Shown here one piece after another: positions 1-64,000 of a stretch of DNA of 64,000 nt. The stretch spans positions 5,518,001-5,582,000 of the forward strand of contig NZ_CP132339.1 in NCBI RefSeq assembly GCF_030944405.1, written 5' to 3'. The notes below the pieces were generated by a model. That model saw only the letters and a list, made by a program, of their open reading frames with translations. It made no database searches and had not been told where the DNA came from. This DNA comes from Janthinobacterium sp. J1-1 (GTDB lineage: Bacteria; Pseudomonadota; Gammaproteobacteria; Burkholderiales; Burkholderiaceae_D). Position 1 is the first letter of the stretch. Each line of letters opens with the position of its first letter. The translations under genes and the position numbers were made by a program.

Positions 1-9
1 TTCCAGCAT
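1..9 (-). CDS. Possible first codons of a gene divergent from the LysR regulator (partial)
   Basis: Read on the minus strand, an ATG at position 9 is preceded by AAGGGA about six bases upstream. This fits a gene running off the left edge of the window and divergently transcribed from the LysR gene, which is the usual arrangement for LysR targets. Only three codons (Met-Leu-Glu) are visible, so nothing can be said about the product and the call is tentative. Confidence 0.3.
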
Positions 10-111
10 GGCGTTTCCCTTGCAGTGGTGACGACGAGGCCACTGTAACGCGCACGGATCGCCACGGCCAATATCAAATAGGGCGCCCTGCGATCTCGAA
101 AAGGCATAGGC

Positions 112-1020
112 ATGATTTCTCTCAAACAGTTCCGCTACTTTGTCGAAGTCGTCGATGCGGGCAGCTATTCGCGCGCGGCGGAAAAGCTGTTTATTGCGCA
201 GTCGGCCCTGAGCCGGCAGATCAAGGAACTGGAAAACGAGGTGCAGGCGCTGCTGCTGACGCGTGACGCGCGCCATATCGAGCTGACCGCCGCCGGCCAG
301 GTCTTTCATGAGCGCGCCAAACGCATCCTCGACGATATCGAGGAAACCGTGCGCCAGACGCGCCATGTGGGCCAGGGTTCGGCCGGCATCATCCGCCTGC
401 TCCACTCCAGTTCCGTCACGCTGACACCGGCCATCGGCGCCGTGCTGCATCGCCTGCTGGCGCAGTTTCCCGGCGTCTCGCTCGATGTGTCGAAAGGCTC
501 GTCGGAAAACCAGGCGGCGGACATCGAAGAAGGCCGCGCCGACCTGGGCCTGGTGCGCCTGCCCACCCTGCGCAAGCACGCCAATATCGTCGTGCGCGAG
601 CTGTACAGCGAAAAGCTGGTGGTGGCGGTGTCGCAGGATTCGCCGCTGGCCGCGCAATCACATACCACCATCGCCGCTCTGCGCGACGAGGCGTTCGTGT
701 CGATTCCGCACAAGGATCGTGGTGGCTTGAGTTACCTGGTGGCGGGCCTGTGCCTGGCCCAGGGATTTTTTCCGAAGGCGGCGCGCGCGCTGTCGCGCAA
801 GACCTCGCAGCTGAACCTGATCGAGGCGAACCTTGGCATTGCGATTGTCCCCGACAGCATGCGCCTGGCGGCGCCGCCCGGCGTGCATTTCCTGACGCTG
901 CCGGAGGACGAATCATCGTCCGTGGTCGGCCTGATCTCACCGCGCGCCACCAGCGGCATGGTGGCGGCGTTTACCGAGGCATTCGTACGCGAGATGGCGG
1001 CAGTTCAGCCTTCGGCATAA
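112..1020 (+). CDS. LysR-family transcriptional regulator
   Basis: A 302-residue protein of normal LysR length. Residues ~1-60 are a winged helix-turn-helix with the family pattern (LKQFRYFVEVVDAGSYSRAA, then SALSRQIKELE). Residues ~90-295 are the periplasmic-binding-protein-like effector domain. It should act as a cytoplasmic DNA-binding activator or repressor responding to a small molecule. The start ATG follows an AAAGG-like ribosome site. Its 3' end overlaps the convergent TrpF-like gene by 16 bases. LysR proteins usually control the divergent neighbour, which here lies off the left edge, so the regulon cannot be read from this window. Family certain; specificity unknown. Confidence 0.93.
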   Translation: MISLKQFRYFVEVVDAGSYSRAAEKLFIAQSALSRQIKELENEVQALLLTRDARHIELTAAGQVFHERAKRILDDIEETVRQTRHVGQGSAGIIRLLHSSSVTLTPAIGAVLHRLLAQFPGVSLDVSKGSSENQAADIEEGRADLGLVRLPTLRKHANIVVRELYSEKLVVAVSQDSPLAAQSHTTIAALRDEAFVSIPHKDRGGLSYLVAGLCLAQGFFPKAARALSRKTSQLNLIEANLGIAIVPDSMRLAAPPGVHFLTLPEDESSSVVGLISPRATSGMVAAFTEAFVREMAAVQPSA

Positions 1021-1682
1021 AGCAGCGCATCGGCCTCGCGCACGGCCGACGTCAGGAGCGCCAGCTTCATGATATCGAGGTGGCCATCGGTGCGCACGCG
1101 CGAGCACAGGTCGATGCCGTAGGGGCGTACCTGGCGCAGGGCCGCGGCCACATTGCCGGCGTCGAGGCCGCCGGCCAGGAACACGGGCACGGGGCTGGCG
1201 CGCACGAAGCGCGCGCTGATGGCCCAGTCGTGGGTGCGGCCGGTGCCGCCCAGTTCCGGCACCGCGCCGCAGGGGCGGCCCGAATCGAGCAGGAAGGCAT
1301 GCACATGGGGGGCATAGGCGGGGATCAGGTCGAGCGCGTCGTCGCCTTCCACATGGATCACCTGCACCCGTTTGACATGGGGAACCAGGCGCGCCAGTTC
1401 GGCCAGTTCACGCGGATCGATATGGCTGACGATCTGCACCGTGGTCGGTTGGGTGGCGGCGATATGGCCGGCGATGCGCGCCGCCGTGGTCTCGGCCGTC
1501 AACAGAAAGGTGGACACGGGCGGCGGCGTCCAGGCGGCGATCTGCGCGATGCGGGCGTCGGGAATCACGCCGGGGCCGGACGGCATGGCAGCCACCAGGC
1601 CCAGCGCGTCGGCGCCGGCAGCGATTGCCAGTTGCGCTTCGTCGATGGAGGCGATGCAGCAGATCTTGATGCGGGTTCTCAT
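1005..1682 (-). CDS. TrpF-like phosphoribosylanthranilate isomerase family protein
   Basis: About 225 residues, the length of a single-domain TIM-barrel isomerase. The N-terminus (TRIKICCIAS) matches the TrpF KICG signature, and the first Cys is in the position of the catalytic general base. HAFLLDSG supplies the matching Asp on a later strand, and VFLAGGLDAGNV resembles the phosphate-binding GGL loop. Authentic TrpF converts N-(5'-phosphoribosyl)anthranilate to CdRP in tryptophan synthesis. Here the signature Gly is replaced by Cys and no other trp gene is nearby, so this may be a diverged paralog acting on another sugar-phosphate substrate. ATG 1682 was chosen over 1694 because it gives the usual N-terminus; neither has a strong ribosome site. 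Confidence 0.75.
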   Translation of the reverse strand: MRTRIKICCIASIDEAQLAIAAGADALGLVAAMPSGPGVIPDARIAQIAAWTPPPVSTFLLTAETTAARIAGHIAATQPTTVQIVSHIDPRELAELARLVPHVKRVQVIHVEGDDALDLIPAYAPHVHAFLLDSGRPCGAVPELGGTGRTHDWAISARFVRASPVPVFLAGGLDAGNVAAALRQVRPYGIDLCSRVRTDGHLDIMKLALLTSAVREADALLYAEG

Positions 1683-1823
1683 GATGGCCAACATTACAAC
1701 ACGGGGCGGCGCCCAATGCCAGCCGCGCGGTCAAGCCGGCGCACTATCGTGCATCCGATTGACAGGCGGCGGGCGGCGGTCGATACTGGTTCGTCCCCTA
1801 TTGCGCGCACAGGAAGCAGGCTC

Positions 1824-3400
<1,577 letters not shown>

Positions 3401-3445
3401 ATGTTGTTCGCAACACCACCAACCGCATGAGAGGAATAATACAAG

Positions 3446-3535
3446 GTCGGATTAGCGCACAAGCGCGTAATCCGACAACACCACGATCGGCGCCAACAAT
3501 GTTGTCGGATTACGGCCCTGCGGGCCTAATCCGAC
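3446..3535. repeat. Pair of REP-type palindromes (GTCGGATTA...TAATCCGAC)
   Basis: Two hairpins in tandem at 3446-3476 and 3504-3535, both with arms GTCGGATTA and TAATCCGAC around different loops (the second loop region is CGGCCctgcGGGCC). A third copy sits at 19406-19431. This palindrome type is a common dispersed extragenic element in proteobacteria. The second copy abuts the stop codon of the RlmN-like gene (3536-3538) and could act as its 3' stabiliser or terminator. Confidence 0.8.
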
Positions 3536-4564
3536 CTACGCGGCCCGTATTTCAATTACTTTTCTGCCCTTGGCCTCACGCGCCCGCAACTGCCCGCAGC
3601 CGCCCTCCACATCCTGCCCGGCCGAATCGCGCAGCTTGGTCAGCACGCCGCGCTCGTGCAGGCGGGCGGCGATCGCGCGCGCCTGGTCCCAGCTGGGGCG
3701 CTTGAACGGCAGGTCGGCGATGGTGTTATACGGGATCATGTTCAGCACCGCATATTTGCCCTTGAGGAGCTCCACGATGCCGTCCAGTTCATCGTCGCCA
3801 TCGTTGATGCCTTCCATCAAGGTCCACTGGTACTGCACCGGATAACCGGTCAGGCGCGCATACGACTCGCCGAACGCCACCAGCTCGCGCGGAGACAGTT
3901 TGGGTGCGCGCGGCAGCAGCTGTTCGCGCAGGTCCGGCTTCGTGGTGTGCAGGGACAGGGCCAGCGCCGGTTTGACACGTCCCTGCGGCAGGCGCTCGAA
4001 GGCGCGCGGGTCGCCGACGGTGGAGAACACCAGGTTCTTGTGGCCGATATTGCCTTCCGTGCCCAGCAGCTCGATCGCTTCCATCACATTATTGAGGTTA
4101 TGGGCCGGTTCGCCCATGCCCATGAAAACGACTTTTTTCACCGGCCGCATGGTCCGCGCCAGCACCACCTGCGCGACGATTTCGCCGCTGGTGACTTGCC
4201 GTATCAGGCCGTCGCGGCCCGTCATGCAGAACTGACAGCCGACGGCGCAGCCCACCTGGCTCGACACGCACAGCCCATCGCGCGGCAGCAGCACGCTTTC
4301 CACCGTCTGCCCGTCGTGCAGGCCGACCAGCAGCCGCGCCGAACCATCGGCGCCGGGGTGGGTGCTGAGCAGCTTGAGCATGCCCCGCAACTCCAAGTCG
4401 AGCGCCGGCAAGGCGGCGCGCACCGGCAGCGGCAAGAAATCTTCGGCGCGGCGCCGGCCCTGGTCGTGCGGCTGCGCCTGTATCCAGTCGCGCAGCACGC
4501 GCTGTTCATGCAGGGGCTTGGCGCCCAGCGCGCGCAGGCGCTGGCGGATGGTATCGATTTGCAT
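3536..4564 (-). CDS. RlmN/Cfr-family radical SAM RNA methyltransferase
   Basis: 342 residues. The radical-SAM cluster motif CAVGCQFC supplies C106, C110 and C113. The methyl-carrying cysteine C99 (GLCVSSQVGC) and the second catalytic cysteine C323 (EGGCGQL) are both present, so the RlmN mechanism (C2 methylation of adenine in rRNA/tRNA) should work. GMGEPAHN is the SAM-binding GGEP-type motif. It differs from canonical betaproteobacterial RlmN in several core positions (MTGRDGL rather than STGxxGF) and is not beside ndk/pilF/hisS, where the main rlmN usually sits. It may therefore be a second family member, and I leave the symbol blank. The N-terminal HhH-like domain (residues ~1-60) is short. 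Confidence 0.85.
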   Translation of the reverse strand: MQIDTIRQRLRALGAKPLHEQRVLRDWIQAQPHDQGRRRAEDFLPLPVRAALPALDLELRGMLKLLSTHPGADGSARLLVGLHDGQTVESVLLPRDGLCVSSQVGCAVGCQFCMTGRDGLIRQVTSGEIVAQVVLARTMRPVKKVVFMGMGEPAHNLNNVMEAIELLGTEGNIGHKNLVFSTVGDPRAFERLPQGRVKPALALSLHTTKPDLREQLLPRAPKLSPRELVAFGESYARLTGYPVQYQWTLMEGINDGDDELDGIVELLKGKYAVLNMIPYNTIADLPFKRPSWDQARAIAARLHERGVLTKLRDSAGQDVEGGCGQLRAREAKGRKVIEIRAA

Positions 4565-4583
4565 GGGGATGAACTGAAAGCGA

Positions 4584-4925
4584 TCAGACCTTCTTGACGA
4601 ACTCGGTCTTCAGGCTCATCTGGCCGAAACCGTCGATCTTGCAGTCGATATCGTGATCGCTGTCGACCAGGCGGATATTCTTGACCTTGGTGCCCATCTT
4701 GACGACGCCGCCGCCACCCTTCAGTTTCAAATCCTTGATGACGCTGACCGTGTCGCCGTCCTGCAGGATATTGCCGGCCGCATCGCGGTAGACTTTGGCG
4801 CCCTCTTCCACCGCTTCACCGGCCGTGGCCGACCATTCATGCGCGCACTCAGGGCAGACGAGGTTGCTGCCGTCTTCGTAGGTGTATTCGGATTGGCATT
4901 GCGGGCATGGAGGTAATGTGCTCAT
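4584..4925 (-). CDS. yjdM: YjdM/PhnA-family zinc-ribbon protein
   Basis: 113 residues, the usual size. The N-terminal zinc ribbon ([12 protein letters not shown]...CPECAHEW) is followed by the PhnA/YjdM domain ([17 protein letters not shown], then the VKNIRLV strand and [21 protein letters not shown]). Once named PhnA, it is not the phosphonoacetate hydrolase; its exact function remains unclear. It ends 19 bases before the RlmN-like start on the same strand, so the two may be co-transcribed. It is divergent from the aldehyde dehydrogenase across ~240 bases. Confidence 0.92.
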
Positions 4926-5167
4926 TCGTTTCTCTGTGTGGTGGACGGCGCCTGGCCGTAAAAGCCGACATTATAATTGCTACGCCGGCCATCGGCGGGC
5001 TTTTTTACGCCTTCATGCCAGCGGCCCGGCGACAGCAAACCTTCGCCCCTGCCGCTTTTCCGGCACGGTAGTACACTGGCGCTTTTCGGCTGCCGACTAT
5101 CGCCCCTGCCAGGCAAGGCGCCCGGCCGGCAGCAAGACCGACTCACCACCGACAGGAGCTCCAAGCA

Positions 5168-6613
5168 ATGACAATCTCCAGCTATCCCGATACCCGTTTG
5201 CTGATCGCCAATCAATGGGTGGACGCCACCGGCGGCAAATCCATTCCCGTGCTCAACCCCGCCACCGGACAGGCGATCGGCACGGTCGCCCATGCCAGCA
5301 TCGCCGACCTGGATCGCGCGCTGGCCGCCGCCCAGCAGGGTTTCGAGACGTGGCGCGCCGTGCCGGCCGCCGAACGGGCCGCCATCATGCGCCGCGCCGC
5401 ATCGCTGCTGCGCGAACGCGCCGTCGACATTGCGCAGCAGATGACCCGGGAGCAGGGCAAGCCGGTGGGCGAAGCGAAAGGTGAAATTCTGGCCGGCGCC
5501 GACATCATCGACTGGTTTGCCGCCGAAGGCATGCGCGTCTATGGCCGCATCGTGCCGTCGCGCAACCCGGCCGCGCAGCAGCTGGTGCTGAAAGAGCCGG
5601 TCGGCCCGGTCGCCGCCTTCACGCCGTGGAATTTCCCGATCAACCAGATCGTGCGCAAATTGTCGGCCGCACTGGCCACCGGTTGCTCGTTCCTGTGCAA
5701 GGCGCCGGAAGAAACGCCGGCTTCGCCTGCGGCGCTGATGCAATGCTTCGTCGACGCCGGCCTGCCGCCGGGCGTGGTGGGCCTGGTGTTCGGCGACCCG
5801 GCCGAAATCTCCGGCTACCTGATTCCCCACCCGATCATCCGTAAAGTCACGTTCACCGGCTCGACGCCGGTGGGCAAGCAGCTGGCCGCGCTGGCCGGCG
5901 CCCACATGAAACGCGTGACGATGGAGCTGGGCGGCCACGCCCCGGTGATCATTGCCGAAGACGCCGATGTGGCGCTGGCCGTCAAGGCCGCCGGCGGCGC
6001 CAAGTTCCGCAATGCCGGCCAGGTATGCATTTCGCCGACCCGCTTCCTGGTGCACAATGCCGTCAAGGCCGAATTCACCAGCGCGCTGGTCAAACACGCC
6101 GAAAGCCTGAAACTCGGTGATGGCCTGCAACAGGGCACCACGCTGGGGCCGCTGGCCAACGCGCGCCGCCTCGCCGCCATGGCGAAGGTGGTGGAAGACG
6201 CGCAGGCGAAGGGCGCCACCCTGGCCACCGGCGGCAGCCGCATCGGCGACACCGGCAACTTTTTCGCGCCGACGGTGTTCGCCGATGTGCCGCTCGACGC
6301 GAGCATCTTCAACGACGAACCGTTCGGCCCGATCGCCGGCATCCGCGGCTTCGACAGCCTCGAGGAAGCCATCCTCGAAGCGAACCGCCTGCCGTTCGGC
6401 CTGGCCGGCTATGCCTTCACGCGCTCGATCAAGAACGCCCACCTGCTGATGAACCGCATGGAGGTGGGCATGTTGTGGATCAACCAGGGCGCCGCCCCGA
6501 GCGCCGAAATGCCATTTGGCGGCATCAAGGATTCGGGCCATGGCACGGAAGGCGGGCCGGAGGCGCTGGAATCGTACCTGAATACCAAGGCCGTATCGCT
6601 GGTGGGCGTGTAA
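5168..6613 (+). CDS. NAD(P)-dependent aldehyde dehydrogenase, succinate-semialdehyde type
   Basis: 481 residues, typical of the ALDH superfamily and closest in pattern to GabD-like succinate-semialdehyde dehydrogenases. Visible catalytic residues are Asn155 (FTPWNFP), Glu253 (TMELGGHAP) and nucleophile Cys287 (AGQVCIS). GSTPVG is the coenzyme-binding turn. The sequence after Lys178 (KAPEETP) has an acidic residue that tends to favour NAD over NADP. ACAGGAG lies 10 bases before the ATG. It should oxidise a short semialdehyde in the cytosol, but substrate assignment is by family only. No gabT or gabP lies beside it. Confidence 0.88.
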
Positions 6614-6635
6614 GCCGGCGCCGGCAGCGCGTGGC

Positions 6636-7601
6636 TCAGGTCCGCCGCACGATCTCGATGGTGCTGTGGACGATTTCCTCGTGGATGCTGATACGGGCGC
6701 GCAGCCGCGCCGCCGTCAGGGTGGGGTCGCGGCTGACCACCGACAGCGCGCACGCATACAGCTGCTTGCCGACGCGCCAGACGTGCAGGTCGACGACGCG
6801 CGGCGTGTCGCCGCCCTCTTCCACCTCCACCGCCTCGCGGATTTCCCGCACCACCGGGTGGTCCATCTCGCGGTCCAGCAGGACCGTGCCCGTCTGCTGC
6901 GTCAGCTTTTTCGCCCACAGCGCCACCAGCACCGCACCGGCGATGCCCATCACGGGGTCGAGCCAGTTCCAGCCATAAGCCCACGCGCCGGCCAGCGCGA
7001 CGATGGCCAGCACCGAAGTGGCCGCATCGGCCAGCACATGGACATAGGCGGCCTTCAGGTTCAGATCTTCACCGTGACCATGGTGGTGATGATCGTGCTC
7101 GTGATGGTCGTGGCCGTGCTCATGTCCATGATCGTGGTGCCCGCCCAGGATCAGCGCGCAGACCAGGTTCACCGCCAGGCCGAAACCGGCCACCGCCATG
7201 GCCTGCGGATAATGAATCGCCTGCGGCGCGAACAGGCGCTCGACGGAGGCGGCCACCATCAGCACCGCCACGCACAGCAGCAGGATGGCGCTGGTGTAGC
7301 CGGCCAGGATTTCGATCTTCCAGGTACCGAAGGCAAAGCGCGGGTCGCGCGCATGGCGGCGCGAAGCGGCATAGGCAAACGCCGCCAGGCCGATCGCCAG
7401 CGCGTGCGAGCTCATGTGCCAGCCGTCGGCCAGCAGCGCCATCGAGTTGTACCACCAGCCGGCCACGATCTCGAGCGCCATGGTGGCCAGGGTGATCCAC
7501 ATGACGATGCGCGCGCGGCGCTCGGCCTTGCCATCGCTGCTGTCGAATACGTGCTCATGGGTCCAGGCGGACAGGTCTTCCGCTGCTTGTGCTTGCGTCA
7601 T
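6636..7601 (-). CDS. dmeF: DmeF-type cation diffusion facilitator (Co2+/Ni2+ efflux)
   Basis: 321 residues. Six hydrophobic segments span ~30-225. Helix II carries the CDF metal site (LLADGWHMSSH) and helix V carries the matching HVLADAATS site. Between helices IV and V is a His-rich cytosolic loop (residues ~153-180: HHDHGHEHGHDHHEHDHHHH), the hallmark of DmeF proteins. The C-terminal cytosolic domain (VVDLHVWRVG) is the dimerisation module. It is an inner-membrane proton-coupled exporter of divalent metal. It lies 13 bases downstream of the RcnR/DmeR-type repressor in the same operon, so it should be derepressed by Co or Ni. Confidence 0.93.
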   Translation of the reverse strand: MTQAQAAEDLSAWTHEHVFDSSDGKAERRARIVMWITLATMALEIVAGWWYNSMALLADGWHMSSHALAIGLAAFAYAASRRHARDPRFAFGTWKIEILAGYTSAILLLCVAVLMVAASVERLFAPQAIHYPQAMAVAGFGLAVNLVCALILGGHHDHGHEHGHDHHEHDHHHHGHGEDLNLKAAYVHVLADAATSVLAIVALAGAWAYGWNWLDPVMGIAGAVLVALWAKKLTQQTGTVLLDREMDHPVVREIREAVEVEEGGDTPRVVDLHVWRVGKQLYACALSVVSRDPTLTAARLRARISIHEEIVHSTIEIVRRT

Positions 7602-7614
7602 GATGGTCTTTCGC

Positions 7615-7893
7615 TTATTTGAGATAGGTGCGCAGGATGGCGACGATCTCGTCGGCGCCCTTGGCCCGCTCGGCGTCGCTGGCGATCGCGGGGCTGGCCA
7701 CGTGTTCGCGCAGATGCTCTTCGATCACCTCGGCCATCAGGCCATTGACCGCGCCGCGCACGGCCGCGATCAGCTGCAGCATGTCGCCGCAGTCGCGCCC
7801 TTCCTCCAGCCCCCGCTCGATGCCTTCCACCTGGCCCTTGATGCGCTTGACGCGGTTCAAGAGCTTGTCCTTGTTGTGCGAGATATGTCCCAT
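7615..7893 (-). CDS. dmeR: DmeR/RcnR-type metal-sensing repressor (CsoR family)
   Basis: 92 residues from ATG 7893, which has GGAGG five bases upstream; the longer frame would use TTG and was rejected. With this start the RcnR nickel/cobalt ligands fall exactly in register: His3, Cys35, His60 and His64. The all-helical fold (KLLNRVKRIKGQVEGIERGL...) is CsoR/RcnR. Metal binding should release it from DNA and switch on itself and dmeF. The operator lies immediately upstream at 7909-7930. Formaldehyde-sensing FrmR is a relative, but the His3/His60/His64 set and the dmeF neighbour favour Co/Ni sensing. Confidence 0.93.
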   Translation of the reverse strand: MGHISHNKDKLLNRVKRIKGQVEGIERGLEEGRDCGDMLQLIAAVRGAVNGLMAEVIEEHLREHVASPAIASDAERAKGADEIVAILRTYLK

Positions 7894-7908
7894 GCCTGCC
7901 TCCAATAA

Positions 7909-7930
7909 ATACCATAGGGGGGTATGGTAT
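7909..7930. promoter_or_regulatory. DmeR/RcnR-type operator (G6-centred inverted repeat)
   Basis: A perfect inverted repeat, ATACCATA (7909-7916) and TATGGTAT (7923-7930), flanks six G residues (7917-7922). RcnR-family operators are known as inverted repeats around a G/C tract. It lies just upstream of the dmeR start, where bound repressor would block the promoter. Confidence 0.88.
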
Positions 7931-8097
7931 CAGATTCGTCGCTGTTATTGAAAAAGTTGCTACCCTGACTCATACCGAAATTGATATTAGGCACTAATAA
8001 TTATTGATTGGATAAATAACCGGGCGCGCTCTACCATCATCCAACCACAGGGGCATTGCCACCGCGCGGACCATAAAAATATCAGGAGACTTGTCAC

Positions 8098-9666
8098 ATG
8101 AAATTCAATGATTTGAAAATCGGCCGCCGGCTGGGCGTCAGCTTTGGCGCCATCATCGCCCTGCTCCTGATCCTGGCGCTGGTGGCGATTACCCGGGTCA
8201 GCGAACTGGGCAGCGAAATTCGCCGCATGAACGAAGACAATTATCCAAAAACCGTGCTGGTGCACGCGATCAAGGACGATGTGAACGAAACCATGCTCGC
8301 CATGCGCAATATCTTCCTGACCGTCGACGCCGAACTGGCCGCCAAGGAAGTGCAACATGTGGACCAGATCGCGCGCCGCATCGACACGGTGGTTGGCAAG
8401 CTGGAACGCTTGCCGGCGTCCGCCGAGGGCCGCAGCCGCCTTGCCCGGCTGAACACGGCGCGCCAGCAATTCGACGCCGTCAGGAAAGACGTGCTCAAGC
8501 TGGTGGCGGAAGAGCGCAAATTCGAAGCCAAGAGCCTGATGCTCAAGCAGCTGCAGCCGCGCCAGCAAGCCTATTTTGCCGCGCTCGAACAGCTGGTCAG
8601 CTACCAGACCGGCCTGATGGAAGCGGCCGGCCAGTCCTCGGTACAACAAGCCGAGCAGACCCGCCTGATCATTATCTTGCTATCAAGCGGCGCGGCGCTG
8701 GCCGGCATCCTGCTGGCGATACAGGCCAGCAACAGCATCACGCGCCCCTTGCTGCAGGCGCTGGGCGTGGCGCGGCAGGTGGCGGCCGGCGACCTGACCA
8801 GCACGGTGATCGTGGGCGCGCGCGACGAAACGGGCCAGCTGCTGCAGGCCCTGAACGCCATGAACACCAGCCTGCAGGACATCGTCGGCCAGGTGCGCGG
8901 CGGCACCGACACCATCGCCGACGCCTCGCAGCGCATCGCCAGCGGCAACCTCGATCTGTCGGCCCGCACCGGCCAGCAGGCGGGATCATTGCGCAACACG
9001 GCCGACTCGATGGCGCAGCTGACGTCGACCGTGAAACAGAACGCCGGCCATGCCCGCCAGGCCAACCAGATGGCGGCGCTGGCCTCCGAGGTGGCGGTGC
9101 GCGGCGGCGCCGTAGTGGCGCAGGTGGTCGGCACCATGGGCGCGATCAACACGTCGTCGAAAAAAATCGTCGATATTATCGCCGTGATCGACGGCATCGC
9201 CTTCCAGACCAATATCCTGGCACTGAACGCGGCGGTGGAAGCGGCGCGCGCCGGCGAACAGGGGCGCGGCTTCGCGGTGGTGGCGTCCGAAGTGCGCAAC
9301 CTGGCGCAGCGTTCCAGCCAGGCCGCGCGCGAGGTCAAGGCGCTGATCGACGATTCCGTCAGCCAGGTGGCGGCCGGCAGCAAGCTGGTCAACGAAGCGG
9401 GCGCGACGATGGACCAGATCGTCGACAGCGTGCGCGGCGTGACCGACATCATGGGCGACATCAATGGCGCCAGCCAGGCCCAGGAGGCGGGCATCGAGCA
9501 GATCAACCTGGCGATCGCCGAAATGGACAAGGTGACGCGCCAGAACGCCGCCCTGGTCGAACAGGCGGCGTCGGGCGCCGAGTCCTTGCAGGATGAAGCA
9601 AGCCGGCTGGCGCAGGTGGTCAGCCGCTTCCGGCTGGAGCGCGGCGCGGTGATGCTGCGCTCGTAA
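8098..9666 (+). CDS. Methyl-accepting chemotaxis protein with 4HB sensor
   Basis: 522 residues. An N-terminal membrane helix (~14-32) is followed by a periplasmic four-helix-bundle ligand domain (~35-190), a second membrane helix (~192-212), HAMP (~213-265), and a long cytoplasmic signalling coiled coil. The hairpin tip contains the conserved sequence around [20 protein letters not shown]. Methylation-type Gln/Glu pairs are visible. There is no C-terminal NWETF-type CheR/CheB tether. It senses a periplasmic signal and controls CheA. AGGAG precedes the ATG. It is a single-gene unit, and its ligand is unknown. Confidence 0.93.
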
Positions 9667-9707
9667 GGCCATGCGACAATGTGTTTTTAACTGATCAGAA
9701 AGCAAGC

Positions 9708-10295
9708 ATGCCCAGCCTTTGCGTTGAACTCGATGGCGCCCGCGTTACCACCATCAGCCTGGCCGACGGGGACATCGTCAATGTTTCGGTGCGTGGCGCG
9801 CTGGACAGAAATCCGAAAGCGGCACTGGACGCGGCCGGCGGCAACTTCGGACAAGGCGGACGTGGCTACCTGACTTGGGCGGAACTTCCGGTGCCGGCCG
9901 GAGCAGTGCTGAAAGTGACCCTGCATGAGGCATGCGAAAACCCGGACGTGGGCAAGACCTTGCAGGAACTTTTCCCTGGGGAAGAGCTGTCCACGCAAAC
10001 CGATTTCACGCTCAATAATGAGATGGTCGCGGAAATACGCGCCCGGCCACAGCTGCACCAGGCATTCTCGGTGCAGGCCGGCACGTCACGGGGCGAGCAG
10101 GCGATGGCGGCAAGTGACGCCCACAACACGAGTTTCACCTTCCACGTCGTCTGGGAATACACCCGCCCAGACCAGGCGCGCGTGCATCTGGCGACGCACT
10201 GCCTCGACGACATCGTGGCACGACGCCTTGGCACTTCCCACCTGCAAACCATGCTGTCATTGGGCGACAGCGCCTCGTTCGTGCTGACCGCCTGA
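9708..10295 (+). CDS. Hypothetical protein
   Basis: 195 residues from ATG 9708; the longer frame begins with GTG 9681 and has no better ribosome site. I do not recognise the family. The N-terminal ~80 residues read as beta-rich with a WAELPVPAGAVLKVTLHE segment, the middle is polar, and the C-terminus has an HVVWEYTRPDQARVHLATHCLDD stretch and ends in SFVLTA. No signal peptide or membrane segment is visible, so it is probably cytoplasmic. It follows the chemoreceptor by 41 bases on the same strand and converges on the DUF2325 gene five bases away. Confidence 0.6.
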   Translation: MPSLCVELDGARVTTISLADGDIVNVSVRGALDRNPKAALDAAGGNFGQGGRGYLTWAELPVPAGAVLKVTLHEACENPDVGKTLQELFPGEELSTQTDFTLNNEMVAEIRARPQLHQAFSVQAGTSRGEQAMAASDAHNTSFTFHVVWEYTRPDQARVHLATHCLDDIVARRLGTSHLQTMLSLGDSASFVLTA

Positions 10296-10300
10296 CAGCG

Positions 10301-11005
10301 TCATGCCTGGCTGGCCAGCGCTTCCTTGCGTATGAAATGCATGGCTTGCGGCTGGTCGACCAGCACGCACTGCTTGCCGGTGCGCTGGCAGTGGTCGTGC
10401 ACGCGCCAGTAGGCGTCGTGGCTGACGCAGCCGGTCTGGCAGATCACCAGGTCGGCCGCCACCAGGCTCGCTTCGAGCGCCGCCACGTCGTCGACGCCAT
10501 CATCGCCGCCCGCATGGTGCAGGAAGCGCCCGCCGGCCTGCTCGATGGCCTGCCGGGCGGCGTTGGCGCCGTCGATGGCCTGGCCCAAGTCCTGTCCGAT
10601 GCAGAGCACGGATTTTTCACGCACGCCGGCCAGCAGGTCTGCTTGCAGCGCCGGCTTGTTCGACAACGAAGGCGCCGGCACCCATTGCAAGCGCAGCAGC
10701 TCGCGCATCAGGTCCTGCACCCGTACACTGAGCCACTCGACGCGGCGCGCCAGTTTGACCCGTGTCGGCAAGCCGGGTGCGGCCGCAGCCAGTTCCGCCA
10801 GTTCTTCACGCGCCAGCGCCAGCCTGGTATCGCGGATCACGATCTGCGCCTGCGCGCGCATCAGCTGCGCTTCCAGTTCGGCGATACGCGCCGCCTGTTC
10901 GGCCAGTTGGGCGCTGCAGCGCGCCTGCGCCCGTCCATACGCACTCAGCAGCACGCGGTGCTCTTGCGCGATCATGTCCCCGGTACTCACCAATTTCTCC
11001 ATCAT
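10301..11005 (-). CDS. DUF2325 domain protein, probably iron-regulated
   Basis: 234 residues. The first ~115 are a coiled coil (AEQAARIAELEAQLMRAQAQI). Residues ~130-225 match DUF2325: a Rossmann-like strand VLCIGQD, then GGRFLHHAGG, LVAADLVICQTGCVSHDAYW and the C-terminal HCQRTGKQCVLVD. The biochemical role of DUF2325 is not established. A GGAGG ribosome site sits only one base before the first ATG, so the second ATG (11002) may be the real start. A Fur-like box lies 45 bases upstream, suggesting expression under iron limitation. Confidence 0.8.
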   Translation of the reverse strand: MMEKLVSTGDMIAQEHRVLLSAYGRAQARCSAQLAEQAARIAELEAQLMRAQAQIVIRDTRLALAREELAELAAAAPGLPTRVKLARRVEWLSVRVQDLMRELLRLQWVPAPSLSNKPALQADLLAGVREKSVLCIGQDLGQAIDGANAARQAIEQAGGRFLHHAGGDDGVDDVAALEASLVAADLVICQTGCVSHDAYWRVHDHCQRTGKQCVLVDQPQAMHFIRKEALASQA

Positions 11006-11049
11006 GCCTCCTTTGCCACTAGCCCCCGGCCACAGTCCATTGCATTATA

Positions 11050-11068
11050 AATGAGAATCATTACTATT
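11050..11068. promoter_or_regulatory. Fur-like box upstream of DUF2325 gene
   Basis: AATGAGAATCATTACTATT at 11050-11068 matches the core of the Fur consensus (AATGATAATCATT) with one mismatch in the 7-1-7 unit. It lies in the promoter region of the minus-strand DUF2325 gene. Regulation by Fur is inferred from sequence only. Confidence 0.6.
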
Positions 11069-11176
11069 CATGTATGAGCCGTGCTCGCGGTAGGGGTATG
11101 GTCCGGCATTGCCCCCACACCCTCGACCTCAATTGACAAACTGTCCATTTTCGATGGCTTTCAAGGCTGGCAAACC

Positions 11177-11221
11177 ACACAAAACTTACACAAACTGTGA
11201 ATACGTGTGTAGTTTTTGTGT
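11177..11221. promoter_or_regulatory. Large inverted repeat in the hicAB promoter (probable HicB operator)
   Basis: Arm ACACAAAACTTACAC (11177-11191) is mirrored by GTGTGTAGTTTTTGTGT (11205-11221), a near-perfect palindrome about 45 bases long. It runs into a TATGAT -10-like element at 11221-11226, only eight bases before the hicA ATG. HicB proteins bind palindromes over their own promoter, so this is the likely autoregulatory site. Confidence 0.7.
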
Positions 11222-11233
11222 ATGATTTACACC

Positions 11234-11416
11234 ATGGACAGCGCATACCTTATCAAACAACTCCAATCCGCTGGATGGGAACATGTGTCGACGCGCGGCA
11301 GCCATCACAAGTACCGCCATCCTGGAACCGGCAAATCCGTGATCGTTCCGCATCCAAAAAAAGACTTGCCGATAGGTACTGCCAATTCAATATTGAAACA
11401 AGCTGACTTGAAATGA
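11234..11416 (+). CDS. hicA: HicA mRNA-interferase toxin
   Basis: 60 residues, standard for HicA. The dsRBD-like fold carries the active-site histidine in TRGSHHKYRHP and the tail VPHPKKDLPIGTANSILKQA. It cleaves mRNA independently of translating ribosomes and is neutralised by HicB. The ATG at 11234 gives the canonical start MDSAYLIKQL. No Shine-Dalgarno is visible, and the -10-like TATGAT ends only seven bases upstream, so the transcript may be leaderless. It lies nine bases upstream of hicB. Confidence 0.93.
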   Translation: MDSAYLIKQLQSAGWEHVSTRGSHHKYRHPGTGKSVIVPHPKKDLPIGTANSILKQADLK

Positions 11417-11424
11417 GGCGATAA

Positions 11425-11808
11425 ATGTTTTACCCACTCTATGTATGGAAGGATACCAACAGCGCCTACGGCGCTACTTTTCCCGATCTGCCAGGCGTCC
11501 ATACCGCCGCCGACAAGCAAGGTGATCTTCAACATGCGGCGCAGGAGGCTGTCGAAACCATGTACGAAGACGAGGACAGTATTCCCGCCGCCTCGGCCAT
11601 CGAGCAATGGACTGGCGATGCGCAGTATGCGGGGGGTTTCTGGATGCTGGTCGACATCGATTTGTCGAAGGTGAGGACGAAACCGGTACGTCTGAATATA
11701 TCCCTGCCGGCAACCCTGCTGCGCGACATCGACGTGTTTGCGAAGTCACGCCACCTGAGCCGCTCGAGCTTTCTGGCGCAGGCAGCAATGAAAGCCATGG
11801 CGGAATAG
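11425..11808 (+). CDS. hicB: HicB antitoxin with C-terminal ribbon-helix-helix
   Basis: 127 residues. The N-terminal RNase-H-like HicB fold (YPLYVWKDTNSAYGATFPDLPGVHTAAD) binds the toxin. The C-terminus (VRLNISLPATLLRDIDVFAKSRHLSRSSFLAQAA) is a ribbon-helix-helix DNA-binding domain, which would contact the palindrome upstream of hicA. GAGG precedes the ATG. Both genes are intact, so the pair is probably functional. Confidence 0.94.
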   Translation: MFYPLYVWKDTNSAYGATFPDLPGVHTAADKQGDLQHAAQEAVETMYEDEDSIPAASAIEQWTGDAQYAGGFWMLVDIDLSKVRTKPVRLNISLPATLLRDIDVFAKSRHLSRSSFLAQAAMKAMAE

Positions 11809-11829
11809 CCAAGCTCGGCGCATGCGCGC

Positions 11830-13119
11830 TTATTGCTCCGCCAGCCACTCGCCCGCAAACCCCGCCTTCACCAGCCCATCGCGCAGATAGGTATTGCCGC
11901 GCATCAACCGCCATGGAAAATCGTGCAGGTGGTTGTCCAGCATCAGCAGCACCGGCCCGTCGTTGATGCCGAAGCGGTAAGGCGAGACCCAGCGTGGGCC
12001 CTGCTTCGTGACAAACACCGTCGAACGCGCATGGAAGATGTCGTGCTGCTGCGCCAGTGCCGGCAGCACGATCTCGGGCGCGAACGGCAGCGCGGCCGCC
12101 ACCGCCCATGGCGCCAGGGTGCCGTCGTCGATGCCATACGGTGCGCCACGGCCCGCATAGTCGCGGAAGCAGCGCCGCACGCCATGGGATTGCTGGGTGG
12201 CGGGACCGGGACCGTCGCTGGCGCTGATGCCCCAGCAGTGTTCGCCGTAGCCGGGAAAGCCGAGCGGATTGTCGAGCGCATAGCGCTGCTGCACCAGGGT
12301 CGCGCGGCGGCTGTTCTCAAAATAATCGAGAGCGTGGGCACGCATGAAATCGTCCTGGATGCCGTGCAAATCGAGCCAGGCATGCGACATCTGGTGGATG
12401 AACAGCGAGCCCGCGTACAGGTAATCGATGCCGTAGACGGACTTCCATTCGAAGCTGTCGGTCCAGGCATCGTAACTGGCCCGTTCGACGGGAAAGGTGG
12501 GCGAACCGAGCGCCAGCACGTACAGGATCAGCGCCTCGTCATAGCCGCGCCAGCATTTGCGCAAAAAACCCGTTTCCGGTTTCCAGCCATGACGCAGCAA
12601 CTGGCAGCGCGCGCGCATCCACTGCCAGTCCACCCGGCGATACAGGAAATCGGCCAGCGCGCGGATCTCCAGTTCGTCCTTGCCAGCGCCATTGAAGTAT
12701 GCGGCGGCAGCCAGCACGCCGGCGATCAACAGCGCCGTGTCGATGCTCGACAGCTCGCAATTCCAGGCGCGCCGGCCGTTGTCCATGTCGAGGAAGTGAT
12801 AATAAAAGCCCTTGTGGCCGGTCGCGGCGGGCGAGTCGCCCTGCTCGCTGCCGGCAAAGAACCGCAAGGTAGCCAAGGTGCGCTCGACGGCATCATCGCG
12901 TGCCAGCCAGCCGCGTTCGACGCCGACGCCATAGCTGGTCAAGGCCAGGCCGACGGCGGCGATGCTGGCCGGCCAGCCATGCTTGTCCTTGTCGCGGACC
13001 AGGCCATTGGCCGGGTTGACCTGCTCCATAAAATAGTCGAAGGCCGCGCGCTGCACGGCCAGCAGCATGACCTGTTCGTCGACAAGATCGGGCGGGAGAG
13101 GAAAACTGGCCGGTTTCAT
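11830..13119 (-). CDS. Glucoamylase-family protein (PF10091-type alpha/alpha barrel)
   Basis: 429 residues from ATG 13119. The sequence is the (alpha/alpha)6-barrel type found in beta-1,2-glucan-active and NdvB-related enzymes: FDYFMEQVNPANGLVRDK, then ASIAAVGLALTSYGVGVERGW, GFYYHFLDMDNGRRAWNCELSSIDTALLIAG, and EHCWGISASDGPG. These are hallmark blocks with several acidic candidates. There is no obvious signal peptide, so it may act in the cytosol. Substrate cannot be assigned from sequence; cyclic or linear beta-1,2-glucan is one possibility from the family. It is divergent from marR across ~135 bases holding a perfect palindrome. Confidence 0.85.
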   Translation of the reverse strand: MKPASFPLPPDLVDEQVMLLAVQRAAFDYFMEQVNPANGLVRDKDKHGWPASIAAVGLALTSYGVGVERGWLARDDAVERTLATLRFFAGSEQGDSPAATGHKGFYYHFLDMDNGRRAWNCELSSIDTALLIAGVLAAAAYFNGAGKDELEIRALADFLYRRVDWQWMRARCQLLRHGWKPETGFLRKCWRGYDEALILYVLALGSPTFPVERASYDAWTDSFEWKSVYGIDYLYAGSLFIHQMSHAWLDLHGIQDDFMRAHALDYFENSRRATLVQQRYALDNPLGFPGYGEHCWGISASDGPGPATQQSHGVRRCFRDYAGRGAPYGIDDGTLAPWAVAAALPFAPEIVLPALAQQHDIFHARSTVFVTKQGPRWVSPYRFGINDGPVLLMLDNHLHDFPWRLMRGNTYLRDGLVKAGFAGEWLAEQ

Positions 13120-13204
13120 GGAGGCGGGCGCGGGGCGCTTGGTGGCGATACAGGGCAGTATGGCAGCGAAGGCCAAATGTTGCCCACGGCGACGCGAACC
13201 ATTT

Positions 13205-13221
13205 ATATCACGTTGTGATAT
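13205..13221. promoter_or_regulatory. MarR-type palindromic operator
   Basis: ATATCAC-GTT-GTGATAT at 13205-13221 is a perfect 7-3-7 inverted repeat in the region between the divergent glucoamylase-like gene and marR. Its size and AT-rich arms fit MarR-family operators. It lies 34 bases before the marR ATG, so it probably mediates autoregulation and could also affect the divergent gene. Confidence 0.7.
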
Positions 13222-13254
13222 ATTGAGAGCCCTTCCTTTTGCCGGAACCCCGTC

Positions 13255-13680
13255 ATGCCACTCTCCCCCACCGCCCTGGGCAAAGCCGATTTCACCACCC
13301 TGTCGGAATTTCGCTACCAGATGCGCCGCTTCGAGCGCTTTTCCGACGATGTGATCCAGACCCATGGCATCACGCCGCTGCAATACCTGCTGCTGCTGCA
13401 TATCAAGGGCTATCCGGGCCGCGACTGGGCCACCGTGGGCGAGCTGGCCGAGCGGCTGCAGGCCAAGCCGCACGGCGTGGTGGCGCTGGTCACGCGCTGC
13501 GAAACGGCCAGGCTGGTGCAGCGCCGCCACAGCAGCACCGACCGGCGCCGCGTCGAAATCCACTTGCTGCCCGAGGGCGAGGCCCTGCTGGCCAAGCTAG
13601 CGCAGCTGCACCGCACCGAACTGCTGTCGCTGGCCGGCGTGTTCACCATCCCGACCGTGGCAGGAGAGCAGCATGAGTAA
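13255..13680 (+). CDS. MarR-family transcriptional regulator
   Basis: 141 residues with the winged-helix MarR fold. Helical dimerisation segments flank the HTH (TVGELAERLQAKPHGVVALVTRCE) and the wing (RRHSSTDRRRVEIHLLPEGEALL). Its last eight bases overlap the start of the ClC channel gene, so the two are translationally coupled and the regulator probably controls its own operon. The inducer is unknown. Confidence 0.9.
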   Translation: MPLSPTALGKADFTTLSEFRYQMRRFERFSDDVIQTHGITPLQYLLLLHIKGYPGRDWATVGELAERLQAKPHGVVALVTRCETARLVQRRHSSTDRRRVEIHLLPEGEALLAKLAQLHRTELLSLAGVFTIPTVAGEQHE

Positions 13681-15436
13681 AGTTCACTACGACAACCGGC
13701 GCGACTTCGACGGCCAGGCGCGGCTGATCCTGATCTCCAGCCTGGCCGCCGTGATCGGCGCGCTGAGCACCGTCACCGCCTGGGTGCTGCTGCACGCCAT
13801 CCATTTCTTCACCAATCTGTTTTTCTTCCAGCAGCTGTCTACCTCGTTCATGTCACCGGCGGGCCATGCGCTGGGTGCCTGGGTCATCGGCATCCCGGTG
13901 CTGGGCGGGCTGCTGATCGGCCTGATCGCGCGCTACGGCACCGAGCAGATACGGGGTCACGGCATTCCCGAGGCGATCGAGGCGATCCTGTTCAAGAAAA
14001 GCATGATGTCGCCCAAGGTGGCGGTGCTCAAGCCGCTCGCCTCGGCGATCGCCATCGGCAGCGGCGGCCCGTTCGGCGCGGAAGGCCCGATCATCATGAC
14101 GGGCGGCGCGGTCGGCTCCTTGCTGGCGCAGCATTTCCACCTGAGCGCCGGCGAGCGCAAGACCTTGCTGGTGGCCGGCGCCGTGGCGGGCATGACGGCG
14201 GTGTTCGGCACGCCGGTGGCGGCCTTGCTGCTGGCGGTGGAACTGCTGCTGTTCGAACTGCGTCCGCGCAGTCTTGCACCGGTGGCGATCGCCTGCGTGA
14301 TCGCCGGCTTCCTGCGCCCCCTGCTGATCGACAGCGGCCCGCTGTTCCCGCTGCACACGGCCGTGCTGCCGCCGTCGGCGCTGCTGTCGTGCCTGGTCGC
14401 CGGCCTGCTGTGCGGCGCCATGGCGTGGTTGCTGTCGACCTCACTGTACAAGGTGGAAGACCTGTTCCACCGCCTGCCCGTGCACTGGATGTGGTGGCCG
14501 GCCATCGGCGGCCTGGCCGTCGGCATCGGCGGCTACCTGCAGCCACGCGCGCTGGGCGTGGGCTACGACGTGATCGCCGACCTGCTTAACAACCATCTCG
14601 CCGCCGGCGCGCTGCTGGCGCTCTTGGGCGTGAAAGCCGTGATCTGGCTGCTGGCGCTGGGCTCGGGCACCTCGGGCGGCGTGCTGGCGCCGCTGCTGAT
14701 GCTGGGCGCGGGCCTGGGCGCTTTGCTCGGGCCCTATTTGCCCGGCAACGAACCGGCCATCTGGCCGCTGGTATTCATGGCCGCCACCCTGGGCGGCATG
14801 ATGCGCGCACCCATCATGGCGGTCGCCTTTGCGTTCGAGCTGACCTGGGACGCCAACGCCCTGCTGCCCGTGATGGCCGCCTCGGCCGTGGCCTATGCGT
14901 TTACGGTGATGTTCATGCAGCGCTCCATACTGACCGAAAAAATCGCCCGCCGCGGTTATCACATCTACCGCGAATACGGCATCGATCCGCTGGAACGCCA
15001 TAGCGTGGCCGAGGTGATGACGGCGCTGCCGGCCAGCATCGCCGCCGATATGCCTCTCGCCGAGGCCATGGCCAGCCACTTCGGCAGCACCCAGCGCCAC
15101 CGCGCCTTTCCCGTCACGCGCGACGGCGCGCTGGTCGGCATGGTCGACCGCGCCATCCTGGAGCAGGGTCTGGCCTCACACGCCGGCATGACGGTGGGTC
15201 AGTTGTTCGGCGCAAACATGCCGGTGGTGGCGCTGGCCGGCGAAACCTGCCGCACCCTGGCCACCCGCCTGGCCGTGCACGCGCTGGAACGGCTGCCGGT
15301 GGTCAGCGACGCGCACAGCCTGCGCCTGATCGGCATCGTCAGCCGCAGCGACCTGGTCAAGCCGGCGCTGGGCTTGCAGGCGGAGGAGTGGCAGCGGCAG
15401 GCGGTGCGCACGGTGTGGCCGTTTGGCGCGCGCTGA
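13673..15436 (+). CDS. ClC-family chloride channel/antiporter with CBS domains
   Basis: 587 residues. About ten to twelve hydrophobic helices span ~15-425, with ClC selectivity-filter motifs: GSGGPFGAEGPII, whose Glu occupies the gating-glutamate position, and the GSGTSGGVLAPLLMLGAGLGALLG loop. Residues ~450-575 hold two CBS motifs (SVAEVMTALPASI; MTVGQLFGANMPVVA), which commonly bind nucleotides and tune activity. It is an inner-membrane protein mediating chloride flux, probably with proton exchange. The coupling to marR (8-base overlap) is unusual for ClcA-type genes. Confidence 0.92.
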   Translation: MSKVHYDNRRDFDGQARLILISSLAAVIGALSTVTAWVLLHAIHFFTNLFFFQQLSTSFMSPAGHALGAWVIGIPVLGGLLIGLIARYGTEQIRGHGIPEAIEAILFKKSMMSPKVAVLKPLASAIAIGSGGPFGAEGPIIMTGGAVGSLLAQHFHLSAGERKTLLVAGAVAGMTAVFGTPVAALLLAVELLLFELRPRSLAPVAIACVIAGFLRPLLIDSGPLFPLHTAVLPPSALLSCLVAGLLCGAMAWLLSTSLYKVEDLFHRLPVHWMWWPAIGGLAVGIGGYLQPRALGVGYDVIADLLNNHLAAGALLALLGVKAVIWLLALGSGTSGGVLAPLLMLGAGLGALLGPYLPGNEPAIWPLVFMAATLGGMMRAPIMAVAFAFELTWDANALLPVMAASAVAYAFTVMFMQRSILTEKIARRGYHIYREYGIDPLERHSVAEVMTALPASIAADMPLAEAMASHFGSTQRHRAFPVTRDGALVGMVDRAILEQGLASHAGMTVGQLFGANMPVVALAGETCRTLATRLAVHALERLPVVSDAHSLRLIGIVSRSDLVKPALGLQAEEWQRQAVRTVWPFGAR

Positions 15437-15445
15437 AGCGGCGGC

Positions 15446-15928
15446 TCAGGACTGGGCGCCGCACTCAGGCTGCATGTTCTGCATGGCCGCCTTCATCTCT
15501 TCCGGCGTCACATCCTTGACGTGGCTGGCCAGCGACCAGCTGTGGCCGAAGGGATCGGTGACGATGCCGTAGCGGTCGCCCCAGAACTGGTTTTCCAGCG
15601 GCATCTTGACGGTGGCGCCGGCGGCGACCGCCTGTGCGAAGGCCCGGTCCACGTCCTGCACGTACATATGCAGGGTGACGGGCGTGCCCTTGAGCTTGTT
15701 GGGGCCGATGCTGCCATAGTCGGGAAACTCGTCGACCAGCATCAGGTGCGAGTCGCCGATCATGATCATGGCGTGCATGATCTTGCCGTCCGGCGTCTGC
15801 ATGCGTGCATCTTCGACGGCATTGAAGGCTTTTTTATAGAATTCGATGGCCTCGGCCGCGCCGTCGCAGACCAGGTGCGGGGTGATGGTATGCATGTCTT
15901 GGGGTATGGCTTGCACTTGTGCTGTCAT
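15446..15928 (-). CDS. VOC-family (PhnB/glyoxalase-like) protein
   Basis: 160 residues from ATG 15928, which has AAGGAG nine bases upstream; the frame extends 11 codons further without a site. It has a paired beta-alpha-beta-beta-beta fold: ITPHLVCDGAAEAIEFYKKAF, VTLHMYVQDVDRAFAQAVAAGA, and WGDRYGIVTDPFGHSWSLASH. This is the PhnB/YdhR-like VOC subgroup (DUF1428/3-demethylubiquinone-9 methyltransferase-like). Substrate unknown. It converges on the chloride channel gene nine bases away. Confidence 0.85.
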   Translation of the reverse strand: MTAQVQAIPQDMHTITPHLVCDGAAEAIEFYKKAFNAVEDARMQTPDGKIMHAMIMIGDSHLMLVDEFPDYGSIGPNKLKGTPVTLHMYVQDVDRAFAQAVAAGATVKMPLENQFWGDRYGIVTDPFGHSWSLASHVKDVTPEEMKAAMQNMQPECGAQS

Positions 15929-15961
15929 GATGGGCTCCTTGGGTTGAAACGCATAGGTCAT

Positions 15962-16228
15962 CTCACTGTAGCGCCGTGACTGAGCAACTCAAGCCATATT
16001 GGTATTATTTTTGAATATTTTTGGGTTTGTTTTAATGGCAGGAAAAAGCGGCGCAGGCTTGCCCGCAATCAGGCCAGGGGTGTGCTGGCTGCCAGTGCCT
16101 GATATGAGGGGGAGGCGTTGGCCGCTGCGCGGCCAACGTCGCCGCGCGGGGCGCGGCAGATGGGCGATTCGGGGAGGGCTGGGCCGGCATGGCCCAGCCC
16201 TTCGAATCCCACCGTTCCGTCCAGACAA
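15962..16228. other. Intergenic stretch without recognisable gene
   Basis: Between the VOC gene and the tRNA-Ser terminator no frame has a credible ribosome site or family pattern. A few short open frames occur only because of GC-rich sequence. The left part (15990-16035) is AT-rich, while 16080-16200 is very GC-rich with local inverted repeats (e.g. GCCGCTGCGCGGC) but no convincing functional signal. Confidence 0.6.
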
Positions 16229-16265
16229 ATAAAAAAGCCTCCCGCAGGGGAGGCTTTTTTATTTG
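16229..16265 (-). terminator. Rho-independent terminator after tRNA-Ser
   Basis: AAGCCTCCC and GGGAGGCTT-type arms (AAAAGCCTCCC-gca-GGGGAGGCTTTT) form a strong hairpin flanked by A and T runs, so it can stop transcription in both directions. It lies five bases beyond the 3' end of the tRNA-Ser gene on the minus strand. Confidence 0.9.
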
Positions 16266-16269
16266 ATTC

Positions 16270-16362
16270 TGGCGGAGACGGTGGGATTCGAACCCACGAT
16301 ACAGGTATAAGCCGTATGCATCCTTAGCAGGGATGTGCCTTCGGCCACTCGGCCACGTCTCC
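16270..16362 (-). tRNA. tRNA-Ser(GCT)
   Basis: On the minus strand the gene begins GGAGACGTGGCCGAGTGG and ends CGTCTCC-G-CCA, with the acceptor stem perfectly paired. The anticodon stem CATCC/GGATG encloses CTGCTAA, giving anticodon GCT (reads AGC/AGU). The long variable arm of class II tRNAs is present, and the T arm is GTGGGTTCGAATCCCAC. CCA is encoded. It lies downstream of lysC in the conserved core block. Confidence 0.96.
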
Positions 16363-16472
16363 TAGCTGATTACTCAACTATGTCGCTTCAGTAAGTTGCG
16401 CTGCAGCGACGAACGTCATAATATCGACTGCACCCTCTTTGGTCAAGGGCGTGGGGCGATATTTTTACTTGT

Positions 16473-17720
16473 TTAAGCTTTTTCCAGCTCGAACGCCTTG
16501 TGCAGAGCGCGCACGGCCAGTTCCATGTACTTTTCGTCGATCAGGACCGAGATCTTGATTTCCGAGGTCGAGATCATCATGATGTTGATGCTCTCTTCCG
16601 ACAGGGTGCGGAACATTTGGGAGGCGACGCCGACGTGGCTGCGCATGCCCACGCCGACCACCGACAGTTTCGACACCTTGGCGTCGCCGGTGATGCTGGC
16701 CGCGCCCAGTTGTTCGCGGTTCGCTTCCAGCACGGCCAGGGCGCGTGCATATTCGCCGCGCGAGACGGTGAAGGTGAAGTCCGTTTTACCGTCGACCGAC
16801 TGATTCTGTATGATCATGTCGACTTCGATATTGGCGTCGGCCACCGGTCCCAGGATGTGGTAGGCCACGCCCGGACGGTCAGGCACGCCGAGCACGGTGA
16901 TTTTGGCTTCGTCGCGGTTGAAGGCGATGCCGGAGATAACTGCTTGTTCCATGTTGGTGTCTTCCTCAAACGAAATCAGGGTGCCCGAATTGGCTTCTAC
17001 TTCCAAAGGCAGCATCGGGTCGGTCAGCGACGACAATACGCGCGTCGGGACGCGGTAGTTGCCGGCAAATTCCACCGAACGGGTTTGCAGCACTTTGGAG
17101 CCCAGCGAAGCCAGTTCCAGCATTTCTTCAAAGGTGATGGTCTTCAGGCGGCGCGCCTCGGAGACCACGCGCGGATCGGTCGTGTAGACGCCGTCCACAT
17201 CGGTAAAGATCAGGCATTCGGCCGCCTTCATGGCGGCGGCGATCGCCACGGCCGACGTGTCGGAACCGCCGCGGCCCAGGGTCGCGATATTGTCGTTCTC
17301 GTCGACGCCCTGGAAACCGGTAATGATGACAACCTTGCCGGCATCGAGGTCGCGTTTGACTTTTTCGTCATCGATCGACTGGATGCGGGCTTTGGTAAAG
17401 GCGGAATCGGTTTTGATCGCGACTTGCCAGCCAGCATAGGATACGGCTTGTTTGCCGATCGCCAGCAGTGCCATCGACAATAGGCCGACGGACACTTGTT
17501 CGCCTGTCGAGGCGATCATGTCAAGTTCACGCGGATCGGGTTGATCCATGATTTCCCTGGCCAGTCCAATCAGGCGGTTGGTCTCGCCCGACATGGCGGA
17601 TGGCACCACCACGATTTGATGCCCAGCGTCGTGCCACTTGGCAACGCGCTTGGCGACATTCTTGATACGGTCAGTCGAGCCCATCGACGTACCGCCATAT
17701 TTGTGGACGATTAAAGCCAT
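16473..17720 (-). CDS. lysC: Aspartate kinase
   Basis: 415 residues from ATG 17720 (MALIVHKYGGTSMG), the canonical start; the open frame extends 24 codons upstream without support. The amino-acid-kinase domain (~1-240) contains KYGGTSMGS, GRGGSDTSAVAIAAAM and FTDVDGVYTTDPR. Two ACT domains (~260-410) give feedback control by lysine and/or threonine. It phosphorylates aspartate, the first step toward Lys, Thr, Met and diaminopimelate. It lies downstream of tilS and accA in the same direction, the conserved Burkholderiales order. Confidence 0.97.
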   Translation of the reverse strand: MALIVHKYGGTSMGSTDRIKNVAKRVAKWHDAGHQIVVVPSAMSGETNRLIGLAREIMDQPDPRELDMIASTGEQVSVGLLSMALLAIGKQAVSYAGWQVAIKTDSAFTKARIQSIDDEKVKRDLDAGKVVIITGFQGVDENDNIATLGRGGSDTSAVAIAAAMKAAECLIFTDVDGVYTTDPRVVSEARRLKTITFEEMLELASLGSKVLQTRSVEFAGNYRVPTRVLSSLTDPMLPLEVEANSGTLISFEEDTNMEQAVISGIAFNRDEAKITVLGVPDRPGVAYHILGPVADANIEVDMIIQNQSVDGKTDFTFTVSRGEYARALAVLEANREQLGAASITGDAKVSKLSVVGVGMRSHVGVASQMFRTLSEESINIMMISTSEIKISVLIDEKYMELAVRALHKAFELEKA

Positions 17721-17884
17721 AAGAGTGAAGTTTCCGCTCAAGAAGAATAAAAAAGAGGGCTTTACTCTACATGCCGCAATGCAAAATAACAAGCTATTAA
17801 GCGCATTAGCTCATACCGATTACGCATATGGAAATAACCGATCCATGCAGTGTGCGCGCCAGCCCACACCGCATGGCAGGCCGC

Positions 17885-19303
17885 TCAGACGGCGGCCCAG
17901 CGCAAGCTCACGCGTGAGGCGTCCGGCAAACCGAGGCAATGGCAATCGAGGCCGATGCCGGCCGCAAACAACAATTGTTGCGCCGCACAGACAAGCGGCA
18001 GGCGCTCGCGCTCCCAGGCCGGCACGTCAAATGCCTGGTAGTGGTATTTCAGGCTCTTGGTCGGGCGGTTGTGCGCCAGCTTCAGGCGCTCGCCACCCTG
18101 GCGGAAATCGATGGTCAACAGCTGCGACTTGAGCCAGGCGATATCGATGCCCTGCCCGTCTTCCTCTACCGGGTCGAAATGCAGCACGCCGCCATACGCG
18201 GGAAACGCCAGGCTGGCTTCGCCCTGCCAATGAAAATCCTGGCCGGCTTTTTCCAGGCCCGGGATATTCGCGTCATCACGCTCGCGCATGCCGGCCAGGT
18301 CACCCAGTTTGGGCGTCAGGTAGAGGCGGTCGCGGTGGCGCCGCACATGGCATTCCGGATGCGTCACCAGCAACTGCGCGTCGGGCCGCGCTTCGAGCAG
18401 CTGCGCCAGCATTTCCGCCAGCCATGCCGTCGACGGCATGCGCAAGTTGCGCGTGCCGAACCAGTGGCGCAGCAGGTTGTAGCAGCGGTCCTGGCTCAGT
18501 TCGCGCAATTTGCCCAGCTCGATGCAATCGCCATCGAGGCAGTTGGCCAAGTCCTGCGTGGCCAGTTCCGTCAGCAGCCGCTGCGCCGACTGCGCATGCT
18601 GGGCGCTGCGCGCAAAACGTTCCTGGAAGCCGGGAAAGGCCTGCGCCAGCACCGGCATCACCTGGTGCCGCAAGGCATTCCTGGCAAAGCGCGCATCGTC
18701 GTTCGATTCGTCGTGGATATGTGCAATCGCATGTTTCTCCACATACGCTTCCAGCTGCTTGCGCGATACCGGCAGCAGCGGGCGCGCCATCACCAGATCC
18801 GGATTGGCCAGCAATTCCGGTGCGCTGTTGGCGCCATCCATGCCCGACAGACCGGCCGTACCCGAACCGCGCAGCAGCTGCAACAGCACGGTTTCGGCCT
18901 GGTCGTCCTGGTGGTGGGCCGTCAGCAGCAGGCGCACGCCGTATTGCGCGCACAAGGCGCCCAAGGCGGCGTAGCGGCGCTTGCGGGCCGCTTCTTCGGT
19001 GCCGGTCTTCGGATTGATCTCGATCGTGACGCGGGTGGCCTCGAACGGCACGTTCATGCTGGCGCACAGTTGCTCGCAATGGGCCAGCCAGGCTTCGGCG
19101 TTCGGACTCAGGCCGTGATGCACGTGGAAGGCACGCAGCGCCACGCCCTGCTCTTGTGCCCAGGCATGGGCCAGGTGCAGCAGGGCCGAGGAATCGAGGC
19201 CACCGCTCAAGGCAATGGCGATCGTTTCACCGTTCCTGGGCGCACAGACGTCGAGTGCGCGGGCGAAGATATCGGCGACGCTGGCGGTTTGTTGCTTTTT
19301 CAT
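17885..19303 (-). CDS. tilS: tRNA(Ile)-lysidine synthase
   Basis: 472 residues. The N-terminal PP-loop ATPase motif SGGLDSSALLHLAHA (from residue ~34) and TAHHQDDQAETVLLQLLRGSG are diagnostic. The middle TilS substrate-binding and C-terminal domains (residues ~220-460; DFRQGGERLKLAHNRPTKSLK, then the FAAGIGLDC region) are present. It modifies C34 of tRNA-Ile(CAU) to lysidine, converting it to an AUA reader, and is essential. It sits between accA and lysC. Upstream lie a long perfect hairpin and a REP palindrome. Confidence 0.96.
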   Translation of the reverse strand: MKKQQTASVADIFARALDVCAPRNGETIAIALSGGLDSSALLHLAHAWAQEQGVALRAFHVHHGLSPNAEAWLAHCEQLCASMNVPFEATRVTIEINPKTGTEEAARKRRYAALGALCAQYGVRLLLTAHHQDDQAETVLLQLLRGSGTAGLSGMDGANSAPELLANPDLVMARPLLPVSRKQLEAYVEKHAIAHIHDESNDDARFARNALRHQVMPVLAQAFPGFQERFARSAQHAQSAQRLLTELATQDLANCLDGDCIELGKLRELSQDRCYNLLRHWFGTRNLRMPSTAWLAEMLAQLLEARPDAQLLVTHPECHVRRHRDRLYLTPKLGDLAGMRERDDANIPGLEKAGQDFHWQGEASLAFPAYGGVLHFDPVEEDGQGIDIAWLKSQLLTIDFRQGGERLKLAHNRPTKSLKYHYQAFDVPAWERERLPLVCAAQQLLFAAGIGLDCHCLGLPDASRVSLRWAAV

Positions 19304-19324
19304 ATGGGTTCCGGGAATGCAAAG

Positions 19325-19382
19325 AGGGACAGGCAGGTAGTCGAAGATGTTCGGCTACCTGCCTGTCCCTGGTGTTTTTTTT
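19325..19382. repeat. 16-bp perfect stem hairpin followed by a T tract
   Basis: AGGGACAGGCAGGTAG (19325-19340) and CTACCTGCCTGTCCCT (19355-19370) pair perfectly around a 14-base loop, followed on the plus strand by eight T residues (19375-19382). No plus-strand gene precedes it; the flanking genes accA and tilS both run on the minus strand. It may be a terminator for antisense transcription, an RNA-processing site between accA and tilS, or a small repeat element. Confidence 0.65.
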
Positions 19383-19405
19383 ACTGTCATGTCAGGTTGC
19401 GTCAT

Positions 19406-19431
19406 GTCGGATTACGCTGCGCTAATCCGAC
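19406..19431. repeat. REP-type palindrome (third copy)
   Basis: Arms GTCGGATTACG and CGCTAATCCGAC are the same palindrome type as the tandem pair at 3446-3535. It is followed by a degenerate tract repeating CGACCTACCCGACCTG to 19460. It lies between accA and tilS. Confidence 0.75.
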
Positions 19432-19473
19432 CTACCCGACCTGCTCCGACCTACCCGACCTGCGCGGGTTGGA

Positions 19474-20448
19474 TTACTCGCTCGGCGTAGTTTCCTTGAA
19501 CTTGCCATAGCTCAGCAGCTTTTCATGGCGCGCTTGCAGCAGGTCCTTGGTTTTCATGCCGTGGAACTGGCGCAGGGTGTCGGCCAGCGCGCGTTTCAGC
19601 AGGGTCGCCATCTGTTTCGGATCGCGGTGGGCGCCGCCCAGCGGTTCGTTGATGATCTTGTCGATCAGGCCCATGGCTTTCAGGCGGTGCGCGGTCAGGC
19701 CCAGCGCTTCGGCCGCGTCGGCGGCGCGCTCTGCGCTCTTCCACAGGATGGAGGCGCAGCCTTCCGGCGAGATCACGGCGTAGGTCGAGTATTGCAGCAT
19801 CAGCACGGCGTCGCCGACGGCGATCGCCAGCGCGCCGCCGGAACCGCCTTCACCGATAATGGTGGCGATCAGCGGCACTTTCAATTCGGCCATCACGTAC
19901 AGATTGTGGCCGATGGCTTCGGACTGGCCGCGCTCTTCGGCGTCGATGCCGGGGAATGCGCCCGGGGTGTCGACAAAGGTGAAGATCGGCAGGTTGAATT
20001 TTTCGGCGACCTTCATCAGGCGCATGGCCTTGCGGTAGCCTTCCGGTTTCGGCATGCCGAAGTTGCGCATGGCGCGCTCTTTCGTGTCGCGGCCCTTCTG
20101 GTGGCCGATGACCATGCAGGGCTGGCCGTTGAAGCGGGCCAGGCCGCCGACGACGGACAGGTCGTCGGCATAGCTGCGGTCGCCATGCAGTTCGTGGAAA
20201 TCGGTAAAGATTTCGTTCACATAATCCATGGTGTAGGGGCGCTGCGGGTGGCGCGCGATCTGCGCCACTTGCCAGGGTGTCAGCTTGGCGTAGATATCCT
20301 TGGTCAGCTGCTGGCTCTTCTTGGCCAGGCGGTCGATCTCTTCCGAGATGTCGACGGCCGAATCGTCTTGCACGAAGCGCAACTCTTCGATCTTGGAATC
20401 GAGTTCCGCGATCGGCTGTTCAAAATTGAGGAAAGTCGTTTTAGTCAT
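19474..20448 (-). CDS. accA: Acetyl-CoA carboxylase carboxyltransferase subunit alpha
   Basis: 324 residues, standard length. Conserved blocks include the N-terminal [23 protein letters not shown]-like [38 protein letters not shown], and [22 protein letters not shown] (carboxybiotin/acyl-CoA site) plus [15 protein letters not shown]. With AccD it transfers carboxyl from carboxybiotin to acetyl-CoA, the first step of fatty acid synthesis. It is downstream of cysS-alkA on the same strand. Confidence 0.98.
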
Positions 20449-20521
20449 TGTACCTCCAGGGTTTTACCAGCCGCGTCGCCAGGGCGCGCGGCGTTATTGA
20501 TGGTTATTTTACCGTACCGGC

Positions 20522-21226
20522 TCAGGCGCGGGGGCCTGTATCGCTGGCAGAAGCAGCCGCAGCAGGGTCGAGACTGCGCCATAAATACCAGGTTGCCACG
20601 GTGCGCCACGGTTCCCAATTGGCGGACACCTCGCGCGCATCGCTGCGTGAAACAGGTTCGCCGGAAAAATAATTGACGCTGATGCCCTGGATCAAGCCAG
20701 GGTCATCGAGCGGCAGCACATTCGGGCGCAACAAATTAAAAATCAGGAACATCTCGGCGGTCCAGCGGCCGATGCCGCGGATTTGCACCAGTTCGGCGAT
20801 GACGGCTTCGTCATCCATTTCGCCCCACTGGCTGGCGTGCACGCGCTTGGCCTTGAAGTGGTCGGCCAGGTCCAACAGGTATTCGGTCTTGCGCTTGGAC
20901 AAGCCACAGGCCGACAATTGCTCGGCGCCCGCCTTCAGCACTTGCGAGGGCGTGCATTTCGGGCAAGCCAGCAGCAGCTTTTTCCAGGCCAGGTCGGCGG
21001 CCTTGGGCGTGATCTGCTGGCCCACCAGCGAGCGGGCCAGGGTGGTAAACGGGTCGCTATGGCCGACCAGGTGCAGGTCGCCAAATTGCGGGATCAGCTT
21101 TTTCATGATGCGGTCGCGCTTCATCAGCTCGATCTTCGCCTCTTCCCAGTAGGACGGCACCTGGATCACAGTCGCCGACGCCGCCGCGCTGGGGGTTTCC
21201 CCGTTTTCCCTGGTGTTGGACATCAT
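20522..21226 (-). CDS. DNA-3-methyladenine glycosylase (AlkA-type, HhH-GPD)
   Basis: 234 residues. The HhH-GPD core carries [18 protein letters not shown], the hairpin [18 protein letters not shown] and the catalytic Asp in [10 protein letters not shown]. It excises alkylated purines such as 3-methyladenine in base-excision repair. The first ATG overlaps the cysS stop codon by four bases, so it is translationally coupled to cysS, an arrangement conserved in related betaproteobacteria. There is no C-terminal Fe-S cluster, consistent with AlkA rather than Nth. Confidence 0.92.
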
Positions 21227-22620
21227 GCGCGGCGCCAGTTGGTCGAGCCGTCAGGCTTGTCTTCCAGGATAATGCCGGCCTGCAACAGCTCGGCGCGGAT
21301 CTTGTCGGACTCGGCAAAGTCGCGCGCTTTCTTGGCGGCGCTGCGGGCGGCAATCGCGTGCTCGATGGTTGCCGCCTCGTCATTGCCGCCGGCGGCGCTG
21401 CCCACGGTCGCTTGCAGGAATTGCTGCGGCGTGCGCTCCAGCAAGCCCAATACGCCTGCCAGGCCCTTCAATTGACGCGCCAGCGCGGGCGACTTGCTCT
21501 TGTTCACTTCCGTGGCCAGGTCGAACAGGGCGGCCACCGCCAGCGGCGTATTGAAGTCGTCGTCCATCGCCTCGGCAAAACGCACGGCATGGGCTTCGCT
21601 CCAGTCGATCGCGCCTGCTTCCACCGTCACCTCGGCCAGCGCCGTGTACAGGCGCGTCAGCGCCAGGCGCGCGTCGTCCAGGTGCACGTCGGAATAATTC
21701 AGGGGGCTGCGGTAGTGCGCGCGCAGGATGAAGAAGCGGATCACTTCGGCATCGAACTTTTGCAGCACTTCGCGGATGGTAAAGAAGTTGCCCAGGGATT
21801 TGGACATTTTTTCATTGTCCAGGCGCACGAAGCCGTTATGGATCCAGTAATTGACGCTGGTGTGGCCAAACGCGCCTTCGGACTGGGCGATCTCGTTTTC
21901 ATGGTGCGGAAACTGCAGGTCGGCGCCGCCGCCATGGATGTCGAACTGTTCCCCCAGCAAGGCGCAGGCCATGGCCGAGCACTCGATATGCCAGCCCGGA
22001 CGGCCCTTGCCCCATTTCGAATCCCATTTGACTTCCTCGGGTTCCGATTCTTTTGATGACTTCCACAGCACGAAGTCGAGCGGATCGCGCTTGCCCGTAT
22101 TCACATCGACGCGCTCGCCGGCGCGCAGGTCGTCGAGCGACTTGCCCGACAGTTTGCCGTAGCCGGGGAAATTGCGCACCGCGTAATTGACGTCGCCATC
22201 CTCGCCCTGGTAGGCCAGGTGATTGCTTTCCAGGCGCTCGATCAGGCTCAGCATCTGTGGCACGTACTCGGTGGCGCGCGGCACGTGGTCGGGCGTCAAG
22301 ATGCCCAGCGCCGCCGTGTCCTCGTCCATGTACTGCGTGAAACGGGTGGTCAGCTGCGAGATGGTTTCGCTGTTTTCCACCGCGCGGCGGATGATCTTGT
22401 CGTCGATGTCCGTAATATTGCGCACATAGGTCACGTCCAGGCCGGAGGCTTTCAGCCAGCGGTAGATCACGTCGAACGCCATCATCATGCGCGCATGGCC
22501 GATATGGCAGTAATCGTAGATGGTCATGCCGCACACATACATGCGGACCTTGCCCGCTTCCATCGGGACAAAGACCTGCTTTTCGCGTGCCAGGGTGTTG
22601 TAAATCTTTAGATTGCTCAT
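21223..22620 (-). CDS. cysS: Cysteinyl-tRNA synthetase
   Basis: 465 residues. Class I signatures are HIGH ([11 protein letters not shown]) and KMSKS ([12 protein letters not shown]). Zinc ligands are visible in [19 protein letters not shown] and [12 protein letters not shown]. It charges tRNA-Cys in the cytosol. It is first in the minus-strand run cysS-alkA-accA-tilS-lysC and diverges from the cyclophilin genes across ~290 bases. Confidence 0.98.
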
Positions 22621-22909
22621 CGTACTTTACTGGTGGAGCGGCAGCCAGCCCGGGGAAAACGACAGACAGGCGCGGACACCGTTGGTGCCGCGCCACTGAA
22701 CCGCCGTGTGCGCCGAGACTGAGCTACCCGCTGTATTGTTGTTCTTGTTTGTTAGAATTAGGCGTTAGCGGGCAAGTATAACATTGATAAAAACCATACT
22801 GGCCCGATATGAATCAGGTTTTTACGAAGTTCAACCGAAGTTCAACACTTCTTTCACTTCTTTACATTTTGAACAAGCTTAAAGAAAAATAACGCTCAAG
22901 GACATTCTT

Positions 22910-23536
22910 ATGCAAGAGACAAAATCCCCGCGCCTGCCCTTTCTGGCGCGCTTTTTCACGCTGTTCGCCGGCCTGGCCCTGGGTGGCGCGGTGGTGGCGG
23001 CCAACCCTGCTACGCTGGACCCGACCCCGCACGTGGCCCTGAAAACCAGCATGGGCGAAATCGTGCTGGAACTGGATCAGCAAAAAGCGCCGAAAAGCGT
23101 GGCGAACTTTCTGCAGTATGTCAAAAGCGGCTACTACAAGGGCACCGTGTTTCACCGCGTTATCGACGGCTTCATGATACAGGGCGGCGGCTTCGACAAG
23201 AACATGAAGCAGAAAGCCACCAAGCCGGCGATCCAGAACGAAGCGCAGAACGGCTTGCAGAACGTCACCTACAGCATCGCCATGGCGCGCACCGGCGACC
23301 CGCATTCGGCCACCTCGCAATTCTTCATCAATGTCGGCAATAACGGCGCACTCGACTACCCGGGACGCGATGGTTACGGCTACACCGTGTTCGGCAAAGT
23401 CGTCAGCGGCATGGACGTGGTCGACAAGATCAAGGCCGTGCCGGTGGCCGACAAGGGCCCGCACCAGAACGTGCCCGTCACGCCGGTGGTGATCGAATCG
23501 GCCACCTTGCTCAAACAAGCGCCCGCAAAACTGTAA
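22910..23536 (+). CDS. ppiA: Periplasmic peptidyl-prolyl cis-trans isomerase (cyclophilin)
   Basis: 208 residues. An N-terminal signal peptide ([16 protein letters not shown], cleavage near residue 31) directs it to the periplasm. The cyclophilin domain has [29 protein letters not shown] and [16 protein letters not shown], including the catalytic Arg and Phe positions. It catalyses proline isomerisation in exported proteins. A cytosolic paralog follows 78 bases downstream, and the pair probably arose by tandem duplication. The symbol is given by compartment and family. Confidence 0.9.
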
Positions 23537-23614
23537 AATAGCGTTTTTGCCGCCCCGGCTTGCCGACACAGCCTGCCAGGGCACGAAATATTTCACCCAA
23601 ACAAAAGGACTATC

Positions 23615-24106
23615 ATGACTTCCGTAATCATCACCACCAACCTGGGCAAGATCACCGCTGAGCTGGACGCTGAAAAAGCGCCGAAAACGGTTGCCAACTT
23701 CCTGGCCTATATGGAAGCCGGCCACTACAACAACACGATTTTCCACCGCGTGATCGACGGTTTCATGATCCAGGGCGGCGGCTTCGAGCCAGGCATGAAA
23801 CAAAAGCCAGCCGACACCACCGTCGAAAACGAAGCCAAGAACGGCCTGAAAAACGATACCTACACCCTGGCCATGGCCCGCACCTCGGACCCGCACTCGG
23901 CATCGGCCCAGTTCTTCATCAATATCAAGAACAACAGCTTCCTCGACTATCCAGGCCAGGACGGCTGGGGCTACGCCGTGTTCGGTAAAGTTACCGAAGG
24001 CAAGGAAGTGGTCGACGCCATCCGCGCCGTGAAAACCACGCGCGCCGGCATGTTTGCCGATGTGCCGACCACCGATGTCATCATCGAAAAAGTCGAAGCC
24101 GCGTAA
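23615..24106 (+). CDS. ppiB: Cytoplasmic peptidyl-prolyl cis-trans isomerase B
   Basis: 163 residues, the classical PpiB length, with no signal peptide. The motifs [32 protein letters not shown] and GYAVFGKVTEGKEVVDAIR give a complete active site. AAAAGGA precedes the ATG. It accelerates protein folding in the cytosol and is closely related to the periplasmic cyclophilin upstream. Confidence 0.95.
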   Translation: MTSVIITTNLGKITAELDAEKAPKTVANFLAYMEAGHYNNTIFHRVIDGFMIQGGGFEPGMKQKPADTTVENEAKNGLKNDTYTLAMARTSDPHSASAQFFINIKNNSFLDYPGQDGWGYAVFGKVTEGKEVVDAIRAVKTTRAGMFADVPTTDVIIEKVEAA

Positions 24107-24190
24107 TTTCGGCGCACGCAACATGAATCACAGGCATTGCCACGTTCTTCTTGTTTCCATGAACCATCTTGATCAGGGGAGCGTTGAACG

Positions 24191-24952
24191 ATGACAATGC
24201 CTGCCGCACTCTTCATTTCCGACCTGCACCTGCAGCGCTCGCACCCGCGCACCAGCGCCGCTTTTCTTTCCTTTCTTGAACACCATGCGCAACACGCGCA
24301 CGCCCTGTATTTATTGGGCGACCTGTTCGAATACTGGGCCGGCGACGACGACCTGGAAGACCCGTTCAATGCGCGCATGACAGCGGCGATACGCGCCGTC
24401 AGCGATGCGGGCGTGCACGTCTACTGGATCGCCGGCAACCGCGATTTCCTGGTCGGCTCCGGCTTTGCCGCCGCCGCCGGTGCCACCCTGCTGAGCGAAC
24501 CGCACGTCACCACGATTGCCGGCCAGCGCATCGTGCTGCTGCATGGCGACGCCGAATGCACCAAGGATGCGGCGTATATGGAATTTCGCGCCATGGTGCG
24601 CCAGCCGGCCTGGCAACAGCAGTTCCTGGCCATGCCTTTGGCACAGCGCAAGGCCATCATCGACGGCTTGCGCAAGAACAGCCGCGAGCAGAACGGCGAA
24701 AAGGCGATGGACATCATGGACGTCAGCCCCGATGCGGTGGCGCAGGTATTTGCCGAACAGGCCAGCACCATCATGATCCACGGCCACACGCACCGCCCTG
24801 CACTGCATGAAATCGACGGCACCTTGCGCTATGTGCTGCCGGACTGGGAATGCGATCTGGGCCCCGGCGAACCCGAGCGCGGTGGCTGGATCGCCGTCGA
24901 TGGCCACGGCGCCATCACGCGCCACGCGCTGGACGGCGCCATGATCGACTAG
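24191..24952 (+). CDS. lpxH: UDP-2,3-diacylglucosamine diphosphatase
   Basis: 253 residues. The calcineurin-like metallophosphoesterase motifs appear in order: SDLHL, GDLFEYWAGDDD, GNRDFLVG, LLHGD and HGHTHRPALH. It hydrolyses UDP-2,3-diacylglucosamine to lipid X at the inner face of the membrane, in lipid A synthesis. ppiB-lpxH adjacency is common in betaproteobacteria. A 9-bp perfect GACGCCGCC/GGCGGCGTC hairpin follows the stop (24962-24983). Confidence 0.95.
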   Translation: MTMPAALFISDLHLQRSHPRTSAAFLSFLEHHAQHAHALYLLGDLFEYWAGDDDLEDPFNARMTAAIRAVSDAGVHVYWIAGNRDFLVGSGFAAAAGATLLSEPHVTTIAGQRIVLLHGDAECTKDAAYMEFRAMVRQPAWQQQFLAMPLAQRKAIIDGLRKNSREQNGEKAMDIMDVSPDAVAQVFAEQASTIMIHGHTHRPALHEIDGTLRYVLPDWECDLGPGEPERGGWIAVDGHGAITRHALDGAMID

Positions 24953-24961
24953 CCTTTTACC

Positions 24962-24983
24962 GACGCCGCCACAAGGCGGCGTC
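24962..24983. repeat. Hairpin between lpxH and the DUF72 gene
   Basis: GACGCCGCC-ACAA-GGCGGCGTC forms a perfect 9-bp stem with a tetraloop just after the lpxH stop. There is no T tract on the plus strand, so it is more likely an mRNA-stabilising or attenuating structure than a full terminator. Confidence 0.55.
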
Positions 24984-25021
24984 CGACAGGCGCTCGCACC
25001 TGCCTCTGCTGTAATAAGGGC

Positions 25022-25741
25022 ATGAATCCCTTGTATATCGGCACCGCCGGCTGGGGTATTTCCAGCGCGGCCTCCACTCACTTTCCCGGCGAAGGCAGCC
25101 ATCTGCAACGCTATGGCCGGGTGCTCGACTGCGCCGAAATCAATACCTCGTTCTACCGCCCGCACCAGCCGACGACCTATGCGCGCTGGGCCGACAGCGT
25201 GCCCGAACACTTTCGCTTCAGCGTCAAGCTGCCGCGCACCATCACGCACGAACTACGCCTGAAACATTACACGGCGGAGCTGGAGCGGTTTGCCGGCGAA
25301 GTCGCGCACCTGGAAGACAAGCTGGGCTGCGTGCTGGTGCAACTGCCGCCCAGCCTGCGTTTCGACGCCGCCGTGGCCGCCAGCTTTTTCGATCACTTGC
25401 GCACGCATTTCCAGGGCATGCTGGCGTTCGAAGCGCGCCACGCCAGCTGGTTCGGCGAGGCCGCCACCGCCCTGCTGCGCGCACGCCACATCACGCGCGT
25501 GCGCGCCGACCCGCCCGCCGGCCAGCCGGGCCCGCATGTACCGACCACCGAGGTCGCCTATCTCCGCCTGCACGGCAGCCCGAAGATCTATTATTCGGAC
25601 TACTCCGCCGAATTTCTCGCCGCGCTGGCCACCGAGCTGCGCACGCAGACGGCAAACGGCAGCTGGTGCATCTTCGACAATACGGCGTCCGGTGCGGCCT
25701 TGCTCAATGCGCTGGACTTGCAACAGCGCCTGCACGCATAA
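25022..25741 (+). CDS. DUF72 (YecE-like) family protein
   Basis: 239 residues, a TIM-barrel-like DUF72 protein: YIGTAGWGISS at the N-terminus, INTSFYRPHQPTTYARWADSVPEHFRFSVKLPR in the middle, and FEARHASWF and YLRLHGSPKIYYSDYS in the second half. Function is not established, although the family contains a conserved acidic/aromatic pocket. TAATAAGGGC precedes the ATG. It is followed by the GntR-type operator region. Confidence 0.9.
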   Translation: MNPLYIGTAGWGISSAASTHFPGEGSHLQRYGRVLDCAEINTSFYRPHQPTTYARWADSVPEHFRFSVKLPRTITHELRLKHYTAELERFAGEVAHLEDKLGCVLVQLPPSLRFDAAVAASFFDHLRTHFQGMLAFEARHASWFGEAATALLRARHITRVRADPPAGQPGPHVPTTEVAYLRLHGSPKIYYSDYSAEFLAALATELRTQTANGSWCIFDNTASGAALLNALDLQQRLHA

Positions 25742-25764
25742 GGTTGTTGATTTTTTAAACTTTA

Positions 25765-25786
25765 GTGTTATAGTTAACTACAACAC
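25765..25786. promoter_or_regulatory. YtrA/GntR-type operator palindrome
   Basis: GTGTTATAGTT (25765-25775) and AACTACAACAC (25776-25786) form a 22-bp palindrome with a single mismatched pair. It lies in an AT-rich promoter ~90 bases upstream of the GntR gene and 30 bases before the leader ORF. This is the expected position for autorepression of the GntR-ABC operon. Confidence 0.75.
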
Positions 25787-25815
25787 CAATTCATCAAATC
25801 ACCCAAGGAGCTTCG

Positions 25816-25875
25816 ATGCCTGCCGCATGGTCCACACGCCCCTCCCTGTCACCCTTGCCGGAGCGCATCCCATGA
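25816..25875 (+). CDS. 19-residue leader peptide upstream of the GntR gene
   Basis: AAGGAG at 25805-25810 is ideally placed for ATG 25816, which opens a 19-codon frame (MPAAWSTRPSLSPLPERIP) ending in TGA at 25873. The stop overlaps the GntR ATG (25872) as ATGA, the same coupling used by every gene in this operon. The GntR gene itself has no ribosome site at the right distance, so its translation probably depends on this leader. Product function is unlikely to matter as a protein; a regulatory role is inferred. Confidence 0.55.
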   Translation: MPAAWSTRPSLSPLPERIP

Positions 25876-26237
25876 GCGCCGACTGGAATGACAATAGTCC
25901 GATCTATCGCCAGCTCAAGGCGAAAGTGGTCGGCATGATGCTCGATGGCGCGCTGCAGTCCGGCGACGTCCTGCCTTCGGTGCGCCAGGTGGCGGCCGAT
26001 TATCAACTCAATCCCATTACCGTCTCGCGCGCCTACCAGGAACTGGTGGACGAGGCGCTGGTGGAAAAACGCAGAGGACTTGGCATGTATGTACTCGATG
26101 GCGCCCGCGACAAACTGCTGGCAAGCGAACGCGAACGCTTCATGCGCGAAGAATGGCCGGCCATGCTGGAACGCATCACACGCCTGGGCCTCGACGTGGA
26201 ACAACTGCTGCTGGCCCATAAAGGAGCGACCCCATGA
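25872..26237 (+). CDS. GntR-family regulator, YtrA subfamily
   Basis: 121 residues. The N-terminal winged helix-turn-helix (SPIYRQLKAKVVGMMLDGAL, then VRQVAADYQLNPITVSRAYQEL and VEKRRGLGMYV) is followed by only a short helical tail, the YtrA arrangement without a large effector domain. Such regulators repress adjacent ABC transporter genes. The 3' end overlaps the ABC ATPase gene by four bases. An in-frame ATG at 25827 is an alternative start but is poorly spaced from the AAGGAG site. Confidence 0.92.
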   Translation: MSADWNDNSPIYRQLKAKVVGMMLDGALQSGDVLPSVRQVAADYQLNPITVSRAYQELVDEALVEKRRGLGMYVLDGARDKLLASERERFMREEWPAMLERITRLGLDVEQLLLAHKGATP

Positions 26238-27109
26238 GCGCGCAACTCAATACGGGCAGCGTGATCAGCGCGCGCGGCTTGCGCAAGCAATACGGCAAGC
26301 AGGCGGCGCTCGACAACCTCAGCTTCGATATCGCTCCCGGGCGCATCGTCGGCCTGATCGGGCCGAATGGCTCGGGCAAGACCACCACCCTGAAAGCCAT
26401 CCTCGGTTTGACGGGTTTCGAGGGCGAACTGTCGGTGCTGGGGCGCGACCCACGCCTTGCGCGCGATGCGCTGATGGACGACGTATGCTTTATTGCCGAC
26501 GTGGCGATCCTGCCGGGCTGGCTGCGCGTGGCCGATGCGGTCGACTTCGTGGCGGGCGTGCATCCGCGCTTTGACCGCGCCAAAGCCGAGCGCTATCTGG
26601 CGCTGACCAAGCTGTCGCCGAAGATGAAGGTGAAAGCCATGTCCAAGGGCATGGTGGTGCAGCTGCACCTGGCGCTGGTGATGGCGATCGACGCGAAACT
26701 GCTGGTGCTCGACGAGCCGACCCTGGGCCTGGACATCCTTTACCGCAAGCAGTTCTACCAGAATCTGCTGGAAGACTATTTTGACGAAAACAAGACCATC
26801 GTCATCACCACCCACCAGATCGAGGAAGTCGAGCACATCCTCAGCGACCTGATGTTCATCCGCGACGGCAGGATCGTGCTGGCCGCCACGATGGAGGAAG
26901 TGGGCGAACGCTATATCGAGGTGATGGTGGGGCCGCAGCAGGTCAATGCGGCGCGCGCCTTGCAGCCGATCAGCGAACGCAGCGTGTTCGGCAAGTCGGT
27001 GATGCTGTTCGATGGCGTCGCCCGCGAGCAACTGGCGCTGCTGGGAGAACTGCATACGCCCAGCCTGGCCGACCTGTTTGTCGCCACCATGAAAGGAGCG
27101 CAGCAATGA
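26234..27109 (+). CDS. ABC transporter ATP-binding protein
   Basis: 291 residues. Walker A is GPNGSGKTTTLK, Walker B is LLVLDEPTLGLD, and the H-loop is VITTHQIEEVE. The signature is degenerate (MSKGMVVQLHL rather than LSGGQ), a feature shared by YtrB-like ATPases. The C-terminal ~70 residues form an extra domain. It pairs with the membrane protein encoded next, overlapping it by four bases. Substrate unknown; related systems respond to envelope stress or antimicrobials. Confidence 0.93.
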   Translation: MSAQLNTGSVISARGLRKQYGKQAALDNLSFDIAPGRIVGLIGPNGSGKTTTLKAILGLTGFEGELSVLGRDPRLARDALMDDVCFIADVAILPGWLRVADAVDFVAGVHPRFDRAKAERYLALTKLSPKMKVKAMSKGMVVQLHLALVMAIDAKLLVLDEPTLGLDILYRKQFYQNLLEDYFDENKTIVITTHQIEEVEHILSDLMFIRDGRIVLAATMEEVGERYIEVMVGPQQVNAARALQPISERSVFGKSVMLFDGVAREQLALLGELHTPSLADLFVATMKGAQQ

Positions 27110-28098
27110 GCATTTCCCCTGTCGACAAGATGAAATGGCTGGTCCGGCGCGAGCTGTGGGAGCACAAGGGCATGCTGCTGTGGACGCCTGCCGTGATCGG
27201 CATCGTGCTGACGGTGCTCGGTACCCTGCTGACCATGACCACCATCGCCAGGACCAAAACGCGCACCGCGCTGACGGTCAATGGCGAGGATGTATCCTGG
27301 AGCGCCATCTTCAATGCGCCGTCCTTCGCGCGGCAAAAGAACGAATTCATCGATGCCGTCGCCAACAATTACGCCTACCTGGCCGCGCCGCTGTTCCTGG
27401 CGCTGGGCTTCCTGGTGTTTTTCTATTGCCTGAGCGCCCTGCACGATGACCGCCGCGACCGCAGCATCCTGTTCTGGAAGTCGCTGCCCGTGTCGGACCT
27501 GCAGACGGTGCTGTCGAAGGCCGCCATCGCGCTGCTGGTAGCGCCCGTCATCGTGCTGGCCGCCGCCTGCCTGAGTTCGCTGGCATTGTTGCTGGGCCTG
27601 GCGACCGTGATGGAAATGAACGGCATTCACGTGTTCGGCGAACTGGCCACCAGGCCTGGCCTGTACCTGGGTCCGCTGCGCCTGTTCGGGCTGCTGCCCG
27701 TATATTGCCTGTGGGCCTTGCCAACCGTCGGCTGGCTGCTGATGGTGTCGAGCTGGGCACGCAGCAAGGTCTTCCTCTGGGCCGTCGGCGTGCCGCTGCT
27801 GCTGGCCGTGCTGCTGGTATGGGGCGGCGAACTGGCGCAGCTGCAAGCGCAGGCCAACTGGATACAGTCGAAGGTGATCGCGCGCACCCTGCTCGGCACC
27901 TTGCCGGGCAACTGGTATCTGTTCGAACCTGGACTGCTGCCGCAGTTGCACGCCAGTGGCCCGCGCATGGCGCAGATCGACGTATTCGGCAATTCCTGGT
28001 CCAGCCTGGGCCTGCCGGCCGCCTGGCTGGGCGCGGCGGCGGGCGCGGCCATGATCTGGGCCGCAGTCCGTTTGCGCCGCTGGCGCGAGGAAGGCTGA
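27106..28098 (+). CDS. ABC-2-type transporter permease
   Basis: 330 residues with about six hydrophobic segments: VIGIVLTVLGTLLTM near the start, a large extracytoplasmic loop at ~60-95, then FLALGFLVFFYCL, LLVAPVIVLAAACLSSLALL, VGWLLMV, VGVPLLLAVLLVW and a C-terminal helix. It is the membrane half of the ABC system regulated by the GntR protein. The stop is followed 46 bases later by a strong terminator, which closes the operon. Confidence 0.88.
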   Translation: MSISPVDKMKWLVRRELWEHKGMLLWTPAVIGIVLTVLGTLLTMTTIARTKTRTALTVNGEDVSWSAIFNAPSFARQKNEFIDAVANNYAYLAAPLFLALGFLVFFYCLSALHDDRRDRSILFWKSLPVSDLQTVLSKAAIALLVAPVIVLAAACLSSLALLLGLATVMEMNGIHVFGELATRPGLYLGPLRLFGLLPVYCLWALPTVGWLLMVSSWARSKVFLWAVGVPLLLAVLLVWGGELAQLQAQANWIQSKVIARTLLGTLPGNWYLFEPGLLPQLHASGPRMAQIDVFGNSWSSLGLPAAWLGAAAGAAMIWAAVRLRRWREEG

Positions 28099-28143
28099 CC
28101 GAGGGCCGACAGAGCGCCAAGCCTGTCCATTTTTGCATTACCC

Positions 28144-28169
28144 AACGCCCCGCCAGCCGGGGCGTTTTT
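28144..28169 (+). terminator. Rho-independent terminator of the GntR-ABC operon
   Basis: AACGCCCCG and CGGGGCGTT arms around CCAGC, followed by TTTTT, form a strong intrinsic terminator 46 bases after the permease stop codon. Confidence 0.9.
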
Positions 28170-28863
28170 CATGGAACGATGTTTTTATTTTCACTCCCAG
28201 ATAATAACTATTTTCTTGATAGTTATTCATCCCAGACCATTCCTTCGATCAGGCTATTAAATCAATACCCTGAATTGCATATCAAAATAATAAATAATTA
28301 TTTCTATCGCACAGCCACTGCAATTAAATTAATCAATAACAAGACTGAAAAGCCACAACTACATTTTCGATAGTCGAATAATTTCTCACGAAAATACACG
28401 GAAATAGCGCGATTCAGAGAAAAACCCGTGCCAGCTTATCCATTTGGTGAGTATTGGTGATTATTTCCGTGAAAAAACTTTGTCAGAATATAGTTATCGA
28501 CTGTGATTAAAATGAAATTGAAAGTTTCGAAATTGAAACTACCATCATAGGGAAGACAGCGAGTTCAAGCGTGCAAAACAGCGGCTCCCCCCGCATGCGG
28601 CCCAAACAACGCCCATGCCTGCCGAAAAAAACCGGCACAAGAATAAACAAGGAAGGGCAGCGACCTTATTGAATGCACGCCTGATTCTTTTCAATCAGCA
28701 ACGCTTAAATAAATATGCTTTACTTGCACTATCCACAGCAGGGATGCATCAACACAACAACACGGCCCAAGCCACGCCGGAGAAACCAGGGATGACGACT
28801 TACTCATCCTTCAATGAATTCTGAGAAACAAGCGGCACTCACAACCTATTCGGAGATCTTCAA
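28170..28863 (+). other. Long AT-rich leader upstream of the giant repeat protein gene
   Basis: Nearly 700 bases with no credible gene, and strikingly AT-rich between ~28180 and 28540 against a very GC-rich background. It contains TGAAA motifs in near-tandem (28509-28540: ATGAAATTGAAAGTTTCGAAATTGAAAC), which could be a repeated regulator site. A 69-codon open frame at 28615 lacks a ribosome site and is probably not a gene. GGAG at 28852-28855 serves the downstream ATG. Such long AT-rich regions often bind H-NS-like proteins and precede surface-protein genes. Confidence 0.55.
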
Positions 28864-31800
28864 ATGGCCACCACCCCAACCCCAGCCCAAGTTCCTGCCA
28901 GCACCAGTGGTGCAGCAAGCATAATCGCCGCGCAAGCAGGCAATCCAGCTGCGGTGCCGCCTGCCCAAGCCGCCGCCAAAGCGCAAAGCAATCAGCGCAA
29001 GCTGCTCGACGAAGACGAGCTGGAGCAAGGTGCGGATGCGGGCCAATCGATGCCACCGGAAAACGTGGTCGAAGTGATCGGCGAAGCGGGCATGGGCATC
29101 TCCGGTGCCGCGCTGGCAGGCACGGCTGCCGCCATCGCGGCCGCAGCGGCCGCCGGTGGCAGCGGCGCCGGCGAAGCGGCTGGCCAGGCAGGTGGCGATG
29201 GCACGGGCAATAGCGGTGGCGCGGCAGCCATCCCCAGCGGCAACGTGGTCGACGTCGCCGGCAGCAGCACCCTGACCGGCGCCGGCACAGGCGGTTTTGG
29301 CTCCATCAGCGGCCTGGGCGCCTTGGGTGCGCTGGGCGGCATCGGCTTGATCGCCGCCGCGGCAACCGGTGGCAGCAGCGCCGCGGCAGCCGGCATTGGC
29401 GGCGGCACCGGAGGTACCGGCGGTGGCACTGGAGGTACCGGCGGCACGGGTGGCACCGGTGGCAACACCGGCGGCGGTGTCGGCGGCCAGGGCGACGGTA
29501 GTTCCACTTTTATCGTCACCGGCGCCGCCATCGCCGCCGCCACGGCGGCACTGGCCGCCGCCAACACCGCGCAAGCCGCGGACGCCGCTGCGGCAACCGC
29601 CGCCAGCAATGCGGCGGCAACACAGGCCGCGGCCAATGCGGCCGTGCTGGCCGACCAGCAAGCTGCACAAGCACAAGCTGCGGCAACGCAGGCGCAAGCG
29701 GCCGCCACGGCGGCAGCGGCCGCACAAAACGCGGTCGCCGCCGACAATGCGGCAGCTGCCGCCAACAATACTGCCGCCGCATCCCAAGCAGCCGCCAATG
29801 CCGCACAAAATGCCGATGCGGCGGTCGGCACCACCACCCAGGCGGCGAACGCCGCAGCAGCCGCACAGGCGGCCGCCGCCGCGCAAGCCAACCTCAGCGA
29901 TGCGCAAGCGCTGCAGGCAGCGTCCAACAGCGCCGCCGCGGCGGCCGCCGCCGCCAACCAGCAAGCCAGCCTCAGCGATGCACAGGCGCTGGCCGTGAAT
30001 GCCAACGATGACGCCGCCAACGCCGCCAACACGGCCGCGCTGGCCAATGCCTCCGACGCCAATGCGCTGGCCACGGCGGCCGCCGCTGCCGCCGCACAAG
30101 CCGACAACGCCGCCGCCATTGCCGGCCAGACCGATGCCGCCGCCCTGAGTGCAAACGCCGACACGGCCACCGCGCAAGCGGGCGCGGCCCAGGCGCAAGC
30201 CAACGCCACCGATGCCGGCGCGCTGCAGCAAGCGGCCAACGCCGCGCAAGCCAACGCCCAAGCGGCAGCCACGCAAGCGGCCGCCACCGATGCCGCCGCC
30301 CTGAACGCAGCGGCGGCCGCCGCCGCACAAAACGCCGCCAGCGCCACCGCTGTGGCCAACCAGACCGATGCCGCCGCGCTGGGGCAAGCCTCGAACAACG
30401 CCGCCGCGCAAGCGGCCGCCGCCCAGGCGCAAGCCGATGCCACCGATGCGCCGGCACTGGCCGTGGCGGCCAACGCCGCCGCCAATGCCGCCATCGCCGC
30501 CAATGTTGCGGCACAGACGGATGCCGACGCCCTCGGCGCCGCTGCCGCGGCCGCCGCCGCGCAAGCGGCCAGCGCCAATGCCATTGCCAACCAGACCGAC
30601 GCCGCCGCGCTGCAAACGGCGTCCAACAACGCCCAGGCGGCATCCGATGCTGCCGCCGCGCAAGCGGCCGCCAGCGACGCCACCGCGCTGGCGCAAGCCG
30701 CCGCAGCCGCCAATGCCGCAGCCCAGGCCGCCGCCAACCTGGCCAACCAGACCGACGCCGCCGCGCTGGGCGCCGCGTCCGCCAGCGCCAACCAGGCCGC
30801 CAGCGACGCTGCCGCCATCGCCAACCAGACCGATGCCGCCGCCCTGCAAACGGTGTACAACAACGCCCAGGCGGCATCCGACGCCGCCGCCGCGCAGGCG
30901 GCCGCCAATGACGCCACCGTACTGGGCCAGGCCGCCAACGCCGCCAATGCCACAGCCCAGGCCGCCGCCACCCTGGCCAACCAGACCGACGCCGCCGCGC
31001 TGGGCGCCGCCTCGACCGCCGCCACGCAAACGGCCAACAACGCCACCTCGATTGCCAACCAGACCGACGCGGCCGCCCTGCAAACGGCGTACAACAACGC
31101 CCAGGCAGCATCCGATGCCGCCGCCGCGCAGGCGGCCGCCAATGACGCCACCGTACTGGGCCAGGCCGCCACCGCCGCCAATGCGGCCGCCCAGGCCGCC
31201 GCCACCCTGGCCAACCAGACCGATGCCGCCGCGCTGGGCGCCGCCTCGACCGCCGCCACGCAAGCGGCCAACAATGCCGCCACCATTGCCAACCAGACCG
31301 ACGCCGCCGCGCTGCAAATCGCTTCCGACGCCGCCCAGGCCGCTGCCGCAGCGGCCGCAGCGCAAGCGGCCGCCACCGATGCCACCGTGCTGGGCCAGGC
31401 CGCCACTGCCGCCAATGCGGCCGCCCAGGCCGCCGCCACGCTGGCCAACCAGACCGACGCCGCCGCACTGGGCGCCGCGTCAAACGCCGCCACGCAAGCG
31501 GCCAACAACGCGGCCACCCTGGCCAATCAGACCGATGCGGCCGCACTGCAAGCCGCCTCCGACGCCGCCCAGGCCGCTGCCGCAGCGGCCGCCACGCAGG
31601 CGGCCGCCACCGACGCCACCGTGCTGGGCCAGGCATCGAATGTTGCCGCCGCCGCCGCGCTGGCCGCCGCCACCCTGGCCAATGCCACCGACGCCGCCGT
31701 GCTGACCGGCATCTCGACCGCCGACGACCAGCTGGCCGCCGCCGCCCTGGCGCTGGCCAACGCCACCGATGCGGCCGCCTTGCAGCTTGCCTACGACGCC

Positions 31801-33246
31801 GCCCAGCTCGCAGCGACCAACGCCGCGACGGTGGCCGCCGCCACCGACACCGACGCCCTCAACCCGGCCGCCAACGCCGCCAATGCGCTGTCCGCCAACG
31901 CCGTCACCCTGGCCAACGCCACCGATGCAGGCCTGCTGGCCGCTGCCGCCGCCACCACCGCGCAAACGGCCAGCAACGCCGCCACCCTGGCCGGCGCCAC
32001 CGACGCCACCGCGCTGGGCCTGGTGTCCGATGCGGCCGCCGCCACTGCCGCCAACGCACAGACGCTGGCCGACGCCACCGACGCCGCCGCCCTGGCGCTG
32101 GCGTCCGGCGCGGCGGCCGTCACCGCCGCCAACGCACAGACACTGGCCGACGCCACCGACGCCGCCGTGCTGGCCACGGCCGCCGCCACCGCCGCCAATG
32201 CGGCCGCCACCGCGCAAACGCTGGCCGACGCCACCAATGCGGCCGCCCTGCAAATCACCTCCGATGCGGCCGCCGCCGTGGCGCAAGGCGCCGCCACCCA
32301 GGCCGGCCTGACCGACGCCGCCGCGCTGGCCATCGTCTCGGGCAACGACGCCGCCGCCGCGCTGGCCGCGCAGACGCTGGCCGACGCCACCGACGCCAAC
32401 GCGCTGCAAGCCGCCTCGAACACGGCCGCTTCCGTCGCGGCCAACGCGCAGACGGTGGCCGACATGACCGATGTCCCCACGTTGCAGGCTGCCTATGATG
32501 CGGCCGCCGCCAATGCCGCCACCGCCAATGCGAATGCCGCCGGCATCAACCTGAATGCGGACATCAGCGCCGCCAACGCCAGCTCCCTGGCCGCGATTGC
32601 CGCCCAACTGACGGCCAGCCAGGCCAATGTCGTCGACCTGACCGTCATCGTCAACAATCTGCAGGTGCTGGCCGATGCGGCCGACGCCCTGGCTGACGCC
32701 ACCGACGCCAATGTGCTGGGCCTGGTCTCGGCCGCCGACGCCATCACCGCGCAAAACCTGCAGGCAATCGCCGACGCGACCGACGCCGATGCGCTGGGCG
32801 TGATTTCCACCGCCGACGCCGTTGCGGCTGCCGCCGCCTCACTGCTGGCGTCGCAAAGCGACGCCAGCGCACTGGGTCTGGCGTCCACCGCAGCGGCCGC
32901 CGCCGCCACCGCCGCGCAAGCCACCGCCGACCTGACCGACGCCGTGACACTGGGCGCGGCATCGACCGCCGCAGCGGCCGCCGCCACGGCCGCGCAGGCT
33001 GCCGCCGACGCCAGCGACGCCGTCGCGCTGGGACTCGTCTCGACCGCCGATGCCGCCACCGCCAATGCGCTGGCGACCATCGCCAACCTGACCGACGCCA
33101 CCGCGCTGGGCGTGACTTCGACGGCCGACGCCGCGCTGGCCGCCACGGCCCAGGCCACCGCCAGCCTGACCGACGCCGTCGCGCTGGGCCTGATCTCGAC
33201 AGCCGCCGCCACCGCGTCCACCGCCGCCACCAACCTGGCAACCTGA
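28864..33246 (+). CDS. Giant Ala/Asp-rich repeat protein, N-terminal part (type I secretion substrate)
   Basis: 1460 residues to a stop at 33244-33246. Residues ~1-125 are a low-complexity but non-repetitive head with the only cluster of Lys/Arg/Glu (RKLLDEDELEQG). Residues ~130-210 hold a hydrophobic Gly/Ala stretch (LGALGALGGIGLIAAAATGG) and a Gly-Thr linker, resembling the N-terminal anchor of large type I-secreted adhesins. From ~residue 345 (nt ~29893) tandem 26-residue repeats begin, typically TDAAAL...AANNAATLANQ. I see no Cys or Trp. The frame ends because one base appears missing near 33237; adding it joins this to the frame ending at 38405. TolC/ABC/HlyD genes follow. No RTX nonapeptides are seen. 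Probably a surface or secreted adhesin-like protein; family not recognised. Confidence 0.75.
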   Translation: MATTPTPAQVPASTSGAASIIAAQAGNPAAVPPAQAAAKAQSNQRKLLDEDELEQGADAGQSMPPENVVEVIGEAGMGISGAALAGTAAAIAAAAAAGGSGAGEAAGQAGGDGTGNSGGAAAIPSGNVVDVAGSSTLTGAGTGGFGSISGLGALGALGGIGLIAAAATGGSSAAAAGIGGGTGGTGGGTGGTGGTGGTGGNTGGGVGGQGDGSSTFIVTGAAIAAATAALAAANTAQAADAAAATAASNAAATQAAANAAVLADQQAAQAQAAATQAQAAATAAAAAQNAVAADNAAAAANNTAAASQAAANAAQNADAAVGTTTQAANAAAAAQAAAAAQANLSDAQALQAASNSAAAAAAAANQQASLSDAQALAVNANDDAANAANTAALANASDANALATAAAAAAAQADNAAAIAGQTDAAALSANADTATAQAGAAQAQANATDAGALQQAANAAQANAQAAATQAAATDAAALNAAAAAAAQNAASATAVANQTDAAALGQASNNAAAQAAAAQAQADATDAPALAVAANAAANAAIAANVAAQTDADALGAAAAAAAAQAASANAIANQTDAAALQTASNNAQAASDAAAAQAAASDATALAQAAAAANAAAQAAANLANQTDAAALGAASASANQAASDAAAIANQTDAAALQTVYNNAQAASDAAAAQAAANDATVLGQAANAANATAQAAATLANQTDAAALGAASTAATQTANNATSIANQTDAAALQTAYNNAQAASDAAAAQAAANDATVLGQAATAANAAAQAAATLANQTDAAALGAASTAATQAANNAATIANQTDAAALQIASDAAQAAAAAAAAQAAATDATVLGQAATAANAAAQAAATLANQTDAAALGAASNAATQAANNAATLANQTDAAALQAASDAAQAAAAAAATQAAATDATVLGQASNVAAAAALAAATLANATDAAVLTGISTADDQLAAAALALANATDAAALQLAYDAAQLAATNAATVAAATDTDALNPAANAANALSANAVTLANATDAGLLAAAAATTAQTASNAATLAGATDATALGLVSDAAAATAANAQTLADATDAAALALASGAAAVTAANAQTLADATDAAVLATAAATAANAAATAQTLADATNAAALQITSDAAAAVAQGAATQAGLTDAAALAIVSGNDAAAALAAQTLADATDANALQAASNTAASVAANAQTVADMTDVPTLQAAYDAAAANAATANANAAGINLNADISAANASSLAAIAAQLTASQANVVDLTVIVNNLQVLADAADALADATDANVLGLVSAADAITAQNLQAIADATDADALGVISTADAVAAAAASLLASQSDASALGLASTAAAAAATAAQATADLTDAVTLGAASTAAAAAATAAQAAADASDAVALGLVSTADAATANALATIANLTDATALGVTSTADAALAATAQATASLTDAVALGLISTAAATASTAATNLAT

Positions 33247-33810
33247 CCGACGCTGTTGCGCTGGGCACGGTCTCGACCGCCGCCACGGCCGCCGCCAATG
33301 CCGCGCAAGCGACCGCCAACCTGACCGACGCCGCCGCGCTGGGCCTGATCGCCACCGCCGATGCGGCGCTGGCCGCCACGGCCCAGGCCACCGCCAACCT
33401 GACCGACGCCGTCGCCCTGAACCTGGTCTCGACAGCCGCCAATACGGCCGCCGCCGCCGCCCTGGCGACGGCCAACCTGACCGATGCCGTCGCACTGGGC
33501 ACGATCTCGACCGCCGCCACGCAGGCGGCCAATGCGGCCGCCGCCACCGCCAACCTGACCGACGCCGTCGCGTTGGGCCTGGTGTCGACGGTCAACGCGG
33601 CCACTGCGGCCACCCTGCAGAACACCGCCAACCTGACCGATGCCGCCGCGCTGCAACTGATTGCGACCGCCGACGCGGCCGCCGTCACCACCACCAATGT
33701 GCTGGCCTCGGTGCTCGACGCCGTGGTGCTGGGCACCGCGCATACGCTGGATGCCACCGCGGCACTGCTGGCGACCACGGTTGCCGCCCTGACCGACGCC
33801 GCCGCGTTGA
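29893..33810 (+). repeat. Tandem 78-bp (26-residue) repeats, about 50 units
   Basis: Each unit carries Thr/Ser-Asp followed by Leu four residues later (TDAAAL, SDAQAL, TDADAL), and successive TD pairs are 26 residues apart at every place I counted. Units diverge in the Ala-rich remainder. The DNA is dominated by GCC codons and runs of GCCGCC, prone to slippage. The frameshift lies inside this block. Confidence 0.85.
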
Positions 33811-36800
33811 CCGTGACCGCCAACAATGACGCCGCCGCCGCTGCCGCCGCTGCCGCCTACTCGGCCTCGCGGCCGCTCGACTTGGTCGCCGCCCTGGCCG
33901 CCACGGTGGCCGCCACCACCGCCACCCTGTCGCGCGCCGCCGCCGATGGCGCCATTGCCGACGACGCCAATGCCGCGACCGCGGTCGCCAGGTCGGCCGC
34001 CTCGCTGGCCCTGCTCAACCAAGCCATTGCGGCCGATAACGCGGCCACCGCCGCCGCCGCCCAGGCAGCACTGTCGCAAGCAGCCGCGCAAACCGCCCTG
34101 GCTGACGATGCCGCCGCCGCCGCCGCCGCCACCGTCGCGGCCACTTCGCTGGCCGCCACCCAGGCCGCGCAGGCTGCCGACGCGGCGGCCGCATCGACGG
34201 CGGCCACCGCCGCCAATGCGCTGAACGCGCTGAACGCCGCCCTGGCAGCCGACGCCGCCGCCGCGTCGACCGCCGCCAACGCCGTGCTGGCCAATGCCGC
34301 CACCGCCGCAGCCGTGGCCGATGACGCCGCCGCCGCACTGGCCGCCACCACGGCAGCCGCCTCGCAAGCGGCCGCCAGCGCCGTCACCATCGCCAACAAT
34401 GCCATCGCCGCACTGAACAGCGCGCTGGCCGACGATGCCGCCGCCGTCAACGCGGCACTGAACGCGACCAATACGCTGGCCGCCACCAATGCCGCCATCG
34501 CCGCCGATACGGCCGCCGCCGTCGCCGCGAATGTCGCCGCGCTGTCGGCCGCCGCCACCGCAGCGGCCCAGGCCGACGACCTGGCCGCCGCCACCGCCGC
34601 CACGGTGGCCGGCCTGTCGCTGGCCGTCACGCAGGCGGCGCAGGCGCTGGACGCCACCGCCGCCGCCGCCGTGGTCACCGCCAACAACGCGCTGGCGGTC
34701 CTGAACAGCGCGCTGGCGGACGACGCCACCGCCGCCACCGCCGTCGTCGCCGCCGCCAATGCGCTGGCGGCCCTGAACGCGGCCCTCGCCGCCGATGCCG
34801 CCGTCGCCACCACCGCCGCCACGGCGGCGGCCTCGCTGCTGGCCACCACCAATGCCCAGGCGGACGACGCCGCAGCTGCCGCCGCGGCGACAGCCGCCGT
34901 GCTTGCGCAAAACGCCGCCGACGCCGCACTGCTGCTTGATGCAGGCGCCGCCTTTATCGCCGCCGCCGCCGCCACGGCGCTGGCGCAAGCCAATGCAGCG
35001 CTTAATGACGACAATGCCGCCGCCAATGCCGCGCACGTCGCCGGCATCTCGCTGGCCGCCACGCTGGCGGCGCTGAACGACGACGCCGCCGCCGTCGTCG
35101 CCAACACGGCGCTGAATGCGGCGATCGGCGACCTGAACATTGCCGTCGCCGCCGACGCCAATGCCCTCAGCCTGCAAAGCGTGGCCGACGCCGACGCGCT
35201 GGTGGTGATCAATTCGCGCTCCGCCGTCGACGCCGCCAACCAGGCCAATGCCGATGCCGCCGCCGCGCTGGCGGCCTTGAACGCCGCGCAGGCCGACGAT
35301 GCCGCCGCCGCTGCTGCCGCCACCGCCGCCGCAGCAGCGCTGGTGGCCGCCAATGCGGCGCAAGCGGACGACCTGGCAGCGGCAGCCGCCGCCGCCCAGG
35401 CCGCCATTTCAGCCGCCGCCACCGCCGCCGCGCAAAGCGACGATGCGGCCGCCGCCACCGCCGCCACGGCCGCCGCCGCCGCGCTGGCCGCGCTGAACAC
35501 GGCCCTGGCCGACGACGCCGCCGCCGTCACCGCGCAGGCGGCCGCCATTGCCGCGCAAGCGGCTGCGACCAACGCACAGAACGACGACGCGGCGGCGCTG
35601 GCCGCCGCTGCCGCCGCCGCACTGGCGCTGGCCGCCACCACCGCCGCCCAGGCGGACGACACCTCGGCCGCCACGGCCGCCACCAACGCCGCCGCCGCCC
35701 TCACCGCCTACAACAATGCGCTGGCCGACGACGCAGCGGCAAGTGCTGCGCAAGCCGCCGCCGCCATCGCGCAGGCCGCGGCAACGGCGGCGCAAAACGA
35801 CGATGCGGCCGCCGCCGCCGCTGCCGCCAGCGCAGGCGCCGCCCTGGTCGCGCTGAACGCCGCGCTGGCCGATGACGCGGCCGCCGCCAACGCCGCGGCG
35901 ATTGCCGCCACGGCTGCCACCGCCGCAGCCGCTGCCACCGCCGACGACGCGGCTGCCGCTGCCGCCGCTGCCGCTGCCGCAGTGGCGCTGGCCGCCGCCA
36001 CCGCCGCGCAAAACGACGACGCCGCCGCCGCCCAGGCTGCGGCGGACGCCGCCGCCGCGCTCGCCGCGCTCAACGCCGCCCTGGCGGCGGACGCGGCCGC
36101 CGTCACCACGGCCACTGCCGCCGTGGCCGCCGCCGCCGCCGCGCAAGCGGCCTTGAATGACGATGCCGCCGCACTCGCAGCCGCCACGGTGGCAGCCAAT
36201 GCGCTGGCCGCCGCCACCGGCGCGCAAAACGATGACGCCGCCGCCGCCCAGGCTGCACTGGCCGCCGCCGCCGCGCTGGCCGCGCTCAATGCCGCCCTGG
36301 CCGACGACGCCACCGCCGCCACCAATGCGGCGCTGGCCGCCGCCGCCGCCCAGGCGGCGCAAGCCGACGACACGGCCGCCCTGGCCGCTGCCGCCAACGC
36401 CGCTGCGGCAGTCGCCGCCGCCACCGCCGCGCAAAACGACGACGCTGCCGCGCAAGCGGCCGCCGCCAACGCCGCCGCCGCCCTGGCCGCCCTGAATGCG
36501 GCGCTGGCCGACGACGCCACCGCCGCGCAGGCAACCGCTGTCGCCGCCGTGGCCGCCGCCGCCGCACAAGCGGCGCAAAACGACGATGCGGCCGCCCTGG
36601 CCGCCGCCGCAGCAGCGGCCAATGCCGTCGCTGCCGCCACGGCTGCGCAAAACGACGATGCCGCCGCCGCCCAGGCCGCCGCCAACGCCGCCGCCGCCCT
36701 GGCCGCCCTGAACGCGGCGCTGGCCGCCGATACGGCCGCCGCCAATGCGGCCCAGGCAGCGCTGGTGGCAGCCAGCGCGGCACAGGCGGCGCAAGCCGCC

Positions 36801-38405
36801 GATACGGCCGCCCTGGCCGCTGCCGCCCAAGCGGCGCAGGCCGCCGCCACGCTCGCCGCCGCGCAAAACGACGACGCGGCCGCCGCGACAGCCGCCGCCA
36901 ATGCCGCCGCCGCCCTCGCCGCGCTGAACGCCGCACTGGCTGACGACGCAGCCGCTGCGGCCGCCACGCAAAACGCCGCCACCGCCCTGGCAGCGGCCCA
37001 GGCCGCGCAAAGCGACGATACGGCCGCCCTGGCCGCCGCCGCCCAAGCTTCGGCCGCACTGGCCGCCGCCAACGCCGCGCAAAACGACGACGCCGCAGCG
37101 CAAGCGGCCGCCGCCAATGCCGCCGCCGCCCTGGCCGCCTACAATGCGGCCTTGGCCGACGACGCCAGCGCCGCCGCCGCCGTGCAATTCGCCGCACAGG
37201 CCCAGGCCAGCGCCCAAGCCGCGCAAGCGGACGATGACGCCGCCGCGCAAGCGGCCGCACAGGCCGTCATTGCGCAGGCCGCCGCCACCGCGGCGCAAAA
37301 CGATGACGCAGCCGCAGCAGCGGCGGCCGTCATCGCCGCCGCCGCCGTGGCCGCGCGCGACGCCGCCCTGGCCGATGACGCCAATGCGGCAGCCACCGCC
37401 AATGCCGCCAGCGCCGCGCTGGCCGCTGCCAGCGCCGCACAGGCGGCCGATGCCGCCGCAGCGGCGGCCGCGATCCAGGCCGCCAACTCGCAGGCGGCGC
37501 TGCAGGCCGCGCTGGCCGACGATGCGGCAGCCGCCGTCGCCAGCCAGAATGCCGCCGCCGCCCTGGCGGCGTATAACGCGGCCCAAGCCGATGATGCCGC
37601 CGCCGTGCAGGCGCTGGCGGCTTACGACGCGGCGCAAGCGGCGATGCTGCAGGCGATCACCGTGGCGGCGCAAACCGACGCCGGCGCGCTGGGCGCCATC
37701 GCCGCCAGCGATGCGCAAACGGCGGCCGGCCTGCAATCGATCGCCGACCAGACCGACGCCAGCGCCCTGACCCTGCAAGCGCAGGCTGACGCGGCAGCGG
37801 CCACCGCCGCCGCCAACGCGGCGCAAGCGACCGACGCGCAAGCCCTGAGCGTGGCGGCCGATGCGGCCATCGCCAGCGCACTGCAAGTGCAGGCACAAGC
37901 CGACCTGACGGACGCCGCATCGCTGACAGTGGCCGCCAATGCCAGTGCGGCGACGGCGGCCGCGGCGCAAGCCCAGGCCGACCTGACCGACGCGGCGCAG
38001 CTATTCACCTTGAGCCAGCTGGCACAGCACAGCCCGCAGATCCTGTCCGACTTCCAGGGCGGCCTGCCGGCCGCCGGCGGCGACGTGATCGACATGTCGC
38101 CGATTGCCGACCTGACGGCGTCGGTGGCGGTCGGCGTGTCGCTGGGCACCGACTTCGGCAACGACAACATCTTCATTTTCAATGAGACGGCGGTGTCGAT
38201 CGGTGCGGCGGCCAGCGCGATTGCGGCCGACAACAGCGTGCTGTCGGGCCAGGGTTATATCGTGATCCGCGATATCGACAATGGCGGCGCGGTGACGGTC
38301 TACCACTCGAGCGACCTGAGTTCGGCGCAGTCGCTCGACACGGCGCTGGTATTGCTCAGCAACGTCAATATCACGCAACTGACGGCGGCCAACTTCATCG
38401 TCTGA
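33240..38405 (+). CDS. Giant Ala/Asp-rich repeat protein, C-terminal part (continuation after frameshift)
   Basis: This frame is open from the frameshift to 38405 but has no ATG with a ribosome site (the first start-like codon, TTG 33573, is inside a repeat), so it is not an independent gene. It continues the 26-residue repeats to ~33810, passes a short unique spacer (YSASRPLDLVAALAATVAATT), then has ~50 repeats of a second, 24-residue class (DDAAAA...LAALNAALA). Five more 26-residue repeats follow (~37675-38000), then a unique ~130-residue C-terminal domain (LSQLAQHSPQILSDFQGG to LTAANFIV) that looks like a type I secretion signal: acidic, aromatic-poor, hydrophobic end. Joined, the protein would be about 3180 residues. 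Confidence 0.7.
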   Translation, partial: NLTDAVALGTVSTAATAAANAAQATANLTDAAALGLIATADAALAATAQATANLTDAVALNLVSTAANTAAAAALATANLTDAVALGTISTAATQAANAAAATANLTDAVALGLVSTVNAATAATLQNTANLTDAAALQLIATADAAAVTTTNVLASVLDAVVLGTAHTLDATAALLATTVAALTDAAALTVTANNDAAAAAAAAAYSASRPLDLVAALAATVAATTATLSRAAADGAIADDANAATAVARSAASLALLNQAIAADNAATAAAAQAALSQAAAQTALADDAAAAAAATVAATSLAATQAAQAADAAAASTAATAANALNALNAALAADAAAASTAANAVLANAATAAAVADDAAAALAATTAAASQAAASAVTIANNAIAALNSALADDAAAVNAALNATNTLAATNAAIAADTAAAVAANVAALSAAATAAAQADDLAAATAATVAGLSLAVTQAAQALDATAAAAVVTANNALAVLNSALADDATAATAVVAAANALAALNAALAADAAVATTAATAAASLLATTNAQADDAAAAAAATAAVLAQNAADAALLLDAGAAFIAAAAATALAQANAALNDDNAAANAAHVAGISLAATLAALNDDAAAVVANTALNAAIGDLNIAVAADANALSLQSVADADALVVINSRSAVDAANQANADAAAALAALNAAQADDAAAAAAATAAAAALVAANAAQADDLAAAAAAAQAAISAAATAAAQSDDAAAATAATAAAAALAALNTALADDAAAVTAQAAAIAAQAAATNAQNDDAAALAAAAAAALALAATTAAQADDTSAATAATNAAAALTAYNNALADDAAASAAQAAAAIAQAAATAAQNDDAAAAAAAASAGAALVALNAALADDAAAANAAAIAATAATAAAAATADDAAAAAAAAAAAVALAAATAAQNDDAAAAQAAADAAAALAALNAALAADAAAVTTATAAVAAAAAAQAALNDDAAALAAATVAANALAAATGAQNDDAAAAQAALAAAAALAALNAALADDATAATNAALAAAAAQAAQADDTAALAAAANAAAAVAAATAAQNDDAAAQAAAANAAAALAALNAALADDATAAQATAVAAVAAAAAQAAQNDDAAALAAAAAAANAVAAATAAQNDDAAAAQAAANAAAALAALNAALAADTAAANAAQAALVAASAAQAAQAADTAALAAAAQAAQAAATLAAAQNDDAAAATAAANAAAALAALNAALADDAAAAAATQNAATALAAAQAAQSDDTAALAAAAQASAALAAANAAQNDDAAAQAAAANAAAALAAYNAALADDASAAAAVQFAAQAQASAQAAQADDDAAAQAAAQAVIAQAAATAAQNDDAAAAAAAVIAAAAVAARDAALADDANAAATANAASAALAAASAAQAADAAAAAAAIQAANSQAALQAALADDAAAAVASQNAAAALAAYNAAQADDAAAVQALAAYDAAQAAMLQAITVAAQTDAGALGAIAASDAQTAAGLQSIADQTDASALTLQAQADAAAATAAANAAQATDAQALSVAADAAIASALQVQAQADLTDAASLTVAANASAATAAAAQAQADLTDAAQLFTLSQLAQHSPQILSDFQGGLPAAGGDVIDMSPIADLTASVAVGVSLGTDFGNDNIFIFNETAVSIGAAASAIAADNSVLSGQGYIVIRDIDNGGAVTVYHSSDLSSAQSLDTALVLLSNVNITQLTAANFIV
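33955..37615 (+). repeat. Tandem 72-bp (24-residue) repeats, about 50 units
   Basis: Units are marked by Asp-Asp (or Ala-Asp) and Leu fourteen residues later, with DD pairs 24 residues apart (for example DDAAALAAATVAANALAAAT then GAQN and DD). Alternating subtypes (QNDD and LADD units) suggest a higher-order 48-residue pair. The repeat class differs in period from the flanking 26-residue blocks. Confidence 0.85.
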
Positions 38406-38425
38406 TCGCGGCGATCGGCAGTCGC

Positions 38426-38451
38426 AGGCGGGGGCGCCGGCAGCCCCCGCC
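38426..38451 (+). other. GC-rich hairpin between the repeat-protein gene and tolC-like gene
   Basis: GGCGGGGGC and GCCCCCGCC are perfect inverse arms around GCCGGCA-type loop bases. No T run follows, so it is unlikely to terminate fully. It may lower expression of the exporter genes relative to the substrate or protect the upstream mRNA. Confidence 0.5.
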
Positions 38452-38492
38452 ATCTCTTGAATCCGCAGGCACCCAAGGGCCAGAAAGACGCA

Positions 38493-39794
38493 ATGAGATT
38501 ACCTGTTTTACCAGTTTCGACCACAGGCCGCGCCTCCCCGCGCGGCTTCCCGACCTGTCTCGTGGCCGTGCTGGCCGCCGCGAGCCTGGCCTTCACCTCC
38601 CCTTGCGCGCAGGCGCAAAGCGCCACCGCCTGGAGCTTCGACCAGGTGCTGCGGCAAGCGCTGCAAAGCCACCCCGCGATCCAGGGCAAACGCTCCGTGC
38701 AGGCCGCCGCGCGGGCCGACCTCGATGGCGCGCAGTGGCAGCGCTTTCCCAGCCTGTCGGCCGAAGTGCCGACCGGCTCGCAGGAAACCGGCGGCGTGGT
38801 GCGCATCGACCAGCCGCTGTGGAGCGGCGGACGGATCGACGCCGGCATCGATGCGGCGGGCAGCCGGGTCGACGCGGCCGGCGCCGGCATCGAGGAAGAA
38901 CGCCTGACCTTGTCGCTGCGCGTGATCGCAGCCTACACCGAAGCGCTGCGCCAGACGGCGCGCGTGCAGGTGGCCCAGACCGGCATGGCCGAACACGACC
39001 GCCTGCTCGACATGATACGGCGCCGCGTGGAGCAGTCGGTCAGCTCGCAAACCGACCAGCGCCTGGCCGAATCGCGCGCCTACCAGGCCGCCAATGACGT
39101 GTCGAACGCGCGCCAGGCGCTGGCCAATGCGCTGGCGCAGCTGTCGCAGCTGGCCGGCAAACCGGTGCGCATCGTCACCCCGGCCGGCATCGGCGTGGGC
39201 GAGCTGCTGCCGGACGCCAACCTGGAACGCGTGATGCGCCAGGCCGTGGCCTATTCGCCGACCCTGCGCCGGCTCGACTTCGAGGCGCAGGCGGCCGACT
39301 CCGAGATCGCCCTGCAGCGTTCGGCCTACATGCCGAAGGTGCTGCTGCGCGTGGAAAAACCCACCGGCGGCATCAACGCCGACAACCGCACGCGCGCCAT
39401 GCTGGTGCTGCAGGCGCAGCCGGGCGCGGGCCTGTCGGCCAAGGCCGGCGTCGACGCCGCCGTGGCGCGGCGCGAAGGCGCCCGCTCGGCCCACGACGCG
39501 GCCGAACGCGACGTGCGCGAACGCTTCACCATCGACTGGAACGAGGCCGAATCCAGCCGCGAGCGCCTGGGCAATGCGGGCGAATCGAGCACCACCTCGA
39601 CCCAGGTGTTCGAATCGTATGCGCGCCAGTACGTGATCGGCCGCAAGAGCTGGAACGACGTGCTCAACGCCGTGCGCGAAGCCACGCAGGCGCAGTTCGT
39701 GCTGGAAGACACGCGCGCCCAGGCGATCGCCGCCAGCCTGCGCCTGGCGGCGCAAACCGGCACCCTGGCCGGCCGTACCGCGCCATCCAACTGA
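38493..39794 (+). CDS. TolC-family outer-membrane efflux protein (type I secretion)
   Basis: 433 residues from ATG 38493; the open frame begins at a TTG 36 bases earlier. The signal peptide ends near AQAQS (residue ~42). The remainder is the TolC repeat of two coiled-coil/beta segments (FDQVLRQALQSHPAIQG; IDQPLWSGGRIDAG; second half AVAYSPTLRRLDFEAQAADSEIALQRSAYMPKV). It forms the outer-membrane channel of a tripartite exporter with the ABC and HlyD-like proteins encoded next. It starts 88 bases after the repeat protein gene, with a GC-rich hairpin in the gap. Confidence 0.9.
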   Translation: MRLPVLPVSTTGRASPRGFPTCLVAVLAAASLAFTSPCAQAQSATAWSFDQVLRQALQSHPAIQGKRSVQAAARADLDGAQWQRFPSLSAEVPTGSQETGGVVRIDQPLWSGGRIDAGIDAAGSRVDAAGAGIEEERLTLSLRVIAAYTEALRQTARVQVAQTGMAEHDRLLDMIRRRVEQSVSSQTDQRLAESRAYQAANDVSNARQALANALAQLSQLAGKPVRIVTPAGIGVGELLPDANLERVMRQAVAYSPTLRRLDFEAQAADSEIALQRSAYMPKVLLRVEKPTGGINADNRTRAMLVLQAQPGAGLSAKAGVDAAVARREGARSAHDAAERDVRERFTIDWNEAESSRERLGNAGESSTTSTQVFESYARQYVIGRKSWNDVLNAVREATQAQFVLEDTRAQAIAASLRLAAQTGTLAGRTAPSN

Positions 39795-39816
39795 ACACAT
39801 GCATCAAGGAGACAGC

Positions 39817-41964
39817 ATGGACACTTCCATCAAACACGGCCTGCTGCCACTGGTCGACCAGGCGGCACGGCTCACCGGCCAGCACCTGGCCGCCGCCCGC
39901 CTGGCCGACCTGCAGCGCCAGCTGGACCACCTGGACGAAGACGGCGGCGCCGCGGCAGTACTGAGCCAGGTCTGGCAGGCGGCCGGCCTGGAAGGCGCGG
40001 CGCGCCTGCTGCACGATCCGACGCCGGGCGAGCTGCCCTTCGCCATCCATAGCGACAGTACCGGCTGGGGCCTGCTGCAGGCGCGCGCCGGCGACGGCGC
40101 CTGGCGCGGCGAAGGCATGGATGGCCGCCCTTTGCTGCTGGCGTCGCTGGCCGGCCTGGCCTGCGTGGGCCTGCCAAGGCGCAACGCCCAGGGTGCCGGC
40201 AAGCTCGGCGCCCTGGACCTGGTGCGGCGCGCGCTGTGGCTGAAAAAAAGCGTGTTTGTCGACGCCGTGCTGGCCACCGCCATCGTCACCCTGCTGACCA
40301 TGGCCACGTCATTGTTTTCGATGCAGGTCTACGACCGCGTGATTCCGAACCAGAGCTTTTCCACCTTGTGGGTGCTGGTGGTGGGCGTGGCGCTGTCGAT
40401 CGGCCTGGAATTCATTCTCAAGCAGGTACGCAGCCGCATCGTCGACCACTCGTGCAAAGAAGTCGATCATGAACTGTCGGAGTGGTTTTTCCAGCGCATG
40501 CTGGGCATCCGCATGGAAGCGCGTCCGGCCTCGGTGGGCACCCTGGCGGCGCAGGTGAAAGGCTTTGAAATGGTGCGCGGCGTGCTGACCTCCACCTCGC
40601 TGTTCGTGCTGACCGACGTGCCGTTCGCGCTGCTGTTCCTGATCATGATCACCATCATCGGCGGCTGGCTGGTGGTGGTGCCGCTGGTGGCGCTGCCGCT
40701 GGCCCTGGTGTGCGGACTGATGTTCCAGCGCGCGATCCAGGCGCATACGCGCAACAACCTCAATGCCAGCAACCGCAAGGCCGGGCTGCTGGTTGAAGCG
40801 GTCGATGGCGTCGAAACCCTCAAGGGCAGCAGCGCCGAATGGATGATGCAGGCGCGCTGGGGCGAACTGGTGGCCGAGACCAGCCACGCGGAACAGAATA
40901 TCCGCGACTATGCGGCCCTGTCGCAAAACATCACGGCCGGCTTCCAGCAACTGACGAACGTGGCACTGATCTCGATGGGCGCCTGGTTCGTGGCCGAAAA
41001 CCAGATGACCATGGGCGCGCTGATGGCCTGCACCATCATCAGCAACCGCGCCCTGATGCCGATCGTGCAGCTGCCCGCCGTGATGGTGCAATGGGCACAT
41101 GCGCGCGCCGCCATCGACGGCCTGGAACAGGTGATCAGCCTGCCCAATGAAGCGGACAACGCGGCCCATGCGCTGACGCCGCGCGGCCTGGACAAGGGCC
41201 TGCGCTTCGAACGCATCCGTTTCAGCTACGGCGGCGCGCAGAAGGTGGCGCTGGAGGTCGATGCGCTGGCGATCCGCCCTGGCGAAAAAGTCGGCCTGGT
41301 GGGCGCCATCGGTTCCGGCAAGAGCACCCTGCTCAAACTCGCTTCGGGCCTGTTCCAGCCGTCCGAAGGCAAAGTGTACCTGGGCGATGTCGACATGGCC
41401 CTGCTGGCGCCGCCGGTGGTACGTGAAATGATCGGCTACCTGCCGCAGGATACGCGGCTGTTCAGCGGCACCCTGCGCGACAATCTGCTGCTGGGCCTGG
41501 CCGATCCGGGCGAGGAAGCGATTCTGGCGGCCGCCCGGCGCACGGGCCTGATCGACCTGATCACCGGCCAGCCCCGCGGCCTGGCGCTGGCGATTACCGA
41601 AGGCGGGCGCGGCGTGTCGGGCGGCCAGCGCCAGCTGATCGCGGTCACGCGCATGCTGCTGGCGAAACCGAAGATCTGGCTGCTGGACGAGCCGACCGGC
41701 GCGATGGACGCCAAGACCGAGGCGCGCATCGTGGCCCTGCTCGGTGAATTGTCGGCCGAAGGCGTGACGATGGTCGCCACCACCCACAAGAACGCCCTGC
41801 TGCCCTTGCTGGACCGGCTGGTGGTGCTGCAGGCCGGCCGCGTGCTGCTGGACGGCCCGCGCGACGCCGTACTGGCCAAACTGTCGGGCAAGCCACCCAC
41901 CATGCAGGCGGTACCGGCCTCTCCGGCGCCCGCCCCCGTCGTTGTACAAGGAGCCGTGGCATGA
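39817..41964 (+). CDS. Type I secretion ABC transporter (LapB/HlyB type)
   Basis: 715 residues from ATG 39817, which has AAGGAG before it; an upstream ATG at 39799 lacks one. Residues ~1-125 resemble a C39-peptidase-like domain but I see no catalytic Cys, the state found in exporters of non-cleaved substrates. The membrane domain spans ~145-430, and the nucleotide-binding domain has Walker A GAIGSGKSTLLKL, signature VSGGQRQ and Walker B IWLLDEPTGAMD. It energises export of the giant protein across the inner membrane. It overlaps the HlyD gene by four bases. Confidence 0.94.
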   Translation: MDTSIKHGLLPLVDQAARLTGQHLAAARLADLQRQLDHLDEDGGAAAVLSQVWQAAGLEGAARLLHDPTPGELPFAIHSDSTGWGLLQARAGDGAWRGEGMDGRPLLLASLAGLACVGLPRRNAQGAGKLGALDLVRRALWLKKSVFVDAVLATAIVTLLTMATSLFSMQVYDRVIPNQSFSTLWVLVVGVALSIGLEFILKQVRSRIVDHSCKEVDHELSEWFFQRMLGIRMEARPASVGTLAAQVKGFEMVRGVLTSTSLFVLTDVPFALLFLIMITIIGGWLVVVPLVALPLALVCGLMFQRAIQAHTRNNLNASNRKAGLLVEAVDGVETLKGSSAEWMMQARWGELVAETSHAEQNIRDYAALSQNITAGFQQLTNVALISMGAWFVAENQMTMGALMACTIISNRALMPIVQLPAVMVQWAHARAAIDGLEQVISLPNEADNAAHALTPRGLDKGLRFERIRFSYGGAQKVALEVDALAIRPGEKVGLVGAIGSGKSTLLKLASGLFQPSEGKVYLGDVDMALLAPPVVREMIGYLPQDTRLFSGTLRDNLLLGLADPGEEAILAAARRTGLIDLITGQPRGLALAITEGGRGVSGGQRQLIAVTRMLLAKPKIWLLDEPTGAMDAKTEARIVALLGELSAEGVTMVATTHKNALLPLLDRLVVLQAGRVLLDGPRDAVLAKLSGKPPTMQAVPASPAPAPVVVQGAVA

Positions 41965-43142
41965 ACAACACCAGCCGAGTGACGAAAATCGAGGTCAGGA
42001 AGGAAGCCAAACGGGGCCGCATGCTGATCTGGACCTGCAGCATCGCCCTGCTGGGCGTGATCGGCTGGGCCTCGTGGGCGGAACTGGACCAGGTGACGCG
42101 CGCCAACGGCCAGGTGATCGCCAGCTCGCGCAACCAGATCATCCAGGTGGCCGACGGCGGCGTGCTGGCCGAGCTGCGCGTGCACGAGGGCAGCATCGTC
42201 AAGCGCGGCGCCCTGCTGGCGCGTTTCGACCGCACGCGGGCCGAATCGAGCTACCTGGAAAGCACGGCCAAGGCGGCCGGCCTGAAGGCGGCCGTGGCGC
42301 GCCTGCAGGCCGAGGTGTTCGGCGGCACGCCGAAGTTCCCGGCCGAACTGCAGGATTTCCCCGAGTTCCGCGCCAACCAGCTGGCCTTTTTCGGCAAGCG
42401 GCAGGGCGCGGTGCAGGCCGAAGTGAGCGCTTTAAGCAGCAGCATGCAGCTGATCAAGGAAGAGCTGGAAATGAACTTGCCGCTGCTGGAAACGGGCGAC
42501 GTCAGCCGTGCCGAGATATTGAAACTCAAGCGCCAGGTGGTCGACATCCAGGCGCAGATCACGAATCGCCGCAACAAATATCTGCAAGAATCGCAGACCG
42601 ACCTGGTGAAAGCGCAGGAAGACCTGGCCGGCGTGCTGCAAACGGTGACCCAGCGCAAGGAGCAGCTCGGTTCGACCGATATCTACGCGCCCACCGACGG
42701 CATCGTGCGCAACGTCAGGCTCACCACCCTGGGCGGCGTGGCCAAGCCCGGCGAAGAGATCCTGCAGATCGTGCCCACCGACGACGACCTGATCATCGAA
42801 GCGAAGGTGAAACCGGCCGATATCGCCTTTATCAAGCCGGGCCTGCCCACCGCCGTGAAACTGGACGCCTACGACTACGCCATCTACGGCCGCCTGCGCG
42901 GCACCGTCAGCTATATCAGCGCCGATACCCTGAGCGAAGACAACAAGGGCAACGAACAACCCTACTATCGCGTGCAGATCAAGACCAGCGGGCGCAATCT
43001 GCTGGGCAAGAACGGAGAGCCGATCCTGATCCAGCCCGGCATGACGGCCACGGTGGAGATCAACACCGGCCGCAAGACGGTGCTGCGTTATCTGACGAAA
43101 CCGATCACCAAGACGTTTTCGGAGTCGATGGGGGAACGGTAG
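41961..43142 (+). CDS. HlyD-family periplasmic adaptor (type I secretion)
   Basis: 393 residues. One N-terminal membrane helix (MLIWTCSIALLGVIGWASWA) is followed by split biotinyl-lipoyl halves (GQVIASSRNQIIQVADGGVLAELRV; IYAPTDGIVRNVRLTTLGGVAKPGEEILQIVP), an alpha-helical hairpin ~95-235 that would dock on TolC, and a beta-barrel domain to the C-terminus. It links the ABC transporter to the outer-membrane channel. It starts within the ABC stop codon (ATGA). It is the last gene of the export operon. Confidence 0.94.
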   Translation: MNNTSRVTKIEVRKEAKRGRMLIWTCSIALLGVIGWASWAELDQVTRANGQVIASSRNQIIQVADGGVLAELRVHEGSIVKRGALLARFDRTRAESSYLESTAKAAGLKAAVARLQAEVFGGTPKFPAELQDFPEFRANQLAFFGKRQGAVQAEVSALSSSMQLIKEELEMNLPLLETGDVSRAEILKLKRQVVDIQAQITNRRNKYLQESQTDLVKAQEDLAGVLQTVTQRKEQLGSTDIYAPTDGIVRNVRLTTLGGVAKPGEEILQIVPTDDDLIIEAKVKPADIAFIKPGLPTAVKLDAYDYAIYGRLRGTVSYISADTLSEDNKGNEQPYYRVQIKTSGRNLLGKNGEPILIQPGMTATVEINTGRKTVLRYLTKPITKTFSESMGER

Positions 43143-43243
43143 TCCCACTTGCGCCACCGCAAACAAGCACTAACTGAGTCACTGCAAGCAGCCGCCATCG
43201 CCCTACACTGTGTTTCCCAGCAGCATGGAACACAGGCGCGGCG

Positions 43244-45580
43244 ATGGCATATCCGAAGATTCCCTATGTGACCGGCAGCGAACAGGCGCTGCTGCAGTGT
43301 GGACGTCCACCGCAGCAACTGGCGCATGTACGCGTGCGGCGCGAGCTGCCCGGCAATGTGATCGTGATCCACGGCGTCAACGATGTAGGCACCAGCTTCG
43401 AGGCGATTGAAAAGGGACTGTGCCAGGGGCTCGATGCGCGCCTGTATGGCATGCGTGAAGGCGGGCCGGCGATCTTGCGCCCCGCAGTCTGGCGCATGCC
43501 GCAGCCAGGCGACAAGGACAAGCTGGAGCCGGACCCGGATGCGATCTACTTCAAGCGCCATCTGGTCGATACCACCAACAGCCCGGTGATCCCGTTTTAC
43601 TGGGGTTTCCGGGAGCGCAGCAATGCGGCCAAGGTCGTCAATGGCCAGAACACCGACCGCCACGGCAACCGGCTCGACAAGGACATGTCGAAAAATGGCG
43701 GCCCCTTCGGCAACGCCACCAATACCCTGCCCGACATGTGGAACAAGGGTCTGTATTCGCCGCTCGACGTGGGCGGCGATCCGGTGCAGCCATTGATGAC
43801 GGCGCCGGGACGCATGTACATGGTGCTGGCCGCCAGGCGCCTGGCGGCCCTGATCGCCATGATCCGCGACTACGACAGCAACGAAGTGGTCTCCATCGTC
43901 GCGCACAGCCAGGGCTGCCTGATTTCGCTGCTGGCGCAAGCATTTTTGCTGGACGAAGGCAAGCGGCCGGCCGATACCCTGATCCTCACGCATCCGCCCT
44001 ACAGCCTGGTGGAAGAGACCACCATGTTTTTCGGCACCATCGAAACAAGCCGAATCTTTGGCGGCGGCCAGGACCCGGCGATGGAAGGCCAATATGACGC
44101 CATCAACAACCGCCAGACTTTCCATGCCCGCCTGCAGACCTTGGTGAATATCGTGCAGGGCGTGGTCGCGAAAAAGCACGCCACGCCCGCCTTCGGCCAG
44201 ATCAAGGACGATACGCTGTGCCACGGCATGGCAGGCGCACCGTGGAAAGCCGAGGCGGACCGCGACAACCGCGGCAAGGTGTATCTGTACTTCTGCCCGG
44301 AAGACATGACGGTCGCGCTGGACAATATGCAGGGCATCGGCTGGCAGGGCGTGCCCGATCACCTGGGCGGCAACCGCCTGTCGACGACAAAAGGCAAGAA
44401 GGAAAAAAGCATCTGGGGCGACGGCCCCACCTACTGGGAAAAGGAATACCAGCGCCGCCAGCCTTTGCGGGAGCTCGGCGCGGGATTTTACCAGCGCGTG
44501 TTTACCGCCAAACGGTGCCTCGATCCGGCAAAGAAAACCACCGGCCCGGTGCTGGTCGGCCTGCCGCCGCACGATTTCGCCCTGCGCCTTGATGGCGAGG
44601 ACGACCACGCCCATGTGGCCGGCGCCAACCGGGGTCATCGCGCCAGCCACGACGAGGCCCGGTGGCCGCCCGTGCCGCCCGGCAAATGGAATATCTTTTC
44701 GACCGGAGCGGGCCGGCGTGAAGGCCTGCGCACCATCAACGGCGAAGCGCTGAACGTGCCCACGGCCGCCGTGCTCGATGGCGGAGAACTGCGTCCCGGC
44801 CAGTTCCCCGCCGACTCAAGCCAGACCACGCTGCCGCGCAAGGAGCAAGGCCCGTGCGAAGAAGTCGACCCGATCGACGCCGCCATCGCCGTGACCAGCG
44901 GCCAGGGCTTGCGCAAGCTTCCGAGAGAAGTCGTCACGGATCCTCGTGCCGAGCCTGACCGGAAAGCAGTACATGACTATGGCCCTTTCAGCCCGGCTGC
45001 GCACAAACAGGTGGAGCAAGCACTCAATCTGGGCAAGACGCCAGGAGACTGGCGCAAGCTCGAACGTGTCGCGCGCTACCCGTACGGCGGCGACCAGCTG
45101 TATATCGATCCCCTGGAAACGCCCAATGCGGCGCGCAAGCGCTGGCAGCATGAAATCAGCCCCAAGTCCTTCCACGGCGCGATTATCGGCAACGCGGAAA
45201 ATCATCGCCATGTGACCGCGTATGACGTGGCGATTGGCGGCGGCAAAGCAAGCAGTGATCCCAAGTTCTACCGGTATTTATGTGCGGTGGCGGATTGGCG
45301 GTTGCAAAACGATCTACGTAATCCAGTACGGCCATCCATCCTTAGATGGGATGATTTTTTAACAAAATTTTCAGTTTACTGGGCTGCAGAACCAGCACAA
45401 CGCAAGAAAGTTATTGAAGGCAATGCTGACTACTATAGTTCGGGACGATTGCCTGCCTGTGTTCCAGCTTTGCAGGCAGGTTTGCCTTCCACTGTTGTGT
45501 GCGAAACGGTCAATGGACGGCGCACCGAATCTGTCTTTCCTCCCCTCAGCCGTCGAGCCATCAACGATATTCCAAAATGA
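43244..45580 (+). CDS. Tle3-type T6SS lipase effector (DUF3274 family)
   Basis: 778 residues. An alpha/beta-hydrolase fold starts with VIVIHGVNDVGTSFEAIEKG (oxyanion strand), and the nucleophile elbow is VAHSQGCLISLL with Ser222. The rest follows the Tle3 (DUF3274) pattern to ~residue 640. Tle3 enzymes are antibacterial phospholipases delivered by type VI secretion. The next gene is the DUF2875 adaptor type known to accompany Tle3. No vgrG and no recognisable immunity (Tli3) gene is visible here. The last ~300 bases are clearly more AT-rich than the body, hinting at a swapped C-terminus. Toxin activity is inferred from family, not shown. Confidence 0.82.
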   Translation: MAYPKIPYVTGSEQALLQCGRPPQQLAHVRVRRELPGNVIVIHGVNDVGTSFEAIEKGLCQGLDARLYGMREGGPAILRPAVWRMPQPGDKDKLEPDPDAIYFKRHLVDTTNSPVIPFYWGFRERSNAAKVVNGQNTDRHGNRLDKDMSKNGGPFGNATNTLPDMWNKGLYSPLDVGGDPVQPLMTAPGRMYMVLAARRLAALIAMIRDYDSNEVVSIVAHSQGCLISLLAQAFLLDEGKRPADTLILTHPPYSLVEETTMFFGTIETSRIFGGGQDPAMEGQYDAINNRQTFHARLQTLVNIVQGVVAKKHATPAFGQIKDDTLCHGMAGAPWKAEADRDNRGKVYLYFCPEDMTVALDNMQGIGWQGVPDHLGGNRLSTTKGKKEKSIWGDGPTYWEKEYQRRQPLRELGAGFYQRVFTAKRCLDPAKKTTGPVLVGLPPHDFALRLDGEDDHAHVAGANRGHRASHDEARWPPVPPGKWNIFSTGAGRREGLRTINGEALNVPTAAVLDGGELRPGQFPADSSQTTLPRKEQGPCEEVDPIDAAIAVTSGQGLRKLPREVVTDPRAEPDRKAVHDYGPFSPAAHKQVEQALNLGKTPGDWRKLERVARYPYGGDQLYIDPLETPNAARKRWQHEISPKSFHGAIIGNAENHRHVTAYDVAIGGGKASSDPKFYRYLCAVADWRLQNDLRNPVRPSILRWDDFLTKFSVYWAAEPAQRKKVIEGNADYYSSGRLPACVPALQAGLPSTVVCETVNGRRTESVFPPLSRRAINDIPK

Positions 45581-45608
45581 AAAACAGGTCCTCTTACAGG
45601 AGCGCACG

Positions 45609-47231
45609 ATGACCAGCCAGGCCGGAAAGTACCTCCAATCGCTTTTGCTGATACCACCTATCGTTGCCGCAAGCTTGCTTGGCACGCGCTGGTTCAATCA
45701 ACAGAACCCCGTGCCAGCGGCCAAGCCGATCGTACAAGCTGCGCCGGTCACCGAGCAATCCCGGCGCGAATATATGCTGGAAGTGATCGGGCTTGGCGTG
45801 ACGCTGGATAAATATCGCCAGGGCAAGCTATGGGAAGCCCTGCAAAAAGGAAATGCGCATGCGAGCATACGCGAGCAAGATGTCCGGAAATATACATGGG
45901 ATGAAATGGAAAGGTCAGGCATTGCCGGCGGCCGTGGTGGCGACACGCTGGAAAACGGTGCGAAATACCTGCCCATGTATTTCGGTGTGCCTGTATTTAA
46001 TGCCGAGCCACCCATTTATAACACCCGAATGTTGGACAGTCCCGACTCACCAGCAATAGGCTTGGCCGGTGGCTACTCCTCATCCGGCTTGCATTGGCAT
46101 CTGTTTGCTGCCGGTCCGCGCCACCTCAGTGAACACCCTGATCGTATTCTGGAAGATGTATTTGCCTTTTTCGATGCCAACCCCGACGTGCCTTACATCG
46201 TGCTCAATTCCGAGGACAGCATGTCCACGCGCGACTTGTACCGTCCTGATGGATCATTATCGCTGGTCAGGAACGGTTACTACATCCCTGAAATGCCTGA
46301 TGCATCCGCCCTGTTTGTGCTGGCCCGGCGCGATCGCATTGATGCCGTACGCAAGTTTGCGTTTGAAGATGCGCCGCCCGAGGACAGCGTCGATGACCTG
46401 AACAATTACGGGGTGGCGCGACGGCTGTATCTCGCGTATGACGCGCTGATGAGTAGCGTGCCTCATCCCCGCAAGAAAGAGAACCCGGACGCATTTACCA
46501 TGCGCCAGCCCACCATCGAAGAATGGCTGCCCGTCGCCGCCCAGTTCGCCCGCCGTACCGATATTCGCGGCACCGGCAGCTTCAGCCGGCTCGACAAGCT
46601 GCATGGCCGCAATTACCACCCGCCGAAGGACTGGCAGCCGACGCCCTGGTTTCCGATGCCTTTCAACCGTGAACAGCTGGCCCAGCTGGACCGCCTGCCC
46701 ACCCTGGGCTTTATCCACCGCCCCACCTTCGTGACAATGGTCGACGCGGACGGCAAGCTCCTGACGCGCCGCGACCAGCGCGAACAGGCTTTGCAGGCGG
46801 GCTGGCGGGAAGCGCTGCGCAGCCTGCCCGAGACAGAACGGCCGGCGGCGCCGGCACGCCTGGTGGCCGCCACCGGCGGCGACACGCAACAGTTAATCAC
46901 GCTGCACAGGACCTTGATGAAGCACGCAGAAGATGGCGGCACCGAACTCGACAGCGGCAACCCCGCACAGTGGATCGACACCGACCGGCGTCTCGGCAAC
47001 ACGGGTGCGGCTACCTGGTTCGTGCAAATCGCCATCGGCTTGATGGGCAGCTACCGCGATGGCGGCGTCAGCGCGGCGGTCAACCTGCGCAACCCTCGGG
47101 AAGCGTCCATCGTGCTGGTCAGTCCGCCGCCGGAGGAAAAACGCCGCACACAACAGCACCCGAACGGCGGCGACGTGTTTGGCCACCATGGCACGCCGGC
47201 CATCGATCCGGCGAATTACCCGGCGAATTAG
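45609..47231 (+). CDS. Tla3-type T6SS lipase adaptor (DUF2875 family)
   Basis: 540 residues from ATG 45609 with ACAGGAG upstream. A single N-terminal hydrophobic segment (YLQSLLLIPPIVAASLLG) is a membrane anchor or export signal. The remainder is DUF2875: YMLEVIGLGVTLDKYRQGKLW, LPMYFGVPVFNAEPPIYN, the VPYIVLNSEDSMSTRDLY segment, and the C-terminus with VFGHHGTPAID. In Pseudomonas the DUF2875 protein Tla3 escorts Tle3 to VgrG via the periplasm. It follows tle3 by 28 bases. A second copy of its last ~34 codons lies at 48671-48773, downstream of the GGDEF gene. Confidence 0.82.
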   Translation: MTSQAGKYLQSLLLIPPIVAASLLGTRWFNQQNPVPAAKPIVQAAPVTEQSRREYMLEVIGLGVTLDKYRQGKLWEALQKGNAHASIREQDVRKYTWDEMERSGIAGGRGGDTLENGAKYLPMYFGVPVFNAEPPIYNTRMLDSPDSPAIGLAGGYSSSGLHWHLFAAGPRHLSEHPDRILEDVFAFFDANPDVPYIVLNSEDSMSTRDLYRPDGSLSLVRNGYYIPEMPDASALFVLARRDRIDAVRKFAFEDAPPEDSVDDLNNYGVARRLYLAYDALMSSVPHPRKKENPDAFTMRQPTIEEWLPVAAQFARRTDIRGTGSFSRLDKLHGRNYHPPKDWQPTPWFPMPFNREQLAQLDRLPTLGFIHRPTFVTMVDADGKLLTRRDQREQALQAGWREALRSLPETERPAAPARLVAATGGDTQQLITLHRTLMKHAEDGGTELDSGNPAQWIDTDRRLGNTGAATWFVQIAIGLMGSYRDGGVSAAVNLRNPREASIVLVSPPPEEKRRTQQHPNGGDVFGHHGTPAIDPANYPAN

Positions 47232-47313
47232 TCAGTTTCAGAAGGTGACGCAACAGCCGCTGTAGCAAAACGGGCACATCGCGTGCCTGCAATCTCATAA
47301 GCTTCAGCCAGCG
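47230..47313 (-). pseudogene. Remnant of a RelB/DinJ-type antitoxin gene (C-terminal codons)
   Basis: On the minus strand 47265-47310 reads codons for AEA-x-EIAGTR-x-ARFATA and matches the intact antitoxin at 49118-49175 with only a few substitutions, then diverges to a TAA at ~47229. No toxin gene or N-terminal half accompanies it. It abuts the tla3 stop codon. It is one half of a duplication scar. Confidence 0.7.
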
Positions 47314-47441
47314 GGTGAGACATCGCCTCCAGCTTGATACTTGTGGTCGATAAAGATGGGCTACACTTGTCGTGAAGAACGCTAAAATAGCGTCCCTCAC
47401 TTCATCGGTTAATCCGAGGATACTCACGTCCCTCCTGATAC

Positions 47442-48590
47442 ATGGCACTCGATCCCTCCACCATCCTTATCCTCTCGACCGCGCTGGCCGCTGCCGCCGC
47501 GCTTTACCTGGCCGTGGAGTGGCGCAGCGTGCGCGAAAAATCGCTGCTGTTCTGGAGCGCGGGGTTCGCCGTCATCACCGTCGGCTGCACCCTGGCCCTG
47601 CTGCGCACCAGCGGCTACTTGCTGATCGGTATCTGGTTTGCCAACGGCTTGCTGATCGCCGCCCACTGGCTGTTCCTGGCTGGCGTCGCCAGGTTCACGG
47701 ACACGCGCCTGTCGCGCGCGTGGTACCTGCTTGCCCTTGCCTGGCTGGCCGTGCTGCTGCTGCCCGACGCGGCGTGGTGGTCCAGGGTCATGTTCGTCAT
47801 CCAGTCGCTGCTCATTGCAGGCGTCAGCCTGCGCGCCAGCTTCCTGCTGCGCCCCCATGGCGTTTCACTGAGTGTGGGCGCGGTGCAGCTGCGCTACGTC
47901 CTGCTGCTGCATGGCCTGTTTTACTTTGCCAAGGCCGCATCGATCGTTGCGCTCGATGCCTTCGTCGACCTGGCCGCCTTCCATGGCGAGGTGATCCGGA
48001 TTTCGCTGGTGGAGGGCGCCATGGCGATCATGCTGATCGCCTTGTCCATGACCGGCACGGAGCGCCACCGCCGCGAAGAACGCATCGGGCAGCTGGCCGC
48101 GCGCGACCCGCTCACGGCGCTGTACAACCGCCGCGCCCTGGACCAGCGCGCGCCCGGCCTGCTGGCACAGGCCACGCCGCACAGTCCCGGTGCCTTGCTG
48201 CTGATCGATATCGACAACTTCAAGCAGGTCAACGACCTGCACGGCCACAGTGCCGGCGACAGATTGCTGGTGGCGCTGAGCGAAATGATCTGCAATACCT
48301 TGCCGCAGAGCGCCCTGGCCGCCAGGCTGGGTGGGGATGAGTTCGTGATCCTGCTGCGCGGCGCCAGCAGCGACAGCGTGGTCACGCTGGGGAATGCCTT
48401 GCGCGGCATGTTCGGACAGATGGCGCAGCAGGCGTTTGCCACGCCCAAGGCGGTGACCCTGAGCGTGGGCGCCACGCTGTTCGAGCAGCCGCCGGCAAGT
48501 TTATCCGCGCTGCTCGAACTGGGTGACGCCGCCTTGTACGCGTCCAAGCGCGAGGGGCGTGACAGCGTGCGAGTGGTGCGGGCCGCCTGA
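47442..48590 (+). CDS. GGDEF diguanylate cyclase with membrane sensor
   Basis: 382 residues. Residues ~1-205 hold about seven hydrophobic helices (7TM-like sensor). A short linker leads to the GGDEF domain at ~215-380, with RDPLTALYNRRALDQ, LLIDIDNFKQVNDLHGHSAGD, an intact active site LGGDEFVI and the C-terminal LSVGATLFEQPPASL. No RxxD inhibitory site is obvious before GGDEF. It should make c-di-GMP at the inner membrane. It is flanked by a duplicated antitoxin remnant and a tla3 remnant, so it may have been inserted or trapped during a duplication. Confidence 0.92.
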   Translation: MALDPSTILILSTALAAAAALYLAVEWRSVREKSLLFWSAGFAVITVGCTLALLRTSGYLLIGIWFANGLLIAAHWLFLAGVARFTDTRLSRAWYLLALAWLAVLLLPDAAWWSRVMFVIQSLLIAGVSLRASFLLRPHGVSLSVGAVQLRYVLLLHGLFYFAKAASIVALDAFVDLAAFHGEVIRISLVEGAMAIMLIALSMTGTERHRREERIGQLAARDPLTALYNRRALDQRAPGLLAQATPHSPGALLLIDIDNFKQVNDLHGHSAGDRLLVALSEMICNTLPQSALAARLGGDEFVILLRGASSDSVVTLGNALRGMFGQMAQQAFATPKAVTLSVGATLFEQPPASLSALLELGDAALYASKREGRDSVRVVRAA

Positions 48591-48670
48591 TACCGGCCGG
48601 CGCCGCGAAATCAGGTAGACGCTGAAAAAGCGAAAGAACTGGCGCCAGCTGACAGCAAGATAAATATCCT

Positions 48671-48773
48671 GCCAGAGGAAAAGCGCCGCACACAAAAGCA
48701 CCCGAACGGCGGCGACGTGTTTGGCCACCATGGCACGCCGGCCATCGATCCGGCCAATTATCAGGCGAATTAG
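48671..48773 (+). pseudogene. Duplicated 3' fragment of the tla3 gene
   Basis: Codons for PEEKRRTQKHPNGGDVFGHH and GTPAIDPANYQAN followed by TAG repeat the C-terminus of the DUF2875 protein ending at 47231 with a few substitutions. The match includes the downstream GAATTAGTCAGTT context. There is no upstream part of the gene and no start codon. It is direct evidence for an old tandem duplication or recombination around the GGDEF gene. Confidence 0.85.
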
Positions 48774-48777
48774 TCAG

Positions 48778-49076
48778 TTACTCGAAGAGATCGGCATGTG
48801 AGCCGGCACGTACAAAGATGATCAAACCAGGTTTTGCGGTGTCGTCCAGCTTGTAGAGCAGCAGATAGTCGCCCCCGATATGACATTCCCGGTGGCCCGC
48901 CCAGTTGCCAATGAGCGGATGATCGAGCCATTCCGCGCCGAGAGCGATATCATTTGCCACGAGCAGACATCGCTTCTTTCAAACGATGCATGTCATAGCG
49001 CCCAGCACGAGACAGACGTTCCCAGTCCTTCAGGAAAGACTTGGCATAGTCCGCCGCTCTTGGAAAAGGAGCTCGC
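48778..49076 (-). pseudogene. Decayed YafQ/RelE-family toxin gene
   Basis: Two minus-strand frames together encode a YafQ-like mRNA interferase: the first gives RAADYAKSFLKDWERLSRAGRYDMHRLKEAMSA, and after a one-base shift near 48962 the second gives VANDIALGAEWLDHPLIGNW and AGHRECHIGGDYLLLYKLDD to GSHADLFE. The catalytic HRECH and terminal RxGSHxxLF motifs are in the second frame. The position expected for a start codon next to the antitoxin stop reads GCC instead of ATG. The toxin is therefore probably inactive, unless the region contains a sequencing error or is expressed by frameshifting. Confidence 0.75.
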
Positions 49077-49355
49077 TTACTGGCTGCTGGCTTTTTCGAG
49101 GTCATCAAACAGTTCAGAAGCAGTCGCAAAACGGGCACGCCGCGTGCCTGCAATCTCATCCGCTTCAGCCATGGCCGCACGTGTTTCCTCGTTCGGTACC
49201 TTGAGCGTGAATGGCATCTGTTTTTCTGCCACCACACGCATCAAAAAAACACGTACCGCATCTGAAACGGACAGGCCCATGGCGTTCAATGCCTCGGTAG
49301 CATCTGCCTTGAGCTGCTCGTCCACGCGAACGTGGACCATTGTTGTCGTAGCCAT
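49077..49355 (-). CDS. RelB/DinJ-family antitoxin
   Basis: 92 residues from ATG 49355, with GGAGA upstream; an in-frame ATG at 49373 is an alternative. The N-terminal ribbon-helix-helix (MVHVRVDEQLKADATEALNA and MGLSVSDAVRVFLMRVV) binds DNA; the C-terminal tail (EADEIAGTRRARFATASELFDDLEK) would wrap a RelE/YafQ toxin. The frame is intact even though the adjacent toxin is broken, so it may persist as an autorepressor or anti-addiction remnant. A perfect 9-3-9 palindrome is just upstream. Confidence 0.9.
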   Translation of the reverse strand: MATTTMVHVRVDEQLKADATEALNAMGLSVSDAVRVFLMRVVAEKQMPFTLKVPNEETRAAMAEADEIAGTRRARFATASELFDDLEKASSQ

Positions 49356-49375
49356 CCTGGGTCTCCATTGCATGA

Positions 49376-49396
49376 TTGAGATACCTTGTATCTCAA
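49376..49396. promoter_or_regulatory. Antitoxin operator palindrome
   Basis: TTGAGATAC (49376-49384) and GTATCTCAA (49388-49396) are perfect inverse arms around CTT, directly upstream of the antitoxin start. Ribbon-helix-helix antitoxins bind such sites to repress their operon. Confidence 0.8.
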
Positions 49397-49442
49397 ATTT
49401 TATATGCCGCAGTGATGGCGCGCCTCTGGCTCCAAGCCAGAC

Positions 49443-50135
49443 TTATTCAAACTGCTTGCGGAACGCCTCGAACTGCGCCGCCAGGCCATCGAAATCGCTG
49501 CGCAGCTGCAGCACTTCCTGTTCCAGCTGGGCCACCCTGCTGCCCTGCTGCGGCGCGCTGACGGCGCCGGCGTAGCCTGCCGCCGTCTCGATCTGCGCCA
49601 GCGCTTCCGCGCCACCCAACAGGTGGCCGTAGCGCGGCTCTTTCGCGCCGGGGGCGACGGCCAGCTTGGCCACCAGCGGCGGGTATTTGTCGATCAGGAA
49701 TTGCAGGCCGGATTCCACTTCGGCCACGGATTTGAATTCATGCACGCGGCCGCTGCGGCTGCGGATTTCGCCGGCCGTCTGCAGGCCGCGCAGCATCAGG
49801 ATGGTGAGGATGGCCAGCTTGTCCTGTTCCAGCGACCATTTGATGCGCATGCGGTGTTCGTACTTGGCGACGCGCGCGCCGGCCTGGGTGATGCCGTTGA
49901 CGAATTTGCGCTGCATCAGGCGCTGCAGCACGTCGTACACGGTTTCTTCGGACAGGGCCATCACGGGGTCGCGGCTGGACAACTGGTTGCAGCCGTTGGT
50001 CAGGGCGTTGAGCGACAGCGGGTAGCTGTCCGGCGTCAGTGCTTCCTTTTCGGCCAGCACGGCCAGTACGCGGATCTCGAACGGGTCGAGCAGGTTGGGA
50101 TTATCGGTGTTTGCTGCGCTTGCTTCAGTACTCAT
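49443..50135 (-). CDS. yceH: YceH-family (DUF480) winged-helix protein
   Basis: 230 residues. Two tandem winged-helix modules make up the DUF480 fold: LDPFEIRVLAVLAEKEALTP and DSYPLSLNALTNGCNQLSSR, then LAILTILMLRGLQTAGEIRSRS and the RVHEFKSVAEVESGL segment. A C-terminal coiled coil (~195-230) follows. Its biological role is not firmly established; a DNA-binding function is inferred from the fold. It is a conserved single gene next to cysE. Confidence 0.92.
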   Translation of the reverse strand: MSTEASAANTDNPNLLDPFEIRVLAVLAEKEALTPDSYPLSLNALTNGCNQLSSRDPVMALSEETVYDVLQRLMQRKFVNGITQAGARVAKYEHRMRIKWSLEQDKLAILTILMLRGLQTAGEIRSRSGRVHEFKSVAEVESGLQFLIDKYPPLVAKLAVAPGAKEPRYGHLLGGAEALAQIETAAGYAGAVSAPQQGSRVAQLEQEVLQLRSDFDGLAAQFEAFRKQFE

Positions 50136-50151
50136 GCGTCATCCTCTTTCA

Positions 50152-50901
50152 CTAGTCCACCAGCTTGTTCATCTGTTCCGTATCCAATTTATCACACTCG
50201 GGCACACCCTGGCAGCAAATGCCGGCCCGCTTCAGGGTCGCCAGGATGGTTTCGATGCGCTGCTCCTGCGCCACGGCGTGCGTGATCAGGCCCTGCAGCG
50301 CTTTCGACAGCGGATCGTCGCCGTTCGGCGTGACGCCGTAGGCGGCGAACAGATGGGCGGTGCTGCCTTCGCGCAGGGCGTTGAGGTCCTTCTGCACGAT
50401 ATGCGCGGGGTTGCCGACGGCCGTGGCGCCGGACGGCACGGGTTTCAGCAACACCGCGTTCGAGCCGACCTTGGCGTAGGCGCCCACCGTGAAGCTGCCC
50501 AGCACCTGGGCGCCGGCGCCGACGATCACGCCGCGCTCCAAGGTGGGATGACGCTTGCTGCCCGTATGCAGCGAGGTGCCGCCCAGGGTCACGCCCTGGT
50601 AGATGGTGCAGTCGTCGCCGACCACGGCCGTCTCGCCGATCACCACGCCGAAGCCATGGTCGATAAACACGCGGCGGCCGATCACGGCGCCAGGATGGAT
50701 TTCGATGCCGGTGATGATGCGCGCGACATACGAGATAAAACGGCCCAGCCACTTCATGTGCCGCAGCCAGCACCAGTGCGCCCAGCCGTGCATGACGATG
50801 GCGTGCAGGCCGGCATAACAGGTCAGCACCTCCCAGCCATTGCGGGCGGCCGGGTCACGTTCGATGATGCTGTTGATGTCTTCGCGCAGGTGGTGGAACA
50901 T
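50152..50901 (-). CDS. cysE: Serine O-acetyltransferase
   Basis: 249 residues from ATG 50901 (MFHHLREDINSIIERDPAAR); a longer frame to 50934 is less typical. The left-handed beta-helix hexapeptide repeats run from ~residue 70, with IHPGAVIGRRVFIDHGFGVVIGE containing the catalytic His-Asp region, and GGTSLHTGSKRHPTL. The C-terminal tail is longer than minimal CysE and includes Cys residues (AGICCQGVPECD). It makes O-acetylserine for cysteine synthesis. Confidence 0.93.
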   Translation of the reverse strand: MFHHLREDINSIIERDPAARNGWEVLTCYAGLHAIVMHGWAHWCWLRHMKWLGRFISYVARIITGIEIHPGAVIGRRVFIDHGFGVVIGETAVVGDDCTIYQGVTLGGTSLHTGSKRHPTLERGVIVGAGAQVLGSFTVGAYAKVGSNAVLLKPVPSGATAVGNPAHIVQKDLNALREGSTAHLFAAYGVTPNGDDPLSKALQGLITHAVAQEQRIETILATLKRAGICCQGVPECDKLDTEQMNKLVD

Positions 50902-50980
50902 GGGACGTGGTTCGTAATAGGTAACAGGATGCAAATGGTAGCGTATTCGGCGGCGTGCTGCCGGAGAGGCAGATAAACAA

Positions 50981-51012
50981 CCGCCGCCTCGAGGGCGGCG
51001 GCTGATCTTTTT
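50981..51012. terminator. GC-rich hairpin with T tract, possible terminator
   Basis: CCGCCGCC-TCGAG-GGCGGCGG forms a perfect 8-bp stem at 50981-51001, followed on the plus strand by CTGATCTTTTT. On the minus strand a weaker TTGTTTA follows. It lies between the minus-strand genes rlmB (upstream) and cysE (downstream) and may separate them. Confidence 0.55.
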
Positions 51013-51025
51013 GGAAGCGCTACAA

Positions 51026-51109
51026 AACGTTCAGGGCAAGGCGCATTGCCGAAGACAGTACGAATAGTACGGCGAGGCAATGCAACGCCGCCATGGACGT
51101 TTTTCAGGC
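51026..51109. repeat. Dispersed ~80-bp repeat, copy A
   Basis: The segment carries CAGGGCAAGGCGCATTGCCG, then GACAGTACGAATAGTACGGC and GCAACGCCGCCATGGACGTT. It matches 61459-61537 in order and spacing of GGGCAAGGCGCA, GACAGTACG, AGTACGGC and GCAACGCCGCCAT. The ends are inversely related (AACGTTC / GGACGTT), giving a hairpin-like whole. It extends into the rlmB stop codon. Confidence 0.75.
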
Positions 51110-51847
51110 TTCCAGCGCGATACGCTGGCGGCGAGCCTCGTAGAGACACACACCGGAGGCGACCGACACGTTCAGACTCTCGACCGAGCCGAACATCGGA
51201 ATATTGACCAGAATATCGCAAGTGTCGCGCGTCAAACGGCGCATGCCTTCGCCTTCGGAACCCATCACCAGGGCAGTCGGGCCCGTGAAGTCGGCTTCGT
51301 ACAGGCCTTTTTCGCCGTCGTCCGAGGTGCCGATCAGCCAGATGCCGCGCTCTTTCAGTTCGCGCATGGTGCGCGCCAGATTCGTCACGGTGATGTAGGG
51401 CACGGTCTCGGCGGCGCCGCTGGCGACCTTGGCGGCGGTGGCGTTCAGGCCCACGGCGCGGTCTTTCGGCACGATCACGGCATGCGCGCCGACACCGTCG
51501 GCCACGCGCAGGCAGGCGCCCAGGTTGTGCGGGTCGGTGATGCCGTCGAGGATCAGCAGCAGCGGCGGGCCGTCGACCGCGTCCAGCAGCTCATCAAGGT
51601 TGCGCGCCAGCGACAGTTGCGAGGCAAACGCGATCACGCCCTGGTGGCGGCGGGTGCCGACGATCTTGTCCAGGCGCGCCGAATCGACGGGCATGACGCG
51701 CACGCCGGCGGCCTTGGCGGCGGCGATCATGTCCTTCATGCGGCCGTCGACGCGGCTGGCGTCGACAAAAATTTCTTCCACCGACGACGCTTCATGACGC
51801 AGGCGCGAGGTCACGGCGTGGAAGCCGAAAATCATTTTATTCTTCAT
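51104..51847 (-). CDS. rlmB: 23S rRNA (guanosine-2'-O-)-methyltransferase RlmB
   Basis: 247 residues. The N-terminal substrate-binding domain ([21 protein letters not shown]) is followed by the SPOUT knot: [22 protein letters not shown], the [13 protein letters not shown] segment, [20 protein letters not shown] and [17 protein letters not shown]. It 2'-O-methylates G2251 in 23S rRNA. It lies 15 bases downstream of rnr on the same strand, the usual rnr-rlmB pair. Confidence 0.95.
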
Positions 51848-51862
51848 GGTGTATCGTTTCTT

Positions 51863-54364
51863 CTATCGCTTCTTCTTGCTTGTTTTCGAACCAGTTCTTG
51901 CTGCGCGTGGCGCCGCCGCGGCAGGTGCCGCGACTGGGGTGTTGCTGGCGGACTTGCCGCGTTTCGGCTTGGCCGCGCCATTGCTGCCATTGGCGCCGCC
52001 GGCCTTGATTTCATGGCGCTGCTCGGTCGCGGGACCGGGCTTGACCATGGATTTCTTGTTACGCTTGCCACCGGCCGGCTTGTCCGACACTTCTTCGCCC
52101 GCCACTTCGCCTTCCGTGACCAGGCGCAGATCGATCTTGCGCGTTTCCAGGTCGACACGGGCGACCTGCACCGTCAGGCGGTCGGTCAGCTGATAGCGCT
52201 TGCCGGTGCGTTCGCCGCGCAGTTCATGGCGCGCATCGTCGTACTGGAAGTAGTCGGTGCCCAGTTCGGTGACGTGCACCAGGCCTTCGACAAACAGGGT
52301 GTCCAGTTGCACGAACACGCCGAAGGTGGTCACGCCGGTGATGGTGCCGGTGAATTCCTCGCCCAGTTTATCCTGCATGAAGTAGCACTTGAGCCAGGCT
52401 TCGACGTCGCGCGACGCTTCGTCGGCGCGGCGTTCGTTGGCCGAGCAATGCACGCCGAGCGCATCCCAGATCGTCAGATCGGTTTTCTTCGGCTTGCCTT
52501 CCGCCTTGTCTTTCGCCTGCTGCTTGCGCGTGGCGTTCGACACGTTGGTGTTGAGCACGGTCTTGTCGGACAATTTCGGCTCGTACTTCTTGCCTTGCAA
52601 GATGGCCTTGATGGCGCGGTGCGTCAGCAGGTCGGGATAGCGGCGGATCGGGCTGGTGAAGTGGGCATACGCTTCGTATGCCAGGCCGAAGTGACCGATA
52701 TTGTCCGGGCTGTAGACGGCTTGCTGCATCGAGCGCAGCAGCATGGTCTGCAGCAGGGCCGCGTCGGGACGCAGCTTGATCTGCTGCATCAGAGTCTGGT
52801 AATCGGTGGCTGTCGGCGTGTCGCCGCCGGTCAGGTTCAGGCCGACTTGCTTGAGGAAGGTGCGCACTTGCGTGAGCTTTTCCTTGGTCGGGCTGGCGTG
52901 GATGCGGTAGGTGCCCGGATGCTTGTGGCGCAGCAGCAAGTCCGCCGCACACACGTTGGCCGCCAGCATGCACTCTTCGATGATCTTGTGCGCCTCGTTG
53001 CGGGTGCGCGGGATGATCTTTTCAATCTTGCCGGCGCTGTTGCAGACGATATAGGTTTCGGTGGTCTCGAAATCGATGGCGCCACGCTCGCTGCGCGCTT
53101 TCAACAAGGCGCGGTAAACCAGTTCCAGGTTTTGCAGGTGCGGCAGGATATCGGCGCGGCGCGCGGCTTCGGGACCCTTGGTGTTGCCCAGTACGGCGGC
53201 CACTTCGTCATACGTCAGGCGCGCGGCGGAATGGATCACGGCCGGGTAGAACTGGTAGGCTTTCAGCTCGCCCTTCTCGCTGACGACGGCGTCGCACACC
53301 AGGGTCAAACGGTCGACCGCCGGGTTCAGCGAGCACAGGCCATTCGACAGTTTTTCCGGCAGCATCGGGATCACGCGGCGCGGGAAATAGACGGAGGTGC
53401 TGCGTTCGAGCGCGTCGGTGTCGAGCGCGTCGTTCGGTTTCACGTAATGGCTGACGTCGGCGATCGCCACGATCAGGCGGAAGCATTTGGTGCGGCCGAT
53501 CTTGACCGGCTCGCAGTACACGGCATCGTCGAAGTCGCGTGCGTCTTCGCCATCGATGGTGACCAGCGGCACGTCGCGCAGGTCGACACGCTCTTTCAGG
53601 TCGGCGGCGCGCACTTCGAACGGCAGCTTTTCAGCTTGTTTGAGGGCAGCGGCGGAAAAGATATGCGGCACATTGAACTTGCGCACGGCGATTTCGATTT
53701 CCATGCCGGGGTCGTCCAGCGCACCGAGCACTTCGACGATCTTGCCGACCGGCTGCTTGAAGCGCATCGGCTGCTCGGTCAGTTCAACGCTGACGATCTG
53801 GCCGGCTTTCGCCTTGCCAACCGAACCGGTCACCAGGATGTCCTGGCCAATGCGCTGGTCTTCCGGCGCCACCACCCAGGTGCCGTTTTCCTGGATCAGA
53901 CGGCCGATCACATGGGTATTGGCGCGGTAGGTGACTTCCACGATCGTGCCTTCCGGGCGGCCGCGGCGGTCGGTGCCGACGATGCGGGCCATGACCTTGT
54001 CGCCATGCAGCACTTTCTGCATTTCCTTTTCAGGCAGGAACAGGTCGGCGCTGGCGTCGTCGGGTATCACGAAACCGAAACCGTCGCGGTGGCTGGTCAC
54101 GCGACCGGCCACCAGCGCGCTCTGGTCGGCCAGGCTGAAGATGCCGCTGGCGTCAGACTTGAGCTGGCCGTCGCGCTCCATCGCCTTCAGGCGACGAACC
54201 AGGACATCCATGGAATCGGCATGCACTTGCAGCGTTTTCCCGAGTGACTGCGGATCGAGAGGCGCGTTGACGCTGCGGAATATGCCGAGAATGTCCTCCC
54301 GGCTGGGGATGGTGTGGGTATTTTGGCTCAAAAGTATTTCTATAGTTGTATTGACAGTGATCAA
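51863..54364 (-). CDS. rnr: Ribonuclease R
   Basis: 833 residues. Cold-shock domains (~80-230), a central RNB catalytic domain with IDGEDARDFDDAVY supplying the metal-binding Asp cluster, an S1 domain (~640-720; GTITGVTTFGVFVQLDTLFVEG) and a basic low-complexity tail (KRNKKSMVK, then SKTSKKKR) match RNase R. It degrades structured RNA 3' to 5'. The start is uncertain: ATG 54364 has no clear ribosome site, and a TTG at 54331 (before SQNTHTIPSREDIL) is the family-like alternative. Confidence 0.95.
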   Translation of the reverse strand: MITVNTTIEILLSQNTHTIPSREDILGIFRSVNAPLDPQSLGKTLQVHADSMDVLVRRLKAMERDGQLKSDASGIFSLADQSALVAGRVTSHRDGFGFVIPDDASADLFLPEKEMQKVLHGDKVMARIVGTDRRGRPEGTIVEVTYRANTHVIGRLIQENGTWVVAPEDQRIGQDILVTGSVGKAKAGQIVSVELTEQPMRFKQPVGKIVEVLGALDDPGMEIEIAVRKFNVPHIFSAAALKQAEKLPFEVRAADLKERVDLRDVPLVTIDGEDARDFDDAVYCEPVKIGRTKCFRLIVAIADVSHYVKPNDALDTDALERSTSVYFPRRVIPMLPEKLSNGLCSLNPAVDRLTLVCDAVVSEKGELKAYQFYPAVIHSAARLTYDEVAAVLGNTKGPEAARRADILPHLQNLELVYRALLKARSERGAIDFETTETYIVCNSAGKIEKIIPRTRNEAHKIIEECMLAANVCAADLLLRHKHPGTYRIHASPTKEKLTQVRTFLKQVGLNLTGGDTPTATDYQTLMQQIKLRPDAALLQTMLLRSMQQAVYSPDNIGHFGLAYEAYAHFTSPIRRYPDLLTHRAIKAILQGKKYEPKLSDKTVLNTNVSNATRKQQAKDKAEGKPKKTDLTIWDALGVHCSANERRADEASRDVEAWLKCYFMQDKLGEEFTGTITGVTTFGVFVQLDTLFVEGLVHVTELGTDYFQYDDARHELRGERTGKRYQLTDRLTVQVARVDLETRKIDLRLVTEGEVAGEEVSDKPAGGKRNKKSMVKPGPATEQRHEIKAGGANGSNGAAKPKRGKSASNTPVAAPAAAAPRAARTGSKTSKKKR

Positions 54365-54700
54365 ACGGAAAACAGGCCGATGACATCACCGTCAATTGAC
54401 ACGGTGATAGGCCGTAGTGTACCGGACGACGCCTTGGTTTGCCTAACAGACAGCGTACTGGAAACAGGCCTGCTCGCTCCTTGATGAAAATTTGTGGAAA
54501 AGCGCACCAGGCATTTGACATCGGCAAATATTGCTCTATAATCCTTGTCTCTTGCAGCGAATCACCTTCAACGGTGAGGCGTTACAGGAAAGCGGTACAG
54601 GGTTGATGTGCAGTATGGAGCGAAAGCTCATCTGGCGCAAAACTCTTCAAGTCGCTATAATAGCAGAATTGGCAGGTATTACTTGTCAAGCAGCATCAGT
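54365..54700 (+). other. Intergenic region upstream of tRNA-Leu copy 1 (promoter and long leader)
   Basis: There is no gene here. It contains the rnr promoter side (left) and the tRNA promoter at 54515-54542. A second TATAAT at 54656-54661 has no good -35 match. The ~150 bases between the first promoter and the tRNA include a GGAGCGAAAGCTC hairpin near 54617-54631 and would be an unusually long 5' leader trimmed during tRNA maturation. Confidence 0.6.
54515..54542 (+). promoter_or_regulatory. Consensus sigma-70 promoter for tRNA-Leu copy 1
   Basis: TTGACA (54515-54520) and TATAAT (54537-54542) are both perfect consensus hexamers with a 16-base spacer. The promoter faces the tRNA-Leu gene. 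Confidence 0.85.
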
Positions 54701-54785
54701 GCCCACGTGGCGGAATTGGTAGACGCGCATGGTTCAGGTCCATGTGCCTTTGGGTGTGGGGGTTCGAGTCCCTCCGTGGGCACCA
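54701..54785 (+). tRNA. tRNA-Leu(CAG), copy 1
   Basis: 85 bases including encoded CCA. The acceptor arms GCCCACG/CGTGGGC pair perfectly, and the anticodon stem CATGG/CCATG encloses TTCAGGT (anticodon CAG). The long variable arm has TGCCTTTGGGTG, and the T stem is of the GGGGG/CCCTC form. It is followed by a strong terminator and separated from copies 2-4 by a metalloprotease gene. Confidence 0.97.
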
Positions 54786-54796
54786 TTACCGGATTC

Positions 54797-54838
54797 GCAA
54801 AAAAGCCGCAAACTTTCACGAGTTTGCGGCTTTTTTTC
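54797..54838 (+). terminator. Terminator after tRNA-Leu copy 1
   Basis: AAAAGCCGCAAACT-ttcacg-AGTTTGCGGCTTTTTTT forms a long perfect stem with a T tract. It is nearly identical to the terminator after tRNA-Leu copy 4 (56637-56677), including flanking ATTCGCAAAA. Confidence 0.92.
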
Positions 54839-54984
54839 ATTTCTTGCCGGCATATCCTGGCTGTCGGACTTTCTGACAATCCACGGCGTCAATCCCCCTG
54901 TCTTCAACGCAAGCCCCTGATTATTAAAGACGAGCACGCTTTTTGCGTGGTGGTGGCATACCCCCCTCACTCCGTGGAGCCACC

Positions 54985-56070
54985 ATGAAAGCCCGTTCAT
55001 TTTTCCTGTGCCTGGCCGCCAGCCTGCCCCTGACCTGCCTGGCCGCCCCCATCTTCAACCTGCAATATGTTCCCGGCACCTCGCTGCAGGCGCAGCAGGG
55101 CTTCCAGGCCGCCGCCGCGCAATGGTCGCGCGTGCTGAAAGACAACGTCACGATCGAACTGACGGTCGGCTTCAATTCGCTGGGCAACAGCATCCTGGGC
55201 CAGACCGGCTCCAGCGAAGCGTTCTACCGCTACGGCGACGTGCGCAACGCCTTGGCGCAGGACGTCACCTCGGCCTACGACAATCAGGCACTGGCGCATC
55301 TGCCCGGCGGCGGCGATTTCGGCGTACTGATCAACAATACGGCCAACAATCCGAACGGTCCCGGCAGCGCCGTGCCGTATATCGACAACAACGGCGACGA
55401 CAATAATCAGTACCTGTACATGAGCAACGCGGAAGCCAAGGCGCTGGGCCTGGCACCACCGGGCCAGTCACTGCCCGGCTGCCTGGGCGACTGCGACGGC
55501 TTTATCCAGTTCAATAGCGACTTCACCTTCGATTTCGATCCCGGCAATGGCATCGCCACCAACGCGATCGACTTTATCGGCGTCGCCATGCACGAGATCG
55601 GCCACGCGCTGGGCTTCCTGAGCGGCGTCGACATCCTCGATTACAACTCGCCGCCGCTGGGCGGGCCATATGACGACATCGAATTTACCTATGTCTCGCC
55701 GCTGGACCTGTTTCGCTACTCCGATGACAGCACGGCGGCCGGCGTGATCGACTGGACGGCCGACAACCGCGACAAGTATTTTTCGCTCGATGGCGGCCTC
55801 ACGCGCGGACCGCTGTTTGCCAACGGCGCCTACCACGGCGACGGCCGCCAGGCCAGCCACTGGCGCGACCAGCTCGGTCTCGGCATCATGGACCCGACCG
55901 TCGCCTATGGCGAACGGCTGGTGCTGAGCGCCAGCGACCTGATCGCCCTGGACGCCATCGGCTGGGACGTCAGCCTGTTCGCCGTGCCCGTGCCGGGCAC
56001 CCTGCCCCTGCTGGGCCTGGGACTGGCGCTGATGGCCTTGCTGCGCCATAAAAACAGGCAGTTTTCATAG
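54985..56070 (+). CDS. Secreted PEP-CTERM metalloprotease-like protein
   Basis: 361 residues from ATG 54985 (GTGGAG upstream). The signal peptide (FFLCLAASLPLTCLAAP) leads into a beta-rich N-terminal domain. The zinc-protease motif is IGVAMHEIGHALGFLSG (HExxHxxGF), in a pattern matching the NF038122-type family. The C-terminus is a PEP-CTERM sorting tail: VPVPGTLPLLGLGLALMALL followed by RHKNR. It is probably exported and processed by exosortase. It lies between duplicated tRNA-Leu blocks. Proteolytic activity is inferred from the motif. Confidence 0.88.
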   Translation: MKARSFFLCLAASLPLTCLAAPIFNLQYVPGTSLQAQQGFQAAAAQWSRVLKDNVTIELTVGFNSLGNSILGQTGSSEAFYRYGDVRNALAQDVTSAYDNQALAHLPGGGDFGVLINNTANNPNGPGSAVPYIDNNGDDNNQYLYMSNAEAKALGLAPPGQSLPGCLGDCDGFIQFNSDFTFDFDPGNGIATNAIDFIGVAMHEIGHALGFLSGVDILDYNSPPLGGPYDDIEFTYVSPLDLFRYSDDSTAAGVIDWTADNRDKYFSLDGGLTRGPLFANGAYHGDGRQASHWRDQLGLGIMDPTVAYGERLVLSASDLIALDAIGWDVSLFAVPVPGTLPLLGLGLALMALLRHKNRQFS

Positions 56071-56127
56071 GGAAGGCGCTTTTTTCACGTGAAAACAGTC
56101 TTTCTTGAAGAAAACAGCAAATGTTGA

Positions 56128-56156
56128 TTGACCGAATGCGCGCCAACCCTTATGAT
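56128..56156 (+). promoter_or_regulatory. Sigma-70 promoter for the tRNA-Leu cluster (copies 2-4)
   Basis: TTGACC (56128-56133), a 17-base spacer and TATGAT (56151-56156) lie ~60 bases upstream of tRNA-Leu copy 2, giving this cluster its own promoter independent of copy 1. Confidence 0.75.
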
Positions 56157-56214
56157 TTTGTCCGTCGCTGCAGAACACGCAGCGATGAGCAAGAAAGCAG
56201 CAAAGCAGCACAAT

Positions 56215-56299
56215 GCCCACGTGGCGGAATTGGTAGACGCGCATGGTTCAGGTCCATGTGCCTTCGGGTGTGGGGGTTCGAGTCCCTCCGTGGGCACCA
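56215..56299 (+). tRNA. tRNA-Leu(CAG), copy 2
   Basis: 85 bases with CCA, identical to copy 1 except the variable-arm loop (CCTTCGGG instead of CCTTTGGG). It keeps the GGGGG/CCCTC T stem. Confidence 0.97.
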
Positions 56300-56371
56300 G
56301 CAACGGGCAGTTTTCGTTGTTATCCGCAGTAAAGCAGCAGAAGTAAGGTAATAGTAGTCGGTAGCACATAT

Positions 56372-56456
56372 GCCCACGTGGCGGAATTGGTAGACGCGCA
56401 TGGTTCAGGTCCATGTGCCTTCGGGTGTAGGGGTTCGAGTCCCTTCGTGGGCACCA
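56372..56456 (+). tRNA. tRNA-Leu(CAG), copy 3
   Basis: 85 bases with CCA. The T stem differs from copies 1-2 by paired changes (AGGGG/CCCTT), a compensatory substitution that keeps the stem. It is separated from copy 2 by a 72-base spacer that is partly repeated after copy 3. Confidence 0.97.
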
Positions 56457-56539
56457 GCAACGAGCGGTTGTCGTTGTTATCCGCAGTAAAGTAGCAAGGC
56501 AAGAGCAGTCAAGTAATAAAGTAATACAGCAGCATCAGT

Positions 56540-56624
56540 GCCCACGTGGCGGAATTGGTAGACGCGCATGGTTCAGGTCCATGTGCCTTCGGGTGTAGGG
56601 GTTCGAGTCCCTTCGTGGGCACCA
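56540..56624 (+). tRNA. tRNA-Leu(CAG), copy 4
   Basis: 85 bases with CCA, identical in body to copy 3. Its upstream context (AGCAGCATCAGT) and downstream context (TTACC..ATTCGCAAAAAAGCC) match those of copy 1 rather than copies 2-3. It ends the cluster before a terminator. Confidence 0.97.
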
Positions 56625-56636
56625 TTACCTAATTCG

Positions 56637-56677
56637 CAAAAAAGCCGCAGACTTTCATGAGTCTGCGGCTTTTTTCA
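56637..56677 (+). terminator. Terminator after tRNA-Leu copy 4
   Basis: AAAAGCCGCAGACT-ttcatg-AGTCTGCGGCTTTTTT, a perfect long stem with a T tract. It is a near copy of the terminator at 54797-54838, and the stem differences are compensatory (AAACT/AGTTT vs AGACT/AGTCT). Confidence 0.92.
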
Positions 56678-56691
56678 TTCTGCCGCCCCTT

Positions 56692-57543
56692 TTATTTCGC
56701 CAGCGCCGTCTTCACGGCATCGGCCAGGCTGGTGGTCGGACGCTGGATCAGGGTGCTCAGCTGCTTGCCATGCTCTTCCAGGCCGCCCTTGGCCGTGCCC
56801 GCGTCGGAATCGGCCAGCAGTTCGGCAAAGCCTTCCGGCACGCCCACGCTCACCAGCGCCGCCTTGAAATCCGCTTGCGGCAAGTCCTTGTACACGATGC
56901 TCTTGCCCGACTGGCGCGCCACTTCGGCCGCATAGTCGCTCAAGCTAAAACTGTCGTCGCCGGCCAGCTCGTAGATGGCTTGCGGCGCGGCGGCCGTCAG
57001 CACGGCGGCGGCCGCTTCAGCGTAATCACGGCGCGCGGCCGACGAGAAGCGGCCGTCCTGCGCCGCGCCCAGCACCACGCCGTGCTCCAGCACCGGGGCC
57101 AGGTGTTCCGTGTGATTTTCCAGATACCAGCCATTGCGCAAAAAGCTGAACGGCAGGCCCGAGGCACGGATCGCCGCTTCGGTGATCACGTGTTCGGCCG
57201 CCAGGCCCAGCGGCGTGGTGTCGGCGCGCAGGACGCTGGTGTAGGCCAGCAATGCCACGCCGGCGCGCCTGGCCGCATCGATCACGTTCTGGTGCTGCTG
57301 GGCGCGCCGCCCCACTTCGCTCGACGAGATCAGCAGGATTTTGCGCGCGCCCTGGAACGCCGCGTCGAGGCTGGCGCCGTCGTTGTAGTCGGCCTGGCGT
57401 ACCTGCACGCCTTGCGCGGCCAGGCCGGCGGCCTTGGCCGGATTGCGCACGGCGGCGATGATGGTGTTGGCGGGAACGGTTTTCAGCAGTGAGGCGATAA
57501 CGTGCTGGCCCAGCTTGCCGGTGGCGCCGGTGATGACGATCAT
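56692..57543 (-). CDS. NmrA-like/QOR2-type NAD(P)H-dependent oxidoreductase
   Basis: 283 residues from ATG 57543 (AAAGGAC upstream). The Rossmann motif MIVITGATGKLGQHVIASL and the NmrA-like/SDR pattern (ILLISSSEVGRRAQQHQNVIDAA; FSFLRNGWYLENH) match the quinone oxidoreductase 2 (QorB/YtfG) group. It reduces quinones or related compounds with NAD(P)H. The divergent HxlR-type regulator and shared palindromes indicate redox-responsive control, as for the YtfG/YtfH pair of E. coli. Confidence 0.88.
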   Translation of the reverse strand: MIVITGATGKLGQHVIASLLKTVPANTIIAAVRNPAKAAGLAAQGVQVRQADYNDGASLDAAFQGARKILLISSSEVGRRAQQHQNVIDAARRAGVALLAYTSVLRADTTPLGLAAEHVITEAAIRASGLPFSFLRNGWYLENHTEHLAPVLEHGVVLGAAQDGRFSSAARRDYAEAAAAVLTAAAPQAIYELAGDDSFSLSDYAAEVARQSGKSIVYKDLPQADFKAALVSVGVPEGFAELLADSDAGTAKGGLEEHGKQLSTLIQRPTTSLADAVKTALAK

Positions 57544-57590
57544 GATGAGTCCTTTGTTGTTGGGTGAGAACAATCTATAATAGCGCCACC

Positions 57591-57622
57591 ACTTACGAAA
57601 TGTAAGTACGTACCTTTTGGTA
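57591..57622. promoter_or_regulatory. Paired palindromes between oxidoreductase and HxlR genes
   Basis: ACTTAC-gaaat-GTAAGT (57591-57607) and TACC-tttt-GGTA (57611-57622) lie side by side in the shared divergent promoter. They are likely HxlR-dimer sites regulating both genes. Confidence 0.7.
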
Positions 57623-57655
57623 AGTATGAACATTTATTCTTTCAAGGTCACTACC

Positions 57656-58084
57656 ATGTCCACAGACACTCCCGGCGCCAGCATGCGCGCCGCGCTCGCC
57701 AAACAGAACCAGGGCGCCCACCTGATGGCGGCCGCCTGCCCTTCGCGGGCCGTGCTCAGCCACCTGACCAGCCGCTGGGCGGTGCTGGTGCTGGTGCTGC
57801 TGCTGAGCGGCACCAGGCGCTTCAGCGAACTGCGCCGCGAAGTGGGCGGCGTCAGCGAAAAAATGCTGGCGCAAACCCTCGACGCCCTGTGCAGCGACGG
57901 CTTCGTGCTGCGCCAGGCCTATCTGGTGATACCGCCCAAGGTGGAATACAGCCTGACGCCGCTGGGACGCGAGGCGGCCGAACGGCTGGCCGTGCTGGTC
58001 GACTGGATCGAAGACAACTACCCGCGCATCGAACAGGCGCGCGCCGATCTGGCGCAGGCCGCGCCGGCGGACCTGGCCGCCTGA
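57656..58084 (+). CDS. HxlR-family transcriptional regulator
   Basis: 142 residues from ATG 57656. The HxlR winged helix begins at ACPSRAVLSHLTSRWAVLVL, with RRFSELRREVGGVSEKMLAQTLDAL and the wing VEYSLTPLGREAAERL. The cysteine in CPSR is the residue that senses quinones or oxidants in QorR/HypR-type members. It is divergent from the QOR2-like gene and most likely represses it. Confidence 0.9.
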   Translation: MSTDTPGASMRAALAKQNQGAHLMAAACPSRAVLSHLTSRWAVLVLVLLLSGTRRFSELRREVGGVSEKMLAQTLDALCSDGFVLRQAYLVIPPKVEYSLTPLGREAAERLAVLVDWIEDNYPRIEQARADLAQAAPADLAA

Positions 58085-58197
58085 CCTGCCGGATACCACT
58101 GCCGGATACTATTGCTTTTTGTTACCAGTCGAACATTTACAGTGAAGGGCCTTGATGTAATACTAGGCCCACGAACAGGCGTCATGATTGCGACACC

Positions 58198-60459
58198 ATG
58201 AATCAGTTGATTTCCCCCACCGCGGACCGCGCCAGGGTCTTGCTGGTCAGCAGCGCCACCAGCGATATGCGCGAACTGCTGTATGTGCTGGACCGGCATA
58301 ACCTGGGCACCGGCGTGGCCGGCGATATCGATGCCGGCGTGGAGCTGGCCGCCGGTGGCACCGACCTGATCCTGCTTGACGCGGCGCTGGCCGGCGCCAA
58401 TATCGATGCCACCTGCCTGCGCCTGCGCAATGCCACCGAACGCCATGGCGTACCGCTGCTGCTGATGTCGTCCTCGCCCAGCGCCGAAGAACAGGGCCGC
58501 AGCGTGGGCGCCGGCGCCAGCGACTATATCAAGATGCCGTTCAATGCGCGCGACGTGGCCGAAAAAATCCTGATGGAACTGGCGCTGCACAAGACACATC
58601 AAAGTGACCCTGCCGCCGCGCCGCCGCGCCCCGTCCATCCGCAAACGCTGGAAGTCAATTACCACTCGATCCTGGCCGGCTCGCCCGATGCGGTGCTGCT
58701 GTTCGACATCGACAATGCCCTGCTGATCGACGCCAATCACCTGGCCGAAAAGCTGTTCGGCATGCCTCAAGCGACCCTGCTGCAAGGCGGCATCGAGCGC
58801 GTCTTTCCCGGCCGGCAGGCGGACGGCCGGGCCTCGACCCAGCTGCTGCAGGAAAAAATGCACGATACGCTGCAAGGCAAGATCGTGGTCTTCCGCGCCG
58901 AGTGCTGCCACCGCGACGGCCACGCCATCGCCTGCGAAATCCGGCTGATGCGCTTGTCGGTACCGGGCCGCCAGCTGGTGCACGCGCGCATCATCGACCT
59001 GACCGAGCGCAACCTGGCCGAAGCGCTGCGCGCCGGCCAGAACGCGCTGCTGGAAATGATCGCCAAGGGCGCGCCGCTGGTGCCCACCCTGGAGCGCCTG
59101 CTGCTGCTGATCGAAGGCCAGTCGCGCGGCGTGTATTGTTCCGTCATGCTGCTCGACGAAGATGGGCAGCACATGCACAGCGTGGCCGCCCCCAGCCTGC
59201 CGCGCGAGTACATGGACCTGCTCGAAGGCGTGCGGATCGGCGCCGGCGTCGGCTCCTGCGGCACCGCCATGTTCCTCGGCGAGGCGGTGGTCGTCAGCGA
59301 TATCGAACACGATCCGCTGTGGGCGCCCTACCGCGGCATGGCCGCCGCGTTCGGCCTGCGCGCCTGCTGGTCGCAGCCGATCTTCGGCCAGGACGACACG
59401 GTACTCGGTTCGTTCGCCATGTATTACCGCGAAGTGCGCAGCCCGGTGCCGCAGGAACTGGTGCTGATCGACGTGGCGGCCGACCTGGCCGGCATCGCGA
59501 TCGCCCGCATGCGCCACGAGCAGGAACTGCAGCGCCACCGCGCCCACCTGGAAGACCTGGTGGCCAAGCGCACGGCGGCGCTGACCCTGGCCAAGGAACA
59601 GTCGGAACAGGCCAACCGCGAACTGGCGGCGGCCCTCGAACACTTGTCGATTACCCGGGATGAACTGGTGCGGCGCGACAAGCTGGCGGCCCTCGGTGCG
59701 CTGGTGGCCGGCATCGCCCATGAACTCAATACGCCGATCGGCAACGGCCTGGTGGTGGCCACCACCATGGCCGAACGCACGCGGGCCCTGCAAGCCGGCC
59801 TGCAGGACGGCTTGCGCCGCTCGGAACTGGAAACCTATCTGGCGCAGGCCGGCGAAGCGGACGCCATCGTGCTGCGCAACCTGCAGCGCGCGGCCGACCT
59901 GGTGTCGAGCTTCAAGCAGATCGCCGTCGACCGCGCCAGCTCGCAGCGCCGCCACTTCCTGCTGCGCCAGTTCATCGCCGAACTGATGCTGCCGCTGTCG
60001 GCCACGTTGAAGGGCGCCGGCCATGTCCTGAGCCAGGACGTGGCGCCGGAGCTGGCGATGGACAGCTACCCCGGCCCGCTGGGCCAGGTGCTGAGCAACC
60101 TGGTGGAAAACTGCGTGCGCCACGCTTTCGAAGGGCGCAGCGGCGGCGCGATCGGCATCACGGCGCGCGCCAGCGCCGACGAGAAAACCATCAGCATCGC
60201 GATTGCCGACAATGGCGCGGGGATTGCCGCCGGCGACCTGGCGCGCATCTACGACCCCTTCTTTACCACCCGGCTCGGCTCGGGCGGCTCGGGCCTGGGC
60301 CTGCACGTGGCGCACAATATCGTCACCGGCGTGCTCGGTGGCCATATCGAGGCGGCCAGCAGCGAGGCCGGCACCACGTTTACCTTGCACCTGCCGGTCG
60401 TCGCGCCACAGGCCGGCGCCTTCACTGGAGAACAAGATGAAGCAGCTGATCGCCGCTAG
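58198..60459 (+). CDS. Histidine kinase with receiver-like, PAS and GAF domains
   Basis: 753 residues, apparently cytosolic. Residues ~12-130 are a receiver-like domain with LILLDAAL (phosphoacceptor position) and IKMPF, but the acidic pair after VLLV is SS, so it may not accept phosphate. PAS ~150-275, GAF ~280-430 (SCGTAMFLGEAVVVSDIEHDPLW), a coiled coil, HisKA with GIAHELNTPIGNGLV, and HATPase_c with LVENCVRHAF, DNGAGI and GSGLGLHVAHNIV. No partner response regulator is adjacent. The 3' end overlaps a small secreted-protein gene by 23 bases. Confidence 0.92.
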   Translation: MNQLISPTADRARVLLVSSATSDMRELLYVLDRHNLGTGVAGDIDAGVELAAGGTDLILLDAALAGANIDATCLRLRNATERHGVPLLLMSSSPSAEEQGRSVGAGASDYIKMPFNARDVAEKILMELALHKTHQSDPAAAPPRPVHPQTLEVNYHSILAGSPDAVLLFDIDNALLIDANHLAEKLFGMPQATLLQGGIERVFPGRQADGRASTQLLQEKMHDTLQGKIVVFRAECCHRDGHAIACEIRLMRLSVPGRQLVHARIIDLTERNLAEALRAGQNALLEMIAKGAPLVPTLERLLLLIEGQSRGVYCSVMLLDEDGQHMHSVAAPSLPREYMDLLEGVRIGAGVGSCGTAMFLGEAVVVSDIEHDPLWAPYRGMAAAFGLRACWSQPIFGQDDTVLGSFAMYYREVRSPVPQELVLIDVAADLAGIAIARMRHEQELQRHRAHLEDLVAKRTAALTLAKEQSEQANRELAAALEHLSITRDELVRRDKLAALGALVAGIAHELNTPIGNGLVVATTMAERTRALQAGLQDGLRRSELETYLAQAGEADAIVLRNLQRAADLVSSFKQIAVDRASSQRRHFLLRQFIAELMLPLSATLKGAGHVLSQDVAPELAMDSYPGPLGQVLSNLVENCVRHAFEGRSGGAIGITARASADEKTISIAIADNGAGIAAGDLARIYDPFFTTRLGSGGSGLGLHVAHNIVTGVLGGHIEAASSEAGTTFTLHLPVVAPQAGAFTGEQDEAADRR

Positions 60460-60631
60460 CCTGCTGGCCGCCTGCACCGCCGCATGGGCCGCACCGGCGC
60501 CCTGGTACAAATGGCGCAGCAAGGTCGATGGCACCCTGTCGTGCGCGCAATCGACCCTGGGCTTCGGCTGGGAACTGGCCTCGGGACCGTACAAAGATAG
60601 CCGTTGCGAAAAACCGGCGCTTGTTAAATAA
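60437..60631 (+). CDS. Small exported protein
   Basis: 64 residues starting inside the 3' end of the kinase gene, with GGAG upstream of ATG 60437. The signal peptide (MKQLIAASLLAACTAAWAAPAP) leaves a ~42-residue mature peptide with two Cys (LSCAQ; SRCEK) that could form a disulfide, and a WYKWRSKVDG motif. I do not recognise a function. The overlap with the kinase gene implies coupled expression. Confidence 0.7.
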   Translation: MKQLIAASLLAACTAAWAAPAPWYKWRSKVDGTLSCAQSTLGFGWELASGPYKDSRCEKPALVK

Positions 60632-60737
60632 TGGGGCACAACAACACGGGGCAACCGGCTTGACAGCAAGCGATGGCAATGCAGTGCCGAAGAGTATTGG
60701 AAGATAAAAACGTATCTATTCAAACCGAGGAGACCAC

Positions 60738-61346
60738 ATGTTTACCAATCCCGAACAATTCGCATCGGCCACCAAGGCCCTGTTCGAATTCCAGCTGATG
60801 ACCTTCAACACCCTCACCACCAAGGCGGTGCAGGGCGTGGAGCAAGTACTGGCCTTGAACATGGCCACCGCCAAATCCGGCATGGAAGACAGCATCGCGG
60901 CCGGCAAGGAAATCAGCCAGGCCAGGGATCCGAAAGCGGCCATGGCCGCCGCCGCCGCCCAGCTGCAGCCCGGCGTGGCCGGCGCCAAGGCCTACAAGCA
61001 GCAGCTCGATGAAATCATCAAGGACATCCACACCGAGTTCACCACCGCCGCCGAAGCCCATGTGGCCGAAGCCAAAAGCAACTTGAGCGCCCTGATCTAC
61101 GACGTGACGAAAAACGTGCCGCCCGGTTCGGAAAACGCCGTCGCCATCGTCAAGGCCGCCATCGACAACGCCTTCCTCGGCTACGAGCAAGTGACCAAGG
61201 CCACCAGACAGGCCGTGAAAACCGTGGAAGAGCAGATCGCCAAGGCTTCGGCGCAGGTAGCGCAGGCGTCGGACAAGGCGACGGCCGGCGTGCAGGAAGC
61301 GGTGGACAAGGTCACGCCGAAGGCGGCGAAAGCGACGAAGAAATAA
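60738..61346 (+). CDS. phaP: Phasin family protein
   Basis: 202 residues with the phasin_2 pattern: FTNPEQFASATKALFEFQLM at the N-terminus, an amphipathic helical middle, and an Ala/Lys-rich tail (DKATAGVQEAVDKVTPKAAK). It coats polyhydroxyalkanoate granules, controlling their size and number. GAGGAGA precedes the ATG. A single-gene unit; such proteins are abundant in PHA-storing betaproteobacteria. Confidence 0.93.
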   Translation: MFTNPEQFASATKALFEFQLMTFNTLTTKAVQGVEQVLALNMATAKSGMEDSIAAGKEISQARDPKAAMAAAAAQLQPGVAGAKAYKQQLDEIIKDIHTEFTTAAEAHVAEAKSNLSALIYDVTKNVPPGSENAVAIVKAAIDNAFLGYEQVTKATRQAVKTVEEQIAKASAQVAQASDKATAGVQEAVDKVTPKAAKATKK

Positions 61347-61458
61347 GCGACACTGGGGTCAGATATCGCAAGTTGGCGTCCCGGAGCCACAGGCACACCG
61401 GCGAACCGTATTACAACCCCAGTATCGCGCGCAGGCATTCCGGGCCAAGCGGGCCTGA

Positions 61459-61537
61459 AAAATGTCGAGGGCAAGGCGCAGCGACGCAGACAGTACGCCA
61501 GTACGGCAAGGAGCTGCAACGCCGCCATCGGCATTTT
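61459..61537. repeat. Dispersed ~80-bp repeat, copy B
   Basis: Same element as 51026-51109: GAGGGCAAGGCGCAGCGACG, GCAGACAGTACGCC, AGTACGGCAAGGAG and GCAACGCCGCCATCGGCATT. It lies in the intergenic region after the phasin gene, which otherwise holds no gene (61347-61641). Confidence 0.75.
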
Positions 61538-61641
61538 CTCAGACCCGCGTCTCGGCCCGCCGTTTCTACGCCTTGTGCTTTTAGATACATCGCACAGTTT
61601 AACTTGACGGCATAAGGGCCTGACCACGCAATTTGCGGGTT

Positions 61642-62286
61642 TTACGTGGTTTTATATATCGGCACGATCCGGTACACGCACCTTCTCCCCCCTTCCAGCA
61701 AATACTCGCTGCGCTCCACCATGCAATCGTCGCCCAGCACGCGCTGAAAGATCGCCAGTTCCGAACGGCAGAATTTCTGGCACGCCGTTGCCGCCGCGCA
61801 GATCGGGCAATGGTTTTCCACCAGCAGCACGCTGCCGTCCGGCTGTGCCTTGCTGTCGGCCATATAGCCTTCGCCATCGCGCGCCATGGCCAGGCTGGCC
61901 ACGCGGTCCGACAGCTGCGCGCCGTCATCGATCAGCGCGCGGTAGGCCGCTACGCTGCCCGCCTCGCGCGCGGCGATCAGTTTACCCAGTCCCTCGTCGC
62001 CGAACAGCTGGCGCACCTGGCTGATCAGTTCCAGGGTCAGGTCGGCGTGGCGGTCGGGAAAGCGCGCATGGCCGGCGTCCGTCAGCGACCAGCGCCGTGA
62101 CGGCCGCCCCACCTTGTCGGCCACGTCCTCGAAAGTCACCAGGCCTTTGCCACGCGCCGCTTCGAGCTGGCGCCGCGCGCCCATCGAGGTCACATCGAGC
62201 AAGACCGCCAGTTGCTGCGCCGTTTGCGAGCCGCGCATTTTCAGCAGGAACAGCGTCTGTTCCGAGGTGGCCACAGTGGCGCTCAT
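61642..62286 (-). CDS. Winged-helix regulator with C-terminal Cys cluster (SufR-like)
   Basis: 214 residues from ATG 62286, which overlaps the MFS gene stop as ATGA. The N-terminal winged helix (LLKMRGSQTAQQLAVLLDVTS and MGARRQLEAARGKGLVTFED) is followed by a helical domain and a Cys cluster HCPICAAATACQKFCRSEL near residue 180, a pattern that in SufR-type regulators binds an Fe-S cluster or metal. It ends with DCMVERSEYLLEGGRRCVYRI. It may sense iron-sulfur status or redox and control the upstream exporter. Confidence 0.8.
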   Translation of the reverse strand: MSATVATSEQTLFLLKMRGSQTAQQLAVLLDVTSMGARRQLEAARGKGLVTFEDVADKVGRPSRRWSLTDAGHARFPDRHADLTLELISQVRQLFGDEGLGKLIAAREAGSVAAYRALIDDGAQLSDRVASLAMARDGEGYMADSKAQPDGSVLLVENHCPICAAATACQKFCRSELAIFQRVLGDDCMVERSEYLLEGGRRCVYRIVPIYKTT

Positions 62287-63506
62287 GCCGCCGCCTTCAG
62301 CTCCGGCGCATCGGTGGCGTTCAAATGCCGGCGCCAGCCATGCATGCGCCAGGCCGACCAGGCCGCGCACAAGGCGCCCACCACCAGCACCAGCCGCGTG
62401 TCAATCAGGATCAGCAGCGAGCCGCCCAGTGCGACGATGATATTGGCGATGCAAAAGGTGGTCGACAGCAAGCCCATCACGGCGCCCTGGCCGTGCGCGC
62501 TGAAACGCTCGGCGCACCAGCCTTGCAGCACCGTGTTGTACAGCGCGTTGGGAATGCCGAACAGCACGATGGCGGTAATGCCGACCCAGATATTGCCCAT
62601 CGCCAGGATGGCGATCGCCAGCGCCACGGCGCAGGCATACCAGCCGGCGCGCAGCAGCGGCGCATGGCGGCTGGGTCCGCCGGCCAGCAGCGAGGTGATG
62701 GTCATGGTGCCGCACAGGCCCACGTTCACCCAGGCAATCGCCTGCGCATTGTAGTGCGCCGTTTCAACCAGCCACAGCGGATAAAACTCATAAAAGCTGG
62801 CCACGCCGCAGGTCAGTGCCAGTTGCACGATGAACAGGGTGCGCAGCTCTTCGTGGCGCAGCAGGTTCAGCGAATGGCGGTCGCGCGCCACCTGCCACCA
62901 CGAGGTCGTGAGCAAGGATGGCGTTTCGCGCGGCAAGCCGACCGCCGCCAGCACGGCCACCAGCATCAGCGCGCCGGCGGCGATCCAGAACGGCACCGTC
63001 ACGCCCCACACCAGGGTGGCGCCGGCCAGGATGGGCCCCACCAGCCAGCCCAGGTAAAAAGCGCCGTTCAGCCACGACATGGCGCGCAGGCGCAGCGGCC
63101 CCTGCAACTGGTCGGCCAGCATGGCCCGCGCGACGGCGCCATTGCCTTCGAGCAGGCCGGTGATAAAGCGCGCGACAATAAACAGCGGGTAGGACTGGAT
63201 CACCAGGGCCCAGGCCGTGATCGCATGGCCGATGGCGGCGCCGACGGCGGTGCGCATCAGCAAAGGACGGCGGCCATAGCGGTCCGACAGCGGCCCCAGC
63301 AAGGCCGAGCCGATCAGCAGGCCCAGCGGATTGATGGTCAGCGCCAGGCCGAACAGCAACTTGGACGGCAGCCCCATGAAGTTATTGAAGGCATTCGGCG
63401 CCTCGGCCGCGAACAGCGGTGGCAAGATCGGATACGGCAAGGAGGCGCCGATGGTGGACAGCAGGGCCAGCAGGCAGGCGGCGGTGATCAGGATGACATT
63501 TTTCAT
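62283..63506 (-). CDS. Major facilitator superfamily transporter
   Basis: 407 residues from ATG 63506 (nine codons shorter than the full frame). There are twelve hydrophobic segments, with the MFS loop motif between TM2 and TM3 (GPLSDRYGRRPLLMRTA) and the central break near residue 200. It is an inner-membrane proton-coupled exporter or importer; substrate unknown. It is upstream of and coupled to the Cys-rich regulator, which could be its own controller. Confidence 0.9.
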   Translation of the reverse strand: MKNVILITAACLLALLSTIGASLPYPILPPLFAAEAPNAFNNFMGLPSKLLFGLALTINPLGLLIGSALLGPLSDRYGRRPLLMRTAVGAAIGHAITAWALVIQSYPLFIVARFITGLLEGNGAVARAMLADQLQGPLRLRAMSWLNGAFYLGWLVGPILAGATLVWGVTVPFWIAAGALMLVAVLAAVGLPRETPSLLTTSWWQVARDRHSLNLLRHEELRTLFIVQLALTCGVASFYEFYPLWLVETAHYNAQAIAWVNVGLCGTMTITSLLAGGPSRHAPLLRAGWYACAVALAIAILAMGNIWVGITAIVLFGIPNALYNTVLQGWCAERFSAHGQGAVMGLLSTTFCIANIIVALGGSLLILIDTRLVLVVGALCAAWSAWRMHGWRRHLNATDAPELKAAA

Positions 63507-63687
63507 ATGCAGAATATACCGGGCGACTTGCAATAAGTAAACAAATTTGATTATTTATCAGTTCCCGCGCAACGCCTGGCGCACCCGCAGGGGAAATCGC
63601 TGGGCAAGCGGGCCGACACGGTTTAAACTGTATATAAACACAGTAAAACCATATCCAAGTAACATCAAAGAGCCTGCCTGCCCCATC

Positions 63688-64000
63688 ATGTTGAGAGTCC
63701 TGGACAATCCCTTGTACTATCTGGAGAACTTCCAGGGCGTGCTGAACTGGATCAGCGAGCGCTATGCCGATCTGCTGAGCGTTGAAGAAACGCAATTCAT
63801 CGCGCAGTTCGCGCAACTGCCGCAAGCGTCGCGCGCGCTGTTCGTGCGCCTGGTGATGCGCAAGGGTTGTCTGTTTCGCGCCAGCAAACTCAACTACGCT
63901 GAAATCGGCGACACGCGCAGCGCCGCCCTGCCCCTGCTGGCCACCGGCTGGGTGGTGGCGGACCCGGCCATCGATATCGCCACCCTGTTCGAGCTGCTGC
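63688..64000 (+). CDS. VRR-NUC domain (FAN1-like) nuclease, 5' part only
   Basis: The first 104 codons are visible before the window ends. The sequence (MLRVLDNPLYYLENFQGVLN, WISERYADLLSVEETQFIAQFAQLP) and the following RALFVRLVMRKGCLFRASKLNYAEIGD stretch match the N-terminal region of bacterial FAN1-like VRR-NUC proteins, which cleave branched DNA in crosslink repair. The catalytic VRR-NUC domain lies beyond position 64000, so function is inferred from the N-terminal half only. ATG 63688 is the probable start. Confidence 0.7.
   Translation, partial: MLRVLDNPLYYLENFQGVLNWISERYADLLSVEETQFIAQFAQLPQASRALFVRLVMRKGCLFRASKLNYAEIGDTRSAALPLLATGWVVADPAIDIATLFELL

What the first reader, a model, noticed from the sequence alone, without database searches (positions are those of the whole stretch)
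29893..38000. Giant Ala/Asp-rich secreted protein built from two repeat classes of different period (26 and 24 residues)
The sequence directly shows ~50 units with Thr/Ser-Asp pairs spaced 26 residues, then ~50 units with Asp-Asp pairs spaced 24 residues, then five 26-residue units again. Ala dominates and I see no Cys or Trp; Lys/Arg are almost absent after residue ~60. Known large type I-secreted adhesins mostly use beta-sandwich (Ig-like, RTX) repeats; an acidic, presumably all-helical repeat with two periods in one protein is unusual and I do not recognise a family. An extended helical rod or stacked-helix stalk displaying a small C-terminal domain is my inference.
Basis: partly seen in the sequence, partly recalled or inferred. 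Interest (0 to 1): 0.8.

Follow-up and report, generated by a model that had tools for sequence, protein, structure and literature searches.

The report
Giant helical rod surface protein, Janthinobacterium
A soil-and-water bacterium carries the gene for a giant, very acidic, alanine-rich surface protein that appears to be a chain of about a hundred short helices where related giant surface proteins use sheet-like domains; about half the genomes of the genus carry it, but the copy in this window is split by a one-base change of reading frame.

Summary
The repeats are real: 51 unit positions of 26 residues, about 50 of 24, then five TD motifs spaced 26, far beyond shuffled controls. TolC, ABC and HlyD genes of type I secretion follow. 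The exporter occurs in the same 23 of 40 genomes as the domain; six of the 17 genomes without it were fetched and all six lack the whole cassette at that site. The repeats are under strong purifying selection. Cross-species conservation oscillates at 97 and 105 degrees per residue, an alpha-helical rhythm. Homologous C-termini in related genera sit on Ig-like and/or RTX proteins, so an alpha-helical stalk seems to stand in place of a beta stalk. No Pfam or NCBIfam family matches. Tertiary structure (AlphaFold pLDDT 47-52) and function are unresolved. Best reading: a type I-secreted surface rod or adhesin with a new helical stalk class.

The parts
28864..33246 (+). ORF1 (1460 aa): N-terminal region, Gly-rich linker and 43 positions of the 26-residue repeat; ends at a TGA inside a unit
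28864..29559 (+). N-terminal region: about 75 residues with the only Lys of the protein, Ala/Gly-rich hydrophobic stretches, poly-Gly/Thr linker (limits by eye)
   Evidence: sequence; first 169 aa matched in 20 of 40 genus genomes
29890..33869 (+). 26-residue repeat block, 51 unit positions (43 in frame 1, 8 in frame 3)
33230..33246 (+). one-base change of reading frame (frame 1 to frame 3); the 26-residue phase is kept across it
33240..38405 (+). second part of the gene in frame 3 (1721 aa from the switch): last 8 positions of the 26 block, 24-residue block, five TD motifs spaced 26, C-terminal domain; the ORF listing gives its first start as TTG 33573
33942..37610 (+). 24-residue repeat block, about 50 units; in the part aligned with relatives an Asp recurs every 24 columns and is invariant or nearly so
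37668..38000 (+). second 26-residue stretch: four full units and a fifth TD motif at the start of the C-terminal domain
   Evidence: fifth motif by eye
38001..38402 (+). C-terminal domain (134 aa), 61-80% identical within the genus; related to C-termini of Ig-like/RTX proteins
38457..39794 (+). TolC-type outer-membrane protein (Pfam OEP above cut-off; TIGR01844 below its cut-off)
39799..41964 (+). type I secretion ABC permease/ATPase (nearest TIGR03375, LssB type, 664.7 bits against cut-off 693.1)
41961..43142 (+). HlyD-family periplasmic adaptor (TIGR01843 above cut-off)

Best explanation
The gene encodes (or, in this strain, recently encoded) a giant type I-secreted surface protein. SHOWN: it is followed by its own TolC, ABC and HlyD genes; its C-terminal domain is homologous to the C-termini of Ig-like/RTX proteins; the middle is a conserved, selected, Ala-rich repeat array in two classes, 26 and 24 residues, whose conservation follows an alpha-helical rhythm. 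INFERRED: each unit is one helix of about 21-24 residues (about seven turns) capped by Thr-Asp (26 class) or Asp-Asp (24 class), so about 105 helices in series form a stiff or springy polyanionic stalk. The C-terminus leaves first through TolC and becomes the tip; the Ala/Gly-rich N-terminus and poly-Gly linker stay in or near the export pore and hold the protein on the cell. The stalk takes the place of the beta stalks of related adhesins. Likely role: attachment or biofilm/matrix formation. The window's copy would be truncated before its secretion domain if the frame change is real.
For: Cassette and exporter families; C-terminal domain and exporter orthologue in the same 23 of 40 genus genomes, neither in the other 17; cassette missing at the site in 6 of 6 lacking genomes fetched, of 17; order adhesin-TolC-ABC-HlyD kept in relatives; C-terminal homologues on Ig-like and/or RTX proteins, in one of which (G061) the neighbouring exporter matches at 65%; dN/dS 0.14-0.18 (26 block) and 0.09-0.13 (24 block) in 5 close pairs; entropy peak at 97 and 105 degrees, power 6.8 and 10.8 against shuffled 95th percentiles 2.1 and 2.0; one helix per unit in the AlphaFold model of nine 26-units (low confidence); a GGDEF gene within 0.4 kb of hlyD in 3 relatives and 1.1 kb in a fourth.
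Against: AlphaFold confidence is low (pLDDT 51.9 and 46.8, pTM 0.29 and 0.25), and Ala-rich sequence biases such models to helix. The second model puts the 24-units, and also the 26-residue tail with its five TD motifs, inside unbroken helices of 93-146 residues, against one helix per unit. Leu/Ile/Val/Met/Phe positions of the 26 block are stronger in the beta band than in the helix band, both over eight species (1.9 against 0.6) and in the window (1.85 against 0.75). No adhesive domain is recognised. No LapG homologue in the genome and no [TP]AAG site in the first 250 residues, so anchoring is conjecture. In this strain the frame is broken. No direct evidence of surface location or adhesion.
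Confidence: 0.66

Rival explanations
1. The repeats fold as three-helix bundles (78 or 72 residues) strung like spectrin or the staphylococcal Embp/Ebh bundles, giving a linear rod of about 17 + 17 bundles.
For: In the window, identity peaks every third unit: lag 3 is 0.47 against 0.28 (26 class) and 0.40 against 0.21 (late 24 block), reached by 0 of 1000 unit-order shuffles; weaker lag-3 peaks in the first 26 run of the five relatives with a long enough run (reached by 0 to 40 of 1000). An odd number of helices per bundle lets a rod run straight.
Against: The super-period is absent in the window's later 26 units (540 of 1000) and early 24 units (867 of 1000), and weak in the second 26 run of seven relatives (47-343 of 1000). 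The strong window signal partly reflects recent duplication of three-unit blocks. No confident model.
Confidence: 0.3
2. Continuous long alpha-helices forming coiled coils between chains; 26 residues in seven turns (3.71 per turn) would supercoil right-handed and 24 in seven turns (3.43) left-handed.
For: Seventh-harmonic conservation peak in both classes; the second model has helices of 93-146 residues through 24-units and the 26 tail.
Against: In the 24 class an acidic Asp recurs every 24 residues. For unit repeats the harmonic nearest to 100 degrees is the seventh in any case, so the exact angle is not measured. The conserved positions are mostly Ala, unusual for an extended coiled-coil core (recalled).
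Confidence: 0.18
3. A secreted, mostly disordered or partly helical polyanionic matrix polymer, not a stalk and not an adhesin.
For: Very low sequence complexity, net charge -92 and -129 in the two parts, low model confidence, no adhesive domain.
Against: Unit number and position-specific residues are conserved between species (850 of 850 and 750 of 750 codons aligned in 4 of 5 close pairs), with helix-phased conservation; a disordered polymer should tolerate unit gain, loss and drift.
Confidence: 0.12
4. The frame change is only a sequencing or assembly error and the strain makes an intact protein of about 3180 aa.
For: Both sides are conserved coding sequence in the same repeat phase; the relative nearest in repeat sequence reads through the matching place in one frame, 95% and 90% identical on either side; 15 of 23 genus members have single open frames.
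Confidence: 0.55

Closest known systems
RTX / Lap-type type I-secreted adhesins with beta-sandwich extenders (MpIBP, MhLap, AhLap; passages of PMC7493085 read)
   Same: type I secretion apparatus, giant repetitive middle, C-terminal secretion region
   Different: no beta-sandwich domains, no RTX nonapeptides, no LapG site or LapG gene found; middle is Ala-rich and apparently all-helical
Ig-like and RTX proteins of the same bacterial family (G061: Ig-like; G077: Ig-like and RTX; G103 and G124: RTX in the stretch fetched) and database proteins P0001-P0005, P0002 from a Gallionella MAG
   Same: homologous C-terminal domain; for G061 the same gene order, ABC protein 65% identical
   Different: Ig-like and/or RTX repeats instead of 26/24-residue helical units; in G061 the Ig-like frame and the C-terminal domain are separated by a run of N
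Embp / Ebh of staphylococci (start of the PMC7587433 abstract seen; the rest recalled)
   Same: giant surface protein with an all-helical repeat stalk
   Different: Gram-positive; longer repeats, each with helical bundles; no sequence match found here
Giant1-3 of Apilactobacillus kunkeei (passages of PMC12863079 read)
   Same: giant surface proteins predicted as rods of alpha-helical repeats, Ala-enriched
   Different: lactic acid bacteria, other terminal domains, 14.4-18.6% Ala in four of the giants against 45-51% here; no sequence comparison made
Compact Ala-rich relatives in G029 (532-aa frame) and G083 (559-aa frame, another genus)
   Same: C-terminal domain, neighbouring exporter genes, Ala-rich middle with TD motifs; no Pfam hit
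   Different: a few units only; may resemble the starting point of the expansion; the exporter match in G029 holds one stop

Membership tests
type I secretion substrate | adjacent TolC/ABC/HlyD genes in constant order | tested here: met
   exporter and C-terminal domain in the same 23 of 40 genomes
type I secretion substrate | C-terminal secretion domain | tested here: met
   by homology only, to C-termini of Ig-like/RTX proteins; no Pfam or NCBIfam hit on the domain itself
RTX adhesin | RTX nonapeptide repeats | tested here: not met
   no Pfam hit at E<=5 on either part, while PF00353 rings in relatives G077, G103, G124; 0 matches to GGxGxDx[LIVF]
RTX adhesin | tandem beta-sandwich extender (called defining in PMC7493085) | tested here: not met
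   no Ig-like family at E<=5 on either part, while Big_6/12/13 ring in G061 and G077; helix-phased conservation; no strand in the model of nine 26-units
Lap-type adhesin | LapG cleavage site and LapG protease | tested here: not met
   no [TP]AAG in the first 250 residues; PF06035 not found in the genome (of 14 control genomes only Caulobacter rings)
Embp/Ebh helical-bundle proteins | sequence match to known helical-bundle repeat families | tested here: not met
   no Pfam hit and no PDB sequence match better than E 0.12, a designed helical repeat protein; fold similarity not tested
Bap/BapA-type biofilm proteins | Ig-like repeats and a recognised N-terminal prefix domain | tested here: not met
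   no Pfam or NCBIfam hit at E<=5 on the N-terminus or on either part
giant alpha-helical rod proteins | experimentally or confidently modelled helical rod | tested here: inconclusive
   models helical but pLDDT 47-52

The most novel reading that the evidence does not exclude
A new class of type I-secreted giant surface rod built only of single-helix units (about 105 helices, two classes with about seven turns each), on a chassis whose relatives carry beta stalks. With almost no Lys/Arg and an Asp at every helix cap, the chain would stay unfolded in the cell and fold outside when cations neutralise the caps, a helical counterpart of calcium-triggered RTX folding.
Probability: 0.25. Interest if true: 0.8.

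Novelty: new variant of a known kind. Interest (0 to 1): 0.6.

Why it matters
Beta-sandwich stalks are described as a defining feature of biofilm-associated RTX adhesins (PMC7493085, passages read). A strongly conserved all-helical stalk, carried by 23 of 40 genomes of a genus on a related secretion chassis, would show that the stalk is a replaceable module, and it asks how a type I exporter handles a 200-300 kDa chain that should fold readily into helices. The two unit lengths with about the same number of helical turns give a natural set of variants for testing what sets stalk stiffness.

Tried and rejected
Beta-solenoid or beta-sandwich: set aside because cross-species conservation peaks in the helix band and stays low in the beta band in both blocks (1.7 and 0.8 at 150-180 degrees), and no beta family matches. 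Against this: LIVMF positions of the 26 block (eight species and window) and non-Ala positions of the window's 26 block are stronger in the beta band than in the helix band, and non-Ala positions of the window's 24 block peak at 120 degrees. Artefact of GC-rich low-complexity DNA: rejected by dN/dS and conservation in 23 of 40 genomes. Programmed frameshift or phase variation: no repeat tract or slippery run noticed at the switch by eye, single frame in 15 relatives; thought unlikely, not tested further. Ice-binding helix: considered because some isolates are cold-adapted (recalled); no evidence. Upstream ABC26/g27106 genes as part of the system: rejected, since they stand in genomes without the cassette. 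Marker g51080 is an ORF antisense to an RNase R-type gene (rnr); it only marks that locus.

Uninformative or faulty: the protein searches found nothing, but they also missed the genus's own proteins, so they are not evidence of absence; (C-terminal region) found five proteins, none of them named as from the genus. In one search the third segment (30500-31600) was out of frame and does not count; one search repeats the scan in frame. The 24-unit profile was collected with a motif that fixes Asp3, Ala5 and Ala6, so their invariance there is by selection; Ala23 (100%), Ala13 (95%) and Ala9 (92%) are not. The 26-unit profile was collected with a motif at positions 3-8, so Thr3, Asp4 and Leu8 are favoured by selection; Ala19, Ala22 and Ala26 are not. 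The 26-unit genome scan found 22 of 392 family genomes at E<=1e-15, all in the genus, and misses short relatives such as G029 and G083.

Full report
What is there. The window lies in a 6.95 Mb, two-contig genome of Janthinobacterium: contigs of its same-genus genomes match records named Janthinobacterium in length and place. The gene starts at 28,864 and ends at 38,405 on the + strand. It is read in frame 1 to a TGA at 33,244 and in frame 3 from there on; the 26-residue phase is kept across the switch, as expected of a recent one-base change or an error. The first-stage count is right: 51 unit positions of 26, about 50 of 24, then five TD motifs spaced 26, the fifth at the start of the C-terminal domain. 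Shuffles do not approach the observed identities at lags 26 and 24. Ala is 45-51%, Cys and Trp are absent, Lys/Arg nearly absent, net charge -92 and -129 in the two parts.

Is it a real protein? Of 40 genomes of the genus, the C-terminal 134 aa are found in 23 and the N-terminal 169 aa in 20. In 15 of those 23 both ends lie in one open frame of 2306-2467 aa. Of the other eight, G017, G024, G025 and G039 have the ends on different contigs, G026 has its C-terminal part near a contig start and no N-terminal match, G002 has an N-filled gap, G029 has a compact 532-aa frame, and one is the window. Eight named relatives (L059, L061, L062, L063, L065, L066, L068, L069) have complete frames without a stop. 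The relative nearest in repeat sequence (G024, contig L070: 76% against 61-67% for the other rows) reads through the place that corresponds to the window's switch in one frame. Against L059, five close species give dN/dS 0.14-0.18 in the 26 block and 0.09-0.13 in the 24 block; 850 of 850 and 750 of 750 codons align in four of the five (821 and 708 in L062). In the two distant species dN/dS is 0.28 (26 block) and 0.16-0.20 (24 block) with near-saturated dS. So unit number is steady in that clade, while the window has roughly one and a half times as many units. Tandem copies of a three-unit block at 30,581-31,723 (86% matches) show recent growth in this lineage.

Helices. In the 26-unit profile (units picked by a motif at positions 3-8) Ala stands at positions 19, 22 and 26 in 89, 84 and 98% and Asn/Asp/Gly at position 1 in 68%. 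In the 24-unit profile (107 units picked by a motif at positions 1-6) Ala stands at 9, 13 and 23 in 92, 95 and 100%; across 13 aligned rows an Asp recurs every 24 columns. Site entropy over eight species peaks at 97 degrees per residue in the 26 block and 105 degrees in the 24 block (powers 6.8 and 10.8; shuffled 95th percentile 2.1 and 2.0), and at 97 in the 26 tail (2.6 against 1.9); in each case this is the seventh harmonic of the unit, so about seven helical turns per unit. Because the signal of a repeat falls on harmonics of the unit, the exact pitch is not measured. Hydrophobic positions do not support this in the 26 block, where the beta band is stronger; in the window's 24 block they peak at 105 degrees. 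AlphaFold2 gave nine helices for nine 26-units, with breaks at the TD motifs, but at pLDDT 51.9 and pTM 0.29. The second model (24-units, 26 tail, C-terminus) has long helices that run through the units, the tail included, at pLDDT 46.8 and pTM 0.25, with the C-terminal domain not resolved. A three-unit super-period is strong in parts of the window and weak to moderate in relatives, which would suit three-helix bundles, but it is absent elsewhere in the same protein.

Secretion cassette. TolC (38,457), ABC (39,799) and HlyD (41,961) follow directly. Orthologues of the ABC protein (70-91% identity; one with a stop inside, in G029) occur in exactly the 23 genomes that have the C-terminal domain; of the other 17, nine have only ABC proteins of 35-37% identity and eight none at E<=1e-100. 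Six of these 17 genomes were fetched, chosen among the 13 that hold the neighbour g27106; in all six, ABC26 and g27106 are followed by the rnr locus with no match to the adhesin ends, TolC, ABC or HlyD. The unit of gain or loss thus looks like the whole cassette.

Relatives and the stalk swap. Outside the genus the C-terminal domain was found in 5 of 352 family genomes and in 1 other genome, weakly (E 4e-4), among 369 drawn from the class. Pfam finds Ig-like and RTX domains in the G077 frame that carries the domain, Ig-like domains in G061, and RTX repeats in G103 and in the fetched part of G124. In G061 a run of N separates the Ig-like frame from the C-terminal domain; its gene order is the same, with exporter proteins 53-70% identical. 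The fifth (G083) is a compact 559-aa frame with an Ala-rich middle and TD motifs and no Pfam hit; its exporter proteins are 58-71% identical. Of five database proteins with the same C-terminal region, four carry an Ig-like (PF19078) or RTX (PF00353) domain. The 26-unit profile itself was found only in Janthinobacterium, 22 of 392 family genomes at E<=1e-15. I read this as one secretion chassis with exchangeable stalks; exporters were compared only for G061 and G083.

What it is not. No Pfam or NCBIfam family matches either part even at E<=5 and no PDB sequence is better than E 0.12. RTX nonapeptides, a LapG site and a LapG gene were looked for and not found. It therefore should not be filed as an RTX or Lap adhesin, though it probably works like one.

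Literature. Seven text searches listed no paper that, from its title and abstract start, describes this protein or a type I-secreted giant with an all-helical stalk; passages were read in PMC8286594, PMC8929069, PMC12863079 and PMC7493085, other papers only as listings. PMC8929069 reports three type I systems in another Janthinobacterium strain without naming such a substrate in the passages seen. Gram-positive giant proteins with helical rods are known (PMC12863079 passages; PMC7587433 abstract start), so a helical giant as such is not new.

Verdict. A real, selected giant with a new helical stalk on a known kind of secretion chassis, its 26-unit repeat seen only in this genus: new variant of a known kind. 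Function, anchoring and three-dimensional arrangement remain inferred, and the copy in the window is split.

Noticed in passing
43244-47231: Tle3 T6SS phospholipase effector and Tla3 adaptor genes lie between hlyD and a GGDEF gene (47442-48590); in 3 relatives the GGDEF gene follows hlyD within 0.4 kb, so the pair may be inserted; G002 also has a Tle3 match after hlyD.
   Followed up: partly
54701-56624: Four tRNA-Leu(CAG) genes on the + strand next to rnr.
   Followed up: no
L102 (G002:C1:5890000-5907000): Fragments of the same repeats and of other genes stand between 17 N runs of 36 bases, apparently misplaced contigs in a one-contig assembly; repeat counts from that genome are unreliable.
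   Followed up: partly
28846-37970, - strand: Long antisense ORFs up to 956 aa over the repeats, taken to be by-products of the GC-rich codons and not genes (not tested).
   Followed up: no
L085 (G083) and L091 (G029): Compact Ala-rich relatives (559- and 532-aa frames) with the same C-terminal domain and neighbouring exporter genes, possible forerunners of the expanded repeats.
   Followed up: partly
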